From Spirulina subsalsa FACHB-351 (lineage in GTDB: Bacteria > Cyanobacteriota > Cyanobacteriia > Cyanobacteriales > Spirulinaceae), in contig NZ_JAIHOM010000008.1 of assembly GCF_026130165.1 (NCBI RefSeq), positions 1-64,000 of the forward strand: a stretch of 64,000 nucleotides of DNA, in the 5' to 3' direction. The notes below the pieces were generated by a model. That model had not been told where the DNA came from. It was given only the letters and a program-made list of their open reading frames with translations, and searched no databases. Each line of letters starts with the position of its first letter. Position 1 is the first letter of the stretch. A program made the translations under genes and the position numbers. Below are positions 1-64,000 of the stretch, piece after piece.

Positions 1-57
1 GGGGGAGCGGGGGAGCAGGGGAGCGGGGGAGCAGGGGAGCAGGGGAGCGGGGGACTT
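1..57. repeat. Short tandem repeat, 8-bp unit GGGGAGCR
   Basis: The window opens inside a run of the octamer GGGGAGCA/GGGGAGCG repeated about seven times. The same unit recurs inside inverted-repeat elements near 32200 and 44630-44690. This is a typical cyanobacterial short tandemly repeated sequence. No coding function is visible. Confidence 0.85.
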
Positions 58-378
58 TTCTGGTATCTCTACCAGATTAACGTTTCCCCACAGTGTAGAG
101 CGTTCCGAAGTTTCGGCCGTTTGTTCGTCCCCTGATAGCTTAATTCAAGAATACTCTTAGAATAGAGGCGGATTGATCCCAAGGGCTGATCGATGCCTAG
201 GTAGGGCTTGCTGAATAACTCGGGAGTCGGAAATAATTGTCAATTGTCAATTGTCAATTCCCTTGTTGAGTCTAGCGTTGGGCTTATTCAGCAGACCCTA
301 GGTAGAGTCCCGACTCGTGAAAATGTTTGATTCCTGATGGTTTGAAACCTTGCTGATTGTCTTTATGTTTAGACTGCG
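58..378. other. Non-coding region upstream of the tandem kinase gene
   Basis: No convincing gene is present. It holds the family B inverted-repeat element (196-304) and, downstream of it, the leader of the kinase gene. A clear -35/-10 pair cannot be assigned. Confidence 0.6.
196..304. mobile_element. Family B inverted-repeat element (MITE-like), copy 1
   Basis: The ends AGGGCTTGCTGAATAA (203-218) and TTATTCAGCAGACCCT (284-299) are inverted repeats with two mismatches. The octamer CCTAGGTA occurs on both sides (196-203 and 297-304), like a target duplication that overlaps the ends. The interior has three TGTCAATT units and the segment TTGTTGAGTCTAGCGTTGG, whose reverse complement lies inside the copy at 32126-32276. 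It encodes no protein. A non-autonomous mobile element is inferred from the repeated, inverted structure. Confidence 0.65.
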
Positions 379-3354
379 ATGAAACTAGGGCAGATTCTCA
401 AGAAACGCTACGGGATTACCCATCGTTTGGGTAAGGGAAGGTTGTGTCAAACTTACTTAGCGGAGGATTTGCAGTTACCGGGGAATCCCCAGTGTGTGGT
501 GAAGGTGTTTCGCTTACAGGCCAAACACCCGAAAATTGTGCGGTTGGCCCGGCGGATTTTTGAGCAGGAGTCGGGTATTTTGAAGCAGTTGGGGCAGGAG
601 TCGCCCTTTGCGGAGGTTTTGGATGCTTTTGAAGGGGATCACACTTTTTTTTTAGTGCAGGAGTTTATTAAAGGGGAAAGTTTTGGGGAGCAATTGGTGC
701 CGGGTCAACCTTGGACAGAATCCCAAGTGGTGGGGTTTCTGCTGTCGAGTTTAGAGGGGTTGGCGATCGCACATCAACAGAATATTATCCATCGGAACCT
801 CAAGCCCAGTAACTTAATCCAGCGCCAAAGTGATCAACAGTGGACCGTGATCGACTTCGGAGGAATGCGCCAAATCTGCGCCCTAGCGGTCAATTCTCAA
901 GGTCAAATTGGCATGAAAGGGCTCCTGAGCCATCCGGGGTATTTCCCGGGTTCAGAACGGCGCAAACCGACCTGTAGCAGTGATCTCTATGGCTTAGGGG
1001 TGATGGCGTTACAGGCCTTAATGGGGGTTGCACTGAAAGACCTACCGAAACCCTCTCCCGAGTCTAGCGAGATTCTCTGGCGGGAGCATCTGACCATTAG
1101 TGACCCCCTCGCCCAAGTGTTAGCCCAAATGGTCGCCCCAGACCCCCAAGAGCGTTATCCTTCGGCCAGTGATGCCCTACAGTGGTTACGGGGGACGGTG
1201 ATTACCGTCGCTTCCAATGACGACACATTAATTGAAGTTCCCACCGCTTCCCCCCTCATTGCCCCACCCCTCACGGTGGCGGAATTACTGCGAGAAGACC
1301 CCAAAGAGCCTCCCCTGTTAGCTGGACGCTATCGGATTTTAGAATCTTTAGGAAAAGGGGGTTTCGGCACGACCTTTTTAGCGGAAGATCGCCAAATGCC
1401 AGGTCATCCGCGCTGTGTGGTGAAACAGCTTAAACCCTATCGCACGACACCAGCGGCCTTAAAACTCGCTCGTCGTCTTTTTGACAGTGAGGCTCAAGTT
1501 TTAAGTCAATTGGGGCGACATCCCCAAATTCCCCAACTCTTAGCCCACTTTGAGGAAAATAACGAGTTTTACCTAGTGCAGGAATACATCGAAGGTCACG
1601 ACTTGGAGAAAGAACTCCCTCTGGGTCATAAACTGGATGAATTAACGGTGATTGCCCTGTTGCGGGATATCCTACAAGTTCTCAAGTTTGTGCATGATCA
1701 AAAGGTCATTCACCGAGACATTAAACCCGCTAATATTCGACGACGAGAGGACGGAAAAATTGTTTTGATTGATTTTGGGGCAGTCAAACAGATTGGGGAA
1801 CATCTGGAAACCTTTGATAAAACCTTGCTAACGGTGAGTATCGGCACTCCGGGCTATATTCCGGGGGAACAGGCCCAGGGGAAGCCAAAACTGTCTAGTG
1901 ATGTGTATTCTGTGGGCATTATTGGCATTCAAGCCTTAACGGGATTGAATCCCGAATATTTAAAGGAACACAAAAAAACCGGGGAGTTGCGCTGGCGAGA
2001 TCATGCGACGGTTAGCCCCTATTTGGCGAAAATTATTAACAAAATGGTGCGTTATGATTTCCGTCACCGTTACCCTTCGGCGACGGAAGCGCTGGCGGCC
2101 TTAGATGATTTGTTGGCTCATCCCAATAAACCTGTTATCTCCCTGACTTATTGGTTAACCTGGCTAGAGGATAATCGGGTGTTGGGGGGGATTGGCATGG
2201 CGATTATTGCCCTGGCCTCGGCGTTTTTGGCTTTGTCTCTTTTTCCGGGGGCTCCGGAGTTGAATTTGAGTCCGGCGAATCCGGTGGAGGAAGCTGGTAG
2301 TGGGGAGTCTGGGGAAGGGGGGGCCGAAACTATGACCTTGCCCCAACTTCCGAGTCGGCAAATGGTGGCGTTACCCTTTGAGGAGGTGGTGGATGCTCAA
2401 TACACTATGCGGGAGGGGATTGTGGTGGTGGGGAATAATCCCAATCAATTGTATTTGTATTACCCTCGCTCGCGGCGCAGGGTGAGGATTAATTTGCCGG
2501 GGGCGCCTCTGATGGTGTCGATTAGTCCGAATGGACAGTTTGCGGTGGTGGGGCATCAAGATAGTTTGTCTTGGGTGAATTTACAACGGGAACAAATAGA
2601 GAAAACTCTGCCCCTTCCCCATCCGCCGTTTCATCTGGTTTTGACGGATCGGAATTGGGTTTATGGGTCTTTGGCGAATCATCAGCCGTTGTTTGCGGTT
2701 GATTTGAATAGTGGGGAGGAGATTTTACTGTCTGACTCGCGCCATTATGGGGAAACGGTGTATGTGTTGGATGGTTCACAAAATAATCTCTATGGGATTG
2801 TGAAGGGGGAGGACCGCAACAGTGCGATTTTGCGTCAGGTGAATATTGCCCAAGGTGGGCCTGTTTTTGGCAGGGATACGCCGATTCGGGCGGATGTTCC
2901 GGTGGGGCAACCTGTGGGGTTTTTACAGGATGGTCGTTTATTGACCAGTAATGGGGTTTTATTGGGGGTTGCTCCGACGGGGGAGGTGCGTGAGGTGCAG
3001 AAGTTGGAGGGGGCGCAAAGTCCGATGTTTAATGTGCGGACTCGCTGGATTGGGTCGGATCGGCAGAAGATTTTACTGGGGTTACATGGGGAGAGAATGA
3101 ATCCCGAGGAGTTTAATCGTTTGTCTTGGTGGTCTTACAATGAGTTAACGCCTCGTAAAACCTATGAGTTACCCCCTCTGGGGAATCAACCTGAAGCTCC
3201 TGCAACTTGGAGTAATTTTGTGTTTATGAATCATCAGGGGGAGCAGTTTTATGTGATTTTGCAGGGTCGGGAGTATCATGTGCGCGATCGCCTCACTGCT
3301 CCGGAACAATATAGTTTGCTCATCGGTAGAATAGAAGATATTGTCGCTCGTTAA
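379..3354 (+). CDS. Membrane-anchored tandem Ser/Thr kinase: pseudokinase plus kinase plus exported beta-rich domain
   Basis: A 991-residue protein with two consecutive eukaryote-type kinase domains. The first (about 10-270) keeps the VK lysine (K42) and DFG (159-161), but its catalytic loop reads HRN (138-140) instead of HRD, so it lacks the catalytic Asp and is probably a pseudokinase. The second (about 317-575) has a GKGGFG loop, K349, HRD (445-447) and DFG (465-467), and looks active. A single membrane segment lies at about 601-623, and the remaining 370 residues should be outside the cytoplasm; they contain WD/propeller-like blocks such as SISPNGQFAVVGHQD. The CHAT gene follows 106 bases downstream on the same strand, so co-transcription is likely. 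The substrate is unknown. The fold of the C-terminal domain is inferred from composition only. Confidence 0.9.
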   Translation: MKLGQILKKRYGITHRLGKGRLCQTYLAEDLQLPGNPQCVVKVFRLQAKHPKIVRLARRIFEQESGILKQLGQESPFAEVLDAFEGDHTFFLVQEFIKGESFGEQLVPGQPWTESQVVGFLLSSLEGLAIAHQQNIIHRNLKPSNLIQRQSDQQWTVIDFGGMRQICALAVNSQGQIGMKGLLSHPGYFPGSERRKPTCSSDLYGLGVMALQALMGVALKDLPKPSPESSEILWREHLTISDPLAQVLAQMVAPDPQERYPSASDALQWLRGTVITVASNDDTLIEVPTASPLIAPPLTVAELLREDPKEPPLLAGRYRILESLGKGGFGTTFLAEDRQMPGHPRCVVKQLKPYRTTPAALKLARRLFDSEAQVLSQLGRHPQIPQLLAHFEENNEFYLVQEYIEGHDLEKELPLGHKLDELTVIALLRDILQVLKFVHDQKVIHRDIKPANIRRREDGKIVLIDFGAVKQIGEHLETFDKTLLTVSIGTPGYIPGEQAQGKPKLSSDVYSVGIIGIQALTGLNPEYLKEHKKTGELRWRDHATVSPYLAKIINKMVRYDFRHRYPSATEALAALDDLLAHPNKPVISLTYWLTWLEDNRVLGGIGMAIIALASAFLALSLFPGAPELNLSPANPVEEAGSGESGEGGAETMTLPQLPSRQMVALPFEEVVDAQYTMREGIVVVGNNPNQLYLYYPRSRRRVRINLPGAPLMVSISPNGQFAVVGHQDSLSWVNLQREQIEKTLPLPHPPFHLVLTDRNWVYGSLANHQPLFAVDLNSGEEILLSDSRHYGETVYVLDGSQNNLYGIVKGEDRNSAILRQVNIAQGGPVFGRDTPIRADVPVGQPVGFLQDGRLLTSNGVLLGVAPTGEVREVQKLEGAQSPMFNVRTRWIGSDRQKILLGLHGERMNPEEFNRLSWWSYNELTPRKTYELPPLGNQPEAPATWSNFVFMNHQGEQFYVILQGREYHVRDRLTAPEQYSLLIGRIEDIVAR

Positions 3355-3460
3355 TCGACTGACGGGTGGAAACATTTCCCGTTTAAAGTTCATCAAAGCT
3401 TCTATCAGCATTTTGTCTGGTTCTTTTGGGACATTTGCGCCTAGCCAATAGCCACTTACT

Positions 3461-5821
3461 ATGTTTCAGGAATTCCAACTTTCCGTTACGCCTTTGGGTC
3501 AAGATCACTATCTGGTACGCACGGAACAGGTTGCATCGGGTGTTCCTCTGGCGGAGGAACAGGTCTACTGGTCTGTTGAGGATTGGTTACAACAAGCAGG
3601 ACAGTTGATGGATGATCCGATGTTCCGCTTGTTTCAGGATCAGGATTCTCTGGCGACGGAGTTTTTATTTATTACGGGACAGTTGCCTGCGGGGGCGACG
3701 GAGGAGGTGAGTCCGAGTTTGGTGGAGTTGGGCCAACAGCTTTATGATGCGCTGTTGCAGGGCAGTTTACGGGATAGTTGGATGATGGCTCAGGCGATCG
3801 CCCATAATCAACGGTCGGTGTTACGTTTTCGCTTGGGTCTTAAGGGTTCTCGGCTGTTGCGTTTGCCTTGGGAGGTGTTACATGGGGGCAGTCGGGACAC
3901 GGGTGGGGTGTTTCGTCCGTTGTCTACGGGACCGGATATTGCCTTTTCTCGTTACCAGATTGGCACAGCTTTAGGCTCGGATCGTTTCAGTTTCCCCCAA
4001 AAGCCTCGGCAACCTCTACGGGTGTTGATGGCGATCGCGAGTCCGGAGGATCAAGACAGTCTCGCCCTTCACCAAGAAGCGTTACAGCTACAAGCGGAAC
4101 TCCAACCCCCAGATCCGGATCTCCCTCCTAATATTGAACTCACCCTTTTGGAACAACCGGGACGGGCTGAATTAACTCAAGCGTTAGAACAGGGGAACTA
4201 TCAGGTATTTCACTATGCTGGACATAGCAATTTAGGGGAGTCGGGGGGGGATGTTTATTTAGTCAGTCGCACTACGGGCTTGACGGAAAAACTCTATGGT
4301 CAAGATTTGGCGGGGTTATTGGTGAATAATGGGATTCAATTGGCGGTGTTTAATTCCTGTCGGGGGACGGATACGGCGTTAAATCCCAAGGACGATAATC
4401 AAACGAATCTGGCTCAGGCTTTGGTCAATCGGGGGATTCCGGCGGTTTTGGCGATGGCGGAGCGCATCCCGGATGAGGTGGCCTTGACCTTCACGCGGTT
4501 ATTCTACCGCAACCTTGACCAGGGTTATCCCATTGATTTAAGCCTCAGTCGCGCTCGACAGGGTTTAATTTCGGCCTATGGGTCTAATCAACTCTATTGG
4601 GCGCTGCCAGTCCTCTATTTGCATCCAGAGTTTAATGGGGTGTTGATTCCCTCTCCTGCACTGCCGGATCCTTTTGATTTGGAGGATCCTGATGATCTGC
4701 CCTTGGGGTTTTTGACGGGGGATGAGGAGGAGATGGATGGGGATTCCTATTTGGAGGATGACCCCTATTTGGAGGATCTGGATCCTCTGGAAACGGAGGA
4801 GGAGGATGAGGAATTTTTGGCGGATTTGGTGGCTACGGCACGGATAACTTCTCGGGAGGAAGAGGATGATTTTTTGCGTCCGGCCAAGGCTGAGAGTGAT
4901 GAGGAGGATTTAAGTTTTATTCAAGATGTGCTGAGTGAAACGCCGTCAGTGGTGACTCCTCCCTCTCCTGTGACTCCTCCCCCGAGGGAAACTCCTGATA
5001 GTCCCCCTCAACGGAGTTTTTCTCTGGCGGGTTTGTGGGGGGGTATGTTGGCGATGGTGTTAATGTTTGGGGGGGTCGTTTGGATTTGGGGGCGGATTTA
5101 TTACCCAAGTTTCTTTTCTAATCCTTTGGATGCTTTACTGACGAGGGATGATCCGGTGGATCTGGATCGTTTGGATTTAACGGCTGTCAGTACGGAACAG
5201 TTGACGAGTTTTGCCATTGAGCAGTTTAATCGGGGGGAGATTGGGAAGGGTGCGATCGCGGTGGAAACGTTGTTAGATCGCAATGTCTTGAGTCATGGGG
5301 CTTCGGTGTTGGCTGGGGTGAAACCGGAACAACGAGATGCTCCCGAAATTCTCTTTTTATTGGGTCGTTTAGCTTGGCAGTCGGTGCAGATTGGGGATAG
5401 TCGTTACAGTGTTTCTGATGCGCGGCGTTACTGGTCTACGGCGATTGAGAAAGCTCCTCAGAGGGTTGAGTATTACAATGCTCTCGGTTTTGCTTACTAT
5501 GCGGAGGGCAATTATGACCAAGCTAATCAGACTTGGTATGATGCCCTAGAATTGCTGGATCCGCAAATGGTGGGAAGTGTTGATGAGACGGGGGATCGGA
5601 CAACGCTCAACACTTATGCTGGATTGGCGTTAGGTTTGCAAAAACTGGCGGAGAATCAAACGGGGGATGCTCGGACTACTCTGCTCAATAAGGCCTATAA
5701 GTTGCGTCAAACGGTGATGAATCAAGATCCGTTGGGGTTTCAGGTGACGCGATTGGCCCAAGATTGGTTATGGACGGAATCGGCGATCGCAGACTGGCAG
5801 AGTTTGGCTTCTCTGGATTAG
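3461..5821 (+). CDS. CHAT-domain (caspase-like) single-pass membrane protein
   Basis: A 786-residue protein. The CHAT domain spans about 90-395 and ends in the family's YWALPVLYLHPEF. The catalytic dyad is visible as H255 in HYAGHS and C300 in FNSCRGTD. An acidic Asp/Glu-rich linker (about 400-490) and a Pro-rich stretch lead to one membrane segment (about 523-548). The C-terminal 230 residues resemble TPR repeats (YYNALGFAYYAEGNYDQA) and should lie outside the cytoplasm. CHAT proteins are cysteine proteases related to caspases and separase; some are HetF-like regulators and some act in immunity. Placement behind the tandem kinase, which has the same cytoplasm-membrane-exterior layout, suggests a shared pathway, which is inference. 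ATG at 3461 was chosen because the frame is open and the N-terminus is intact. Confidence 0.9.
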   Translation: MFQEFQLSVTPLGQDHYLVRTEQVASGVPLAEEQVYWSVEDWLQQAGQLMDDPMFRLFQDQDSLATEFLFITGQLPAGATEEVSPSLVELGQQLYDALLQGSLRDSWMMAQAIAHNQRSVLRFRLGLKGSRLLRLPWEVLHGGSRDTGGVFRPLSTGPDIAFSRYQIGTALGSDRFSFPQKPRQPLRVLMAIASPEDQDSLALHQEALQLQAELQPPDPDLPPNIELTLLEQPGRAELTQALEQGNYQVFHYAGHSNLGESGGDVYLVSRTTGLTEKLYGQDLAGLLVNNGIQLAVFNSCRGTDTALNPKDDNQTNLAQALVNRGIPAVLAMAERIPDEVALTFTRLFYRNLDQGYPIDLSLSRARQGLISAYGSNQLYWALPVLYLHPEFNGVLIPSPALPDPFDLEDPDDLPLGFLTGDEEEMDGDSYLEDDPYLEDLDPLETEEEDEEFLADLVATARITSREEEDDFLRPAKAESDEEDLSFIQDVLSETPSVVTPPSPVTPPPRETPDSPPQRSFSLAGLWGGMLAMVLMFGGVVWIWGRIYYPSFFSNPLDALLTRDDPVDLDRLDLTAVSTEQLTSFAIEQFNRGEIGKGAIAVETLLDRNVLSHGASVLAGVKPEQRDAPEILFLLGRLAWQSVQIGDSRYSVSDARRYWSTAIEKAPQRVEYYNALGFAYYAEGNYDQANQTWYDALELLDPQMVGSVDETGDRTTLNTYAGLALGLQKLAENQTGDARTTLLNKAYKLRQTVMNQDPLGFQVTRLAQDWLWTESAIADWQSLASLD

Positions 5822-5941
5822 GGGAATAGGGAATAGGGAATAGATAATTGATAATTAATAATTTATTAATTATTAATTGATAATTGCTCCCCTGCTTCCC
5901 TGCTTCCCTCTTCCGACTCCCGGACTTATTCAGGAAACCCT
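5822..5941. repeat. Short tandem repeats and one end of a family B element
   Basis: Directly after the CHAT stop codon come GGGAATA heptamers, then ATTGATAATT-type AT repeats, then CCCTGCTT units. The stretch ends in GACTCCCGGACTTATTCAGGA, close to the family B end seen at 203-218 and 32262-32276. The partner end is not visible, so this is a partial or decayed copy lying between the convergent CHAT and dndC genes. Confidence 0.55.
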
Positions 5942-7541
5942 AATTCTCCTCAGAAGATCCAAATTTCAGGTTAGCCCAGTCATTGCTGGGGGGAATGGCC
6001 TGAGCGCGGACGAGGGTTTCTTTCAGTTTGGCCATATCTTCCTTTTCGATGGCTTCTTTGATATCCCATTTATAGTGAGCGTGTTGGATAGCCTCTTCTT
6101 TGGAACGAGAGGAGGTTTCAAAACATTTTTCAAGGTCGCCTAGGATTCCGGATCTGCGGGCTTTCGTGTAATATTTGCGTTCAGTTCCTAGTAGTTTGCT
6201 CATCAGTTCAAGGTGCATGGCATCTTCCCCACAGATATCCGCGAGAGTTGCCCATTCGTCAGGGCCGAGGATACTATGATCATCGGCTCCGGGGCGAGGA
6301 TCTACAAAAGTTTTTCCGGTAACTTCTTTATAAATGCGGGGGACACTATCATCAAATTCGTATTTTTCTTCTACCCAAATCCGTCGAATTTCGCTGAGTT
6401 CTTCGGTGGTAATCAGGATGATATCTTTCATATCATCGGGGGCCGTTTGACGGATGGTTTCTTGGGCTTGTAGGACTCGTCTGAGCCAATGTTCTCGCCA
6501 ATATTTAGTATAAGGCCCCGGAATCGGTTCTACAGATATTTCTCCGTTAACATTTCGCTCAAATAGTTCTACTCGTCCATGCAAGCGCCGAAAGTCCCTT
6601 TTTTCTCGATCATCCTGAATGTCTAAAGCATTCCGTATATCTAGAAGGGGTTGTAGCCATTCCTTTTCATGATCATTTTGAATCATAGCCTCCATTGATT
6701 TATCCTTACTCACCATTGTGCAAACCCAACAACCAAACCGCGAACTTCCACAACTGGGGGTAGATGTATCGACAACTAGAGGACAATCATTATCAGCACT
6801 TGCACCTCGATACATCGACAATAGATCATTGTTGTCAATTCCCCAAGGATTTTGATATTGCATTAAATACACCCAAACTTCATCATTTCTCCAATCTTCA
6901 ATAGGTGTATAAACTAATGAATTTGTTAGACTAGCATTTGGGCTAAGACGCTCCCGAACACGCTTAAGTTGATGCTTTTCCATTGTTCTTGCACGCTGCG
7001 AACTTTCAGCTTTTCGCGTTCCTAAAACAAGGATTGTCTCTCCATTTAATCTGACAATATTTCTAATAAAACGATTAGCAGGATTGATCTTTAACCGTTC
7101 AGTACACCAACGAAATTGGTTTCTAGGTGCTGGATATCCTTTACCAATTAAGCAAACAAAGAACCTATCTTTAACATCAGGAAATAGCAAATGTGGTTCA
7201 ATGGGCATACCTTGATTCTTTGCCGATACTTTCATTGTCTCTAATGATTTTCTAACCCATTGAGAAACAATAGGATTCTCAACTTGAGTATCAGTAGATA
7301 TAACATAAATTGGCTTGATCCTTCCTTCTTTAGGTATTTGGGAAATTGCATTCCATATTAGTTGAAGGGTTGCTGTGCTATCTTTACCGCCTGAATAACC
7401 AATAACCCAAGGAATTTGATCTAATAAATATAAATCCTTAACTTCTTGAGATAATCTTGCTATATCTTCGATTAGTTCGTCTAGGGTTCTAGGTGGAAAT
7501 ATGGACGGTTGAATGCTTATCATGTGACCTACGAATCTCAA
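5940..7541 (-). CDS. dndC: DNA phosphorothioation sulfurtransferase DndC
   Basis: A PP-loop (PAPS reductase-like) protein of 533 residues. The nucleotide-binding motif SGGKDS is at 50-55. A C-terminal cysteine group that includes CGSSRFGCWVC is the expected iron-sulfur ligand set of DndC. In Dnd systems DndC activates the DNA backbone for replacement of a non-bridging oxygen by sulfur, working with DndD, DndE and a cysteine desulfurase. It is divergent from dndB with an 88-base gap. The start is ambiguous: a second ATG at 7523 (residue 7) has AGGT eight bases upstream and may be the true start. The 5' half of the gene is visibly more AT-rich than the 3' half. Confidence 0.93.
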   Translation of the reverse strand: MRFVGHMISIQPSIFPPRTLDELIEDIARLSQEVKDLYLLDQIPWVIGYSGGKDSTATLQLIWNAISQIPKEGRIKPIYVISTDTQVENPIVSQWVRKSLETMKVSAKNQGMPIEPHLLFPDVKDRFFVCLIGKGYPAPRNQFRWCTERLKINPANRFIRNIVRLNGETILVLGTRKAESSQRARTMEKHQLKRVRERLSPNASLTNSLVYTPIEDWRNDEVWVYLMQYQNPWGIDNNDLLSMYRGASADNDCPLVVDTSTPSCGSSRFGCWVCTMVSKDKSMEAMIQNDHEKEWLQPLLDIRNALDIQDDREKRDFRRLHGRVELFERNVNGEISVEPIPGPYTKYWREHWLRRVLQAQETIRQTAPDDMKDIILITTEELSEIRRIWVEEKYEFDDSVPRIYKEVTGKTFVDPRPGADDHSILGPDEWATLADICGEDAMHLELMSKLLGTERKYYTKARRSGILGDLEKCFETSSRSKEEAIQHAHYKWDIKEAIEKEDMAKLKETLVRAQAIPPSNDWANLKFGSSEEN

Positions 7542-7595
7542 TTTTTTAAAGTTTTGTTTTATTGACTGGTAATTTTGACCAAAAAGGTGTAAACT

Positions 7596-7647
7596 ATGCT
7601 GAGTATTTATACAAATGTATTAAGTGTATATGTCTGATACTCAGCAT
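7596..7647. promoter_or_regulatory. 11-bp perfect inverted repeat spanning the dndB start
   Basis: ATGCTGAGTAT (7596-7606) and ATACTCAGCAT (7637-7647) are perfect inverted repeats separated by 30 bases. They lie in the dndC/dndB divergent region and cover the dndB start codon at 7630. DndB proteins are known repressors of dnd transcription, so an operator is plausible. An mRNA hairpin that masks dndB translation is an alternative. Confidence 0.5.
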
Positions 7648-8799
7648 CCCCACAATATAACAGAACCCCGTCTTGATAATGTACTGGATCATTACTTTTC
7701 CCAATATCATCGGGAGAAGTGCTATGTAGGCCTTGTATTTCAGCAAGGGAAGCGCAAAATGATACAAATTAACATTCCTGCGCATGATTTACCAGTTCTG
7801 TTACAAGCTAAACCATCTACTGGTAATGATCCCGACTCCGGGAAAAATCGCCCGGAAGTGAAAGGTCATGCAGAAGAGGTGAAAGAATATATTTTAAAGC
7901 GTGTCCGAAAAAATAAGCCCTGGATTTTAGGAACATTAACAGCCAATGTCGATCCCAGTAAAATACACATACATCAATTGGGAAGAGGACTTTGCTTTAT
8001 TGTGATTCCTCGTGGTGTTAAACTTGATATTACTGATGGTCAGCATAGAAAGAGTGCAATTCATGACCTCATAGAAAGTGCTGATAGTGAAATGATTGGT
8101 GATAATGATTTTCCGATCACGTTAGTTTTAGAAGGTGACTTTAATCAGTGTCAAACAGATTTTAGAGATATGGCACAAACACGCTCTCTAGATCCATCAC
8201 TTTTATTGTCATTTGGTGCTTCTGAAGGGACTATAGGAATTACAAAGAACTTGATACAAAAAGTCCCAATGTTTTATGAAAAGACTGAACGAATTAAATT
8301 AACTCCATCTTCTAAACAAAAGCTAATTTACACTACTAATTACATTGCAAAGGCTGTAAGTTATATCTTTTCTGGAACTCCAGATCATACTCTAGAAGAT
8401 ATTGATGTTGATCATTCATCAGAAGCCTTAATTAACTGTTTTAATCAGTTTTTTGGAGAATGTACATTGACTCGGTACATATTTGAAACCGACTGGGAAA
8501 ACTTGACCGTTGATGATGTAGTTAATTTCAAAAATACCTGTATATTGGGGAGAAGTGCTGGATTAGAAGTATTAGGTCGATTATTACATTGTATCTACGA
8601 TTCTGATCTCGATATGTTTAACCCTAACTTAATCTCAAAAATAGCTCAGTTAGATTGGTCAATGGGTAGTTTGTTATGGCGTGATAATATTGTTAGAAGA
8701 GATCCTAATAATCCCAAAAAACCCTACAAAATTTCCGCAAATGCTAGTCCAATTAGGATGGCTGTTCAAGAAGCAAAAGCAGCATTAGGCTGGCAATAA
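7630..8799 (+). CDS. dndB: DndB, DGQHR-domain regulator of DNA phosphorothioation
   Basis: A 389-residue protein with the family signature DGQHRKSAI around residue 138 and the following DFPITLVLEGD segment typical of DGQHR proteins. DndB is not needed for sulfur transfer; it represses dnd genes and changes modification frequency or site choice. An in-frame GTG lies two codons upstream at 7624; ATG at 7630 is preferred. The gene is AT-rich compared with dndD. It is divergent from dndC and convergent with the small gene at 8820-9236, so dndB is transcribed alone. The inverted repeat 7596-7647 overlaps its start. Confidence 0.92.
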   Translation: MSDTQHPHNITEPRLDNVLDHYFSQYHREKCYVGLVFQQGKRKMIQINIPAHDLPVLLQAKPSTGNDPDSGKNRPEVKGHAEEVKEYILKRVRKNKPWILGTLTANVDPSKIHIHQLGRGLCFIVIPRGVKLDITDGQHRKSAIHDLIESADSEMIGDNDFPITLVLEGDFNQCQTDFRDMAQTRSLDPSLLLSFGASEGTIGITKNLIQKVPMFYEKTERIKLTPSSKQKLIYTTNYIAKAVSYIFSGTPDHTLEDIDVDHSSEALINCFNQFFGECTLTRYIFETDWENLTVDDVVNFKNTCILGRSAGLEVLGRLLHCIYDSDLDMFNPNLISKIAQLDWSMGSLLWRDNIVRRDPNNPKKPYKISANASPIRMAVQEAKAALGWQ

Positions 8800-8819
8800 A
8801 TAGCAATCTCTCCAAAAAG

Positions 8820-9236
8820 TCAAGTTATTGTTACAACCTGCAATAACTTGACAATATCATTCTGAATCTGACTCCCGATCTTTCCCTCCCAACGCTTCTG
8901 TAAAACCCTTAAACCTGCCTCAGCATACTCCATGACCCGTTCCGCCAACTCCTGACTATCCCGAGGTTCAGACTGTCCATTCTGCTTACAAAGGGCATAA
9001 ACTCCCGCTTCCAACGCTAACCGTACATCGCGATCAATACTACCAAAAACGATAATTTCGTGACGACCACCACCCACCAGAGAAACCCTCTCAAGATTCT
9101 GTTTCATCGCATAAGCGGCCGCGAATAAATAACCATCAACCATTCTGGCAAAAACCCGCTTATCAACTAAAACCTTGAGATAAGCATTGGCCTTAGAGCT
9201 AGATCGAATTCTAGTCGTAACATCTAAATGATACAT
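8820..9236 (-). CDS. Small Dnd-associated protein in the DndE position
   Basis: A 138-residue soluble protein whose ATG overlaps the dndD stop codon (TAATG), so the two are translationally coupled. It occupies the place where dndE follows dndD in other systems, but I do not see the DndE-type LCR..F..SL core. The N-terminal half (RIRSSSKANAYLKVLVDKR, then VDGYLFAAAYAMKQ) is more reminiscent of small dnd system-associated proteins, recalled from memory and not searched. It may substitute for DndE, which binds nicked DNA, or be an accessory factor. The association with Dnd is firm from coupling; the biochemical role is unknown. Confidence 0.8.
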   Translation of the reverse strand: MYHLDVTTRIRSSSKANAYLKVLVDKRVFARMVDGYLFAAAYAMKQNLERVSLVGGGRHEIIVFGSIDRDVRLALEAGVYALCKQNGQSEPRDSQELAERVMEYAEAGLRVLQKRWEGKIGSQIQNDIVKLLQVVTIT

Positions 9237-11212
9237 TACCCCTCCCTCTCAATCTTAGAAGCGTCTTCCGTTGCGCCTAAACGATGAATGTGGAAAATTT
9301 CCGCCACATGGGGCTTAATCTGCTGGAACAGATCCCCCTGAAAATCCCGATCCGTAGCCAAAAGAATCACCTGAGAAGGAAGATGAGGCAATGCCCCCAC
9401 AATATTACGCTGATGTTCCACATCCAAATGTCCAAAAGGCGTATCCATCACCAACGGAGCCGCCGTATTAGAAGCCAAATTTAACCCCGTAATAAACGCA
9501 AAAGCTAAAGCCTCCTTCTCCCCCGCGCTCAGAATTTCTGGACTCAAAATCCGCCCCAACACCGTCCTAACCCCTAAAGTATAATCCGGCCGTACCTCTA
9601 TCCCATTGTACTCCTCCGGCTTGTTCGTCACCCGCCGATGTATTTCAGAAGTCTTCTCCTCAATCGTGGCCTTGCGTTCCCCAATACGCCACAGAATCAA
9701 CTCCTCCGCCACCGCATATAAACGCAGCGCCATTTTCAACTGTTGAGCTAAAGTCACCGTTTCCTCATCTCGCCCGGCCAACTGCTCCACCTCCCGATAG
9801 ACCTGATTTTCCCGCTTGCTCAAATCCTCTAACTGCCGTTCAATGTGTCGTAACTTCTGCTCATATTCCTCCCCATCCCTCTGCGCTTGGGCAACCTTAC
9901 GCCAAATCTCTTGGGCCTCCTGTTCACTAACTCCCTGTGTCTCCCGCCTCAAGCGGTTAATACGCTGTTCTAATTCCCCAAGGTCTTCCTCAAGGCGATC
10001 GCGATCCTCCAACACCCGATCCAAACTCCAATCCCGATAGCGCGATAAACGCACCAAACGATTTCTTAACTCATCTTGCTCCAAATCCGTGGGACTGCCC
10101 GCCCCCATCACCCGTTCCAACTGTTCCAACTCCCGCAGAATATGCCCCCGCGCCTCCTCATCCAAACAACGACCACAGACACAAATCTCCGACTTTAACA
10201 ACTCCCGCAAATGCTTGACCGACCCAGACCGTCGCGCCGTCGTCACCGTCCGACCTTGCAAATCCTGCACCACCTCATCCACCAAACCCAATAGTAAGGG
10301 AATCGGAGCCGTTCTCAAGGTTTCCTCTACTTTCCGTTCCCCCTCATACAGTCGTTGCTTCAAACGCTTACAATCCAACTCACAACGCCCTAACTCCTCT
10401 AACTGACCCTTCAATCCCTCTACCTGTGCCGCCCTCCCCTGGGCCTGTTGATAATTCCTCCGCGCTGCCTCTAGGTTTTGCTGCATCAGGTTTTTTTGTT
10501 CCTGCTTCGTGCTTAACTGATCCCGTATTTCCTGCAATTCAGCATTTTTAGCCTGTAATTGTTGATTCCGTTCACTAGCCTGGTTTAGTTCCTTTTGGAA
10601 TTCTGCAACCGCCTTCTTACTATCATCTCGCAAGTTTTTTAGTTCAGGAATGCCTAAAATTCGTTCAATGGCGTTCTTCGTTTCTGGAGTGTGGGTTAAC
10701 TTAGCATAATGTTGAATTTCTACCCCATCAAAAAAGAAAAATTCCCGACACATTCGCGGCAAAAGATAATCAATCCACTCTTGGGAATCATTGCGCTTAA
10801 CCCCATTGCGGTATAGAACAGGGTCTTGGACTTCCACATAAACGGTTTCTTCCCGTAACTTCTGTTGCGCTGAACGGGTGATTAAATAAATATCCCCTTC
10901 TGGGTCTTCTCCTTCCGTCTGGGTATTGCAAGAAGGTTGATTACTCGCTGATAAGGTTATTTCTACACGAAGCTCTAAGTTGGGATCGCTCTGGACGGCA
11001 AGGCGGTTAAAGTAACTCAAAAGGATATTCTTTTTAACCACAAGATCACCATATAAACACCATCGAATTGCTTCTAAAAGTGAGGTTTTTCCGTAACCAT
11101 TTTGACCAAAAATAATCCAAATATTTTGCTGGGAGGTGAGGTCAAATTGCAGGATTTCCTCTTGATAGACTTTCCAGTTTTTGAGATAGATTTCTTTGAT
11201 TTTCAGGGGCAT
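9236..11212 (-). CDS. dndD: DndD, SMC/Rad50-like ATPase of DNA phosphorothioation
   Basis: A 658-residue ABC-type ATPase with a long coiled coil. The N-terminus carries Walker A GQNGYGKTS. The central coiled coil is broken by a zinc-hook-like CVCGRC. The C-terminal lobe has the signature LSAGEKEALA and Walker B LVMDTPFGHLD. In Dnd systems DndD supplies ATPase and DNA-nicking-related activity. The frame stays open 17 codons further upstream (to 11263), but that extension is translated from a family A inverted-repeat element, so the start is placed at ATG 11212, where the SMC-type MPLKIKEIYLKNWKVY begins. The next gene is coupled through a TAATG overlap. Confidence 0.93.
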   Translation of the reverse strand: MPLKIKEIYLKNWKVYQEEILQFDLTSQQNIWIIFGQNGYGKTSLLEAIRWCLYGDLVVKKNILLSYFNRLAVQSDPNLELRVEITLSASNQPSCNTQTEGEDPEGDIYLITRSAQQKLREETVYVEVQDPVLYRNGVKRNDSQEWIDYLLPRMCREFFFFDGVEIQHYAKLTHTPETKNAIERILGIPELKNLRDDSKKAVAEFQKELNQASERNQQLQAKNAELQEIRDQLSTKQEQKNLMQQNLEAARRNYQQAQGRAAQVEGLKGQLEELGRCELDCKRLKQRLYEGERKVEETLRTAPIPLLLGLVDEVVQDLQGRTVTTARRSGSVKHLRELLKSEICVCGRCLDEEARGHILRELEQLERVMGAGSPTDLEQDELRNRLVRLSRYRDWSLDRVLEDRDRLEEDLGELEQRINRLRRETQGVSEQEAQEIWRKVAQAQRDGEEYEQKLRHIERQLEDLSKRENQVYREVEQLAGRDEETVTLAQQLKMALRLYAVAEELILWRIGERKATIEEKTSEIHRRVTNKPEEYNGIEVRPDYTLGVRTVLGRILSPEILSAGEKEALAFAFITGLNLASNTAAPLVMDTPFGHLDVEHQRNIVGALPHLPSQVILLATDRDFQGDLFQQIKPHVAEIFHIHRLGATEDASKIEREG

Positions 11213-11244
11213 ACGGGAAAAATATCTAGGGGTTAGTACCAGTA

Positions 11245-11346
11245 TATAGCGTTTCCAAATCATTGATGAACTCTAAGACCAGTTTCTCATAATACTTCAA
11301 GCTCCTTGTAACCCTTGTATACTGTTCCCTGCTCCCTATTCCCTAG
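11245..11346 (-). mobile_element. Family A inverted-repeat element, partial copy upstream of dndD
   Basis: The TATAGCGTTTCC end lies at 11245-11256. It is followed by the family A core (AATCATTGATGAACTCT, CTCATAATACTTCAAGCTCC, CCCTTGTATAC) and a few GGGAATA-type units on the opposite strand. The far end is not seen. The element begins 33 bases upstream of the dndD ATG and extends the open frame of dndD. Confidence 0.75.
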
Positions 11347-11598
11347 GCAACTAGCCCAAAGCAGCGATCTTTCGGGATGCGAGAGAGAATCTTGAGCCTT
11401 CCCTTGCTGTTGATTCACCGAGAGTTCTGGAATTTTAGTTTTTTTCAGCAGATAGCGTTGCCAAATCATTGATGAACTCTCAGAGAATTTTCTCATAATA
11501 CTTCAAGCTCCTTGTAACCCTTGTATACTATTCCCTATTCCCTCAAACCAAGAACTCAGAACCAGTCTAGAAGTTGCTATAAATTGAACAATCCCCAC
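11264..11598. other. Non-coding region between dndD and the cyclase gene
   Basis: The region is made largely of two directly repeated partial family A copies (11245-11346 and 11451-11543) with a unique 100-base stretch between them. An open frame of 69 codons exists here, but it is element sequence and has no protein features. Confidence 0.6.
11451..11543 (-). mobile_element. Family A inverted-repeat element, second partial copy
   Basis: The copy begins GATAGCGTTGCCAAATCATT, with two changes from the canonical end, and carries the same core as the copy at 11245, in the same orientation. It ends in GGGAATA-type repeats on the opposite strand. The distal end is missing. Confidence 0.7.
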
Positions 11599-13485
11599 TT
11601 AAGAAACCGTTGCTCGTCGTTCTAATAACCAATAGGTTTTCATATCCCCTTTCCCCTTCACAACAATAGAACCTCGTTCCTCCAAAATAAACTTATCCTT
11701 TAACCGCTCATAAGTAGCCATTGTCACCTGAATTTTACCCGGTTCTCCTAAAGATTCCATCCGCGAAGCCACATTAACCGCATCCCCCCACAAATCATAA
11801 CTAAACTTACGAATTCCAATCACCCCAGCCACCACAGATCCCGTATTAATGCCGATGCGTAATTCAAAAGGTTTTCCATCTTTTCGCTTAAATTTAGTAA
11901 TTTCCTCCTGCATATCTAACGCCATTTGTGCCATAGCTTCCGCATGATCTTCACAAGGAGTCGGTAATCCTCCCACCACCATATAAGCATCCCCAATGGT
12001 CTTGATTTTTTCCAGACGATACTGTTCTGCTAGATGATCAAAACGGGAAAAAATTTGATTAAGAACATTCACTAACTCGATAGGAGGTGTTTGGGCAGAA
12101 AAGGGAGTAAATCCTACAATATCCGCAAAAAGAATTGTTACCTCTGCAAATTGTTCCGCTAAAGAACCCTCAAACTGTTTGAGACGAGTAGCGATTTTTT
12201 GGGGCAAAATATTTAACAAGAGTCGTTCTGACTTTTCCTGTTCCAAGCGTAACGCTTCTTCCGTTTTTCTTCGTGCTGTTAAATCCGTTCCTACCGAAAG
12301 AATTTGAAAATATTCCCCCTGACTATTCACCAGTGGTTTATGAGTCCAAGACAGCCAAACACGCTCCCCATTTTTACAGATACTTTCATTTTCATGGGAT
12401 TTGTAAGATTCAGGATTTTGACAAATATCGGTGATAAGTGCTGCTAAATCTTCACCTGAACTCCCTTGAGAAGGGACAATACTCCCCACAACAGGACGAC
12501 CTACAATTTCCTGTTCTGTATAACCAAAAAATGTCTGACCGTACTCATTTAAAAAGCGAATATAGCCGCTTTTATCCCAGCGCAAAATGATACAATTAGC
12601 CGTTTGGACTAAATCCCGATATTGAATTTCACTCGCTCGTAATGCCACTTCTGCCTGTTGACGATCGGTAATATCTCGTGCTACCCAAATCACACCATGA
12701 TCGGGCATAGGGGAGATAGTGGCAGAAAACCAATGAATTCTTTCCTCACAGGTTAATTCATAATCCAGGGTAATACTTTCTTGGGTTTCACAAACTCGAA
12801 TCAGATGTTCAGTCCAAAGTTGACTATATTCATCTTCACGCAAAAACTGCATAATAGTTTCATCAATTAACAGTGTTTGCTCTAAATTGTGGGTGGCATG
12901 AGTTGGAATGACTTCCACTCCTGCAATCTTGCTATTTTCTAAGGTTAAAATGAGAACAATATCTGTCATAGCATTAAAGATTGCCCGCATTTTTCCTTCA
13001 GAAGTGCGTAATTTTTTTTCTAGCAGTCGCCGCTCGTGAATTTCTTCTTGAAATTTTTCATTTTGTTCTTGTAAAGTTTGCTGTAAAAACCGTAAGGTTA
13101 AATGGGTTTCAATGCGGGCTAAAACTTCTTCGGCTTGGAACGGTTTTGTGATATAATCAACCCCTCCAACTTGAAAGGCTTGGACTTTATTATTGACCTC
13201 ATCTAAGGCACTAATAAAAATAATGGGAATGTCTTTAGTCCGGTCTTGTTGTTTCAGGTGTTCACAGACTTGATAACCATTCATCTGAGGCATATTAACA
13301 TCTAGTAAAATCAAGTCTGGGGGCATAGCGGCGGCTGAACGGATGGCCATTGCCCCACTTAAGGCTGTGCGCACCGCATACCCTTTATCTAATAACAACT
13401 GAGAAAGTAGTCGTAAATTATCGGGTGTGTCGTCCACTATAAAAATACTGGGATGCACCGGAAAAACTGTCATAAGGGTAGGCAA
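11599..13485 (-). CDS. Receiver-PAS-PAS adenylyl cyclase (class III)
   Basis: A 628-residue cytoplasmic protein. Domain order is REC (about 13-130, phospho-acceptor D62 in LLDVNMPQMNG), a short coiled coil, two PAS domains (about 165-280 and 290-405), and a class III cyclase catalytic domain (about 440-628). The metal-binding aspartates are in FADIVGFT and IGDAYM. The purine-specifying pair is Lys in EKIKTIGDAY and Asp in YDLWGDAVN, which favours ATP and cAMP over GTP. It lies 90 bases downstream of the hybrid kinase on the same strand. The kinase is a natural candidate to phosphorylate this receiver, but that pairing is inference. Confidence 0.9.
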   Translation of the reverse strand: MPTLMTVFPVHPSIFIVDDTPDNLRLLSQLLLDKGYAVRTALSGAMAIRSAAAMPPDLILLDVNMPQMNGYQVCEHLKQQDRTKDIPIIFISALDEVNNKVQAFQVGGVDYITKPFQAEEVLARIETHLTLRFLQQTLQEQNEKFQEEIHERRLLEKKLRTSEGKMRAIFNAMTDIVLILTLENSKIAGVEVIPTHATHNLEQTLLIDETIMQFLREDEYSQLWTEHLIRVCETQESITLDYELTCEERIHWFSATISPMPDHGVIWVARDITDRQQAEVALRASEIQYRDLVQTANCIILRWDKSGYIRFLNEYGQTFFGYTEQEIVGRPVVGSIVPSQGSSGEDLAALITDICQNPESYKSHENESICKNGERVWLSWTHKPLVNSQGEYFQILSVGTDLTARRKTEEALRLEQEKSERLLLNILPQKIATRLKQFEGSLAEQFAEVTILFADIVGFTPFSAQTPPIELVNVLNQIFSRFDHLAEQYRLEKIKTIGDAYMVVGGLPTPCEDHAEAMAQMALDMQEEITKFKRKDGKPFELRIGINTGSVVAGVIGIRKFSYDLWGDAVNVASRMESLGEPGKIQVTMATYERLKDKFILEERGSIVVKGKGDMKTYWLLERRATVS

Positions 13486-13575
13486 ACCTAGGGGTAGGCA
13501 AAAGGAAAAGATTAAGGGTAAATTCAGCGAAAAACACGAAAATTTACTGAGCTACACTGGATAGGGAATGGTGTA

Positions 13576-16500
13576 TTAAGGAGTATCTAAAACCTGTTGT
13601 GTGAGATTCACAATAGTTTCAAATTCAAAGTTATTGCCCCATTGTTTCAAACCCTCCGTTAAGTTATAATAGTCTGGAGGTAGTTTTGCTAAGACGGGTA
13701 AGAGTTGTTCCACACTACACTGCATGGCAGCGAGATGTAATTCTTCAACCCAAGCCCGATCTAAGGTTAATAAATCGGCTTGGATGGTTTCCAGCTTGGA
13801 AACGGAATTTTCTGCTCTTAGGTTGACGGTTTGGGTTGCGTCCTCGGAGGACGCATAGATATATTGCACCCCTAGATACTGTGCCATTTTATCTAACAGC
13901 ATGGACTCCTGAAAGGGTTTGCGGACAAAATCATCACATCCGGCGGCTAAAACTTCGGCGCGTTGTTCTTCAAAGGCGCTGGCGGTGACGGCGATAATAA
14001 TGGTGCGGTGGGGGTGATTTTGTTCGAGACGGCGAATCTGTTTGGTGGCTTCTAAACCGTCTAAAATGGGCATTCTAATGTCCATCCAAATGAGGTGGGG
14101 GTGCCAGGTTTCCCATAAATGAATAGCTTCTTGACCATTTTCGGCGGCTTGGAGTTCAAAACCGAGTTTTTGTAGGAGGGTAACGAGGAGTTGCCGACTG
14201 TCTAAACGGTCTTCCACCACCAGAATACGATAGGGGGGTTGCTGAGGGGCTAAACGAATGACCTGACGGGGGGGAGTGGAGGGGGGAGTGGGTAAGGGAG
14301 AGGCAAGTCGCACGGGGATTTGAAAGCTGAAGGTGGACCCTTGGCCGAGTTGACTTTGTACGGTGAGTTCTCCCCCGAGGAGTTGGACAAATTGACGACT
14401 AATGGCGAGTCCTAAACCGGTGCCTTGTTGGGATTTGCGCCCGGTTTCGGTTTGTCCGAAGGGGGAAAATAACAGAGTGAGTTCTTCGGGGGAAATTCCG
14501 AGGCCTGTATCCTGTACGGTGAATTTGAGGATGGGGGGATTTTTGGTGAGGCGGGTGGTGGTGAGGGTGACTTGTCCCCTTTCGGTAAATTTTAGACCGT
14601 TGCTGAGGAGGTTCAGCAGGACTTGACGGAGTTTGCTTTCATCGGTGTGGATGTATTGGGGGAGGGCATTGTCGCGGTGGAAGATGAGTTTTAAGCTTTT
14701 GGTTTGGGCTTTGATCTGCATGAGGTCTTCTAAGGAGTCTAACAGACGGTACAAGTCAAAGTGATCTTCGTGGAACATGACCCGTCCTGCTTCGATTTTG
14801 GACATTTCTAGGACATCGTTAATGAGGGTGAGCAAATGTTCTCCACTACGGTTAATGATGCTGAGATATTCTTGTTGTTCGGGTTTTAAGGTGCTAATAC
14901 GACTGAGGAGTTGGGTAAAGCCGAGGATGGCGTTGAGGGGGGTGCGGAGTTCGTGGCTCATGTTGGCGAGAAAGGCGCTTTTGGCGCGGTTGGCCGTGTC
15001 GGCGGCTTCTCGGGCTTGGATGAGGGCGAGTTCTTGGTGTTTGGATTCGGTGACATCGACTTGCACGCCAGTCCAGAGGATGGAGCCGTTGGGGAGTTGT
15101 TTGGGTTGGGCGAGGGAACGAATCCATTTTTCGCCGCCCTGACGGGGGTAAATGCGGGTGAAGAGGTCGTAAGGGGTTAAATGGTCTTGGGAGTGGGCGA
15201 TCGCATTTAAGAGGGTTTCTCGGTCTTCTGGGATGACTCTTTCCCACAGGGCGCTGGTTTCTAGGGCTTCTTGGGGGGTGATGCCATAGAGTTCCTGTAC
15301 CCCGTCACTGATAAAGGTCCATTGGTGTTGCTGGGTGCCTTGACTGATGGCTTCAAAGACCATCCCCGGTACACTTGCGGTAATGGCTCGTAATTTGCGC
15401 TCGCTGTGGCGTAATTCGACCTCCATCTGTCGCCGTTGTTCAATTTGTTGCTGAAGTTGCTGATTTTGTCGATCCAGTTTCGCCCGTTGACGCTGTTCTT
15501 GTTGTAAAAGTTGGGCGTGAGCAATGGCAATCCCCACTTGGGCGGCGACGGCTTCTAAGAGTTCGGTTTCGTCGGGAGTCCAACTCCGGGGGTGAGTGCA
15601 TTGTTGCAAGGTAATTAAACCATTGGGTGCGCCCTGATAGGAGGTACGGACGATTAATAAGGATTGGTTATCCGGGGGCAATAATCCCGGCTGCGAAATC
15701 TGATCCGATGCGATCGCCCGATCTTCCCTCAAGGCCTCTTCTACATAGCCATAATCTGCGATCGCAAGCATAGCCTCAGAACAAGAATCACCGCCCTCCA
15801 CATACTCCGCCACCTGACGCAACTGGGGAGGCTCTCCCGGCACATATAGCCGCAAATGACAGCGACTCACCCCAAAAGCCCGCCCCACCTGATTCACCGT
15901 AATTTGAAAAATTTCCTTGGGGTCTAAAGAAGAACGAATTCGTTGGGTAATTTCACCCAGTAATACAGCCCGACGCATTTGTTGCTGTAACGCCACCTCT
16001 GACTGTTTCGCTAAGGTAATATCCCGAAAATTCCACACCCGCCCCACAATTAAATCCCCCAAACGTTGCGGCTGGGAATATCGTTCCAAAATCCGTCCAT
16101 CCTTAAACAATAAAACATCATAACTATGACTTTCCGGCTGACTATAAATTTCTATCACCCGTGCTATAAATCCCATAGGATCTTCCAATTGATCCGCCAA
16201 CCTGAAAGTCCGTTGACGAGGATTGGGGAAATTAAAATCTCCCTCCTCCAACTTCCACATTTCCAAAAACTTTTGATTATAACTAATAATTTCTCCCATC
16301 CGATCCACTGCTAAGACCCCATCCGCAATGGATTCAAAAATCGCCCGCAATAAGGACAAAGAACGCTCTAATGCTTCCTCTGCATTCTTCCGTTCTGTAA
16401 TATCTTCCAGCACCCCCACAATGCCTAACGGTTTGCCATCGCTATCATAAAGGGGAATTTTACTAATATCTAACCAAACCTTTTTCCCTTGTACTCCTTC

Positions 16501-17388
16501 CCGGTATTTTGTGGCAATACTATGTAATTTTGGCTGTTTTTGTTCAATGATTTTCTGGTCTTCTTGGCGGAACAGTTTCGCCACTTCAGGATCGGGGATA
16601 ATATCCTCATCACTTAAACCTACCACTTGTTGAGGATTATCAAAACCGGCAGCCGTTGCCCACTTGGTATTACACCCTAAAAATTTAGAATTTGCATCCT
16701 TCCAAAAAACTTGTTGAGGAATTTTTTCTAAAATCAACCTCAAATAATTCACAGTTTTTCCTAAATCTACTTTTGTTTTATACGAATCAAATGCTGTAAT
16801 TTTTTCATGATAAATCCTAAAATGCTCCTGACAGCGAATATAGATTTTTTCTATCACTAAATCTTCTTCATAAAATAGGTCGCTTACATCATAACGGCAT
16901 AACCAATTAATTGGTAATACAGCTGGATCTTTTTCGCGAACATAAAGCACAATACGCAAAAAGGGGTTATGAATATCCTTGCGAATATGACGAATTAAAT
17001 TAAGACTGTCTTGAGGGGTAATTCCAGTATAATCAATCCAAAGAGCAAATCCATTAGCATCTTGCCGTAGTCGTTCTGCAACATCAGGAACAGAATAGAA
17101 AACAACCCCTTGAAATTTATGGGCATGAAGCGTCTTTGAGTTGGTGGAAGATGACCCCGTAGGAGAGGGCAATCCTCGGGGAAAGATAGAGGAAAGAATG
17201 CGAGGTTTCCGGGGGGATTTTTGCCCCTTACCTAAACTGGTTTTTCGGGAGAATTGAGGTTCTGAACTAAAACACTGTAGGGCAAGCGTCAAGCTTTGAA
17301 TAAACTGGACATCTCGCCCCAAAATCAATACATTCCAAACCTGAGAACTAGACATCTTCGCACCCCCAAAGAGGCTATATTTTGGCAA
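13576..17388 (-). CDS. Hybrid sensor histidine kinase (PAS/GAF/PAS-HisKA-HATPase-REC)
   Basis: A 1270-residue multi-domain kinase. The N-terminal 190 residues look like a degenerate receiver (NGFALWIDYTGI). PAS domains follow at about 215-335 and 345-465, a GAF domain at about 485-640 and a further PAS at about 680-800. Then come HisKA with FLANMSHELRTPLNAI, HATPase motifs (LLNLLSNGLKFT, DTGLGI, GTGLGLAIS) and a receiver with phospho-acceptor in LIWMDIRMPILDG. The last 75 residues form a helical tail common in cyanobacterial hybrid kinases. There is no membrane segment, so it should be soluble. An internal ATG at residue 12 (17355) is an alternative start. It likely forms an operon with the cyclase downstream. 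Confidence 0.92.
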   Translation of the reverse strand: MPKYSLFGGAKMSSSQVWNVLILGRDVQFIQSLTLALQCFSSEPQFSRKTSLGKGQKSPRKPRILSSIFPRGLPSPTGSSSTNSKTLHAHKFQGVVFYSVPDVAERLRQDANGFALWIDYTGITPQDSLNLIRHIRKDIHNPFLRIVLYVREKDPAVLPINWLCRYDVSDLFYEEDLVIEKIYIRCQEHFRIYHEKITAFDSYKTKVDLGKTVNYLRLILEKIPQQVFWKDANSKFLGCNTKWATAAGFDNPQQVVGLSDEDIIPDPEVAKLFRQEDQKIIEQKQPKLHSIATKYREGVQGKKVWLDISKIPLYDSDGKPLGIVGVLEDITERKNAEEALERSLSLLRAIFESIADGVLAVDRMGEIISYNQKFLEMWKLEEGDFNFPNPRQRTFRLADQLEDPMGFIARVIEIYSQPESHSYDVLLFKDGRILERYSQPQRLGDLIVGRVWNFRDITLAKQSEVALQQQMRRAVLLGEITQRIRSSLDPKEIFQITVNQVGRAFGVSRCHLRLYVPGEPPQLRQVAEYVEGGDSCSEAMLAIADYGYVEEALREDRAIASDQISQPGLLPPDNQSLLIVRTSYQGAPNGLITLQQCTHPRSWTPDETELLEAVAAQVGIAIAHAQLLQQEQRQRAKLDRQNQQLQQQIEQRRQMEVELRHSERKLRAITASVPGMVFEAISQGTQQHQWTFISDGVQELYGITPQEALETSALWERVIPEDRETLLNAIAHSQDHLTPYDLFTRIYPRQGGEKWIRSLAQPKQLPNGSILWTGVQVDVTESKHQELALIQAREAADTANRAKSAFLANMSHELRTPLNAILGFTQLLSRISTLKPEQQEYLSIINRSGEHLLTLINDVLEMSKIEAGRVMFHEDHFDLYRLLDSLEDLMQIKAQTKSLKLIFHRDNALPQYIHTDESKLRQVLLNLLSNGLKFTERGQVTLTTTRLTKNPPILKFTVQDTGLGISPEELTLLFSPFGQTETGRKSQQGTGLGLAISRQFVQLLGGELTVQSQLGQGSTFSFQIPVRLASPLPTPPSTPPRQVIRLAPQQPPYRILVVEDRLDSRQLLVTLLQKLGFELQAAENGQEAIHLWETWHPHLIWMDIRMPILDGLEATKQIRRLEQNHPHRTIIIAVTASAFEEQRAEVLAAGCDDFVRKPFQESMLLDKMAQYLGVQYIYASSEDATQTVNLRAENSVSKLETIQADLLTLDRAWVEELHLAAMQCSVEQLLPVLAKLPPDYYNLTEGLKQWGNNFEFETIVNLTQQVLDTP

Positions 17389-17502
17389 TCTTCCTAATGC
17401 TAATGAGTCGTGCAGAGAGCGATATGTTTTTAACTTGTTATTGCCTCAAATTTCAGTCGATTTATAGAATTTGCTCTGATCCTCAGTACCCCAACAGGAA
17501 TG

Positions 17503-18360
17503 TTAACTAGAACTCTCTGAGTCAAGAGTTGCCACAATTGTACAATTTCGTCCGGCTGCTTTGGCTTGATATAATGCCGTATCGGCGGCAATTACTAATT
17601 CATCTACTGTTGTTCCGTGTTTAGGAAAACAAGCTACTCCAAAGGAAATGCTAATTTGGCTTAAATTTTGTTCCCCATAAGATAAACTCAACTTATAAAT
17701 ACCTTCCCGGAGAGACTCAGCAATTCTCACCGTATCCGTTAAAGATGCCCCCGGTAACAGTAACAGAATTTCCTCCCCTCCATAGCGATAAACACTGTCT
17801 ACATCTCGGACATTTTTTTGGAGAAACTCACAGACTTCTTTTAACACAACATCCCCGGCTTTGTGACCAAATTCTGTGTTAAAGGTGCGAAAAAAGTCGA
17901 TATCGCCTAAAACCACGCCAACGGATTGTTTCCAGTGGCGCGCTCCCTGCAAAATATTCTCAAAATTCTGGTCTAAATAGCGCCGATTAAACAAACCCGT
18001 TAAAGGATCTCGAATACTCTCATTATGGAGTAATTGTTCCACTAAGTCCCCGTGTTCTGTGGTGGTTTCCAGCAAAATTTGTAAATCCGAAATATCTCGC
18101 GCCACCATCCCGATTAAAAATTGCAAAGCCCGCATGGTTTTCATGCGTTGACCAACTTCTTCTTGTAAACGTTCATTAGTGGCGTGTAACTCTGCTTCGA
18201 TAAAGTCAGCATGGCTGGTGACATTTTCTAGCAACATTTTTAAATCGGCGTTTTCTTGTTCTAGAACTATCACCTGCGCACGGAGTCTTTCGAGTTCAAG
18301 CTCTAACCTTGCTTGAGAAGGGGGGTTAGTGGTCATCATCACTTCCGGGGCCATGAGCAA
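17503..18360 (-). CDS. Diguanylate cyclase (GGDEF domain)
   Basis: A 285-residue protein with an N-terminal coiled coil (about 15-105) and a C-terminal GGDEF domain (about 115-280). The active site reads GGEEI, acceptable for catalysis. An RDVD motif sits five residues before it, matching the RxxD inhibitory I-site, so product feedback inhibition is expected. It makes the second messenger c-di-GMP from GTP. No sensory domain or membrane segment is visible; the coiled coil may dimerise it or bind a partner. It sits upstream of the hybrid kinase on the same strand with a gap of about 115 bases. Alternative in-frame ATG codons exist near the N-terminus. Confidence 0.9.
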   Translation of the reverse strand: MLMAPEVMMTTNPPSQARLELELERLRAQVIVLEQENADLKMLLENVTSHADFIEAELHATNERLQEEVGQRMKTMRALQFLIGMVARDISDLQILLETTTEHGDLVEQLLHNESIRDPLTGLFNRRYLDQNFENILQGARHWKQSVGVVLGDIDFFRTFNTEFGHKAGDVVLKEVCEFLQKNVRDVDSVYRYGGEEILLLLPGASLTDTVRIAESLREGIYKLSLSYGEQNLSQISISFGVACFPKHGTTVDELVIAADTALYQAKAAGRNCTIVATLDSESSS

Positions 18361-18500
18361 AAAGCAAACTCTAGAGGGTCATTAAATCAATGATAACCTG
18401 ATTTTTCGGGGGAGTCTTGTCTGTGTGAGCAGGAACACTGAGTTGGAAGTCTGTTGACACTTTTTAAGGTGATATGTAGCGTGGGGGAGAGTGAAAAGAT

Positions 18501-18560
18501 GGTGCGTCAGGATTGGAGTTATTTTTGTTTAACCTAAGTTATTCTTTCCGACGCACCCTT
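18501..18560. mobile_element. Family C inverted-repeat element, copy 1
   Basis: GGTGCGTCAGGA (18501-18512) faces a CGACGCACC end near 18550-18558. A longer copy with matching GTGCGTCAGGA ends lies at 61159-61260, also between genes. The interiors differ. A small non-autonomous element is inferred from the two copies. Confidence 0.5.
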
Positions 18561-18589
18561 TACCGTTACTGTTTACTGTTGACACTCCC

Positions 18590-19080
18590 ATCACTAAAAG
18601 CGAGGGATTCTTGGTTCAACGAGTTTCCTTAACTTGGCAGGACGTATCCAACCAAGCCAGAGGGAATCTCTCCCCAAGCGTGAGTTCCGGTATGCCCTAC
18701 CGTACTTAGTCCCCTTTTCAAAATGTTAATAGCGGCGTTGGTATCTCTTAACATTTAAGTCTTCGTAGGCGATAAAATCGTTAGATTTAATGACGCGCAA
18801 TGCCTCTCTCTGGACAAAGCCTTTACGTTGTCTACTTACTCTTAAATGTTTTAAGGCCTATCTCTTCCTAGCTTTTTTGGATAGGATAGCCTTTTTTGCC
18901 CTTCACACCTTGTTTATCGACCTCAAACAACTAGATGGATACTAACATATACAGCACAAATTGTCATGCTAAGAGTGATCCCTGAGCCTTAGCTAAAGAG
19001 TCGTGCTTCGCTGTTTCTATACGGGTCGGGTTTCATCCCGTCGGTAAAACCGAGGGTCTTCACCCGACATTGCAGATAAA
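18590..19080 (-). mobile_element. Decayed IS200/IS605-type element
   Basis: The right-end sequence following tnpB (18590-18628) resembles that of the tnpB at 63841-64000. The possible left end is the hairpin-rich stretch at about 19020-19075. Most of the transposon is deleted and no tnpA is visible. The boundaries are estimates. Confidence 0.45.
18629..18850 (-). pseudogene. tnpB: Remnant of tnpB (IS605-family RNA-guided nuclease gene)
   Basis: On the minus strand two TnpB blocks can be read: SRQRKGFVQREALRVIKSND with FIAYEDLNVK, then RDTNAAINILKRGLSTVGHT with GTHAWGEIPSGLV, ending at TAA (18629-18631). The segment between YEDLNV and RDTNAA, which normally holds the zinc-ribbon region, is deleted, and the N-terminal half of the gene is absent. 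Beyond the stop the sequence still reads LNQES, the usual TnpB ending, so the stop itself is a later mutation. The gene is not functional. Confidence 0.75.
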
Positions 19081-19089
19081 AACAGACAC

Positions 19090-20082
19090 TTAACGGAACA
19101 TACTGCTTACGGAACTGTCTTCGTGAATTCGCCAAATGGTTTCGCCAATTAAGTTGGCTACAGATAACACCGTTAACTGTTGAAAACGATTTTCTGGCAA
19201 GACGGGGATGGTATTGGTGACAATAACTTCCTCTAAGACTCCACTGGAGAGCCGTTCAATAGCTGGGGGAGAAAAGACGGCATGGGTGGCACAGGCGTAA
19301 ACTTGCCGCGCTCCAACTTCTCTTAAGAGTTTTGCCCCTTCACAAATGGTTCCGGCTGTGTCAATCATGTCATCGACGAGGACGGCGGTTTTCCCTTTTA
19401 CGTCTCCGATGACGTTTAACACTTCGGCGACGTTGTGGGCTTGACGACGTTTGTCAATGATGGCTAAGGGGGCATCGTTGAGCTTTTTGGCGAAGGAACG
19501 AGCGCGAGCGACTCCCCCAACGTCGGGGGAGACGACGACTAAATCCGGGAGTTGTTTACTGGCGAGATAGCTAAGTAGAACTGGTGAACCATAAACATGA
19601 TCAAAGGGAATGTCAAAGTAGCCTTGAATTTGGGCGGAGTGTAAATCCATGCCGACAATGCGATTGGCTCCAGCTTGGGTCATCAAGTTGGCCACGAGTT
19701 TGGCGGTGATGGATTCCCGTCCGGCGGTTTTCCGGTCGGCTCTGGCGTAGCAGTAGTAAGGGATGACGGCGGTGACTTGTCGGGCGGAGGCGCGGCGACA
19801 AGCGTCAATGATGATCAATAGTTCCATGAGATGATCATTGACCGGGTAGGAGCAGGGCTGAATGATGTAAACGTCACAGCCTCGGATAGATTCTTGGATT
19901 TGAATGTAGAGTTCCCCGTCAGCAAAGCGTTTTCGGATCATGGGTCCGAGTTCTAACCCGAGGTAGCGGGCGATTTCTTGGGCTAGGGGGATGTTGGACG
20001 AACCGGAAAATAACCGGAGGCGGTTATTATCGGATAGGGGGGTCAGCATTTGCTGAAGATTGATCGTTGCAGTACGGCTCAC
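19090..20082 (-). CDS. prs: Ribose-phosphate pyrophosphokinase
   Basis: A 330-residue enzyme that makes PRPP from ribose 5-phosphate and ATP for purine, pyrimidine, His, Trp and NAD synthesis. Family landmarks are visible: FSGSSNIPLAQEIA at the N-terminus, FADGELYIQIQESIRG, the flexible-loop region YARADRKT, DLHSAQIQGYFDIP, and the PRPP-binding loop VLVDDMIDTAGT. Full length for bacterial Prs, which forms hexamers. It is divergent from the Ser/Thr kinase gene across a 150-base gap that must hold both promoters. Nothing unusual is seen. Confidence 0.97.
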   Translation of the reverse strand: MSRTATINLQQMLTPLSDNNRLRLFSGSSNIPLAQEIARYLGLELGPMIRKRFADGELYIQIQESIRGCDVYIIQPCSYPVNDHLMELLIIIDACRRASARQVTAVIPYYCYARADRKTAGRESITAKLVANLMTQAGANRIVGMDLHSAQIQGYFDIPFDHVYGSPVLLSYLASKQLPDLVVVSPDVGGVARARSFAKKLNDAPLAIIDKRRQAHNVAEVLNVIGDVKGKTAVLVDDMIDTAGTICEGAKLLREVGARQVYACATHAVFSPPAIERLSSGVLEEVIVTNTIPVLPENRFQQLTVLSVANLIGETIWRIHEDSSVSSMFR

Positions 20083-20232
20083 GGCAGACTCTTGAACCTC
20101 ATTTCAGGGCAATCTTATCATCTCGATAAGATGGATTAGATAGTTACTAAGGATTATGTAATGTCCTAGGCGGACGGACTATTTTCTATTCTAAATGAAA
20201 AAGCGATTGTACTCTCTGCGGTTTATTTTGTT

Positions 20233-22101
20233 ATGCAGTCTCCTCTTGAAGCTCAAACGGTTCTCAATCAAAGGTATCGGGTCTTACGGGTCTTAGGTCA
20301 AGGCGGTTTCGGTCGCACTTATCTGGCGCAGGATGAGGGTCGATTTAATGAATTGTGTGCGATTAAGGAGCTATTTCCTAATCAAAGTGATCCCGATGCG
20401 ATCGCCAAATCTAAAGAATTGTTCCAACGGGAAGCCAGTACCCTGTATAAAATCCAGCACCATCAGATCCCCCGCTTTCAGGCGACGTTTGGGGAAAATG
20501 GACGCTTGTTTATTGTCCAGGACTATGTGGAGGGGAAAACCCTTCAGGAGTTGTGGGAGGAGCGACGACGGGAGGGGAAACGGTTTGAGGAGGAGGAAGT
20601 CCGGCGACTGGTGGAGCAGTTGTTACCTGTTTTGGGCTATTTACATGGCCAGGGGATTATTCACCGGGATTTGTCGCCGGGGAATGTGATTTTACGAGAG
20701 CGCGATCGCCTTCCGGTGTTGATTGATTTTGGGGTGGTGAAGGAGTTGGCTAGTCGTATTCGTTCGGCTGATGGTCAAACGGCCTTAACGACGGTGGGAA
20801 AGGTCGGTTACGCGCCCCCAGAACAGATCCAAACGGGTCAAGTTTATCCCAACAGCGACCTGTATGGGTTAGCCGTGACGGCGGTAGTGTTGTTGACGGG
20901 GAAACCGCCCAATGAGTTGTTTGATGGGGTGAATTTGCGCTGGCAATGGCAACGGGAGGTTGAAGTGAGTCAGCCCTTAGCTCGGGTGTTCAATCGGATG
21001 TTAAGTTATCGGCCCGGCGATCGCTTTTCTTCCGTGGAGGCCGTGCAAAGTGCCTTAGCAGAAGCACCACAGCCTCCACCAACCGGGAGCGCGCCCACGA
21101 TGGCCCCGGTGTCCCAAGTGGCGACTATTGCCGTGGGGGGGGCGCCCTCTCGTCCCACTCCTCCCCCTCCCGCTCGCCCAGATCCGGTTATTCCCCAGCC
21201 TCAAACCGACTCCCCCTTCAGCAGTTCCACCGCCATTGTGGGGTTAACGGTGTTAATTGGTGCGATCGCAGGATTGACCACTTGGGGCATTGTCATGGTA
21301 TTCAATCGTCCCACTCCTCCCCCTCCCCCAGTCACAGAAAGCCCTTCCCCCAGCCCCAGTCCCGAACCTGAACCCTCCCCAGAAACCATCGAGCAAGCCG
21401 TTCAATTACGGGCCGGCGAGGTTTTCTCCGAACGGGGACAACTGGCAGACTATATGACCTTAAATTACCGTTTACGGGGAGAAAATAACCAACGCCTAAC
21501 CGCCTTTGTCGAAAGTAACGGCGTGTGGTTTAGCGTTTTGAATCCTCAAGGAGAACTGATAGCCCCCAACGCTCGACGGGTGCAAAGTTGGCAGGGGTCC
21601 CTTCCCACCACGGGGGACTATATTGTTCAATTAAGTCCCATTCCAGGAGCGACAGAACGGAATTATCGGGTGGAAATCCGTTTAGAGGCCGCCCCTGCCC
21701 CCTCCCCTTCCCCTTCTCCCTCACCCTCACCTTCCCCCTCACCCTCACCTTCCCCCTCCCCTTCTCCCTCCCCAGAAGAACCCACCTATGACAGCCAAAC
21801 CTTAGAAATTCCCCCCACCTCGGAGGGAGTTCCCATTGCGGTGCGAGGTGAAACCAGTCCCACCACCATTAAGCGGTATTTAGTGGAAGTGGAGGCCAAC
21901 CAGGTGTTAAAAGTGGAAGTCATGCGCGGAGGGGTGACATTGCAGATTCGCCGTCCTGATGGTCGTATTATTCCCGATGCGGAGGGGATTCTCTCTTGGG
22001 AAGGGCAAGTTCCTACGGGGGGATTGTACCAAGTTGATGTCATAGCCTCAGAGTCGGCGAATTTCTTGCTGAATGTGGGGGTGCAAGAGATCCCAGAATA
22101 G
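20233..22101 (+). CDS. Membrane-anchored Ser/Thr kinase with Pro-Ser repeat and PPC-like exterior domains
   Basis: A 622-residue protein. The kinase domain (about 14-275) has the loop GQGGFG, K45, HRD (144-146; HRDLSPGN, the cyanobacterial variant with Ser in place of the usual Lys) and DFG (165-167). A Pro-rich juxtamembrane stretch precedes one membrane segment (about 334-357). Outside the membrane are two PPC-like beta domains, separated by a low-complexity run of alternating Ser and Pro (about 489-515) encoded by CCCTCA/CCTTCC repeats. PPC-type domains often bind ligands or carbohydrate, so this is a plausible surface sensor. It stands alone between prs and the membrane-protein gene. Confidence 0.92.
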   Translation: MQSPLEAQTVLNQRYRVLRVLGQGGFGRTYLAQDEGRFNELCAIKELFPNQSDPDAIAKSKELFQREASTLYKIQHHQIPRFQATFGENGRLFIVQDYVEGKTLQELWEERRREGKRFEEEEVRRLVEQLLPVLGYLHGQGIIHRDLSPGNVILRERDRLPVLIDFGVVKELASRIRSADGQTALTTVGKVGYAPPEQIQTGQVYPNSDLYGLAVTAVVLLTGKPPNELFDGVNLRWQWQREVEVSQPLARVFNRMLSYRPGDRFSSVEAVQSALAEAPQPPPTGSAPTMAPVSQVATIAVGGAPSRPTPPPPARPDPVIPQPQTDSPFSSSTAIVGLTVLIGAIAGLTTWGIVMVFNRPTPPPPPVTESPSPSPSPEPEPSPETIEQAVQLRAGEVFSERGQLADYMTLNYRLRGENNQRLTAFVESNGVWFSVLNPQGELIAPNARRVQSWQGSLPTTGDYIVQLSPIPGATERNYRVEIRLEAAPAPSPSPSPSPSPSPSPSPSPSPSPSPEEPTYDSQTLEIPPTSEGVPIAVRGETSPTTIKRYLVEVEANQVLKVEVMRGGVTLQIRRPDGRIIPDAEGILSWEGQVPTGGLYQVDVIASESANFLLNVGVQEIPE

Positions 22102-22348
22102 AAAAAACCGGGTTTTGGGGATAATTCGGGCAAAAAACGAGCCAATCTTGACCATTTCACGCGCTCTGACCTGTTGTCAAGGGGGGTGTGGGGGCTTAAC
22201 GGATCAGTCATCGTGCCATGGTGAGGGAAAGTAAGTAATCCTACTCCCTGGGCGTGAATCCCCCCCATCTCCCCATCGACTTATGTTATAAGGGGAATAT
22301 GGGTTAGTTCAGACCTTCGTGATAGGAAGCAATTCCCTCTATTTTGTG

Positions 22349-23689
22349 ATGACTCCTAATGCAACAACTTTAATGAAAACCGTCGAACAACTGGGCTACC
22401 GAGTCACAGTCGGCGATGTTGCGGCCAAAGCAGGATTAAATGTTAATTTAGCTCAACAAGGTTTATTAGTTTTAGCCTCTGATGCCGGAGCCAATTTACA
22501 AGTTTCCGAGTCCGGTGAAATTGCCTATGTTTTTCCGAAAAACTTTCGGGCAATTTTGCGCAATAAGGACTGGAAACTGAGATGGCAAGAGACTTTAAGC
22601 AAAATTTGGCAGTTCTTATTTTATCTCATTCGCATCTCCTTTGGAATTTTATTAATTATTTCTATTGTTTTAATTGTTACGGCAATTATTGTTATTTTAA
22701 TCGCATTAAATAGCAAAGAAAATGGCGGATCAAGAAATTCTCGCTCGTCGAGTTATGGGGGATTAAGGTTTATCTTTGTTCCCCGATTTTGGTACGTTTC
22801 GGATGTATTCTGGCTCTTGAATCCCCGAGCTAACTATAGCACTGGTCAACAAAAAAGATACAGACAAAGACAATTAGCTAGGTCTAGTCAACAGCAAGAG
22901 ATGGGTTTTCTAGAGTCGGTATTCTCATTTTTGTTCGGAGAAGGTGATCCTAATTATGATTTAGAGGAACGACGCTGGCAGCAAATTGGGGCAGTTATTC
23001 AACGCAATAAGGGCGCGGTCATTGCTGAACAAATTACGCCCTATTTTGAAGGACTGGATCGGGTGGTATTAGAGGATGAAAGCTATATGCTGCCAGTTTT
23101 AGCCCGTTTCAATGGCTATCCTGAAGTGTCGGAAGAAGGGGAGTTAATTTATTATTTTCCTGAGTTACAAGTTACGGCGAAAAAATCCAATATCAGCAAA
23201 CCGGATAAGTATTTACAGGAAAAACCTTGGCGTTTTAGTAGTGCTACTCGGGAGCAACTCAATTTAGCTGGAGGTCTAGGCTTTGTTAATATTTTGGGTG
23301 GATTGGTCTTAATGTTTCTGCTTTATGAAAATCCTGCCTTAGTGGCTGAGATTGGCTTTTTGGCTTGGATTAATTCCATTTCTTGGCTACTCTTGGGCTA
23401 TGGGGCGTTATTTTTGTTAATCCCTGTTGTGCGGTATTTTTGGATTCAGCGTAAAAATCAGGTGATCAATCAACGGAATAATGAGCGATCGCAATATTTT
23501 AAAATCCTCAAAAATGCGAATCAAAAAATCAAGCAGAAACTGGTTCAGGCTAGACAGTTTGCCAGTCAGCACATTCTGAGTGAGCAAGATTTAGCCTATA
23601 CAACAGAAACGGATCTGTTAGACCAGAATTTGCAGCAGGTGGATAAAATTGACGAAGAATGGCGGAGACGACTAGAGGGAGAGAGTTAG
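22349..23689 (+). CDS. Conserved-looking membrane protein coupled to dnaE-C
   Basis: A 446-residue protein I do not recognise by function. The N-terminal 70 residues look like a small winged-helix or repeat domain (VEQLGYRVTVGDVAAKAGLN), and a similar block, AVIAEQITPYFEGLDRVVLE, recurs around residue 220. There is a strongly hydrophobic segment at about 85-120 and two more at about 310-375. The C-terminus is a charged helical tail. The frame also opens at GTG 22319; ATG 22349 is preferred because the similarity-like N-terminal domain starts there. Its stop is only six bases before the dnaE-C start, suggesting an operon and coupled translation. A role in replication is not implied. Confidence 0.8.
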   Translation: MTPNATTLMKTVEQLGYRVTVGDVAAKAGLNVNLAQQGLLVLASDAGANLQVSESGEIAYVFPKNFRAILRNKDWKLRWQETLSKIWQFLFYLIRISFGILLIISIVLIVTAIIVILIALNSKENGGSRNSRSSSYGGLRFIFVPRFWYVSDVFWLLNPRANYSTGQQKRYRQRQLARSSQQQEMGFLESVFSFLFGEGDPNYDLEERRWQQIGAVIQRNKGAVIAEQITPYFEGLDRVVLEDESYMLPVLARFNGYPEVSEEGELIYYFPELQVTAKKSNISKPDKYLQEKPWRFSSATREQLNLAGGLGFVNILGGLVLMFLLYENPALVAEIGFLAWINSISWLLLGYGALFLLIPVVRYFWIQRKNQVINQRNNERSQYFKILKNANQKIKQKLVQARQFASQHILSEQDLAYTTETDLLDQNLQQVDKIDEEWRRRLEGES

Positions 23690-23695
23690 GGTGTT

Positions 23696-23803
23696 ATGGT
23701 GAAAATTATTAAGAGAACGTCTTTAGGAGTTCAACCTGTTTATGATATTGGGGTAAGTCGAGATCATAATTTCTTGTTGGAGAATGGGTTAGTTGCGTCG
23801 AAT
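23696..23803 (+). other. C-terminal split intein segment of DnaE
   Basis: The 36 codons form IntC. Block F is [10 protein letters not shown] and block G ends in SN immediately before the nucleophile Cys37. The splice products would join DnaE-N to [13 protein letters not shown]. The position matches the DnaE inteins known from Synechocystis and Nostoc. Confidence 0.95.
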
Positions 23804-25072
23804 TGTTTCAACAAGTCTCACTCAACCGCTTATGCTTATGTCACCTATCAGACAGCTTATTTAAAGGCAAATTATCCCGTTGAATATATGACGGCCTTGT
23901 TGACGGGAAATAGTAGTAATACCGATAAGGTAAAGAACTATATTGACACCTGCCAAAAGATGGGTATTAAGGTTGAACCGCCCGATATTAACCGTTCTCT
24001 GTTTGATTTTACACCGGACGGTCAAAATATTTTATTTGGCTTATCGGCGGTGAAGAATTTGGGGGAAAATGCCATTGATGTGATTCTGAAGGCACGGGAG
24101 GAAGCCGGGGGAATTTTTAAATCCATGGCGGATTTTTGTGCGCGGGTGGATTTAAGAGTGGTGAATCGTCGGACGTTGGAAACGCTGATTAAGTGCGGGG
24201 CATTTGATAAGATTAATGCCAATCGCAATCAGTTGTTACAGTATTTAGATGCGGTGATTGCTTGGGCGCAAAATCGCGCTAAAGAACGGGATAGTGGACA
24301 GATGAATATTTTTGAGTGGGGGGTGACTCGCCAAAATGAGAATAAGGGGAATCGGGATGAAATTAAGTTTGATTCTGCGCCGAATTTGCCCAATGTGGTG
24401 GATTTTTCCCCGCCAGAAAAACTGAATCAGGAGAAGGAATTATTAGGGTTTTATGTGTCAGAACATCCCTTAGATTCGCTGAAAGTGGCGCGTCAGATTT
24501 TCGCTCCGGTGAACTTGGCGGAGTTGGGGAATTATAACAGGAAAACTAAGTTAAGTGCGATCGCCATGGTGAACAGCGTTAAGACAATCACCACCAAAAC
24601 CGGAGATCCCATGTCCTTTGTCCAACTCGAAGATTTAAGCGGTATAGCGGAAGGGGTGGTGTTTTCCAGTGTCTTTGAGCGCGTTAAGGACTATCTCCAA
24701 ACCGATGCACGTTTGATTATTTGGGGAAAACCCCAGCCAAAACAGGACAAAATGCAACTGGTAGTAGAGGATATGGAATGGGTAGATACAGTGCAGATGG
24801 TGCGGGTAGATTTGACAACGGAACAAGGGATAAATACAAAAGAACTAGATAATCTCCGGGGCATTTTAACCCAACATTCCGGGGAGCAGGACAAGGCAAA
24901 AATCCCTGTGATTGCCTCCTTGGGGAAAGGTTCTCAACGGCGCTTAATCCGTTTCGGGCGGGAGTTTTGGGTACAAGATCAAAATGTGGCTAAAATGGCC
25001 TTAAATCAGGCGGGTTTTCGGGCAGATACGGAGTTTTTGCTCCCCACTGGTGGGAACAAGACAACTTCTTGA
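23696..25072 (+). CDS. dnaE: DNA polymerase III alpha subunit, C-terminal half with split intein
   Basis: A 458-residue precursor. Residues 1-36 are the C-terminal half of the naturally split DnaE intein: VYDIGV and [10 protein letters not shown], ending in the ASN splice junction followed by Cys37-Phe-Asn. Residues 37-458 are the C-extein: [20 protein letters not shown], the helix-hairpin-helix region, and an OB-fold near the end ([20 protein letters not shown]). In cyanobacteria the N-half is encoded at a distant locus and the two halves trans-splice into one replicative polymerase; no N-half is in this window. The length agrees with known DnaE-C precursors. The gene is essential in principle, because both halves are needed to make DnaE. 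Confidence 0.97.
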
Positions 25073-25284
25073 GGAGGGGAGGGAAACACCCCGTAAAACC
25101 AGTAACTAGAATCACAACCGATCGACTCTAATCCTGCTACGCTATAAGTCAGACCTGCATCTACTGCTGTTAGACGGGGATTTCCCCTCGTTGCCATTGA
25201 GCCTTGTTGCTTTAAAGCCATCTGAACCTGATGTTATAGCCCACTTAAACGCCGATCCCTGCGTTTATTTTACACGCTGATCCT
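25073..25284. other. Intergenic region between dnaE-C and the cyclase gene
   Basis: A 212-base gap. It contains CTGTTAGACGGGGATTTCCCC, a small CGGGGATTTCCCC-type hairpin, and no recognisable gene. Confidence 0.4.
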
Positions 25285-27861
25285 ATGCCCCTATCGAATA
25301 CTGGGAGCATTTTAGCTTCTCTCACCCAGTTTACTCAATTAAATCGCACTACCGTCTTGACGGATCGCGTCAAGAATCTTTCGATTGCTGAATTTATCTG
25401 TTTATTAGATTTTATTACGGCGGAATTTCAGCAGTTTCTGCGTGCCATTGACATGATTAATAACGAAGCTCTAGAAACGATGCTAGAGCAAGTTATGGAC
25501 GCATTTACGCTGAAAATTGGGCAAATTTTACAAGCCGATCGGACGATTATTTTTCTATTAGATAGTACGAAAGGGCAACTCTGGGGCAAAATTAATCAAC
25601 AAGGGGACAGTGAAGCGAAAGATATTCGCTTACCTTTGAATGTAGGAATTGCGGGTTATGTGGCAGCAACCGGGGAATTATTAAATATTCAAGACACGAA
25701 AGATCATCCTCTGTTTAATATAGATATTGATGGCATTCCCAATTATCCTATTCAAAATGTGTTATGTATGCCCATTTTAAGCAGCACTCAACAAGTTGTT
25801 GCAGTAGTGGAGTTATTAAACAAATCGGGAGAAGTGCCTTTTGATGCAGAAGATGAGGAAAGATTTCGAGATTTTGCGTCATCCATTGGCATTATTCTAG
25901 AAACTTGTCAATCCTTTTATATGGCGGCTCGTAATCAACGGGGTGCGGCGGCTTTATTGCGGGCAACATCAAGTTTAGGACAAAGTTTAGATTTAGAAGC
26001 AACCTTAAAATCGGTGATGGAACAAGCGCGGCGCTTAATGAAAGCCGATCGCAGTACGCTATTTATGTTAAGCCGAGAAAAAGGCGAATTGTGGAGTAAA
26101 ATTGCTAAGGCAGATGGCAAAACTATGATGGAGATTCGTCTCCCTGCCAATCGTGGAATTGCGGGCTATGTGGCAACAACGGGGAAAACGGTTAATATTG
26201 CCGATGCTTATAAAGATAGTCGTTTTGACCCTTCAACGGATAAAAGAACGGGGTATCGTACCCAAAGTATTTTATGTATGCCTGTGTTTAATTCCAGTGG
26301 GGAATTAATTGCGGTGACTCAGTTAATTAATAAGGAAAATGGGGGAAGTTTTAGCAGTTCAGATGAAGAGTTTATGCAGGCATTCAATATTCAGGCAGGG
26401 ATTGCGTTAGAGAATGCTAAGTTATTTGAAACGGTTTTAACGGAAAAGCAATATCAGAAGGATATTTTAGAAAGTTTATCGGATGCGGTGATTTCAACGG
26501 ATTTTATGGGTCGCATTTTTACAATTAATGATGCGGCTTTGGAATTATTAGGCTGTCCAGAAGAACAAATTCGTGATCCAAAAATTCGGCAGTTATGGGA
26601 ATATAAGTTATTAGGTCGCCATGTTTGGGATGTGCTACCTGTGGATAATATTCATTTCCGCTTGCAGGATAGTTTAGCGACGGGTGCAAGGCATTATGTA
26701 CCGGAACAAACTCTTAAAGTGGGGATTGCTCATAAACGGCCAGGAGATACGTCAATTTTACCTTGTATTTTAGCGATTCCGAGTCCTGACAATCCGAAGG
26801 TTTATATTCCTTGGAATGAAACTCCTTGTCCGCGAGAACAGTTATTAGATGAAGAGCAAGATGAAATTGTTCCTATTGAGCGCAGTGTGAATTTAACGGT
26901 GAATCCTTTAACCAATCCCGAGGGAGAAGTTCGGGGGGGATTGGTGGTTTTAGAGGATATTAGTAATGAAAAACGAATTAAATCGACACTGTACCGTTAT
27001 ATGACTCCCAGTGTGGCTGAACAAGTTATTGCTTTGGGGGAACAGTCAATGATGGTGGGGGAACGAAAGGATGTGTCGATTTTGTTTTCTGATATTCGTG
27101 GCTATACGACTATGACGGAAAATGTGGAAGCGACGGAGGTGGTGGCTTTATTAAATCAGTATTTTGAAACGATGGTGGAGGCGGTTTTTAATTATCAAGG
27201 GACGTTAGATAAGTTTATTGGGGATGCTTTGATGGCGGTTTTTGGCGCACCGCTACCGTTGGCGGAAAATCATGCTTGGTTAGCGGTACAATCGGCGTTA
27301 GATATGCGTCATCGTTTGGCAGAGTTTAATCAAAAATGTGTGTTTGAAAATCAACCTCAGATTCGTTTTGGCATTGGGATTAGTTCGGGGGAAGTGGTTT
27401 CGGGAAATATTGGCTCGAATAAGCGAATGGATTATACGGTGATTGGGGATGCGGTTAATTTAAGTTCTCGTTTGGAGAGTCTGACGAAGGAATATGCCTG
27501 TGATATTATTATTAGCGAGTATACTTATGATTCCTGTGGGGGGGCGGCGCGTTTATTAACCCGAGAATTAGATAAAACGCGGGTTAAGGGGAAAAGTAGA
27601 GCGGTGCGAATTTATGAGTTAATTGGCTTAAAACCTGCTTATCTTGACCCTCAAACGGAGCATTTTTTAAATATTTATCATCAGGGACGAGAAGCTTATT
27701 TAGCACGGGATTTTCAAAGGGCGTTAAGATTATTTACTGAAGCGGCAAGTTTACGACCTCAAGATCATCCGACGGAGATTCATATTCAGCGTTGTCAGTT
27801 ATATTTAAAAACACCTCCCCCAGAGAGTTGGGATGGGATTCATATTATGACAACTAAGTAG
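25285..27861 (+). CDS. cyaB1: CyaB1-type adenylyl cyclase (GAF-GAF-PAS-class III cyclase)
   Basis: An 858-residue protein with the domain order and almost the same length as Anabaena CyaB1 (859). Tandem GAF domains lie at about 65-215 and 230-380; both keep the cyclic-nucleotide NKFDE-type motif (LNKSGEVPFDAEDE, INKENGGSFSSSDEE). A PAS domain follows (about 390-570), then the catalytic domain (about 590-790) with D603 in FSDIRGYT and D647 in IGDALM. The ATP-specifying residues are K643 and T718, three positions from the K646/T721 pair I recall for CyaB1. The C-terminal 90 residues are a TPR-like tail. The product is cAMP, with expected positive feedback through the GAF domains. Confidence 0.94.
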   Translation: MPLSNTGSILASLTQFTQLNRTTVLTDRVKNLSIAEFICLLDFITAEFQQFLRAIDMINNEALETMLEQVMDAFTLKIGQILQADRTIIFLLDSTKGQLWGKINQQGDSEAKDIRLPLNVGIAGYVAATGELLNIQDTKDHPLFNIDIDGIPNYPIQNVLCMPILSSTQQVVAVVELLNKSGEVPFDAEDEERFRDFASSIGIILETCQSFYMAARNQRGAAALLRATSSLGQSLDLEATLKSVMEQARRLMKADRSTLFMLSREKGELWSKIAKADGKTMMEIRLPANRGIAGYVATTGKTVNIADAYKDSRFDPSTDKRTGYRTQSILCMPVFNSSGELIAVTQLINKENGGSFSSSDEEFMQAFNIQAGIALENAKLFETVLTEKQYQKDILESLSDAVISTDFMGRIFTINDAALELLGCPEEQIRDPKIRQLWEYKLLGRHVWDVLPVDNIHFRLQDSLATGARHYVPEQTLKVGIAHKRPGDTSILPCILAIPSPDNPKVYIPWNETPCPREQLLDEEQDEIVPIERSVNLTVNPLTNPEGEVRGGLVVLEDISNEKRIKSTLYRYMTPSVAEQVIALGEQSMMVGERKDVSILFSDIRGYTTMTENVEATEVVALLNQYFETMVEAVFNYQGTLDKFIGDALMAVFGAPLPLAENHAWLAVQSALDMRHRLAEFNQKCVFENQPQIRFGIGISSGEVVSGNIGSNKRMDYTVIGDAVNLSSRLESLTKEYACDIIISEYTYDSCGGAARLLTRELDKTRVKGKSRAVRIYELIGLKPAYLDPQTEHFLNIYHQGREAYLARDFQRALRLFTEAASLRPQDHPTEIHIQRCQLYLKTPPPESWDGIHIMTTK

Positions 27862-27967
27862 TGAATCTAAGTCGTGAAGCTAAGTCGTGAATTGGGTCGG
27901 TGTAGTGGCACAATGAAGAGGTGAACCTTTCTGGGGGAATTTTTCCGTTTTCTGGAATTCCAGTACA

Positions 27968-29452
27968 ATGCCATCTAGAAACAATAAGCTGGTCAATCAG
28001 GTCATTTTAGGGTCCATTGCTTTCTCTCTCAGCTTTGGACTGGGACTCTTGCTGAGTCGGGAGTTTAAGCAGGGGGTGTTAACGGGGATTGCAGCACTGC
28101 CGGGGAGTTATGGCTGTGCGATCGCACTTTATCGCCAACGGGTACAACAGGACAAGAAATTTAAACAAGGTCTACACCATCAAATCCAGTTGCTGCGACA
28201 ACAACGGGAGTCTTGTCATCAAGAAATGGCGATCGCACTCAATCAACAACAAAACCTAGAATCTAATCTCCATGCCTTATACAGCGAACGAGAACAGATT
28301 TTAATGCGCGTGGCTGAACTTCATCAATACCGGAAAGAGTTGTATCAGTCCCTCCCCACTCCAGAGCAAAAAACCTTGCAGGGAACAAGTCCTTGGCAGT
28401 CCCCCCAACTTCAAGCAGCCCCCGATCATCCCGTAGAATTTAAGCGGGGAGGAGTAGCACATAGGATTTTAGTCCAGAAAAGCGAAGACCGCTTAGAACA
28501 GCTACAAAGTGAATATGATCAGTTACAAAAGCAGATTTTAGCCCAACAAAATAAGCGGGAGCAACTGATTCCTGAGTTAACTCAACTCAGTCGGCAAAAA
28601 TATAAACTGAGTCAAGACCTGCAAAACTTACAGGATGAAGTGAAAGACCTGCAAAACTTTCAGGAAAAATTAAGTCAATCCCTAGCAGAATTAGAACTAC
28701 AACGTGAATATAATGATGAGCAGCTTTTTCACAAAGAAGCAAGACGAGAAGGACTAGAGTTAGAAATAGAAAATCTAGAGAAAATTTTGCTAGAAAAACA
28801 GGAAACTTGGCAAAATATTGAGCCTAAAATGCTACAATTGGAAAGTTTACAGGCAGAGGTAGTCAAACTTGAGAACAATAAATCTAGTTTAACCACCGAA
28901 CTCCATCAGTTAGCGGAAGATAAGCGCCGTTTAAGCTTAGAACTGAATCAGTTAGAACAAAATAAATCTACCTTGACCACTGAACTCCATCAGTTAGCGG
29001 AAGATAAGCACAGTCTAAGCTCAGAACTGAGTCAGTTAGGGCAAGAAAAGCAGAGTTTAAGTGCAGAACTTGCCCAGTTAGAAGACCAACTCACAACCCC
29101 CATTCTAACGACTTCCAACCCAACAAAACCCAATTCTTTTCCCGAAGAATGGCTTGACTTTTTACACAATTTATGCTTACCAGAACAGCAAACCTTAAAG
29201 GCGATTTTAGACGAGGATGAAGACCACTTAAAACAACTAGCGGATCAGATGACAACCATGCCCGAAGTATTAATTGATGCTCTGAATGAAAAAGCCTTAA
29301 ATACCATCGGCGACACCTTCTTAATCCGCCAAACATTAACCCTTCTACCCACCATTGATCCAGAATATCTACCCCTGTTTAGCCAACCCATCACCCTGCA
29401 ATTGCAAGACCTTTTGACCCTGATCCATTCAACCCATGCAGAAAATTCCTAA
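27968..29452 (+). CDS. Membrane-anchored long coiled-coil protein with small C-terminal helical domain
   Basis: A 494-residue protein. Two hydrophobic segments at about 10-55 form a hairpin anchor, followed by about 330 residues of coiled coil. The coil contains an internal duplication of 28 residues (NKSSLTTELHQLAEDKRRLS and NKSTLTTELHQLAEDKHSLS, an 84-bp DNA repeat at 28877 and 28961). The C-terminal 110 residues (LPEQQTLKAILDEDEDHLKQ, then MPEVLIDALNEKALNTIGDT) resemble the TerB_C domain found in Ter-linked stress and defence operons; this is from memory. Its last 17 bases overlap the start of the ATPase gene, so the two are coupled. Confidence 0.85.
   Translation: MPSRNNKLVNQVILGSIAFSLSFGLGLLLSREFKQGVLTGIAALPGSYGCAIALYRQRVQQDKKFKQGLHHQIQLLRQQRESCHQEMAIALNQQQNLESNLHALYSEREQILMRVAELHQYRKELYQSLPTPEQKTLQGTSPWQSPQLQAAPDHPVEFKRGGVAHRILVQKSEDRLEQLQSEYDQLQKQILAQQNKREQLIPELTQLSRQKYKLSQDLQNLQDEVKDLQNFQEKLSQSLAELELQREYNDEQLFHKEARREGLELEIENLEKILLEKQETWQNIEPKMLQLESLQAEVVKLENNKSSLTTELHQLAEDKRRLSLELNQLEQNKSTLTTELHQLAEDKHSLSSELSQLGQEKQSLSAELAQLEDQLTTPILTTSNPTKPNSFPEEWLDFLHNLCLPEQQTLKAILDEDEDHLKQLADQMTTMPEVLIDALNEKALNTIGDTFLIRQTLTLLPTIDPEYLPLFSQPITLQLQDLLTLIHSTHAENS
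28877..29044 (+). repeat. 84-bp tandem repeat inside the coiled-coil gene
   Basis: Two 84-bp units start at 28877 and 28961 with only a few differences, giving 28-residue (four-heptad) protein repeats. A shorter third block beginning near 29041 keeps the AEL and QLE heptad pattern. The length is an exact multiple of seven residues, so coiled-coil register is preserved. Confidence 0.8.
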
Positions 29453-30749
29453 ACGAGTCTCCACTGCCTTAATCAACGCTTTAGCGGCCGGAGTAGTCCC
29501 CCGGATTGGGTTAGAACATATTGCCGTCGGTCGAGAATTGGAAATTAGTGCGATCGCCCAAGACCTAGAAAACATCAGCGAAGGGGGGGCAGGTTTTCGC
29601 TTCGTCGTTGGGCGCTACGGAGCCGGGAAAAGCTTTATGCTGCAACTGATCCGCCACCTCGCCATGGAACAAGGATTTGTCGTAGCCGATGCCGATCTCT
29701 CCCCAGAATTGCGTTTAGCAGGCAGTAAAAACCAAGCCGTAGCCACCTATCGGGAATTAATGAAAAACATCGCCACCCGCACCTCTCCCAAAGGGGGGGC
29801 TATTTCCCTAATCCTCGAAAAATGGACCAGTGGCATCCTCTCCCAAGTTGCCCAAACTACCGGAAAACGACCCGGAGAGGAAGGATTTGATGATCAAGTA
29901 GAACTAAAAATCCGGGAAGTCGTAGATCATCTAGAAGGATTAGTACATGGCTTTGATTTTGCCAACGTTATTATTGCCTATTGGCGGGGCTATCGGGAAG
30001 ATAATCAAGATAAACAAGACAGTGCTTTAAAGTGGTTACGAGGGGAATTTAGCAGCAAAACCGAAGCCAGAACCGCCTTAGATGTGCGGGTGATTATTGA
30101 CGATGAAACTTGGTATGATTACCTAAAACTTTGGGCTAAATTTGCTTCAGATATCGGCTATAAAGGCTTAATAATCCTGTTAGATGAAGCCATTCATCTC
30201 TATAAAATCTCTCATAGCCGTTCTCGGCAAGGGAACTATGATCGACTCTTGGCCATGTTTAATGACACCATGCAGGGGAAAGCGGAATATTTAGGCGTAA
30301 TTGTCGGCGGAACTCCCCAACTCATAGAAGATAAACGACGGGGGTTATATAGTGATGAGGCATGGCGAACCCGTTTAGCTAAAAGTCGCTTTCACCAAGA
30401 CGGTTTACAAGACTATTCTGGTCCAGTGATAGAACTAGAACCCCTCACCTCTGAACAACTCTCCCAACTCTTGCAACGCTTGATAGAAGTTCATGCCCAA
30501 CATTTTAAATATCAAAGCCCATTAAGCACAGCCGAAATTGAAGATTTTAAACAAGAAGTGACCAATCGCTTAGGAGCAGATAAGCTTTTTACCCCTCGTG
30601 AATTAGTCCGCGATTTTATGAGTTTATTAAATATTTTACAACAAAATCCTCAAGTCAATTTTAGGGACTTTATTCACAGTCCAGAATTTAAACTAGAAGC
30701 GGTAGAAATGAATCATCATTCTGACGAATTTGCAGAATTTACGTTGTAA
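29436..30749 (+). CDS. P-loop ATPase of the DUF2791/BrxD type
   Basis: A 437-residue protein. It starts with the family's RVSTALINALAAGVVPR and IAVGRELEI segments, then Walker A GRYGAGKS (59-66) and Walker B LIILLDEAIHLY. The C-terminal part has a sensor-like VIVGGTPQL and an arginine-finger region. Relatives of this ATPase are found next to TerB_C proteins and in BREX systems (BrxD). Here only the coiled-coil membrane protein accompanies it; no helicase, methyltransferase or PglZ gene is in the neighbourhood. The ATG lies inside the upstream gene (17-base overlap). A stress or defence role is inferred from family context only. Confidence 0.88.
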   Translation: MQKIPKRVSTALINALAAGVVPRIGLEHIAVGRELEISAIAQDLENISEGGAGFRFVVGRYGAGKSFMLQLIRHLAMEQGFVVADADLSPELRLAGSKNQAVATYRELMKNIATRTSPKGGAISLILEKWTSGILSQVAQTTGKRPGEEGFDDQVELKIREVVDHLEGLVHGFDFANVIIAYWRGYREDNQDKQDSALKWLRGEFSSKTEARTALDVRVIIDDETWYDYLKLWAKFASDIGYKGLIILLDEAIHLYKISHSRSRQGNYDRLLAMFNDTMQGKAEYLGVIVGGTPQLIEDKRRGLYSDEAWRTRLAKSRFHQDGLQDYSGPVIELEPLTSEQLSQLLQRLIEVHAQHFKYQSPLSTAEIEDFKQEVTNRLGADKLFTPRELVRDFMSLLNILQQNPQVNFRDFIHSPEFKLEAVEMNHHSDEFAEFTL

Positions 30750-30877
30750 GGAAGAACCGACAGCCTCTCCCCTGCTCCCGATTTAGCGCTAAAGCGCAAC
30801 TACGAACTGGTTGTAAGGAAGAACCGACAGCCCCTCCCCTGCTCCCGATTTAGCGCTAAAGCGCAACTACGAACTGG
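30744..30877 (+). repeat. 67-bp tandem duplication across the ATPase stop codon
   Basis: Two nearly identical 67-bp units (30744-30810 and 30811-30877) start TTGTAAGGAAGAACCGACAG and end CGCAACTACGAACTGG. The TAA stop of the ATPase gene is part of the first unit. Each unit contains the 12-bp palindrome TTTAGCGCTAAA followed by GCGC. The unit may be a processed terminator-like hairpin that was duplicated. Confidence 0.85.
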
Positions 30878-31076
30878 ACTCCCAGACTTATATGCCTAAC
30901 GGAACGCTCCGGGAATAGCAATGGTCGGCAAGATACCGTTTGAAGTTTTGCGATCGCACATTCATAATTAAGAAAAGTCTTAAAATAGTGGCTATCTGGC
31001 ATCATTGCCCATTGAGGAATTACCGCCCAAATGTGATGATTTGAACTTCAAGCCCAAACTTACCCTTAGATACACC
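30878..31076. other. Non-coding region upstream of the DUF4230 gene
   Basis: Together with the 67-bp duplication this forms a gap of about 330 bases. It contains the small hairpin CGGAACGCTCCG (30900-30911) and one GCGATCGC site. No gene is seen. Confidence 0.5.
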
Positions 31077-31787
31077 ATGAACACTACTCCTAGCCCTCCC
31101 ACTCGTTTACCTCAAAAATTGCTGCTCAGTTTAGGCAAGGCGGGGATTAATATTTTTTTAGTTATTTTAACGGTGACAGTTTGGCAGTCTGGCAGCCGTT
31201 TAGTGAATGAGGTGGGAAAATTCCTCTCATTCCAAAAAACAGAACCAGAAATTGATATTTCTAACATTCTGATTGAAAAATTGCGCAATGCCAGTGAGTT
31301 AACAACGGCAGTGTATGCGATGGAAACGGTAGTTCCCGCCCAGCAAAGTCGGCAAATTTTGGGCGTTACCCTAGGTACTACAAGGCTGCTCTATGTGGCC
31401 TATGGGGAAGTGAAAGCGGGGGTGGATCTCAGCCAACTGACGGCGGAGGATATTCGGGTGGAAAATGATAGGGTGATTGTCACCTTGCCCGCTCCTGTGA
31501 TTTTAGATAGTAAGATTGATGTCAACCGTTCACGGGTCTATGATTATAGTCGAGGGTTTTTAAGTCTTGGGCCAGATGTGGGGCCACAACTGCAAAGTCA
31601 GGCGGCCCAAGAAACCCTACATCATATGATCGCGAGCGCCTGTCAGGAGGGGGTTTTAGTCCAAGCAGGCGATCGCGCCGAATTAGCAGTCAAAGAACTT
31701 TTAACCCTATCCGGTCATGAACAAGTCGAGATTGAAGCCGCCCCCCCAAATCTCACCGCTTGTCCTATCCTACCGAAAATTTATTGA
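31077..31787 (+). CDS. DUF4230-family membrane-anchored protein
   Basis: A 236-residue protein. A single N-terminal membrane segment (about 20-42; INIFLVILTVTVWQSG) precedes an exported domain matching the DUF4230 pattern: NASELTTAVYAMETVV, LLYVAYGEVKAGVDLSQL, VTLPAPVILDSKID. The domain's biochemical role is unknown. The open frame extends 24 codons upstream to 31005; ATG 31077 is chosen because the membrane-anchor architecture starts there. The small gene at 31847 follows on the same strand after 59 bases. Confidence 0.85.
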   Translation: MNTTPSPPTRLPQKLLLSLGKAGINIFLVILTVTVWQSGSRLVNEVGKFLSFQKTEPEIDISNILIEKLRNASELTTAVYAMETVVPAQQSRQILGVTLGTTRLLYVAYGEVKAGVDLSQLTAEDIRVENDRVIVTLPAPVILDSKIDVNRSRVYDYSRGFLSLGPDVGPQLQSQAAQETLHHMIASACQEGVLVQAGDRAELAVKELLTLSGHEQVEIEAAPPNLTACPILPKIY

Positions 31788-31846
31788 TCTAAGAATCCTC
31801 ACGCCTTTGGGCCCAGGAGTGTCAAAATCTTCCTCTACCCCCCAAC

Positions 31847-32074
31847 ATGACTATGCAAACCACAGGCAGAATTGAATATCGCGGCATGGGTCCCGGCGCT
31901 TGGGCCTTCGTCGCAGACACCGGGGAAACCTATGAACTGCGCAATGCCCCTTCTGAACTGTGTCAAGAGGGCTTAAAAGTGAAACTCAAGGGGGAAGTAC
32001 GAGGGGATATTATGACCTTCGCCATGATTGGCCCGGTGTTTGAAGTGCAATCCTTTGAAGTGATAGAGAATTGA
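31847..32074 (+). CDS. Small beta-rich protein (OB/DUF5818-like)
   Basis: A 75-residue protein of alternating beta strands: GRIEYRGMGPGAWAFVADTG, then ETYELRNAP, then KVKLKGEVR. The GAWAFVADTGETYEL core resembles small cyanobacterial proteins with an OB-like fold. Function unknown. The start is ATG 31847, with an alternative ATG six bases later. It probably shares a transcript with the DUF4230 gene. Confidence 0.75.
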   Translation: MTMQTTGRIEYRGMGPGAWAFVADTGETYELRNAPSELCQEGLKVKLKGEVRGDIMTFAMIGPVFEVQSFEVIEN

Positions 32075-32414
32075 CACCCTCCCAAACCGTTCCCAAGCAA
32101 TTTTGAGTAGCGCGATCGCACTTAAGTGGGGCTTGCTGAAAAAAACCAACGCTAGACTCAACAGGGGAATAGGGAATAGGGAATAGGGAATTTCTCCCCT
32201 GCTCCCCCTCTCCCCTGCTCCCCCGCTCCCCTGCTCCCCTGCTCCCCCGCTCCCCGAGTTATTCAGCAAGCCCCACCTAGATGGGGCTGGCGGCTACCTG
32301 TTTCCTTCATTGGGAGAAAAGGACTCGGTAAAGCTGGACTAGAAAATTGACCAAAAGTTCGTTAAGCTTCCGTACAAATAGACCATTTTCTAGCAACGAG
32401 GAGGAAAAAGTTCC
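32075..32414. other. Non-coding region with family B element
   Basis: It holds the family B element at 32126-32276 and then the leader of the yccF gene, including the ribosome site GAGGAGGAAAAAG just before ATG 32415. No additional gene is visible. Confidence 0.6.
32126..32276. mobile_element. Family B inverted-repeat element, complete copy
   Basis: Perfect 15-bp inverted ends: GTGGGGCTTGCTGAA (32126-32140) and TTCAGCAAGCCCCAC (32262-32276). Inside are AACGCTAGACTCAACA, shared with copy 1, GGGAATA heptamers, and a run of GGGGAGCR units on the opposite strand. No coding capacity. This is the best-preserved copy in the window. Confidence 0.75.
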
Positions 32415-32783
32415 ATGAGTTTACTGGGTAATATTATCTGGCTTGTTTTTGGTGGTTTTATCAGTGGTGTGGGCTATATTGTGGGGGGTTTGACTATTTG
32501 CTTGACCATTATTGGCATTCCGTTTGGCTTACAAGCAGTTAAACTGGGCATTGCCACCTTTACCCCTTTTGGGCGAAAAATTGTCGAGGACGAGAAAGCT
32601 AATAGTACACTGACGACAATTTTTAATGTCATTTGGTTAATCTTCTTCGGCTGGGAAATTGCCCTTGTCCACCTAATTCATGGGCTAATTTTGGCGATTA
32701 CAATTATCGGGTTGCCATTTGCCAAACAACATTTTAAGTTGATGATTATTGCCCTGTTACCCTTTGGGAGAAATTTGGAATAA
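32415..32783 (+). CDS. yccF: YccF-family inner membrane protein
   Basis: A 122-residue protein with two copies of the YccF (DUF307) module: GLTICLTIIGIPFGLQAVKL and LILAITIIGLPFAKQHFKLM, each ending in PFGR. It has about four membrane segments. A good ribosome site precedes the ATG. The last 27 bases overlap the 3' end of the convergent phosphatase gene. The transported or sensed substrate is unknown. Confidence 0.92.
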   Translation: MSLLGNIIWLVFGGFISGVGYIVGGLTICLTIIGIPFGLQAVKLGIATFTPFGRKIVEDEKANSTLTTIFNVIWLIFFGWEIALVHLIHGLILAITIIGLPFAKQHFKLMIIALLPFGRNLE

Positions 32784-33500
32784 CATCTCAACGTTAATAT
32801 AGGGGGCGGGCCAATGGCCCTGTAGAACAGTGAGAGGGTGTTCCGGTTCCCCGAGATGGTTTACCACCAGCCAAGCCCCTGTAAAGTCATGGTTTTGGGT
32901 GTAGTCATTCACGGTGACAAGGGTTTGTAATCCGGCTTGGCTAGCGGCTTTTACCCCTTGTTCTGAGTCTTCAAAAACGAGGCATTCTCGGGGGGATAAC
33001 TCCATTTTCTGGAGGACATAGTGATAAATGTCTGGGGCAGGTTTTTTAGCCGCTACTATGTCTCCGGCGGCGATAACTTCAAAGATTTGGGGATCGAGAT
33101 GTTGTTCTAGGAGGGCGATCGCATTATCATAAGCGCTAGTAGTTGCGATCGCCAATCGAATCCCCTGTTGTTGCGCTTCCCCTAACAACCGTCCCACCCC
33201 CGGACGCAGAGGAATCGCCCCCTCTTTTAACAACTGTCGGTAATACTCCGTTTTCTGCCCATGCAATTGGCGGATGAACACCTCACTCCGCTCCTCCTCC
33301 GGGCGAAACCGCTCTAAATAGTAACGAATGCGCTCCTTTCCCCCCGCCACCGTTAATAATTGACCATACAACTCCACCGACCAATCCCAATCCAGACCCG
33401 CCCCCCGAAACGCCTGATTGAACGCCACACGATGCCCCTCCCGTTCCGTTTCCGCTAGAGTCCCATCCACATCGAAAATAAACCCTTGCCATGCTGCCAT
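32757..33500 (-). CDS. HAD-family phosphatase, CbbY/phosphoglycolate phosphatase-like
   Basis: A 247-residue HAD hydrolase. The nucleophile motif FDVDGTLAETE is at 9-19, motif II is LAIATTS, and motifs III-IV read KKPAPDIY and CLVFEDSEQGVKAA. The N-terminal cap with WSVELYGQLLTVAGGKERI is characteristic of the CbbY branch, which in autotrophs dephosphorylates sugar phosphates such as xylulose bisphosphate. Exact substrate not deducible. Convergent with yccF (27-base overlap) and divergent from crtR. Confidence 0.9.
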   Translation of the reverse strand: MAAWQGFIFDVDGTLAETEREGHRVAFNQAFRGAGLDWDWSVELYGQLLTVAGGKERIRYYLERFRPEEERSEVFIRQLHGQKTEYYRQLLKEGAIPLRPGVGRLLGEAQQQGIRLAIATTSAYDNAIALLEQHLDPQIFEVIAAGDIVAAKKPAPDIYHYVLQKMELSPRECLVFEDSEQGVKAASQAGLQTLVTVNDYTQNHDFTGAWLVVNHLGEPEHPLTVLQGHWPAPYINVEMLFQISPKG

Positions 33501-33638
33501 CCTACTTTCCCCTCATGATTAACTTAACTTGAACTTAACCCGTTCATTGATTGGGAAATGCAAAGACATTTCCCTTGGGTACGCAATCTATCTTAAAATA
33601 CGCAATAAAACTTTAGAAATTTAGGAGCAAGAGCCACG

Positions 33639-34541
33639 ATGCAGGCTGTAGAAAAGCCTCTGCAAACAGTCCCCAAGGAATTTTTGAAGCCACCGGGGGG
33701 AATGAACCCAGATGTTTGGATGTGTATTGCCGCCGTCGGCCTGTTGGCCTGTTCAGCGTTGGGATACTACACTTGGGGATGGTGGCATTGGGTGTGTTTT
33801 AGTTTCAATGTACTGGCGTTACACCTCTCCGGTTCAGTCATTCACGATGCCTCCCACAACGGAGCCCACGCCAATCGGATGGTCAATGCCACCTTAGGAC
33901 ATATCAGCGCCCTGATTTTAGGTTTTGCCTTCCCCGTCTTCACAAGGGTTCACCTGCAACATCATGCCCATGTAAACGACCCCAAAAACGACCCAGACCA
34001 TTTTGTTTCGACAGGTGGCCCTTTATGGTTAATTGCCCCCCGCTTTTTCTACCATGAGGTGTTTTTCTTCCAGCGTCGTCTCTGGCGGAACTATGAGTTA
34101 TTAGAATGGTTTCTGAGTCGTTTAGTCTTTGGGGGGATTATTTGGCTGTCCCTGCAATACGGTTTTTTTGAATATATTGTCAATTACTGGTTTGTCCCGG
34201 CCTTAGTAGTAGGGGTAGCATTAGGACTATTTTTCGACTATTTACCCCATCGTCCCTTTCAAGAACGCAACCGTTGGAAAAATGCCCGGGTTTATGCCAG
34301 TCCGTTGTTAAATTTGCTGATTATGGGGCAAAATTACCATCTAGTCCATCATCTTTGGCCTTCTATTCCTTGGTACAAATATCAGGCCGCCTATGCTGCC
34401 ACTAAGCCCTTATTAGAGTCTAAAGGCAGTCCCCTCTGTTTAGGCATTTTCCAAGGGGGCAAGGACTTCTGGGGCTTTTTATATGATGTATTTATTGGCA
34501 TTCGCTTTCATGGCGGCCACAAAAGTAAGATTGATTCCTAG
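33639..34541 (+). CDS. crtR: Beta-carotene hydroxylase CrtR
   Basis: A 300-residue membrane di-iron hydroxylase of the fatty-acid-desaturase type. The iron-binding histidine boxes are HDASHN (69-74), HLQHHAH (105-111) and HLVHHLW (234-240). Several membrane segments surround them. In cyanobacteria CrtR hydroxylates beta-carotene to zeaxanthin, or deoxymyxol to myxol. The ribosome site AGGAGC precedes the ATG. The gene ends at a strong hairpin (34541-34573) shared with the convergent PEP-CTERM gene. Confidence 0.95.
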   Translation: MQAVEKPLQTVPKEFLKPPGGMNPDVWMCIAAVGLLACSALGYYTWGWWHWVCFSFNVLALHLSGSVIHDASHNGAHANRMVNATLGHISALILGFAFPVFTRVHLQHHAHVNDPKNDPDHFVSTGGPLWLIAPRFFYHEVFFFQRRLWRNYELLEWFLSRLVFGGIIWLSLQYGFFEYIVNYWFVPALVVGVALGLFFDYLPHRPFQERNRWKNARVYASPLLNLLIMGQNYHLVHHLWPSIPWYKYQAAYAATKPLLESKGSPLCLGIFQGGKDFWGFLYDVFIGIRFHGGHKSKIDS

Positions 34542-34573
34542 ACAGCCCCTAACTGGGGGTTTCAGGGGCTGTC
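34541..34573. terminator. Hairpin between convergent crtR and PEP-CTERM genes
   Basis: GACAGCCCCT (34541-34550) and AGGGGCTGTC (34564-34573) form a perfect 10-bp stem. It begins at the last base of the crtR stop codon and lies ten bases before the end of the opposing gene. There is no clear T-run, so a bidirectional stem terminator or 3'-end stabiliser is inferred. Confidence 0.65.
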
Positions 34574-34582
34574 TCAAGAGCA

Positions 34583-37372
34583 TCAATGAGGGCGGCGTTT
34601 GAGGAAAAAGAAGAGGAGGACAAGGGTGAGTGCGATCGCCATCCTGCCCTCGGGAACCCCTACACTCGGATTAGACTGGAGAGGATTGTTAGGTTTATCA
34701 AGGGTTTGGTTGCCATCTTCCACCTGGCGTTCAAAACGATCTTCTGATGCTTCCGCTTCCCGTAGGGCTTGACGTTGCTCATCGTTGACTAAGACAATCA
34801 TGGAAGAGTAGGGCGTAACAATGGCCGTTTCTTTAGCGATCGCATGAACCCCATCCAAATCCTCAACCGTCGGCGCAGTAAAGCCTTTCGTCAACTCCTT
34901 AATCAACATTCTCGCCGCTAACGGCATAAATCCCGTCTCACTATCTTCTGCCAGCGTCGTTGTTTTTTGCCAAGCGTAGCCATCCACCACCGCAATGGTA
35001 TCCTCCCCCAACTTCCCCGTCGTCGCCATCCGTTGCAAAACTTCCGGCAGCGTCTGGGCTACACCTCCCCCACTGCGCTGAATCTCCTGTAATACCCCAT
35101 CCTCATAGGCCTCGGGAAACCCCCCTAAATGTACCACCCATAACGGTGCATTCATCACCGGAACCGTTTCCTGATCTTTCGCCAACTCATAACTCCCCTC
35201 ATCGGTTAAAACAATCACCCCGTCGTAAGGTTTATTGCCCGCTAACGCCTTAAATTGTGCCAGCATTTCATCCAGTTGCAACGTGCCGTAAAAAACCTGT
35301 TTGTTCAGGTTAAAATCCTGCCATTTCGTGAAAGATTGAGGCTCTTCTTCCGCCGTTGCCGTCAAATATAAATCCGCCTCATTATTTTCTAACCTCCCAT
35401 CCGTAAACCCTTCTTTCTTCAGCCAGTCTAAGGTTTTATTAATCGCCTGACGTTGGCTTTCCATACTGTAAGAACTATCTAAAATCACCGCAAAATGCTG
35501 TCCTTGGGGTAATACATAATCCCCCTCACTTAAAGGTTTTGCTGTCACCGTATAACCATTTAACGTCCCTTGATGAGATTGTTTAACCCCCTGAGCAGAA
35601 GCAGGCAAAAACCCCTCTAACCAATCTTGATCAAACCCCTTAACCCGTTCTCCATTCCGCCATCGTTCCGTCTTCTTCGTCCAGAAAATATTGCGTTTTT
35701 CCCCTAACTTCGGCAGCGCCCATCCGGCCTCTTGATTCATCACCCGATAGGTTAACCAGAGGTGCATTTTTAAAGGACGCTCAACAGGTTCTGTTTCCCA
35801 AGTTTGCCGTTTTTCAGGAATGGGAAAAGCCCGTAACCGATAATGTCTTGTTCCCACCTGTTCTAACAAAGCTGGATCAACCGGATTCACCCGTTGCACT
35901 TGAGCATTATAAACCCGTTGGGCTGCTCCCCTTGGGGACACTTGGAAGGGAAAACGTTGATCTAAATTCTCTGTGTCTCCTAGCCAAATTCCAGTTAAAA
36001 CCGCACTTTCAGGCAGCGTAAACGAATAGAAAATTTCCTCCACATCATTGGTCACATTTTGATAGACTTCATATAACTCAACCTCTGCCCAATCTCCCTC
36101 TTCCTTCACCGTAACCGCTTGTTTTTCTAACAAAACCCGGTGTTGATTAATATTCAAAACCCCCGCTTTTGCTTCATCAATCATTGCCGTAGATTGTAAA
36201 GCTTTAATAATGGCGGCCTGCTCTCCTTTTTGGATAGAAGTATCAAACACTTGGGCATAAAGTTTAGCCGCCTTTTCCTCATCCCTTGGACTGCCTTGAT
36301 AGAGAAAAGGAGAGAGTAATTGATTATGAACCGCTTGCAGTCCATCTAACAGAGGTTCAGGTAAGCTAAATACATTGCTATACAAGACTTTTATTCCATC
36401 ATTGTCTTGAGCATTGCCCAAATAACGATAGGCTTGTAAGTAGGCATTTAATAAGCCTTTTTTGATCGCTGGAGACTGATTGATAATCTCTTGACGATCC
36501 GCATTATTAGTAACAGGTTGATCTAACAGTTCAAAAGCTTTCAGTTGGGGTTGATTCTGGAGCGAAAAGAACAGAACAAACCAAGTCGTTAATATTCCCA
36601 ATGTAATCGAGAGGGTGCGCTTCTTACCATACTGTGCCGAAAAAGCGCGTAAAATGCGCTGTCCTGAATGGATATAAAGTGCCGTAAAACTAGAAGGCAC
36701 TAAAACAAATAAGGTTGTACTGAGGACAAAAAAGAGGGAAAAGAAAGCAATATACCAGAGCGTTGAGAAAAAGTAGTGCGTTAACTCATACCATAAAGCA
36801 GAAACCCACCGAAACGAGAAGAACTCAATAATTAACTGTCCAGCTACTGGAACCGCATAAAAGAATAAAACTGCACCAAAATATAGCCCGATTAATAACA
36901 TCAAACTATGAAGGGCGACTTGAGCCATTGCGAGGATTTTTCTCTGTCGTGTAACGAGAGTCGATTTAGAGTCCGATTGACCTAAATAGCCCACTAAAAG
37001 TTCTACCCCAAAGGCTATCATGCAAATGCCAAGACTCCCCACGATTAAATAACTCGCTCCGGTGAGTTCTCGTAGGGTAAAAAGCCGTAAGATCGCTAAG
37101 GTAAAAATTGGTGCTTCTACCCCATAAAAAAGCCGCATCAATTCCAAAGGACGACGCTGAAACTTCAGCAAACCAATCAAGGTACAAAGGGGAGGAGTCA
37201 GGAGAATTGCTAGTAAAGCAATTAGAAACTCCGGTTCAATTTCTCCGGCTACAATCGCGGCAATGAGTGAAACTCCAATAAGCGGGAAAATTCCCAAATA
37301 AACTACCATTAAAAACAGGAGATTCCACAACCAGAAAATGCTGTAATAACTGACATGGAGGAAAGTCTTCAT
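34583..37372 (-). CDS. PEP-CTERM integral membrane protein with VIT/vWA-like region (TIGR02921-like)
   Basis: A 929-residue protein. The N-terminal third has about seven to eight membrane segments. The middle contains a VIT-like domain (VTVKEEGDWAEVELYEVYQN) and a vWA-like domain with a metal-site-like DSSYSMES. The C-terminus ends VPEGRMAIALTLVLLFFFLK with RRPH, a variant PEP-CTERM tail (PEG in place of PEP). This matches the long PEP-CTERM integral membrane family often found with exosortase systems. The frame is open 37 codons upstream (to 37483); ATG 37372 is chosen because the hydrophobic N-terminus begins there. No exosortase gene is in the window. Confidence 0.82.
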   Translation of the reverse strand: MKTFLHVSYYSIFWLWNLLFLMVVYLGIFPLIGVSLIAAIVAGEIEPEFLIALLAILLTPPLCTLIGLLKFQRRPLELMRLFYGVEAPIFTLAILRLFTLRELTGASYLIVGSLGICMIAFGVELLVGYLGQSDSKSTLVTRQRKILAMAQVALHSLMLLIGLYFGAVLFFYAVPVAGQLIIEFFSFRWVSALWYELTHYFFSTLWYIAFFSLFFVLSTTLFVLVPSSFTALYIHSGQRILRAFSAQYGKKRTLSITLGILTTWFVLFFSLQNQPQLKAFELLDQPVTNNADRQEIINQSPAIKKGLLNAYLQAYRYLGNAQDNDGIKVLYSNVFSLPEPLLDGLQAVHNQLLSPFLYQGSPRDEEKAAKLYAQVFDTSIQKGEQAAIIKALQSTAMIDEAKAGVLNINQHRVLLEKQAVTVKEEGDWAEVELYEVYQNVTNDVEEIFYSFTLPESAVLTGIWLGDTENLDQRFPFQVSPRGAAQRVYNAQVQRVNPVDPALLEQVGTRHYRLRAFPIPEKRQTWETEPVERPLKMHLWLTYRVMNQEAGWALPKLGEKRNIFWTKKTERWRNGERVKGFDQDWLEGFLPASAQGVKQSHQGTLNGYTVTAKPLSEGDYVLPQGQHFAVILDSSYSMESQRQAINKTLDWLKKEGFTDGRLENNEADLYLTATAEEEPQSFTKWQDFNLNKQVFYGTLQLDEMLAQFKALAGNKPYDGVIVLTDEGSYELAKDQETVPVMNAPLWVVHLGGFPEAYEDGVLQEIQRSGGGVAQTLPEVLQRMATTGKLGEDTIAVVDGYAWQKTTTLAEDSETGFMPLAARMLIKELTKGFTAPTVEDLDGVHAIAKETAIVTPYSSMIVLVNDEQRQALREAEASEDRFERQVEDGNQTLDKPNNPLQSNPSVGVPEGRMAIALTLVLLFFFLKRRPH

Positions 37373-37613
37373 CGTAGGGCTTACCAGATAAGTCTTCTCC
37401 CCTCCCTCAAGAGCAGCCCTGCTGATTCCTGAAATTTTGTCAAGTTGGGGGAAATTGTGATATATCTTTATGTTGATTGACAAATGACTTGTTTTATTGT
37501 AAGGAAAAAACGGAAGCCAAACAAGCGTTAAGTTTAAATACTAAGGGATTTTTAGGTCAAAGCCCCCTGTTATAGTGTATATGTTGGCGTAGACCTGCAA
37601 ATTTTTCTATTTT

Positions 37614-38360
37614 ATGCTGTCGCTTGATATACCAAAAAGTCCTTCCGAGTCAGAATTGACCTACGTTACTCGAATTCTGGTTGTGGAAGACGAAGAGTTA
37701 ATTCGCGAAATGGTCGTTTTGGCGCTTAAGGAACAAGGCTATGATGTAGTCACTGCGATTGATGGACGGACTGCCCTAAATTTATTACAAGAGGCAGATT
37801 CCCACGCTCCATTATTCGATTTGATTGTGTTGGACTTGATGTTACCGCAAGTCAATGGCTTAGATTTGTGTCGTCTGTTGCGCTATCAAGGGAGTACGAT
37901 TCCGATTTTAATTCTGAGTGCGAAGGCGAGTGAAACGGATCGGGTTTTAGGCTTAGAAGTAGGGGCGGATGACTATTTAACAAAACCTTTTAGTATGCGG
38001 GAGTTAGTGGCTCGTTGTCGTGCTTTGTTGCGTCGTCAACGCTTTGCAGCCACGGTACAAAATGCTGTCCTTCAGTTTAAGGACATTCTGCTTTATCCCG
38101 AGGAATGTCGGGTGACGGTGGGGGGGGAGGAGGTCAATCTTTCCCCGAAAGAGTTCCGTTTGTTGGAATTATTTATGAGTTATCCTCGGCGAGTTTGGTC
38201 ACGAGAACAGTTAATTGATCAAGTTTGGGGGATGGATTTTATGGGAGATACGAAAACGGTAGATGTCCATATTCGTTGGTTACGGGAGAAACTGGAACAA
38301 GACCCGAGTAAACCGAAATATATTGTGACGGTGCGAGGTTTTGGCTATCGTTTCGGGTAG
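37614..38360 (+). CDS. sphR: OmpR-family response regulator SphR (phosphate regulon)
   Basis: A 248-residue regulator. The receiver (about 20-140) has the acidic pair ED and phospho-acceptor in LIVLDLMLPQVNG, with K in YLTKPFS. The C-terminal winged helix (about 150-248) includes LSPKEFRLLELF and DVHIRWLREKLE. Order with the kinase 33 bases downstream and phoU shortly after identifies it as SphR, which senses phosphate limitation with SphS and switches on pst and alkaline phosphatase genes. The call rests on synteny plus domain type, because OmpR-family sequences alone are not diagnostic. Confidence 0.88.
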   Translation: MLSLDIPKSPSESELTYVTRILVVEDEELIREMVVLALKEQGYDVVTAIDGRTALNLLQEADSHAPLFDLIVLDLMLPQVNGLDLCRLLRYQGSTIPILILSAKASETDRVLGLEVGADDYLTKPFSMRELVARCRALLRRQRFAATVQNAVLQFKDILLYPEECRVTVGGEEVNLSPKEFRLLELFMSYPRRVWSREQLIDQVWGMDFMGDTKTVDVHIRWLREKLEQDPSKPKYIVTVRGFGYRFG

Positions 38361-38393
38361 TGGCTTAGGGTCAATCAATGGCACTTAACGTTA

Positions 38394-39758
38394 ATGAATC
38401 TGTTGGTATTTGTTTCGGGGTTGGTGCTAGGTCTGGGTGTATGTGAGTTAAGGCGATATCGCTTTAACCGACAAGTTCGGCAGATGTTGGGGTTGTTTCC
38501 CCGTCGGTTTAATGAGGAGTCTTCGTTAGCGTTGGTGTCTCGTTTAAGACGAGCGATTAACTTGTTGGTGCAGCATCAACAGCAGGTGGAGAGGGAGTTA
38601 GAGATGTGGAAACGGGTGTTGGAGCGATCGCCCATTGGTTACTTACAAATTGACCCCTCCAACCAACTCCAATGGTGCAACAGTACAGCCCGTCAGATGT
38701 TGCGCATTGAACGCTGGCGACCGGATCAATTGCGGTTATTGTTAGAATTAGTCCGTTCCTACGAACTGGATCAAATGATCCAAGAAACCCGTCGAAGTCA
38801 ACACCCCCAAAGTCAGGAATGGGTGTTTAAAACCACCCACCTCCCCAGTGGTTCGGTTTTGTCTACCCGGTCTAGTTTATCTTCCCCTCAACCGGCCTCC
38901 CAAACCTATGCTTACAGTCTGGCGATTCGAGCCTCTACATTACCCATCCAAGATGGTCAGGTGATTGTCTTCTTGGAAGATCAACAGTTTATGGTGGATT
39001 TAACCCAAGCACGCGATCGCGCCTTTTCAGACCTCACCCACGAACTCCGCACCCCCCTCACCTCCATTAGTTTAGTCGCCGAAGCCCTACAAAGTCGCCT
39101 CAACCCACCGGAGAAAACTTGGGTCGAGAAGATGCTCAAAGAAATTGACCGTCTGATTTCCCTGATTCAAGACTGTCTCGAAATTAGTAAACTACAAACC
39201 AACCCCCACCAAACCCTGAACCGGGAAACTGTTCGCCTTAAACCCCTCCTTGACTCCGTTTGGCACAGTCTCGAACCCCTCAGCCAACCCAAACAACTCA
39301 CCCTCTCCTATCAAGGAGATGCCACCTTAGAACTCTACGCCGATTCTGCCCGTCTGACCCAAGTTTTCCTGAATATTTTCGACAACAGCATTAAACATAG
39401 CCCCCCCAACACAACCATTCAAGTCCAAGTCAATCAATCTACCCTCAGCCACTGCTCTGACCCCGATTCTTGGATTACAATTAATGTAATAGACTCTGGT
39501 CCAGGTTTCCTAGAGTCGGACATTGCCCATGTTTTCGAGCGACTTTATCGTGGGGATCCTTCTCGACAACGTTCCTCATCAGAACGTTCTACCTCAGAGG
39601 AGGACAGGGGAAATTCTCCAATGTTCCGTAAAGGGAGTGGTCTGGGACTATCCATTGTTCAACAGATTATTGAGGCTCATGGAGGAACCATTACAGCACG
39701 CAATCATCCTGAGACAAGGGGAGCATGGTTACAAATTAAATTACCAAACGTTCATTAA
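38394..39758 (+). CDS. sphS: Phosphate sensor histidine kinase SphS
   Basis: A 454-residue kinase. A short N-terminal hydrophobic segment (about 1-20) precedes a PAS domain (about 75-200; SPIGYLQIDPSNQLQWCNST), as in SphS where this region controls localisation and phosphate response. HisKA reads FSDLTHELRTPLTSI; the HATPase has IFDNSIKHSP, DSGPGF and GSGLGLSIVQQII. A Ser-rich insert lies between the G1 and G2 boxes (RSSSERSTSEEDRGNS). It forms an operon with sphR (33-base gap). Confidence 0.9.
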   Translation: MNLLVFVSGLVLGLGVCELRRYRFNRQVRQMLGLFPRRFNEESSLALVSRLRRAINLLVQHQQQVERELEMWKRVLERSPIGYLQIDPSNQLQWCNSTARQMLRIERWRPDQLRLLLELVRSYELDQMIQETRRSQHPQSQEWVFKTTHLPSGSVLSTRSSLSSPQPASQTYAYSLAIRASTLPIQDGQVIVFLEDQQFMVDLTQARDRAFSDLTHELRTPLTSISLVAEALQSRLNPPEKTWVEKMLKEIDRLISLIQDCLEISKLQTNPHQTLNRETVRLKPLLDSVWHSLEPLSQPKQLTLSYQGDATLELYADSARLTQVFLNIFDNSIKHSPPNTTIQVQVNQSTLSHCSDPDSWITINVIDSGPGFLESDIAHVFERLYRGDPSRQRSSSERSTSEEDRGNSPMFRKGSGLGLSIVQQIIEAHGGTITARNHPETRGAWLQIKLPNVH

Positions 39759-40030
39759 ATCTTAATCTTCCCTTGTTATCACAGAGTCTTAGGCGTTAAG
39801 TGTTGTAGACGTTATTTGCTCTTGTGATCTTGATTTGGTCTTTGGCCGTGCAGGATCAAATCTGTGTTCATCACCAGATTGTTGAAGGGAACATTAAAAA
39901 CAGAGGAACTTTAGTATATAACATCTAGAAGATTATTTTGGACTCAGCCGTTTTGTTTCGTGGTTTTTCTGATTCCCTTGTTTAAACGTAGCACTATAGC
40001 AGCATATCCCATCACCCAGCCCCTGTTAAG
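39759..40030. other. Intergenic region between sphS and phoU
   Basis: A 272-base gap with AT-rich stretches, including CTTAATCT at about 39762, which fits one cyanobacterial Pho-box half (PyTTAAPyPyT). A convincing set of three repeats at 11-base spacing is not seen. phoU probably has its own promoter here. Confidence 0.4.
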
Positions 40031-40714
40031 ATGACACTCTTTTCCCTTACTTCTTCCACCTATGACGCAGCCCATACCCCCACTCACTTTGAACGTTCTC
40101 TTCAGAGTTTAGGACAGGAAGTGCTGCGCATGGGAGCATTAGTAGAACAATCCTTTCGGCTTAGTCACCAAGCCCTATTTGAGCAAAATCTAGATGCACT
40201 CAAGGCGATTAACCAACTTGAACCCCAAATTGACCAATATTATCGCCAGATTGAGTTAGATTGTGCGCGATTTATGACGCTTCAGCGCCCAGTGGCTCAA
40301 GATTTGCGCCTTTTAAGTGCCTTTATGCACTTGGTGCGGGATTTGGAACGTATTGGGGACTATGCCCAAGATTTAGCGGAGTTTGCCATTAAGTTATTTC
40401 CCTACAGTCGCCATGATTGTCTGCCGGAAATTGCCGAAATGTCCCAACAAGCGCAGTTAATGTTAGCGGCCAGTTTGGAGGCCTTGGCGGAGTTGGACGC
40501 AACGGCTGGCAAGAATGTTAAGCGGATGGATGATGTGGTGGATGATGCTTACGATAAGCTTTATGACCAATTAGCCCACGCCAAGGATGTGCAAGGGGTG
40601 GTAGAGCCGATTTTACTGTTAGGCTTAGTGATTCGTCATCTGGAACGTATGGCAGACCATGCCACGAATATCGGCCAGCGTGTGTCTTATATTGTGACGG
40701 GTCAACGGGGTTGA
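40031..40714 (+). CDS. phoU: PhoU phosphate signalling regulator (SphU)
   Basis: A 227-residue all-helical protein with two PhoU repeats. Family motifs are RPVAQDLRLLSAFMHLVRDL with ERIGDYAQDLAE in the first repeat, and LLGLVIRHLERMADHATNIG in the second. PhoU/SphU keeps the SphS-SphR pathway off when phosphate is plentiful. Its position right after sphR-sphS supports that role; the pst transporter genes are not in the window. Confidence 0.94.
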   Translation: MTLFSLTSSTYDAAHTPTHFERSLQSLGQEVLRMGALVEQSFRLSHQALFEQNLDALKAINQLEPQIDQYYRQIELDCARFMTLQRPVAQDLRLLSAFMHLVRDLERIGDYAQDLAEFAIKLFPYSRHDCLPEIAEMSQQAQLMLAASLEALAELDATAGKNVKRMDDVVDDAYDKLYDQLAHAKDVQGVVEPILLLGLVIRHLERMADHATNIGQRVSYIVTGQRG

Positions 40715-40784
40715 TATCCTCCCAATCGTTAAGACTCAATAATTGCTCAGGGAATTGATAATTGATAATTGATAATTGATGATT

Positions 40785-40816
40785 AACGTCAGTTCGGGTT
40801 AAGCCAAACTGACGTT
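40785..40816. terminator. Hairpin downstream of phoU
   Basis: AACGTCAGTT (40785-40794) and AACTGACGTT (40807-40816) form a perfect 10-bp stem with a 12-base loop. It lies about 70 bases after phoU and at the end of a minus-strand gene fragment. There is no T-run, so terminator function is tentative. Confidence 0.45.
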
Positions 40817-40992
40817 AGTTAGAGCAAATAAACTTAATCCCCAATTTTTCTACAAATTGTTGTTCTTTTGATTTTAAATATTCATCTCTTTTTTGCAAAA
40901 AATCATCAAGTTCATCTTGTTTGTACAACTCCACCATTTGTTGGGTGATAAAAAGCTTTATAGTTGCCAAATTCAATGGACTTAAGACTCAT
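40815..40992 (-). pseudogene. Short frameshifted gene fragment
   Basis: On the minus strand a frame begins MSLKSIEFGNYKAF (from 40992), like the first strand of many P-loop ATPases, and stops after 26 codons. A second frame continues with the hydrophilic helix DDFLQKRDEYLKSKEQQF and VEKLGIKFICSN, ending at TAA (40815-40817). Together they look like the two ends of a gene that suffered a large deletion and frameshift. Family not identified. Confidence 0.4.
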
Positions 40993-41020
40993 TGTTTTGC
41001 TGGTGGGAGTTGTTAGTTGC

Positions 41021-42103
41021 TCAAGGGTAACAAGGGGAGGGAAAGATGGAATTGGTGTGTAGGCTCTGGCGAAAGGTGAGGACTAACTGATTGAGTTCGT
41101 CCATGTTAATTAAAAAGGCATCGTGGCCGTGGGGGGAGTGCAGCCAAGCGAGTTGGGCGTTGGGGATGAGTTCGGCGAGTTCTTGTTGTTCTACGGGGGG
41201 GTAAAGGATATCGGAATCAATGCCGACGATTAGGGTGGGATGGGGGATGCTCTGTAAGACGGTTTCATAGTCTTGGTCAGGACGGGCTAAGTTGTGCTGA
41301 TCCATGGCGTGACTGAGGGCGATGTAGGTGTTGGCATCAAAGCGTTCTACTAATTTATCGCCTTGGTATTTGAGATAATGGGCGATCGCAAATTCTTCCC
41401 CTTGTTCGTTCCGGGCAAAGCGGATGGAGTAATTCCCCCAAGAACGATAGGTACTCATGGCAATCATCCGGGCTACTTTTAAACCCTGTTTCGGGGGTGC
41501 AGCGGGGGAATAATGCCCCTCTTGCCAGAGGGGATCGGTATAAATGGCTTGACGTTGGGCTTCACTCCAGCCAATACACCAAGCGGAATGGCGACCGGAG
41601 GCGGCAATAGGTGCGATCGCCTTTACCCAGTCGGGATAACAGGCCGCCCATTCTAACACCTGCATCCCCCCCAAAGATCCCCCAATAACCAAACGGAGCG
41701 ATCGCACCCCCAACTCCTCCAACAAACGCGCCTGCAAATGCACCATATCCCGCACCGTAATTTCCGGGAAGTCTACCCCATAGGGTTTTCCCGTTTTAGG
41801 ATTCAGGGAAGTCGGCCCCGTTGTGCCGTAACAACTGCCCAAAATATTGCTACAAATCAAGAAATCTTGGGTCGGGTCTAACGCTTTCCCGGGCCCCAGC
41901 AAAGGCTGCCACCACGCCTCTAAATCCGCCCAGCCCGTGAAGGCATGGCAAATCAACACCCCATTGTCCCGCGACTCGTTCAAACGGCCCCAGGTGCGAT
42001 AGGCCACCTGTACCTCGGGCAACTCTCCCCCTAACACCAAGGGAAAAGGGTGGGAGGAACGATAAAACTGGGTTTGGGGAGAGATTAGCTGTTGATAATT
42101 CAT
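41021..42103 (-). CDS. metX: Homoserine O-acetyltransferase
   Basis: A 360-residue alpha/beta-hydrolase-fold enzyme. The nucleophile elbow is GGSLGGMQ, the acid is in VGIDSDILYP, and the histidine is in SPHGHDAFL. Other family landmarks are LICHAFTG and LGSCYGTTGPTSLNP. It acetylates homoserine for direct sulfhydrylation. The frame is open 20 codons upstream, but family members start at MNYQQLI-like sequence, so ATG 42103 is used. It is downstream of metY on the same strand (143 bases from the chosen start). Confidence 0.94.
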   Translation of the reverse strand: MNYQQLISPQTQFYRSSHPFPLVLGGELPEVQVAYRTWGRLNESRDNGVLICHAFTGWADLEAWWQPLLGPGKALDPTQDFLICSNILGSCYGTTGPTSLNPKTGKPYGVDFPEITVRDMVHLQARLLEELGVRSLRLVIGGSLGGMQVLEWAACYPDWVKAIAPIAASGRHSAWCIGWSEAQRQAIYTDPLWQEGHYSPAAPPKQGLKVARMIAMSTYRSWGNYSIRFARNEQGEEFAIAHYLKYQGDKLVERFDANTYIALSHAMDQHNLARPDQDYETVLQSIPHPTLIVGIDSDILYPPVEQQELAELIPNAQLAWLHSPHGHDAFLINMDELNQLVLTFRQSLHTNSIFPSPCYP

Positions 42104-42246
42104 GGGCTGGAGTAGAACGCAATCGGCACAATGGGGCGAAAAGCAAGGAACAGGGAGGATCATTCAACCTGCTAATTTATCTTAGCGATTTCTCTCTAGC
42201 TTTTCTCCCTCCTTCACGGTTCTGGGCGCAGCTGCGTCCGGAAGAC

Positions 42247-43949
<1,703 letters not shown>

Positions 43950-44609
43950 ATGATGTCTTTCTACTCCCTGCAAAAACTCCTGTTTGGTCTGACGGCAACT
44001 GGTGCGATCGCCTTGACGGGTTCCGGTCCGGTGCTGGGTCAAACGGTGTTAAGCTCCTTCTCTACGGGAGGCGCTGATATGAACGGCATGGAAATCACGG
44101 TGAACTGGTTGGGAGGGGGATCGGAAACCCAAATCTGGGGAACGACGGGATACAATGCCGGGGGGGCTTTTGGTCGGGATTGGTCTTTGTCTTTTGTGGG
44201 AAGTACCACCTTCGGCATTCCTTGGAATTTTACGAATACTGGGGCCAGCATTGCCTCGTTAACCATTCATGGTGTCCCCGGAAATACGGTCTTTGATACT
44301 CACTGGCCGACGTTCCCCGGGACTCCGGGATCTGCTAATGGGTGGACGTTTCAACCGATTTCGGGTCAAGATCCCACGGTGTTTGAATATGGGACTCCCA
44401 TTGATATTTCGGTGGGAGATGTGTTCGGGTCGTTGTCTCTGTTTTGGGATCAGGGTTTTACGGGGACGTTACGCTTTTATGCAGATACGGACAATGGAAC
44501 CATCGAGAATCCGGTGACTCCTCTGGTGTCTAAATCGGTACCGGAACCGTCTCTGTTGTTAGGATTGGTCGCGCTGGGAGTGATGGGGACTGTGATCCGT
44601 AAACACTAA
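43950..44609 (+). CDS. PEP-CTERM exported protein
   Basis: A 219-residue protein. A signal peptide covers about the first 30 residues (LLFGLTATGAIALTGSGPVL, then GQ). The mature part is rich in Gly, Thr and aromatic residues with no enzyme motif. The C-terminus has the sorting signal VPEPSLLLGLVALGVMGTVI with a final RKH. PEP-CTERM proteins are processed by an exosortase and usually become extracellular or surface proteins. The frame extends 35 codons upstream; start 43950 is chosen so that the signal peptide is N-terminal. Function unknown. Confidence 0.85.
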   Translation: MMSFYSLQKLLFGLTATGAIALTGSGPVLGQTVLSSFSTGGADMNGMEITVNWLGGGSETQIWGTTGYNAGGAFGRDWSLSFVGSTTFGIPWNFTNTGASIASLTIHGVPGNTVFDTHWPTFPGTPGSANGWTFQPISGQDPTVFEYGTPIDISVGDVFGSLSLFWDQGFTGTLRFYADTDNGTIENPVTPLVSKSVPEPSLLLGLVALGVMGTVIRKH

Positions 44610-44624
44610 GGATGTGGGAATAGG

Positions 44625-44797
44625 AGAGCAGGGGAGCAGGGGAGCAGGGGGGCAGGGGAGCGGGGGAGAGGGGGAGCGGGGGAATTGATAATTGATAATT
44701 GACAATTGATAATTATTCCCCATTCCCTATTCCCTATTCCCTATTCCCTATTCCCTATTCCCTATTCCCTAGCCCCACAGTTATTCAGCAAGCCCTA
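44625..44797. repeat. Short tandem repeats with one family B end
   Basis: Octamers GGGGAGCR (44630-44690), then TTGATAAT/TTGACAAT units, then about seven copies of the heptamer TTCCCTA (GGGAATA on the other strand), ending in CAGTTATTCAGCAAGCCCT (44779-44797), the family B right end. The left end is not recognisable. Confidence 0.7.
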
Positions 44798-44868
44798 GAT
44801 ATCCCTCTTGCCTTTTGCCTCTCCCCTTCTTAAGCTCAAATAAGGCCATAGAGGATCACAGGATTTTT

Positions 44869-45123
44869 ATGAAAGAACGGTTTGAGCAATGGATGGATTG
44901 GATTGACCGCTTGTTAGTGTTGGATATTTTTCTAGTCTTGGCGGCGTTTTTTTGGTTTGCGATCGCCTTATTGGGAAAATCCACGGGAATCCCTTTGGGG
45001 TGGGAGCTTTGGTACAGTCTCTGGGAACCTGTGTTTACCCCAGCTATTGGGATTTTAATGGCCGGCGCTCTCCTGAGTGGGCTGATTAAGCAGGTGACTA
45101 AGCGACTGAAGGCGAAAAATTAA
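44869..45123 (+). CDS. Small two-helix membrane protein
   Basis: An 84-residue protein with two membrane segments (about 18-38 and 57-76: DIFLVLAAFFWFAIALLGK and FTPAIGILMAGALLSGLI). Charged ends (MKERFEQW and KQVTKRLKAKN) suggest both termini are cytoplasmic. The frame is open 18 codons further upstream; ATG 44869 was chosen because upstream residues come from repeat-flanking sequence. Located 84 bases before the ABC gene on the same strand, so it may be part of that cassette. Function unknown. Confidence 0.7.
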   Translation: MKERFEQWMDWIDRLLVLDIFLVLAAFFWFAIALLGKSTGIPLGWELWYSLWEPVFTPAIGILMAGALLSGLIKQVTKRLKAKN

Positions 45124-45207
45124 TGACTTTTCCGGTTCGGGGGTTTTGAGGTCGGAGGAGAGAAGGTAGTGCAGGGATCTACTGCTTAAACTGTTCTCAT
45201 TCCTTAG

Positions 45208-48054
45208 ATGCTCATGGTGTCTTCTGCTGAAATTGTCCCCTTTTTAAGCCGTCTTCCCCCTTTTGACCGCTTGCCAATGCCAATCTTGGACGGTTTAGCG
45301 GCGGTTTGTCGGGTTCAATCCTATGGGGAAGGGGATTTTATTGATCCCCATTTTATACAAATTCTCTACCAAGGGACAATCCAACTCTGTGGTCATGATC
45401 CCCTCACGGAGCAATCGGTTCCGTTAAGGGTACAGCAACGGGGGTGTTGTTGGGGGTGGTTGGAGCTTTGGGGAGGGGTAAGGTATGAAGAGGCGATCGC
45501 AACGACTGCCGTTTTGACCCTCGCTATACCCCCGGATGCCTTTTTCCCCCTCTTCTCCCAATATCCCCCCTTTGCGGCGTATTTCCAGCAACAGGTGAGG
45601 GAGGGGGAGGTGTATTGGTGTTTACGGCACTATTGGCAGTCGGAAGAACTTTCCCCTCTCACGTTGGCGGAGTTTGTGGGGCAAATTTCCCCTCAAACCT
45701 TGGTCTACCACTGTCCTCCCCATGTTTTTTCGGATTTAGCTCCCGAGGGGAGTTGGTTTGTCACGGGGGGAGCGGTGGCCTCGTTAACAGATCGTTACAC
45801 CCCCTATTCTGACCTTCCCCTCCCCTTGGAAATGGGGGGACTTGTATCGGAAGGGGAGGTGCGTTTATTGAATTTTCCCTTGCCCTTGACTCCCCCTCGC
45901 CCCTCCTATCCCTTCGTCAGTAGTACCGGGGGGGCGGTGGAAAATGCGATCGCCTGTTTTGAAATGGTAGCCGATTATTTCGGGGTAGCCTGTCCCCGAG
46001 AACCCTTAAAGCGGGTGCTAGAGGCCGCGTCCCAACGTCGGGATCTGTCTTGGTCTTTCTATCGTGCGATCGCCCAACGTCTCGGCCTTACCCCCACTCT
46101 CCTCACCCCCTCCCACTCCCCCCTCCCCCACCTCAAACCCCCCGCGCTCCTCTATTGGGGAGATCACCTGGCCGTTCTCTATCAAGTCGGAGCCACCATT
46201 ACTCTGGCTGTTCCTCCCGTTGGTTTATTAGAGTATTCCCCCCAAGAGTTTCAAAGTAACTGGAAACAGCAACGACACCAGCAAATCCTCTCTTTAGAGT
46301 CCCCCTCCCATCCCTCCCCTTTAGGTTCATTAAAACAGTTACTCGGTCAGCAAATTCAACAGCATTTTACCCCCTTTTTCCTCCTGCTCTCACTCAGTCT
46401 CATCAGCACCCTTTTTTCCCTCAGTCCCCCCATTATCCTACAAATCCTCATTGATCAAGTCTTTTTTCAACAACGGCTTGCTGCCCTCAACAGTTTAGCC
46501 ATCCTCCTCCTTTTCCTCATCATCGGTCAGATCACTATTAATCAGATTAACCTAAAAATTTGGCGCGCCTTTGCCCATAAAATCAATCAGAAAATTCTCC
46601 GCTTTCTGTTTCAGCATTTTTCAGATTTTTTTCAATCTCCCCTTGACAAAAACAAATTAGGTGAGGTATTATATAATGGGAAAAGAGTGTCACTTATAAC
46701 CTCTTTTCTGGATAGTGAGTTAATCCCCCTCCTCCTCAACAGCAGTTTTTGCCTGCTGGGGGTAATTCTCCTCAGCTTCTATAGCATTTTTCTGACCCTA
46801 ATCGTTTTATTTAGTTTATTATTCTGCTTGTTGTTGAGTAGCTTTCTCTTCAGTGTAGCGCGGCAGTCTATAGACACCCAAAGCAACGGAGAACAACAAT
46901 TCCAGCAAAACTGGATTCAGTCATTACTCAGCCTGCAAATACTCCCCCCTTCTCTCCACCAACGGGATACCCTACAGCAGACAATCCAGCAACAACTCTC
47001 CCTCTCGTGGCGACAACAATTAAACCTACAACAGAACTTAGATTATACCCTAAGCCAACACCTCAAACTTTATCAAAGTATCGGTCAAATTACAGTGGGA
47101 GTTATCCTCTGGGTAGGTTCTCATCTCGTAGTGACCCAACAACTCAGCCTAGGACAATTTATAGCCTTTGGGTTGATTAGTCAATCCCTCTTTATTGCCC
47201 TCAGCCAAGGGATAGCAGTGGGGTATCAATGGCTAAAAAATGGACTCCCATGGCAATCTATTCAAGACACCACAATTTCCTCCTCTCCCCTCAGCTTAAA
47301 CTCCGGCAAATCTCCCCTTTCTACCCTTCACCATAGCCTACAACTTAAAAATATCATCCTCCCCCACTTTATCGACCTTTATCCGAAACAACAACCGATT
47401 AACTTTACCCTTCGTGCAGGAGAATGGTTAGGCATTACAGGGAAAAGTGGTGCAGGCAAAACCACCCTCATTCAACTTCTCAGTTTAGCCCGTCCTTGCC
47501 CAACAGGTCAAATTCTCTGGGATGGGCGAAATATTAACCAAATGAACCCCCAATTATTACACCATCATATTGCCATTGCGTCCCAAGAATTGCCCATCCT
47601 TCCCCACACCATAGCCGAAAACCTAGCTCCCTTTCAACCCCCAATGAACTTAGAACAAATTGAGGAAATTTGCCAAATCACCCGACTCCATCCTTGGGTG
47701 ATGACATTGCCACAACAGTATGACACCCTCTTAGGCAAAAATGGGTTACTTCCCTCAGAAGCGGAACAGCAAAAAATCATTTTAACTCGTTGTTTACTGC
47801 AAAATCCTAGTCTCTTAATTTTAGATCAAGTTACCCAGGCTATTGTACCAGAGGAACTGACGGAAATTATGCACAATCTGCGCTATTTTTACCCGAAGAT
47901 GACAGTTATTCTGGTTTCTCGCTATGCAGACTGTTTGCAGCACACCGATAGAATCTTAGTGATGGATTATGGGGCAGTTATTGAGGAAATACCACGAGGA
48001 GGGAATTCTTTTAAAGTTTTACTGCAATCCAATTCTACTAAAAGTTTGCCTTAA
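45208..48054 (+). CDS. HetC-like ABC protein: cNMP-like + C39-like + ABC with degraded ATPase motifs
   Basis: A 948-residue protein. N-terminal 150 residues look like a cyclic-nucleotide-binding-type barrel. Residues about 232-360 are a peptidase C39-like domain whose catalytic DCG motif is replaced (SSTGGA, 238-243), so it should not cleave leaders. Membrane segments follow (about 390-690), then a nucleotide-binding domain. Walker A is intact (GKSGAGKT, 745-752). The ABC signature is LPSEA (848-852) instead of LSGGQ, the Walker B glutamate is Gln (D873-Q874), and the switch histidine is Arg (R905). ATP binding is likely, hydrolysis doubtful. The repeat-protein gene and HlyD gene follow on the same strand. 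Domain order resembles HetC and cyanobacterial type I exporters. Confidence 0.9.
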   Translation: MLMVSSAEIVPFLSRLPPFDRLPMPILDGLAAVCRVQSYGEGDFIDPHFIQILYQGTIQLCGHDPLTEQSVPLRVQQRGCCWGWLELWGGVRYEEAIATTAVLTLAIPPDAFFPLFSQYPPFAAYFQQQVREGEVYWCLRHYWQSEELSPLTLAEFVGQISPQTLVYHCPPHVFSDLAPEGSWFVTGGAVASLTDRYTPYSDLPLPLEMGGLVSEGEVRLLNFPLPLTPPRPSYPFVSSTGGAVENAIACFEMVADYFGVACPREPLKRVLEAASQRRDLSWSFYRAIAQRLGLTPTLLTPSHSPLPHLKPPALLYWGDHLAVLYQVGATITLAVPPVGLLEYSPQEFQSNWKQQRHQQILSLESPSHPSPLGSLKQLLGQQIQQHFTPFFLLLSLSLISTLFSLSPPIILQILIDQVFFQQRLAALNSLAILLLFLIIGQITINQINLKIWRAFAHKINQKILRFLFQHFSDFFQSPLDKNKLGEVLYNGKRVSLITSFLDSELIPLLLNSSFCLLGVILLSFYSIFLTLIVLFSLLFCLLLSSFLFSVARQSIDTQSNGEQQFQQNWIQSLLSLQILPPSLHQRDTLQQTIQQQLSLSWRQQLNLQQNLDYTLSQHLKLYQSIGQITVGVILWVGSHLVVTQQLSLGQFIAFGLISQSLFIALSQGIAVGYQWLKNGLPWQSIQDTTISSSPLSLNSGKSPLSTLHHSLQLKNIILPHFIDLYPKQQPINFTLRAGEWLGITGKSGAGKTTLIQLLSLARPCPTGQILWDGRNINQMNPQLLHHHIAIASQELPILPHTIAENLAPFQPPMNLEQIEEICQITRLHPWVMTLPQQYDTLLGKNGLLPSEAEQQKIILTRCLLQNPSLLILDQVTQAIVPEELTEIMHNLRYFYPKMTVILVSRYADCLQHTDRILVMDYGAVIEEIPRGGNSFKVLLQSNSTKSLP

Positions 48055-48056
48055 GT

Positions 48057-48239
48057 TATAGCGTTTCTATTTGAGTTTTGTAATCCACAAGGGAACAGGG
48101 AATAGGGAATAGGGAATAGGGAACAGGGAATAAGGGAATAGGGAACAGGGAATAGGGAATAGTATACAAGGGTTATAAGGAGCTTGAAGTATTATGAGAA
48201 ACTTCTCTGAGAGTTGATCAATGATTTGGAAACGCTATA
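48057..48239 (+). mobile_element. Family A inverted-repeat element, complete copy
   Basis: Inverted ends TATAGCGTTTC (48057-48067) and GAAACGCTATA (48229-48239). After the left end comes ATTTGAGTTTTGTAATCCA, then a GGGAATA/GGGAACA array (48090-48160), then the core GTATACAAGGGTTATAAGG and AGCTTGAAGTATTATGAGAA. It lies three bases after the ABC gene stop and just before the repeat-protein gene. No protein is encoded. Confidence 0.8.
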
Positions 48240-48258
48240 TATAGAATGGGGAAACGAG

Positions 48259-48789
48259 ATGGAATTTTTCGTAGGGTGTTTAAGTTATCCACATCTAGGT
48301 TTAAATGTAGCTAGATTTTATCTGGGGTATCCTATCGATTGGATGGGGAGACTGTGTGTATGGTGTGTCGGTGTTCAGTATCTAGATTTAAATGTAGCTA
48401 GGTTTTATCTGGGGTATCCTATCCAGTGGATGGGGAGACTGTATAGATGGTGTGTCAATGTTCAGTATCTAGATTTAAATGTAGCTAGGTTTTATCTGGG
48501 GTATCCTATCCAGTGGATGGGGAGACTGTATAGATGGTGTGTCAATGTTCAGTATCTAGGTTTAAATGTAGCTAGGTTTTATCTGGGATATCCTATCCAG
48601 TGGATGGGGAGACTGTATAGATGGTGTGTCGGTGTTCAACGTTTAGGTTTAAATGTAGTTAGATTTTGTCCGAGATATTTTATCCAAGGGATTGAGATAC
48701 TATATAACTGGTGCGTCATTGTTCAATATCTGGGTGCAAGTTTAGCTGGGTTATATTTAACCCACCCTACACTGTTGATTATTTCCTAA
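48259..48789 (+). CDS. Tandem-repeat protein of 29-residue units, function unknown
   Basis: A 176-residue protein built from about five units of the pattern LNVARFYLGYPIQWMGRL then YRWCVNVQYL[D/G], one Cys per unit, rich in Trp, Tyr and Arg. The first unit starts at residue 15. Unit 5 has diverged strongly in DNA yet keeps LNVxRF, IQ and WCV, which argues for translation and selection. The frame is open 15 codons upstream, but that part is family A element sequence; ATG 48259 is preferred. The stop is 12 bases before the HlyD start, which has an AGGAGG site. No signal peptide or double-Gly leader is seen. Position suggests it is a partner or cargo of the ABC/HlyD pair. No known family recognised. 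Confidence 0.65.
   Translation: MEFFVGCLSYPHLGLNVARFYLGYPIDWMGRLCVWCVGVQYLDLNVARFYLGYPIQWMGRLYRWCVNVQYLDLNVARFYLGYPIQWMGRLYRWCVNVQYLGLNVARFYLGYPIQWMGRLYRWCVGVQRLGLNVVRFCPRYFIQGIEILYNWCVIVQYLGASLAGLYLTHPTLLIIS
48301..48735 (+). repeat. 87-bp tandem repeat, five units
   Basis: Units start at 48301, 48388, 48475, 48562 and 48649, each beginning TTAAATGTAG. Units 2 and 3 are almost identical, unit 5 is diverged, and a sixth trace starts at 48736. The period is a multiple of three and stays in frame with the repeat-protein gene. Confidence 0.9.
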
Positions 48790-48801
48790 CAGGAGGAAAC
48801 T

Positions 48802-50769
48802 ATGTCCGCTCCAGTATCCTTGCTCCTCAGCCAGATAAACAATGTAGAATATTTACAACAGAGCATAGTGACTATCTCAAATAGTCTCCCCTCTGATTTT
48901 AATATCACTCCTCCCGAGTTAATCACTGAGGGAACAAAAACCATAGCCAATCCCACCCCGTCACCAGAATTTTCCCAGAATCAGCAATCATTCCACACAA
49001 CACATCAATGGTTATGGATTAGCTTAGTCAGTACAGCTACAGGTTTAATGTTAATCTGGACTTATAAAGGGCGAGTACAACAGTGGAAATTGCAAACAAA
49101 CCTCAACTTGTGGGATAATACAATAGGGGAAGATGCAGTCAATCAACCCTTTTTAACTCAACCATTGAGCTTTCCTCGTAGCATTTCTTATGGGATTTTA
49201 ACCCTTATTACAATTCTCGCTTTTATAATAACTTGGTCATCTTTGGCGACTGTTGAGGAAGTGGTTTCTGCACCGGGAGAAATTCAAACAAAAACCCCTA
49301 TCCAAGACTTACAAACTCCCATCACAGGGATGATTAGTACTATCCATGTTCAAGAAGGGGATACCGTCGAAGCAGGACAGATTTTAATTAAGTTTGACGA
49401 TCGGCAAATTGTAGCAGAGTTAACAGCAATTGAACAACAAATGCTGTCATTACAAGCCCAAAACCAATTTTATCAACTCGCGCAACAAAATCTTTCCCCC
49501 GAGGAGACAAAAGCCAAAATAGTTGATCTTAAATTACCCCCACAACTGATTCCTTTAATTCAAGATCGCGCCCTTTTAGTCTCGGAAAATCAACTCTATC
49601 AGCAACTATTACGCCAACAAGGCGGGGATAATTTGCCCCCGATTGATCGTTTGCGACTACAAGTCCATGATACCAATTTTAGAACCCAAAAACAAACGAT
49701 TCAACTGGCGATTGCTCAACTGCAAGAACAATTACAACAAAACCGTCGCCAACAGGCTGAAACCTATCAAAAATTGGAACAGGAAACGGCACAATTGCGG
49801 CGAACATCAAATAATAATCGTGAGGTGTTACAAGCGTTACAGCGTCAAATTAATCAGGAAGAAGAGGTTTTACGTCAGAGGGAATCTTTACTCGCAGATG
49901 GTGTTATTTCTTCCTTTCAGTATGAACAACAACAGCAAAAAGTACGCGCACTGCAACAGGAGTTTTTGCGGCAGAGAAACCAACGAGAACAAGCTTTTTT
50001 ACAACAGATGCAGGGGGCGGAATACCAGCAAAATCGGCTAAAACAACTGCAAGATCAGGGGAAAAGTATCCAGTTGGCGATCGCACAATCCCAAAGTCAA
50101 GCCCAAAACCTAATCAGCCAGTGGCAGACAGCCTATTTAGATCGTATCGCTGATAATAGCAAAAGAATCGCCGAAATTGACCGCTATCTTACCCAAACCA
50201 TGTTAGCCAATCATCAGCGTTTAGCCATCCTCAGCCAACAGCAAAACACCCTCACACAGCAACTGGAACACCATACCCTCTATGCTCCCATTTCTGGCGT
50301 AATTTTTGACCTAAAATCAGTCAATACAGGTCAAATCATTAACCCCCAAAAAATATTAGGAAAAGTTGTCCCCCAAGACGGTTTTATGGTACAATTGAAA
50401 GTCAGAACTCAAGACGTTGCCCAGTTGCAAGAAAATCAACCCGTTCGTTTACAATTAGACTCCCAACCCTTCGCCCGAAAAAACTTACAATTCAGGGCAA
50501 AAGTAGAACAAATTGGCGCAGATCGTTTGCCCCCCAATGAATTATCCCCATTTGAACATTTTCCTGTGAGATTAAGTTTAGATTGGGAAAATTTAGATTC
50601 CCAGAGCAATTTAAATTCCCATTATAACAGCCAGCCAGAACAGAATAGTGAGCCAAAACTACGGTCAGGAATGACTCTAAAGGGTCATATTCAAGTGGGA
50701 GAAAATCAACGAGTCATTGAACTGGTGTGGGACTGGGTACGAAAAAAAGCCCAAAACTTAGAATTTTAA
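48802..50769 (+). CDS. HlyD-family membrane fusion protein
   Basis: A 655-residue periplasmic adaptor of type I secretion. An unusual N-terminal extension includes a possible first membrane segment (about 70-90); the main membrane segment is at about 130-150 (ILTLITILAFIITWSSLATV). The lipoyl/barrel-sandwich halves (PITGMISTIHVQEGDTVEAG and TLYAPISGVIFDLKSVNTGQ) flank about 250 residues of Gln-rich coiled coil. The C-terminal beta-barrel ends with GMTLKGHIQVGENQRVIELV. Strong ribosome site AGGAGG eight bases before the ATG. It likely acts with the ABC protein upstream; the outer-membrane TolC partner is not in the window. Confidence 0.92.
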   Translation: MSAPVSLLLSQINNVEYLQQSIVTISNSLPSDFNITPPELITEGTKTIANPTPSPEFSQNQQSFHTTHQWLWISLVSTATGLMLIWTYKGRVQQWKLQTNLNLWDNTIGEDAVNQPFLTQPLSFPRSISYGILTLITILAFIITWSSLATVEEVVSAPGEIQTKTPIQDLQTPITGMISTIHVQEGDTVEAGQILIKFDDRQIVAELTAIEQQMLSLQAQNQFYQLAQQNLSPEETKAKIVDLKLPPQLIPLIQDRALLVSENQLYQQLLRQQGGDNLPPIDRLRLQVHDTNFRTQKQTIQLAIAQLQEQLQQNRRQQAETYQKLEQETAQLRRTSNNNREVLQALQRQINQEEEVLRQRESLLADGVISSFQYEQQQQKVRALQQEFLRQRNQREQAFLQQMQGAEYQQNRLKQLQDQGKSIQLAIAQSQSQAQNLISQWQTAYLDRIADNSKRIAEIDRYLTQTMLANHQRLAILSQQQNTLTQQLEHHTLYAPISGVIFDLKSVNTGQIINPQKILGKVVPQDGFMVQLKVRTQDVAQLQENQPVRLQLDSQPFARKNLQFRAKVEQIGADRLPPNELSPFEHFPVRLSLDWENLDSQSNLNSHYNSQPEQNSEPKLRSGMTLKGHIQVGENQRVIELVWDWVRKKAQNLEF

Positions 50770-50790
50770 ATCATCCAAAACCCTATCATA

Positions 50791-50812
50791 GGGGTAATTC
50801 ATGAATTACCCC
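50791..50812. terminator. Perfect palindrome between HlyD and receiver genes
   Basis: A 22-bp perfect palindrome with half-site GGGGTAATTCA, lying between two convergent genes 22 bases after the HlyD stop and 18 bases before the end of the receiver gene. It can form a hairpin on both transcripts, so a bidirectional terminator is likely. No long T-run. Confidence 0.6.
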
Positions 50813-50829
50813 CACCGATCAATTTAGAC

Positions 50830-51510
50830 CTACCATTGCTTATTTAATAAGTTAAATTGATGGAGTAACTTAATATTTTCAGGAGAAAGTAATCGGCGTA
50901 ATTCAGTCGCCTGATTGAGGATAGTAATTTCTCGCTCAAACTCATCCTTTAGAATCTGTAAATAATATTGCCGTCGCTCTTGAGGACTGTTAGCTTCAAG
51001 CATCATAATCGCCATATTCACATTAGATAAAGGACGACGTAACTCTTGAGTTAAATTTTCGAGTAGGTTTTCTTTTGCCTCAATCAGGGACTCTAAATTT
51101 TTGAGTTGCTGACATAAAACTTGCACCCGATTCACCAGTTTTTCTTGCTTCTTCAAACGTGCTGCAATAGCCTCTAAAAGTTCCTGCGCACTAAAAGGCT
51201 TCGTCAAATAATCATCTGCCCCTAAATTCATCCCTTCCCGAATATCCGAATGATTCGCTTTTGCCGACAGAAAAACAAAGGGAATCATAGCCGTATTGAT
51301 ATCCGCTTGTAGAGCATTTAACACATCATAGCCACTCAGGTCTGGCATCAGAATATCACAAACAATTAAGTCTGGACTTTGTTGACGAGCGAAGTCAATT
51401 CCCTCTGCGGCGGAAGTTGTACGAATGACATCAAAACCTTCAGCTTGTAAAATCGTCGCAATTTGTTTACAAAGATGTTGTTCGTCTTCAATCACAAGGA
51501 TTCTTTTCAT
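50830..51510 (-). CDS. Response regulator with His-less HisKA-like tail
   Basis: A 226-residue protein. The receiver (about 1-122) is intact: phospho-acceptor in LIVCDILMPDLSG, Lys in YLTKPFS. The rest is a coiled-coil helical pair that resembles a histidine-kinase dimerisation domain, but the H-box reads LLENLTQELRRPLSN with Gln where the phospho-acceptor His should be. There is no ATPase domain. It can therefore receive phosphate but not autophosphorylate; it may dimerise or bind a kinase as a decoy. Convergent with the HlyD gene. Confidence 0.88.
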   Translation of the reverse strand: MKRILVIEDEQHLCKQIATILQAEGFDVIRTTSAAEGIDFARQQSPDLIVCDILMPDLSGYDVLNALQADINTAMIPFVFLSAKANHSDIREGMNLGADDYLTKPFSAQELLEAIAARLKKQEKLVNRVQVLCQQLKNLESLIEAKENLLENLTQELRRPLSNVNMAIMMLEANSPQERRQYYLQILKDEFEREITILNQATELRRLLSPENIKLLHQFNLLNKQW

Positions 51511-51819
51511 GTATGCTTCAATGGTGAAGGATCAGCGTTCACACCTCTATTACCCATAACCCATGACCGATAACCCTTGTTGAATCATGACGTGAGCAAG
51601 AGAAGTAAAATCCTCTGTCATGGTGATAACGAGGACTGTAACAAACTGTTACTTTTCCATTATTTCAGCAAAGTGTGAACATTTTGTAATAGAGTGTGAA
51701 AAAGTTGGGAAAGACTTAAGACAGTTCTTTTGTATTAGAATAAAACTCAATCCATCATCTTCACCTGCAACCTTAAGCTAGAGAAATCGTCCTCAATCTG
51801 AAACCTATTTTTCTCGTCT
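51511..51819. other. Divergent intergenic region
   Basis: About 309 bases between the receiver gene and the NAGPA-family gene. AT-rich; the inverted pair ACAAACTGTTAC and GTTACTTTTCC-like runs are not striking. Both promoters should be here. No gene or clear motif seen. Confidence 0.4.
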
Positions 51820-53751
51820 ATGCCTAGAAAAATCTTGTCTTCTCTGTTTTCCCAGCGCGCCCCCCTTTGGCTATTAGGGTGTCTTGTCTTCACCGTTACG
51901 GTTCTATTCGGGCATCCCATCCTTAAACACCCGCCTCTCCTTGCCCAAACGGTGAACAGTGCAGAGGTTCTCCCCTCTCCCTTACCCCCCATCGCCCCTC
52001 CTGCCAACTTATCCATCACCCAGCAAGGGGAACAACTGACCTTAAACGGTAGAACCTTTACTGCCCCTTGGATACAGTGGCAAGATGGCCATACCCTACA
52101 CACCGCTTTAAGTGATATGGCTGTGTGGCAGGTGTTAGGGGTAGAATTGCTCAGTACAGAAGATCCCACTAAACAGCCTGTCGCCTGGTTTAGCCACAGG
52201 GGATCTAACCCCCTCACCCTCAATGCGACGCTCCTCAATGCCTATCGTTACTTGGACATTACCGAGATTCTTAATCAGGTCAATAGTACCAGCCAAACCC
52301 AAGGCAATACCCTAAACCTGACCTTTCCACCGGCCCAAGTGCAGGACATTCAAGAAGTGGAACAGGGCGATCGCAAACAAATCATCGTGCAGTTAGATCG
52401 TCCCACCTTCTGGCAAATGAGCCAAAACCCCACAGAAGCGGTGATTATGTTAGAAGGGAGCATCCAAGCGCGTCATGAGACTCCCACCGAGGAAGAACAG
52501 CCTAAAAACCTGTTTGATAAACTGCAAAATATCCTCACCACCCAAGGAAACGGCACGACACCTCCTCCACCGGAAATTAAGCCCTTGCTGTCTAAGGTAG
52601 AAGGCACAGATGGGCGACGGGGTAGACTATTTATTAACCTGCCTGCCAATCATCAGGTTAATCTATCGTCTCTCTCCCAACCAAACCGTTTAATTGTCAA
52701 TGTCACCCCAGAGGGCTTAGTGGAACGTGATATTGTTTGGGCGCCTGGCATCCGGTGGCGACAGACTTATATTCCCTTGGCAGAGAGTCGTTTTCCCATC
52801 TCTGCATTGGAATTTGATGCTCGGAATCCTAAAATTGCGCTGCGTCCTATTTGGGGGAATCCGCCCTCCATGATTGGTACAGATCCCTTGATTACCATGG
52901 GGCGACAATGGCAGGCGTTTGCGGCGATTAACGGAGGCTTTTTTAACCGGGATAATCGTTTACCCTTGGGGGCGATTCGACGGGATGGTAAGTGGTTTTC
53001 TGGGCCAATTTTGAACCGGGGGGTGATTGCTTGGGATGACCGGGGGAACGTAAATATCGGGCGGTTGTACTTACGGGAAACCTTGGTCACAGGCGATCGC
53101 CAACGTCTCAATATCCCCTACCTTAACAGTGGCTATGTACAGGCCGGACTAGCCCGTTATACTCCCGAATGGGGCAACAGTTACACCCCCCTGACCGATA
53201 ACGAAATCATTGTTTTAGTCCAGAACAATAGTATTACCCAACAATACAACGGCGGCCCTGTCAATCAAACCCCCTTCCCCATCCCCCGGGATGGCTACCT
53301 GCTCACCATTCGCGGTCGGGCCGTGAATCCCCAAATTCTCCGCCCCGGCCTTACCGTGACGCTAGAAAGTGAAACCGTACCCGCCACCTTTGCCAACTAT
53401 CCCCAAATTATCGGCGCGGGTCCCCTCTTGTTACAAAATCGGCAAATTGTCCTCAATGGTGAAGCAGAGCGGTTTAGTGCCGCCTTTAACCAACAGGCCG
53501 CTTCTCGGAGTCTCATTGGCATGACAGCCCAAGGAAAGCTGATTATCGCCGCCATCCACAACCGCACAGGCGGCCGGGGTCCCACCCTGCCCGAATTAGC
53601 GCGACTGGCCCAACAGTTAGGCATGACAGACGCACTTAACCTAGACGGAGGGAGTTCTACCTCGCTCTATATTGGGGGTCAGTTAGTGGATCGTTCCCCG
53701 GTGACGGCGGCTCGGGTTCATAATGGTATTGGGGTATATATTACGCAGTAG
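51820..53751 (+). CDS. Exported phosphodiester glycosidase (NAGPA/DUF2233) protein
   Basis: A 643-residue protein. The N-terminal hydrophobic segment (about 14-35; PLWLLGCLVFTVTVLFG) is a signal peptide or anchor. Residues about 80-300 form an AMIN-like beta-rich region (VQDIQEVEQGDRKQIIVQLD). The C-terminal NAGPA domain (about 360-643) shows FAAINGGFFNRDN, PQIIGAGPLLLQNRQ, and DALNLDGGSSTSLYIGG, the family's phosphodiester glycosidase signature. Relatives occur in exopolysaccharide and cell-wall metabolism. Substrate unknown. Confidence 0.9.
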   Translation: MPRKILSSLFSQRAPLWLLGCLVFTVTVLFGHPILKHPPLLAQTVNSAEVLPSPLPPIAPPANLSITQQGEQLTLNGRTFTAPWIQWQDGHTLHTALSDMAVWQVLGVELLSTEDPTKQPVAWFSHRGSNPLTLNATLLNAYRYLDITEILNQVNSTSQTQGNTLNLTFPPAQVQDIQEVEQGDRKQIIVQLDRPTFWQMSQNPTEAVIMLEGSIQARHETPTEEEQPKNLFDKLQNILTTQGNGTTPPPPEIKPLLSKVEGTDGRRGRLFINLPANHQVNLSSLSQPNRLIVNVTPEGLVERDIVWAPGIRWRQTYIPLAESRFPISALEFDARNPKIALRPIWGNPPSMIGTDPLITMGRQWQAFAAINGGFFNRDNRLPLGAIRRDGKWFSGPILNRGVIAWDDRGNVNIGRLYLRETLVTGDRQRLNIPYLNSGYVQAGLARYTPEWGNSYTPLTDNEIIVLVQNNSITQQYNGGPVNQTPFPIPRDGYLLTIRGRAVNPQILRPGLTVTLESETVPATFANYPQIIGAGPLLLQNRQIVLNGEAERFSAAFNQQAASRSLIGMTAQGKLIIAAIHNRTGGRGPTLPELARLAQQLGMTDALNLDGGSSTSLYIGGQLVDRSPVTAARVHNGIGVYITQ

Positions 53752-53764
53752 CACAATCTCCAGT

Positions 53765-53783
53765 CCATAGCCTTGAGCTATGG
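53765..53783. terminator. Small hairpin after the NAGPA-family gene
   Basis: CCATAGC (53765-53771) and GCTATGG (53777-53783) form a 7-bp stem with a 5-base loop, 14 bases after the gene. The following GGCTGGAAATGCC can form a second small stem. Terminator function is tentative because there is no T-run. Confidence 0.4.
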
Positions 53784-53885
53784 CTGGAAATGCCAGTTTT
53801 TCGCAGGCAGATTTTGGGGAAATTGGAGAACAAACTCGCTTCCCTCTCCCAAGCGCGAGTTCACAGTTACAGTGCCTTCCACAGC

Positions 53886-55511
53886 CTATTCTTCCAACTC
53901 ATCTAAACCTCGCTTTAACATATAACTGCGTAGGGCTTCGGAGAGTTCAGTATCATGGGAAGCGGTGCGCGCGCCCGCTTCGGCGGCCCAGTATTTTAAA
54001 TCCTCAATTTGTTCTCGGGCGATCGCCGCCAAGGGAACCGTTTCCTCTACAGCGCGTAATATATCGTTGGTGGTGAAGTCTCTCCGTTGTCCATTCACAA
54101 TGGTGGCGAAAGCGTAGTGCATGGCATCAAAGATCACCTGTTCGATTTCCGCCCCACTAAAATCTTTAGTTTGTTTTGCCAGTAAGGGAATATTATACTC
54201 CCGCACCCTAGAAGGACGTAAACGGCGCAGGTGAACGCGAAAAATCTCCACTCGTTCCTTTTCGGTGGGTAAATTGAGGAAAAATATCTCATCAAAACGA
54301 CCTTTGCGCAACAACTCAGCTGGGAGGATGCGCACATTATTGGCTGTGGAGACAATGAACACCGGGGCGGTTTTTTCCTGCATCCAAGTAATCAGGGAGC
54401 CAAACACCCGCCGAGAGGTGCCGGAATCGCCGTCGGAGCCACTGGTAATATTGCCAAAAGCTTTGTCAATTTCATCAATCCAGAGGACACAAGGGGCGAT
54501 CGCCTCGCTAATTTGAATCATCTGCCGCACCCGACTTTCACTTTCCCCCACTAATCCCCCAAACAGTCGCCCGGTGTCCAGTCGCAGCAAGGGTAAACGC
54601 CACTCATGGGCGATGGTTTTGGCCGAGAGGGATTTTCCCGTGCCTTGAATCCCCACTAATAACACCCCTTTGGGATTGGGAATGCCATAACGTCTTGCTT
54701 CTTCGCTAAAGGCATCTTTGCGCATTCGCACCCATTGTTTTAAGTTTTCTAAACCCCCCACACTTTTAAGGGATTCTTGGGAGGTGAAAAATTCCAGCAT
54801 CCCGGTTTGACGGATAGCCTGTTTTTTTTCTTCTAGGATGCCATCAATATCGGTTTCATTGACCTGTTCCTTGGCCGCTAAGGCCTTAGCCAGCACTCTT
54901 TGAATCCTCACCCGGCTGAGGCCTTGACAAGCCTTGACCAGCTGTTCCTTGGCCAATTCAGACATCTTGAGACGTTCGGGAGCCACCACGCTATCAATTA
55001 ACTGAATAATTTCTGGACTGTCGGGCAGGGGGAAGTCTACAACGGTGATTTCTTCGGCGAGTTCCGTGGGAATTTCTAGGGTATGACTGAGTAAAATGAG
55101 GGTGTGGCGGGTGCGTTTGAGGTCGGCAGCGAGGTTCTTCAATTCTCTTACTACGGGGGCGTTTTGGGGATTGGTGGGGTAGCGTAGGATAAAGTGTAAG
55201 TCTTTTAGTACAAAAATACTAGCATTGGCTACATCTTGCCGTCGGATGCGTTCGAGGGCGCCCATAACGGAGTTGCGGTTACTGCTATTATCATTCCAGC
55301 CTCGGACAATATCCCAAATCAGCACTTCACGGGGGGGGATGGATTGTCGGGCGACTTGTGCTAAGAGTTGTTCTACGGGGTCTTCTTCGACGGAGAGGAT
55401 ATAAATGAGGGGATAACGCGATCGCATCATCAAACTCAATTGCGCCATTAACTCCTGATGCGGTGGGGGGGTAGGAGTGGGAGTAATCAGATGGGAGGGA
55501 AGGTGAGTCAT
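53886..55511 (-). CDS. ycf46: AAA+ ATPase of the Ycf46 type
   Basis: A 541-residue protein. The N-terminal half (SRYPLIYILSVEEDPVEQLL, then LEIPTELAEEITVVDFPLP) is a degenerate AAA-like domain. The second half is a canonical AAA module: Walker A GIQGTGKS, Walker B CVLWIDEID, second region of homology FIVSTANNVRILPAELLRKG and arginine finger RFDEIF. This layout is that of Ycf46, conserved in cyanobacteria and red-algal plastids and linked in Synechocystis to inorganic carbon and photosynthesis regulation. Start: the frame opens at 55535; ATG 55511 is used, but start choice is uncertain. Confidence 0.9.
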   Translation of the reverse strand: MTHLPSHLITPTPTPPPHQELMAQLSLMMRSRYPLIYILSVEEDPVEQLLAQVARQSIPPREVLIWDIVRGWNDNSSNRNSVMGALERIRRQDVANASIFVLKDLHFILRYPTNPQNAPVVRELKNLAADLKRTRHTLILLSHTLEIPTELAEEITVVDFPLPDSPEIIQLIDSVVAPERLKMSELAKEQLVKACQGLSRVRIQRVLAKALAAKEQVNETDIDGILEEKKQAIRQTGMLEFFTSQESLKSVGGLENLKQWVRMRKDAFSEEARRYGIPNPKGVLLVGIQGTGKSLSAKTIAHEWRLPLLRLDTGRLFGGLVGESESRVRQMIQISEAIAPCVLWIDEIDKAFGNITSGSDGDSGTSRRVFGSLITWMQEKTAPVFIVSTANNVRILPAELLRKGRFDEIFFLNLPTEKERVEIFRVHLRRLRPSRVREYNIPLLAKQTKDFSGAEIEQVIFDAMHYAFATIVNGQRRDFTTNDILRAVEETVPLAAIAREQIEDLKYWAAEAGARTASHDTELSEALRSYMLKRGLDELEE

Positions 55512-56118
55512 TGCGCAGGAGAAATCAAAGATCATGGCTTAATTATCAATGATCAATGGTGATAGCGTCATGCCCCTAGCGGCAATTGGGGAAGAACCTG
55601 GGCAAAATGAACTAAGGAGGATAGGAGATGGGGACTGGACATCTGTTCTGTAGCTATTACAATGAGTGAAGACCCTAGCGCGTTCTCTGTTGATCTTGAG
55701 GGAGAGAGAAACACTTTCCCGAGCTGATACCAGATTATTGCTCCCCAGATTATTGCTCCTTGGGGGGAGTAGAGAAGTTTCCCCTACTGGGTTAAGGAAG
55801 CTATTGCGATCGCCCAATTCTAGGTTCTTGAAAGTTTCCCCAATGCCCTCACCCCGCTACGACAGCCACAACTACGCAAAGTCATGTTTTTGCCCAATCA
55901 TTTAGCTCCCTGCCGAGAAGCCCCGCGCCTTTAGGTCGGGGATTGTCCATAACGGTTTCGCTAAACTAATTTTGAGCGTATTAACCACGGAAGGAAGAGG
56001 AGAGCAGGTATTTTTGCCAGAAAAATCTCTCTGATCTCTCCAAATAAGAGAAATTGATTCTGTTCTGTTTTGAACGTCTGGGTCTGACAAATAGTCTACC
56101 TTTATATCGGTGTTCATC
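55512..56118. other. Gene-free region upstream of the glycosyltransferase
   Basis: About 600 bases without a convincing gene. The segment at 55916-55943 (AGCCCCGCGCC, TTTAGG, TCGGGGATT) resembles the hairpin at the right end of IS605-type elements, hinting at a relic, and the direct repeat CAGATTATTGCTCC occurs twice (55732 and 55747 approximately). Start of the glycosyltransferase transcript is probably near the 3' end. Confidence 0.4.
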
Positions 56119-57243
56119 ATGACAAATCTTTCTAAAACTATTAGCTTTTTTCTACCTAACTTTAACTGTGGTGGAGTACAACGATTAGTCTTAAACTTAA
56201 GCTATAGTTTATCTCAGCAAAAAAATCAGATTGATCTCGTCTTGATTCGATCCGTCGGATCGTTTATGTCCCAGATTCCTCCATCTGTGAATCTGGTCGA
56301 TTTAAAAAAACCTCGATTACGTCAAGCTATTCAAGTGCTTGGGCAATATTTGCGAGAAAAAAATCCAGATGCGCTATTCTCCTTTATGTCCTACAATGAC
56401 CCAATTTCTGTTTTAGCTAAGAGTCTTTACCACGTTAAAACTAAAATTATTCTCGGTCTTCATAGTGATCTATCTCAACAAAAAACTCCCCCTTTTTTAC
56501 AACATCCCTTAGCTCATTTAGGCTTAACTCCTGATCAGCCTAAATTATTAATGCAGTGGTTCTATCCTTGGGCAAATGCCGTTGTCGCTCCATCCTACGG
56601 AGTCGCTAACAATTTAGCTCAAATGGCTAAATTTCCCTTGGAGAAAATACGGGTTATTTATAACCCCGTAATTACCCCAGAGATTTTTGAAAAACAACAA
56701 CAAATGATCCAACATCCTTGGTTTGAAATAGATCAACCCCCTGTTATTCTAGGAGTTGGTCGCTTAATCCCCCACAAAGACTTTTTCACATTAATTCGTG
56801 CTTTTGCCAAAGTTAAAGAACAAATCTCCTGTCGATTAGTTATTTTGGGAGAGGGAGAAATGAGAAGGGAGTTAGAGAAATTAGTACAAGCCCTCAACCT
56901 CACCCATGATGTGGATCTTTTGGGCTTTACAGATAATCCCTATGCCTATATGAAACAAGCTAAAGTTTTTGTCCTATCCTCCAATTGTGAAGGATTTGGT
57001 AATGTTTTAGTTGAGGCAATGACCTGTGGGACTCCGGTTGTCTCTACCGACTGTCACAGTGGACCCAGAGAAATTTTAAATCATGGGAAATATGGTCACT
57101 TAGTTCCGGTAGGAGATGCGGGAAAGATGGCTCAAGCCATTGTAGAAGTCTTGACGGGAAACTCCAAAAAATTTGATATCAATTGGTTAAATCAATTTAC
57201 GTTAGATACTGTCACCCAAAAGTATATAGATTTGTTGAATTAG
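56119..57243 (+). CDS. Glycosyltransferase, GT4-type
   Basis: A 374-residue GT-B fold enzyme. N-terminal domain begins SFFLPNFNCGGVQRLVLNLS; C-terminal domain has VGRLIPHKDFFTLIRAF, LVILGEGEMRRELEKL, and the nucleotide-sugar motif EGFGNVLVEAMTCGTPVVST (the E-x7-E pair). No membrane segment. Probably builds a glycolipid, capsule or exopolysaccharide. An in-frame GTG lies at 56110; ATG 56119 is preferred. Nearest downstream gene is the hydrolase 73 bases away. Donor and acceptor cannot be deduced. Confidence 0.92.
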   Translation: MTNLSKTISFFLPNFNCGGVQRLVLNLSYSLSQQKNQIDLVLIRSVGSFMSQIPPSVNLVDLKKPRLRQAIQVLGQYLREKNPDALFSFMSYNDPISVLAKSLYHVKTKIILGLHSDLSQQKTPPFLQHPLAHLGLTPDQPKLLMQWFYPWANAVVAPSYGVANNLAQMAKFPLEKIRVIYNPVITPEIFEKQQQMIQHPWFEIDQPPVILGVGRLIPHKDFFTLIRAFAKVKEQISCRLVILGEGEMRRELEKLVQALNLTHDVDLLGFTDNPYAYMKQAKVFVLSSNCEGFGNVLVEAMTCGTPVVSTDCHSGPREILNHGKYGHLVPVGDAGKMAQAIVEVLTGNSKKFDINWLNQFTLDTVTQKYIDLLN

Positions 57244-57315
57244 TTTTTCAAAAATCTCGATTTGTGGTAAATAAAAGACCATAGATCATTATTCACCACA
57301 AAGGGAGAAAAGGGC

Positions 57316-58149
57316 GTGTCCACTCGTCAAACGGTATCACTCGGAGACATTAATCTATCCTATTTGGAGTGGAAAAAAGGGACAGAACCCCTGTTATTAC
57401 TTCATGGTTTAGCGGATCATGGTGGGGTGTGGTCGTCCTTAGCGGATGCCTTACCCTCCCACTATCATATCATCGCGCCAGATTTGCGGGGACATGGGGA
57501 CAGTGAAAAGCCAAAAACGGGTTATCAATTCGCCCAAATTATCCAAGATTTACAGGGCTTAATGACTCATTTAGGCTGGGACAATGCCCATATTTTAGGT
57601 CATTCTTGGACGGGGAAATTGTTGCCGATGTGGGCGACTCAATCCCCCCAATCTTTTCGCTCGATGATTTTGGTAGATCCGTTTTTTATTGGCAGAATTC
57701 CGCGCTGGTTTCGGGTGACTTTTCCCTTGTTATATCGGGTGTTACCCTTTTTGCAGGCAATGGGACCATTTGAAAGTGAAGATGTGGCCTGTGCGATCGC
57801 CCAACAATTAAAACAATATCGTGGTTGGAGTCCCCTACAAGCCCAAGTTTTTCGAGATAGTATTGAACAACAATCCGATGGCACTTGGCGGAGTAAGTTC
57901 ACCCCAGAGGCAAGAGACGGGGTTTTTGAGGAGGTGATGCACATTGCTGGATTGACTCAGCCTTTATCGATTCCTACATTATTTATTAAACCCGAAGGGG
58001 GATTAAATCGTAGTGCATGGCAAATGCAGCCCTATTATACTTATTTAACCCATTTAACTGTGCAAGAAGTCCCCGGGAATCATTGGGCGTTTTTAGTCGA
58101 ACCGGATGCTTTTAATCAGGAAGTAGCCGCATTTTTAGCGAAACTATAG
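57316..58149 (+). CDS. Alpha/beta hydrolase
   Basis: A 277-residue hydrolase. Oxyanion region LLLLHGLADHGG, D/RGHGDS segment, nucleophile elbow GHSWTGK (S97; the usual second Gly is Thr-Gly-Lys here), and catalytic His in GNHWAFL near the C-terminus. It starts with GTG 57316, preceded by AAGGGAGAAAAGGGC. The stop TAG (58147-58149) is made by the TATAGCG end of a family A element, so the C-terminus may have been set by that insertion. Substrate unknown. Confidence 0.9.
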   Translation: MSTRQTVSLGDINLSYLEWKKGTEPLLLLHGLADHGGVWSSLADALPSHYHIIAPDLRGHGDSEKPKTGYQFAQIIQDLQGLMTHLGWDNAHILGHSWTGKLLPMWATQSPQSFRSMILVDPFFIGRIPRWFRVTFPLLYRVLPFLQAMGPFESEDVACAIAQQLKQYRGWSPLQAQVFRDSIEQQSDGTWRSKFTPEARDGVFEEVMHIAGLTQPLSIPTLFIKPEGGLNRSAWQMQPYYTYLTHLTVQEVPGNHWAFLVEPDAFNQEVAAFLAKL

Positions 58150-58296
58150 CGTTTCCATTTGAGTTTTGTAATCCACAAGGAAAAGCCAAGGGAACACCGG
58201 ATCTAGGAACAGGGAACAGTATACAAGGGTTACAAGGAGCTTGAAGTATTATGAGAAACTTCTCTGAGAGTTTATCAATGATTTAGTAACGCTATA
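58145..58296 (+). mobile_element. Family A inverted-repeat element, complete copy at hydrolase 3' end
   Basis: Ends TATAGCGTTTCC (58145-58156) and GTAACGCTATA (58286-58296) are inverted with one mismatch. The interior has ATTTGAGTTTTGTAATCCA, a short GGGAACA part and the core GTATACAAGGGTTACAAGG and AGCTTGAAGTATTATGAGAA. It overlaps the last five bases of the hydrolase gene. Confidence 0.8.
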
Positions 58297-58345
58297 TCGA
58301 GTTCAGATCAGACCTAAAATCTATGTTTTTTTGTCATCTTAATCT

Positions 58346-58471
58346 TCAAAGTTGCTCAATTCTTGCCCGTAGTTCCATCAAATCAGGATAGGTTGTGATA
58401 TCCAGTTGAGTAATCGCCCACTCAAAAAAACCGCGTCCTTTCTTATTTTTCAATGGAGGATAATTAGGCAT
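58346..58471 (-). CDS. Short frame after the AAA ATPase remnant
   Basis: A 41-residue frame starting MPNYPPLKNKKGRGFFEW and ending with a charged helix (YPDLMELRARIEQL). Its ATG overlaps the AAA frame's end by eight bases in another frame. It reads like protein (no codon-use disruption, plausible helix), so it may be the displaced 3' end of the AAA gene after a deletion, or a small coupled gene. Not recognised. Confidence 0.4.
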   Translation of the reverse strand: MPNYPPLKNKKGRGFFEWAITQLDITTYPDLMELRARIEQL

Positions 58472-59069
58472 CGCGCAAAATATCATCTGTAATTTCAATC
58501 CTATGGTTGTAATCTTCAGTGGTTAAACTGGTTGAAGTTCTTTGCTCTGTGTACCACAAAATTGTTCCCACTCGTTCAAAGACTTGAAACCCGTCTGAGC
58601 GAAGTAATTGCTTGGCGTACTCTCTTCCTTTAAACTGAAAAAACTCGCTGTCAGAGTTAGCTATCACTCTCTCCCCACTCCATTTCAGGGGGACAATATG
58701 GTTTTGAGCAGGGGGTATGGGTAACTCATGTTTTATCTCCTGCAATTTTTGGTAAAACTCTTGAATGGCTTTGATTTCTTGGGTTGAAAACTGAATTTTT
58801 AGATGGACTTCTGGATCAAATCTGCCCCAGTTATTTCCCAGCAGTTCGCTATTATACCCTGCCCATTGTAAATCAGAGCGTTTTTGGAATCGCCCCGTTG
58901 CGCATCCTAATGTCGCAGCAATTGCTTGTAGAATACTGGTTTTTCCTGCACCATTCATCCCAATAAGTAGGATAATATCTTGTGCTAGTCCTGTCTCTGG
59001 GTCGGTAAAGTCGAGCAATGTGTCTCAAAATTTTTTAAAGTATTTGAGTTGAATGGATTGAACTTTCAT
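58464..59069 (-). pseudogene. Truncated AAA ATPase with an early in-frame stop
   Basis: From ATG 59069 the frame reads MKVQSIQLKYFKKF, then TGA (codon 15, 59025-59027), then DTLLDFTDPETG with Walker A IGMNGAGKTS, and continues to TAA at 58464. A single base change would restore a continuous protein start. There is no Walker B or ABC signature, so the C-terminal lobe is lost. A weaker TTG start after the stop (59018) could give a 184-residue product lacking the first strand. Probably a decayed AAA_15/23-like ATPase, a family often found in anti-phage or toxin systems. Confidence 0.7.
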
Positions 59070-59405
59070 AATAAAAACCTATCTACCGATTTTGCTTTCT
59101 TGCCAGCTATAGCCAACTTATCTAAGTCGTATAAAATAGGCTCACCTAGAATCCAAATAGGACAATAGCCCAGAGTTCACGTCTCATTCAGACGAGCTAT
59201 ATTTTCCGGGTTCTAGCCTCAGTTATTACTTGTTACGTTGCCACTTGTCTTTAAACTGTATCAAGGGATCAGAAGCCAAAAAATGGGAAAAAAGAGGGGA
59301 TTGGGTGAGTTTTGCCTGAACAGCCTCCGTGAAGCGCTATAGCATGGGGGAAGAAGTCAGCCCGATTTATGGGGGCTGAGTTTCTTGCAGTCATCATCAT
59401 TGATC
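59070..59405. other. Intergenic region upstream of glpD
   Basis: About 336 bases between the AAA remnant and glpD. A TTG in frame with glpD occurs at 59385 but ATG 59406 is used. No element or gene recognised. Confidence 0.4.
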
Positions 59406-61091
59406 ATGCGTCATTTCCAAACTATCTCAAACGAAACTTATGATCTCATTATTATTGGCGGAGGAGTTAACGGGGCTGGAGTTGCTCGGGATGCCGCTTT
59501 ACGGGGCTTGAAGACGATTTTAATTGAGAAGGGAGACTTCGCGGGGGGAACCTCAAGCTGGTCTACCCGTTTAGTTCATGGAGGGTTACGCTATCTAGAG
59601 TATTTTGAGTTTCCCTTGGTGTGGGAGTCTTTGCGGGAACGGGAGGTGTTGTTAAAAACGGCTCCCCATTTGGTTAAACCGTTAATGTTGACGGTTCCGG
59701 TGTATGAGGAGCGATCGCGTCCTTACTGGAAAATTTGGGCAGGAATGTTGCTCTATGACGTTTTCAGCTATGACAAGTCTGTACCTTGTCATCGAATGTT
59801 ACCCCGAGGAGAGTTTAAGCAATTATTCCGCTCGTTGGATACGGAAAAGGTCAAGGGAGGAGCGCAATATTATGATGCTCAAGCGGAATATGCCGAACGT
59901 CTCTGTTTAGAGAATATCCTAGACGCGCAAAGGGCCGGGGCAACGGTGTTAAATTATGTGGAAGTGACGGCCTTGGTACGAGAGGGCGATCGCGTTCAGC
60001 ATCTAGAATGTCGCGATGTCTTGACTGGACAGGAATTCCGGGTGACTGGCACCCCCCAAGCGATGGTTGTCAATACTTCGGGGCCTTGGGTAGATCGTGT
60101 TTGCGAACGGGGGAAAGCTGGAGATATCCCTTCTCCCATTGGCAAAAAGCGCAAAATTGGCGGCACGAAAGGCAGTCACATCATTGTTAATCGTTTTACG
60201 GGCGCTCCCGAAACGGCCTTATATGTGGAAGCGAAAACGGATGGTCGTCCTTTCTTTATTGTTCCGTTTTTGGGGCGCGTTCTCATCGGCACCACAGACC
60301 TACTCTATGATGGCACTCTCGACACCGTAAAGGCGGATAACGAGGAAATTGATTATTTACTCCAAGAAACCAATTTCATCATCCCTACGGCTAATTTAAC
60401 CCGCTCTGACGTGACGTTTACCTACTCCGGGGTGCGTCCTCTGCCCTATGCGGAAGGGAAAAAACCGGGGGAATTTACCCGGAAACATATTCTCCATGAC
60501 CACAGTTCTGAGGGGGTGAAAAATTTAATCTCTCTGATTGGGGGGAAATTAACCACTTATCGTCATGTGGGAGAGGAAATGGTGGATCTGGTGTACCAAA
60601 AAATGGGGCGTTCGGCTCCCCCTTGTTCGACCCTGAAGGCTCCCCTTCCGGGTTGTATTTTACCGACAGATGGGCGCATTCAACAAGCAGTTAAAGACTA
60701 TCGTTATCGGGTATCTGTGACCAGTATCCATCATTTGTTCTTGCTCTATGGGGCTAAGGGGGGGGAAGTGTTGGCCTTGGTGGACGAACATCCCGCACTG
60801 GCTGAACAAATTACGCCCCATCTGCCGGATATTAAAGCCCAGATTGTCTACTCGGTACAAGCAGAGATGGCGGAAACCTTGCTGGACATTACCCGTCGTC
60901 GGACGACCATTGCCATGCAGGAGAATTATGGCTTAGGGGTGCTTCCGGTGTTGGTGGAAACCCTGCGGGAATACTGCGGTTGGAGTGAGGAGAGGTGTGA
61001 TCAGGCGATCGCAGAGTATCACCACTATATGCAGAAAAACTGTATTCCTGACTATGCCCTAGAGGTTAAAACCGAGCAGTTATCGGTTTAG
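59406..61091 (+). CDS. glpD: FAD-dependent glycerol-3-phosphate dehydrogenase
   Basis: A 561-residue flavoenzyme. The N-terminal FAD-binding motif is IIIGGGVNGAGVARDAALRG, followed by GTSSWSTRLVHGGLRYLE, the GlpD substrate/FAD signature. Later blocks include NTSGPWVD, HIIVNRFTGAPE and the YSGVRPL region. It oxidises glycerol 3-phosphate to dihydroxyacetone phosphate, feeding electrons to quinone. Length and motifs are those of a full enzyme. A short inverted repeat follows the stop. Confidence 0.94.
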   Translation: MRHFQTISNETYDLIIIGGGVNGAGVARDAALRGLKTILIEKGDFAGGTSSWSTRLVHGGLRYLEYFEFPLVWESLREREVLLKTAPHLVKPLMLTVPVYEERSRPYWKIWAGMLLYDVFSYDKSVPCHRMLPRGEFKQLFRSLDTEKVKGGAQYYDAQAEYAERLCLENILDAQRAGATVLNYVEVTALVREGDRVQHLECRDVLTGQEFRVTGTPQAMVVNTSGPWVDRVCERGKAGDIPSPIGKKRKIGGTKGSHIIVNRFTGAPETALYVEAKTDGRPFFIVPFLGRVLIGTTDLLYDGTLDTVKADNEEIDYLLQETNFIIPTANLTRSDVTFTYSGVRPLPYAEGKKPGEFTRKHILHDHSSEGVKNLISLIGGKLTTYRHVGEEMVDLVYQKMGRSAPPCSTLKAPLPGCILPTDGRIQQAVKDYRYRVSVTSIHHLFLLYGAKGGEVLALVDEHPALAEQITPHLPDIKAQIVYSVQAEMAETLLDITRRRTTIAMQENYGLGVLPVLVETLREYCGWSEERCDQAIAEYHHYMQKNCIPDYALEVKTEQLSV

Positions 61092-61106
61092 CTAGAAACG
61101 GAGAAA

Positions 61107-61136
61107 CCCTCACCATAATCCTTGATTGGGTGAGGG
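61107..61136 (+). terminator. Hairpin downstream of glpD
   Basis: CCCTCACC (61107-61114) and GGTGAGGG (61129-61136) form an 8-bp stem with a 14-base loop, 15 bases after the glpD stop. No T-run, so rho-independent function is uncertain. Confidence 0.5.
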
Positions 61137-61158
61137 AGTCTGTCACGACGTGAACATA

Positions 61159-61260
61159 GTGCGTCAGGACTACTGTGATTTTCAGTCAATCCACCAACCC
61201 AGCAACTACAAACCTAGTTCGTTGTTGGGCTTTAGCCCTCAATCCGAGGCCCTGACGCAC
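61159..61260. mobile_element. Family C inverted-repeat element, copy 2
   Basis: GTGCGTCAGGA (61159-61169) and CCCTGACGCAC (61250-61260) are inverted ends. The interior contains the hairpin-like TTGTTGGGCTTTAGCCCTCAA. A shorter copy is at 18501-18560. It lies between glpD and the thioredoxin gene. Confidence 0.55.
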
Positions 61261-61280
61261 CCTTCACGGTTGACTGACTC

Positions 61281-61622
61281 CTAGGCTGTAGTTGCGATCC
61301 GTTGTTCAATAGCTTGACGAAGCGATCGCGCTGTATCATCCAATCCTTGAAACCCCTCAATACGGTGGATCAATTGTCCTTGTTCAAAGACTAAAACCGT
61401 GGGCAAAATCTTCACTCGGTAGGTATTCACCAATTTTAAACTCTCATCAGCATTAACACTGACTAAGTTCACCCGATGGGGAGACTCCTCCTGAAACTTT
61501 AATAACATCGGCTCAAGGCGCTGGCAAATCCTACACCAAGGGGCCCAAAAATGGACAATGACGGGCTGCGGGGAATCCAGAACCTCTGAGGAGAAAGAGA
61601 CTTCGCTGGTTGGGAACAGCAT
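61281..61622 (-). CDS. Thioredoxin-like protein with WCRIC active site
   Basis: A 113-residue thioredoxin fold: VIVHFWAPWCRICQRLEP (C30, C33), VSVNADESLKLV and the cis-proline segment ILPTVLVF. The dipeptide between the cysteines is Arg-Ile, not the Gly-Pro of canonical thioredoxin, so redox potential and partners probably differ. Full length for a small thioredoxin. Single gene, opposite to glpD and divergent from ndhB. Confidence 0.92.
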   Translation of the reverse strand: MLFPTSEVSFSSEVLDSPQPVIVHFWAPWCRICQRLEPMLLKFQEESPHRVNLVSVNADESLKLVNTYRVKILPTVLVFEQGQLIHRIEGFQGLDDTARSLRQAIEQRIATTA

Positions 61623-62108
61623 AATTTCTATTTATTAAATGGGGTTTGATATTCAACTTGGGTTTATGCTACATCCAATTGGGATCCGATGGGAAGGAAA
61701 GTTAACAGAGTGTATCAGAATTTCTCAGGTTTCTGTTAATTTCACCGATTCATTCCCCCGCCAAGGGCCCAAGCCTTGATCGGTGTCAACCAAGTGATCT
61801 GCTTGCTCTGCTTTATAAAACCTATGAATGGCATTTCAAGATAGTTCTAATCAACTGGGTTGTTTCCCGCTCAGTTGATCCTTCGACCAACCATTGCGCC
61901 CCTACTGGCTGCTCCCCAATCCGTGATCCTGTGATGAAGCGTAGGCATCAATGATATACTGTTCCAAGTCTTGATCACCAGACCCAGAGCCACAATGGGG
62001 CGGAATGGGTAGGGGAACAAGTGATAAAAAGCTCATCTAACAAAACAGGAAACTGCGTCTGCTCATCGGCGCGGTCGTTCAACGGAGTGCTATTAATCTA
62101 AATACGCT
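61623..62108. other. Divergent intergenic region upstream of ndhB
   Basis: About 486 bases between the thioredoxin and ndhB genes. No gene, tRNA or riboswitch was recognised; it probably carries both promoters and a long ndhB leader. Confidence 0.5.
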
Positions 62109-63674
62109 ATGGACTTTTCAAGTACAGTGGCCTCGCAACTGAATGCGGGGGTGATTTTGCCGGAGGGGTTGGTTATTATCACCCTGATGGTCGTGTTGGT
62201 GGGGGATATTATTCTAGGTCGGAATGCCTCTCGTCAGTTATCCTATGTTGCGATCGCAGGTCTTTTAGGCTCAGTGGTCGCTTTATATTTTCAGTGGGAT
62301 AATAGTCAAACCATCGGCTTTTTAGGCGGTTTTAACGGCGACAATCTCAGCATTGTCTTTCGGGGAACCATCGTCCTCTCCACCGCTTTCACCATTTTGA
62401 TGTCCATTCGTTATATCCAACAGTCCGGGACAGCTTTAGCGGAATTTGTTAGCATTCTGCTCACCGCGACGCTGGGAGCCATGTTCCTCTGTGGAGCGAA
62501 TGATCTGGTGATGATCTTCCTCTCCCTTGAAACCTTGAGTATCTCCTCCTACCTATTAACGGGGTACACTAAGCGAGATCCTCGGTCCAATGAAGCCGCT
62601 TTGAAATATCTGCTCATTGGGGCCGCTAGTTCCGCCATTTTCCTCTATGGGGTGTCCCTACTCTACGGTTTATCAGGGGGAGAAATACGCTTAGATGCGA
62701 TCGCCGCCCAACTGACCGATTTAAGCAGTGGTCAATCTTTAGGAGTCGCCATTGCCTTAGTATTTGCGATCGCCGGAATCGCCTTCAAAATCTCCGCCGT
62801 TCCCTTCCACCAATGGACTCCCGACGTTTACGAAGGTTCACCCACCCCCGTCGTTGCCTTCCTCTCCGTTGGCTCCAAAGCCGCCGGATTTGCCCTAGCC
62901 ATTCGTCTCCTCGTCACCGTCTTTGGACAAGTTACCCCGGAATGGCAATTCATCTTTACCGCCCTCGCCGTCCTCAGCATGATTCTGGGCAACGTCGTCG
63001 CCCTCGCCCAAACCAGCATGAAGCGGATGTTAGCCTACTCCTCCATTGCTCAAGCCGGTTTCGTCATGATTGGTCTAGTAGCAGGGAGTGATGATGGATA
63101 TGCCAGCATGGTGTTCTATCTGTTCATCTACCTCTTCATGAACCTTGGGGCCTTCACCTGTGTGATTCTCTTCAGTCTCCGCACCGGAACCGACCAAATC
63201 GCCGAATATTCCGGCCTCTACCAAAAAGATCCCCTCCTGACTCTTGCGCTGAGTATCTGTCTCCTCTCCTTGGGCGGTATTCCCCCCCTCGCGGGTTTCT
63301 TCGGGAAAATTTACCTCTTCTGGGTGGGTTGGCAAGCGGGATTATATGGCCTAGTCCTCTTAGGGTTAGTCACCAGTGTCGTGTCGATTTACTACTACAT
63401 CCGTGTCGTAAAAATGATGGTGGTCAAAGAACCCCACGAAATGTCCGACACCGTGAAAAACTACCCCCCCATTCGTTGGAACTTACCCGGAATGCGTCCC
63501 TTACAAGTGGGGTTAGTCCTTTCCTTAGTAGCCACCACTTTAGCCGGGATTCTCTCCAATCCCCTGTTTAATTTGGCTAATAGTTCCATTAGCAACAGTT
63601 CCGTTTTTCAGACCGCTAGCACCCCTGTTATATTGTCCGAATCCATTATCAATCGTCAATCCTTGTCTGAGTAA
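62109..63674 (+). CDS. ndhB: NAD(P)H-quinone oxidoreductase subunit 2 (NdhB)
   Basis: A 521-residue proton-pumping membrane subunit of cyanobacterial NDH-1, with about 14 membrane segments. Conserved blocks include [17 protein letters not shown], the antiporter-like [40 protein letters not shown] and [18 protein letters not shown]-1 drives cyclic electron flow and respiration. Full length and intact. A strong terminator follows. Confidence 0.97.
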
Positions 63675-63712
63675 GCAGGAGGAGTGAATCCTCTAAAACA
63701 TGAACGTTACTG

Positions 63713-63754
63713 GGTCGGGGTCATTGAACATTTAACAATGATCCCGACCTTTTC
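63713..63754 (+). terminator. Rho-independent terminator of ndhB
   Basis: GGTCGGGGTCATT (63713-63725) pairs with AATGATCCCGACC (63737-63749) with one mismatch, followed by TTTTCTTT. A textbook GC-rich stem plus T-run, 39 bases after the ndhB stop. Confidence 0.88.
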
Positions 63755-63824
63755 TTTGACGAGATATGATGTCCAGATCATCAGTTACAGTAAAGTCTCG
63801 GTTTAAGACCACCAATGAAAACTC

Positions 63825-63841
63825 GGCCGAGTTCCTCGGCC
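63825..63841 (-). repeat. Right-end hairpin of IS605-type element
   Basis: GGCCGAG (63825-63831), a TTC loop and CTCGGCC (63835-63841) form a perfect stem right after the tnpB stop. Such subterminal hairpins are recognised by IS200/IS605 transposases and form the 3' part of the guide RNA used by TnpB. Confidence 0.6.
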
Positions 63842-64000
63842 TAAAGGCACGAGGATTCTTGGTTCACAGACTCGCCATAACCTAGCAGGATTGCTCCAAC
63901 CAGGCTAGAGGGCAAATCTCCCCAAGCTTTAGATCCGGTATGCCCTACCGTACTTAATGCTAATTTCAGGATATTAATTGCAGCATTTATATCTCTATCT
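63841..64000 (-). CDS. tnpB: TnpB (IS200/IS605), C-terminal end, gene runs off the window
   Basis: The minus strand reads DRDINAAINILKLALSTVGH, then TGSKAWGDLPSS, and ends NQESSCL at TAG (63841-63843). DRDxNAAxNIL is the C-terminal RuvC-end signature of TnpB. Only 52 codons are in the window, so its integrity cannot be judged. TnpB is an RNA-guided DNA nuclease. The visible part is intact, unlike the relic at 18629-18850. Confidence 0.85.
   Translation of the reverse strand, partial: DRDINAAINILKLALSTVGHTGSKAWGDLPSSLVGAILLGYGESVNQESSCL

Follow-up and report, generated by a model that had tools for sequence, protein, structure and literature searches.

JAK is a eukaryotic chain that holds one degenerate and one intact kinase domain. 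Plant tandem kinase-pseudokinase proteins, of which Yr15 is an example, are likewise reported to join degenerate and intact kinase domains in one chain (PMC6170490). A limited search of titles and abstract openings returned no bacterial transmembrane pseudokinase-kinase of such a layout. As for HetF, a study in Anabaena presents this protein as a member of the divisome, draws it as a CHAT domain, a membrane segment and TPR, and reports loss of FtsI binding on changing the residues E130 and L278 (PMC8406250). HetF is said to cleave PatU3 in a review (PMC12288457), and another paper notes it in Arthrospira, a genus without reported heterocysts (PMC4365693); the accessible text of a paper on DGR and CHAT (PMC10907252) does not mention HetF.

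In the window, by which we mean the whole 64,000-nucleotide stretch of Spirulina subsalsa FACHB-351 analysed here, a receptor kinase gene (379..3354, 991 aa) and a hetF homologue (3461..5821, 786 aa) follow each other on the forward strand, separated by a 106-bp gap (3355..3460) that is well conserved in the sister species. With a probability of about 0.74, we read them as separate membrane proteins, each conserved on its own, that adjoin in a single Spirulinaceae genus, namely a receptor kinase with a cis-regulatory pseudokinase and a HetF homologue. The window is the start of a contig (C240) in a genome of 5.26 Mb and 279 contigs, so nothing 5' of base 1 can be read, and a short G-rich repeat of the GGGGAGC type occupies this contig edge (1-60). 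Just 5' of hetF, the stretch 3390-3470 is near-identical in the sister species, above much of the coding DNA, and has no counterpart recognisable by eye in other genera; it may serve as the hetF promoter or 5' leader, and a promoter and terminator scan gave signals no better than those of shuffled sequence.

Two Pkinase stretches were recognised by Pfam in the 991-residue protein. Domain 1 (residues 10-275; 406..1203) reads HRN at residues 138-140 (790-798), domain 2 (residues 313-582; 1315..2124) reads HRD at residues 445-447 (1711-1719), and both lysines (K42 and K349) and both DFG motifs are present. When seven full-length proteins, that of the window included, and one fragment were aligned end to end, the HRD aspartate of domain 1 was absent from all seven rows (HRN in four, HRA in two and HGN in one) and its VAIK lysine from five of the seven, the exceptions being the window and the sister species, and its DFG is replaced by DLG in that sister and by EFG in a further relative. 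Domain 2, on the other hand, kept the lysine, HRD, DFG and a Gly loop of the form LGxGGF in 8/8 rows and so has every feature of an active Hanks-type kinase, two of which, the HRD aspartate and the VAIK lysine, are missing from domain 1 across the family, apart from the lysine in the window and its sister. Within the window protein the two domains share 38% identity and, in a tree of 75 rows, each forms one group, with support of 100/99 in both cases, the domain-1 clade also taking in domain 1 of a fragmented Spirulinaceae genome (G302). Compared between both species of the genus, domain 1 had a dN/dS of 0.105, against 0.014 in domain 2 and 0.285 in the propeller; domain 1 is therefore less constrained than domain 2, yet still constrained. 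Beyond the kinase domains, the C-terminal part (residues 651-991; 2329..3351), which would be periplasmic, matched the beta-propeller 1l0q in a profile comparison (E 2e-13), and the window's own C-terminal domain alone had no Pfam match; a structure of the kinase predicted from the single sequence reached a pLDDT of 33.8 and was not used. Because the whole ORF is conserved in other Spirulinaceae and dN/dS against the sister species is low in both genes, the union of pseudokinase and kinase goes beyond chance, and judging from these motifs and alignments the first gene is a real pseudokinase-kinase receptor, as the sequence-only reading had claimed.

The family is narrowly distributed. Its C-terminal domain was found in 8/13 Spirulinaceae genomes, in 0/46 other relatives searched and in 1/291 genomes of the class, a set drawn from a larger group in which the single positive is the source genome itself. 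A pseudokinase profile recovered the same eight genomes at 404-473 bits, the next-best scores being 301 bits among the relatives and 307.6 bits in the class, all from ordinary kinases, although this profile was built from the family itself and its members therefore score high by construction. A tandem query, which matched mostly over domain 2, gave matches in 55/59 genomes at E up to 1e-60, and domain 2 is, by sequence similarity, a common cyanobacterial kinase type. Two kinase domains were present in 7 of the 67 kinase loci checked, which were the best matches plus the kinases of the genome itself and not a random sample; all seven belong to the pseudokinase-kinase family, and a broad class of tandem kinases was accordingly rejected. 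Some of the Spirulinaceae assemblies are fragmented: G301 and G302 are about 80% complete, and the kinase of G302 is split over two contigs.

The second gene had been described from sequence as a CHAT protein with an intact His-Cys dyad, and this description stands. The CHAT domain (residues 89-385; 3725..4615; Pfam E 2.1e-25) precedes a single membrane segment, which in turn precedes a TPR domain (residues 590-786; 5228..5818) identified by profile and model evidence, the order of domains being that of HetF. Hydropathy assigned one strong hydrophobic segment to each protein, also as proposed, at about residues 522-540 of the CHAT protein (5024..5080) and 601-619 of the kinase (2179..2235); which of their ends face the cytoplasm and which the exterior we infer. 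The sole NCBIfam family for the CHAT protein was NF045509 (HetF), matched over the full length at 813.7 bits against a cut-off of 1200, and for that reason we call it a HetF homologue and not an equivalog member. In the small set compared, this cut-off parts Nostocales from the rest, with two Nostocales proteins at 1418 and 1407 bits, Moorena at 912.9 and six other Spirulinaceae proteins at 699-832, and the second CHAT gene of the genome reached 181 bits over part of the model. H255 (4223-4225) and C300 (4358-4360) were invariant in 17/17 rows and in 30/30 of a larger alignment, and E138 and L283, the equivalents of Anabaena E130 and L278 by a numbering carried over from three Nostocales relatives, were likewise invariant in 30/30 rows. 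A model built from 30 sequences had a mean pLDDT of 68.4, and its CHAT part resembled the SAVED-CHAT protease 8tl0 (Z 20.8, rmsd 2.5, 193 aligned residues), separase (Z about 15, rmsd 4.6) and gingipain RgpB (Z 14.7, rmsd 4.9) among the matches listed by the fold search, further families being possible outside them. Matches at the level of HetF (E up to 1e-60) were obtained in 36/59 relatives and 13/13 Spirulinaceae genomes, and CHAT matches at E up to 1e-30 in 156/291 genomes of the class. HetR is present in the genome (253.8 bits, above its cut-off) and no NifH over its cut-off was found there (best match 215.8 bits vs 394.35), so that heterocysts are not expected and a role in cell division is the likeliest for this HetF. 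The CHAT protein is thus, by its alignments, a homologue of HetF, a known divisome protease; for the window protein, protease activity and septal localisation are putative, carried over from the reports on Anabaena.

Conserved co-occurrence of kinase and CHAT genes had been named as a check of the suggested pairing, with random neighbourhoods in relatives given beforehand as the outcome that would speak against it, and random neighbourhoods are what the relatives display. The kinase adjoins hetF in two of the eight kinase-bearing genomes, the source (G000) and its sister species (G291), both of one genus; in G294 the two genes are about 154 kb apart on the same contig, and in five others (G292, G296, G300, G301 and G302) they are on separate contigs. 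No HetF match was found in the stretches of 4 to 19 kb around these six unlinked kinases, beside or near which lie genes for an antiporter-like subunit, YgbB, phosphoglucomutase and an NYN protein. Conversely, hetF occurs without the pseudokinase-kinase in 5/13 Spirulinaceae and in all other genomes with a hetF match, and its neighbours differ among the other 11 Spirulinaceae genomes. Of 404 confirmed hetF loci, the best 80, all named and many from Nostoc, were checked: a kinase was the upstream neighbour in 0 of the 66 having an upstream ORF in the stretch (14/80 had none) and lay within three ORFs on either side in 5/80. On these counts a conserved kinase-CHAT pair was rejected, and of the idea of a caspase-like protease paired with a kinase, the protease half finds support in the cleavage of PatU3 reported for HetF and the conserved pairing finds none. 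As a separate observation, the hetF of G292 (L086:10920-16397) is divergently adjacent to a different, 1825-aa kinase-AAA-GAF-histidine-kinase protein.

A pair confined to the genus could still exist, in which the receptor kinase gates the septal protease by phosphorylating either HetF itself, perhaps in a juxtamembrane stretch rich in S/T-P, or a substrate of HetF. The genes are adjacent and co-directional, with the same 106-bp gap, in both species, both products are single-span membrane proteins, and the S/T-P-rich stretch precedes the HetF helix in both, all of which is consistent with such a pair; nevertheless, the separation of the two genes elsewhere and the many hetF genes without the kinase argue against it, and kinases are plentiful in this genome. 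With 34 kinase-like matches and about 4,800 genes assumed, the chance that a given gene has a kinase neighbour is roughly 1 to 2%, therefore one such adjacency needs no function, although its retention in both species leaves room for a functional link at the level of the genus. Nor does the shared topology, which had been taken as a sign of a link from signal to protease, by itself connect the two proteins. We regard this pair as unlikely, and regulation of HetF by the kinase as unsupported. Somewhat more doubtful is the proposal that domain 1 is alive in this genus, its HRN form binding nucleotide with weak or unusual catalysis, which would make the protein a two-kinase enzyme. The copy in the window retains K42 and D159, and the dN/dS of the domain is only 0.105; because K42 and DFG are kept, residual nucleotide binding or activity of the window pseudokinase is possible; the family-wide loss of the aspartate, the loss of the lysine in five of seven rows and the changes of DFG in the sister species and one more relative, however, point the other way. 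A further idea, that of a JAK-like layout in cyanobacteria in which an outer propeller drives a pseudokinase-gated kinase that, in one Spirulinaceae genus and beside hetF, phosphorylates it and couples the state of the envelope to septation through proteolysis, strikes us as a long shot.

The least probable reading, to which we give very little credence, is that of an immune or programmed-death module, where, on an island shared with Dnd, the kinase would sense infection and activate the CHAT protein. After hetF, four genes occupy 5940-11263 in an unusual order: DndC (-; 698.1 bits), DndB (+; 277.5 bits in Pfam), one for a 138-aa protein that weakly matches dnd_assoc_4 and one for a PbeC/DndD-like ATPase (-). 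DndC (77% identity) and DndB (63%) also lie beside hetF in the sister species, the 138-aa protein and the ATPase being absent from the stretch examined there, and DndC/DndB clusters appeared in no other stretch examined. CHAT proteases act as effectors in some defence systems, and defence-like genes occur further along the window: an SngA/SngB-like pair of the Shango system at 27968-30749 (PADLOC 44 and 592 bits; Pfam TerB_C and BrxC_BrxD) and an AAA protein with an IetA-like PADLOC match of 94 bits at 53886-55535. However, the CHAT protein is a class-wide HetF homologue that keeps the divisome residues, and its membership in a known family of divisome proteases, as reported for Anabaena HetF, removes the ground for an immune reading. 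Neither the kinase nor hetF keeps a defence neighbourhood elsewhere, the Dnd association being confined to the window and the sister species, and the genes from Dnd to 28 kb are mostly ordinary, with a histidine kinase, a cyclase, GGDEF, PRPP synthetase and kinase genes before the Shango-like pair (28-31 kb). Many PADLOC PD-T4-6 models match the receptor kinase over its kinase domains and also match another kinase of the window, as they would any kinase, and they were not taken as evidence of defence; together with the ordinary genes up to 28 kb and the non-defence neighbours of the kinase in other genomes, this led us to reject a defence cassette. Lying close to Dnd is not enough to assign hetF or the kinase to defence. 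A second kinase gene of the window (622 aa) precedes, within 20233-23689, a gene whose 456-aa product matched nothing in Pfam or PADLOC.

Returning to two separate proteins encoded side by side, we envisage that the extracytoplasmic beta-propeller of the kinase would sense an envelope or surface cue, which the single membrane helix would relay to two cytoplasmic kinase-fold domains. Domain 1, having lost catalysis, may regulate domain 2 in cis, whether allosterically, by docking or as a restraint, and domain 2 would phosphorylate the substrates. HetF would hold its CHAT cysteine-protease domain in the cytoplasm by way of one helix, with the TPR beyond that helix, and would be expected at the septum with FtsI, where it may help to build the septal wall by keeping inhibitory proteins in check, as reported in Anabaena.

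Compared with the described HetF of Anabaena and Nostoc (NF045509; PMC8406250), the window protein shares CHAT, one membrane segment and TPR, the His-Cys dyad, the E130/L278 equivalents and the spread across the class, and differs in a score below the curated cut-off, in a host without NifH over cut-off, hence with no heterocyst role expected, and in its DndC/DndB and kinase neighbours, found in this genus only. The SAVED-CHAT defence protease (8tl0) has the same protease fold, but the window protein lacks SAVED and has instead a membrane anchor, TPR and a class-wide distribution. The kinase, for its part, resembles receptor kinases of the PknB/StkP type in its cytoplasmic kinase, one membrane helix and outer domain, and among solved structures domain 2 is matched best by those of StkP type, but the protein adds an N-terminal pseudokinase and carries a beta-propeller in place of PASTA repeats. 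Unlike this bacterial protein, the JAK and Yr15 tandems belong to eukaryotic families, and the likeness is one of layout, compared at the level of the kinase fold. The kinase half contributes a bacterial receptor, limited to its lineage, where selection has retained an inactivated kinase copy next to an active one and degeneration advances step by step among relatives, so that the family offers a small natural series, from lysine plus HRN to fully degenerate, for testing the evolution of pseudokinase control. The protease half was already known; what is modestly new is the receptor half, a variant specific to its lineage.
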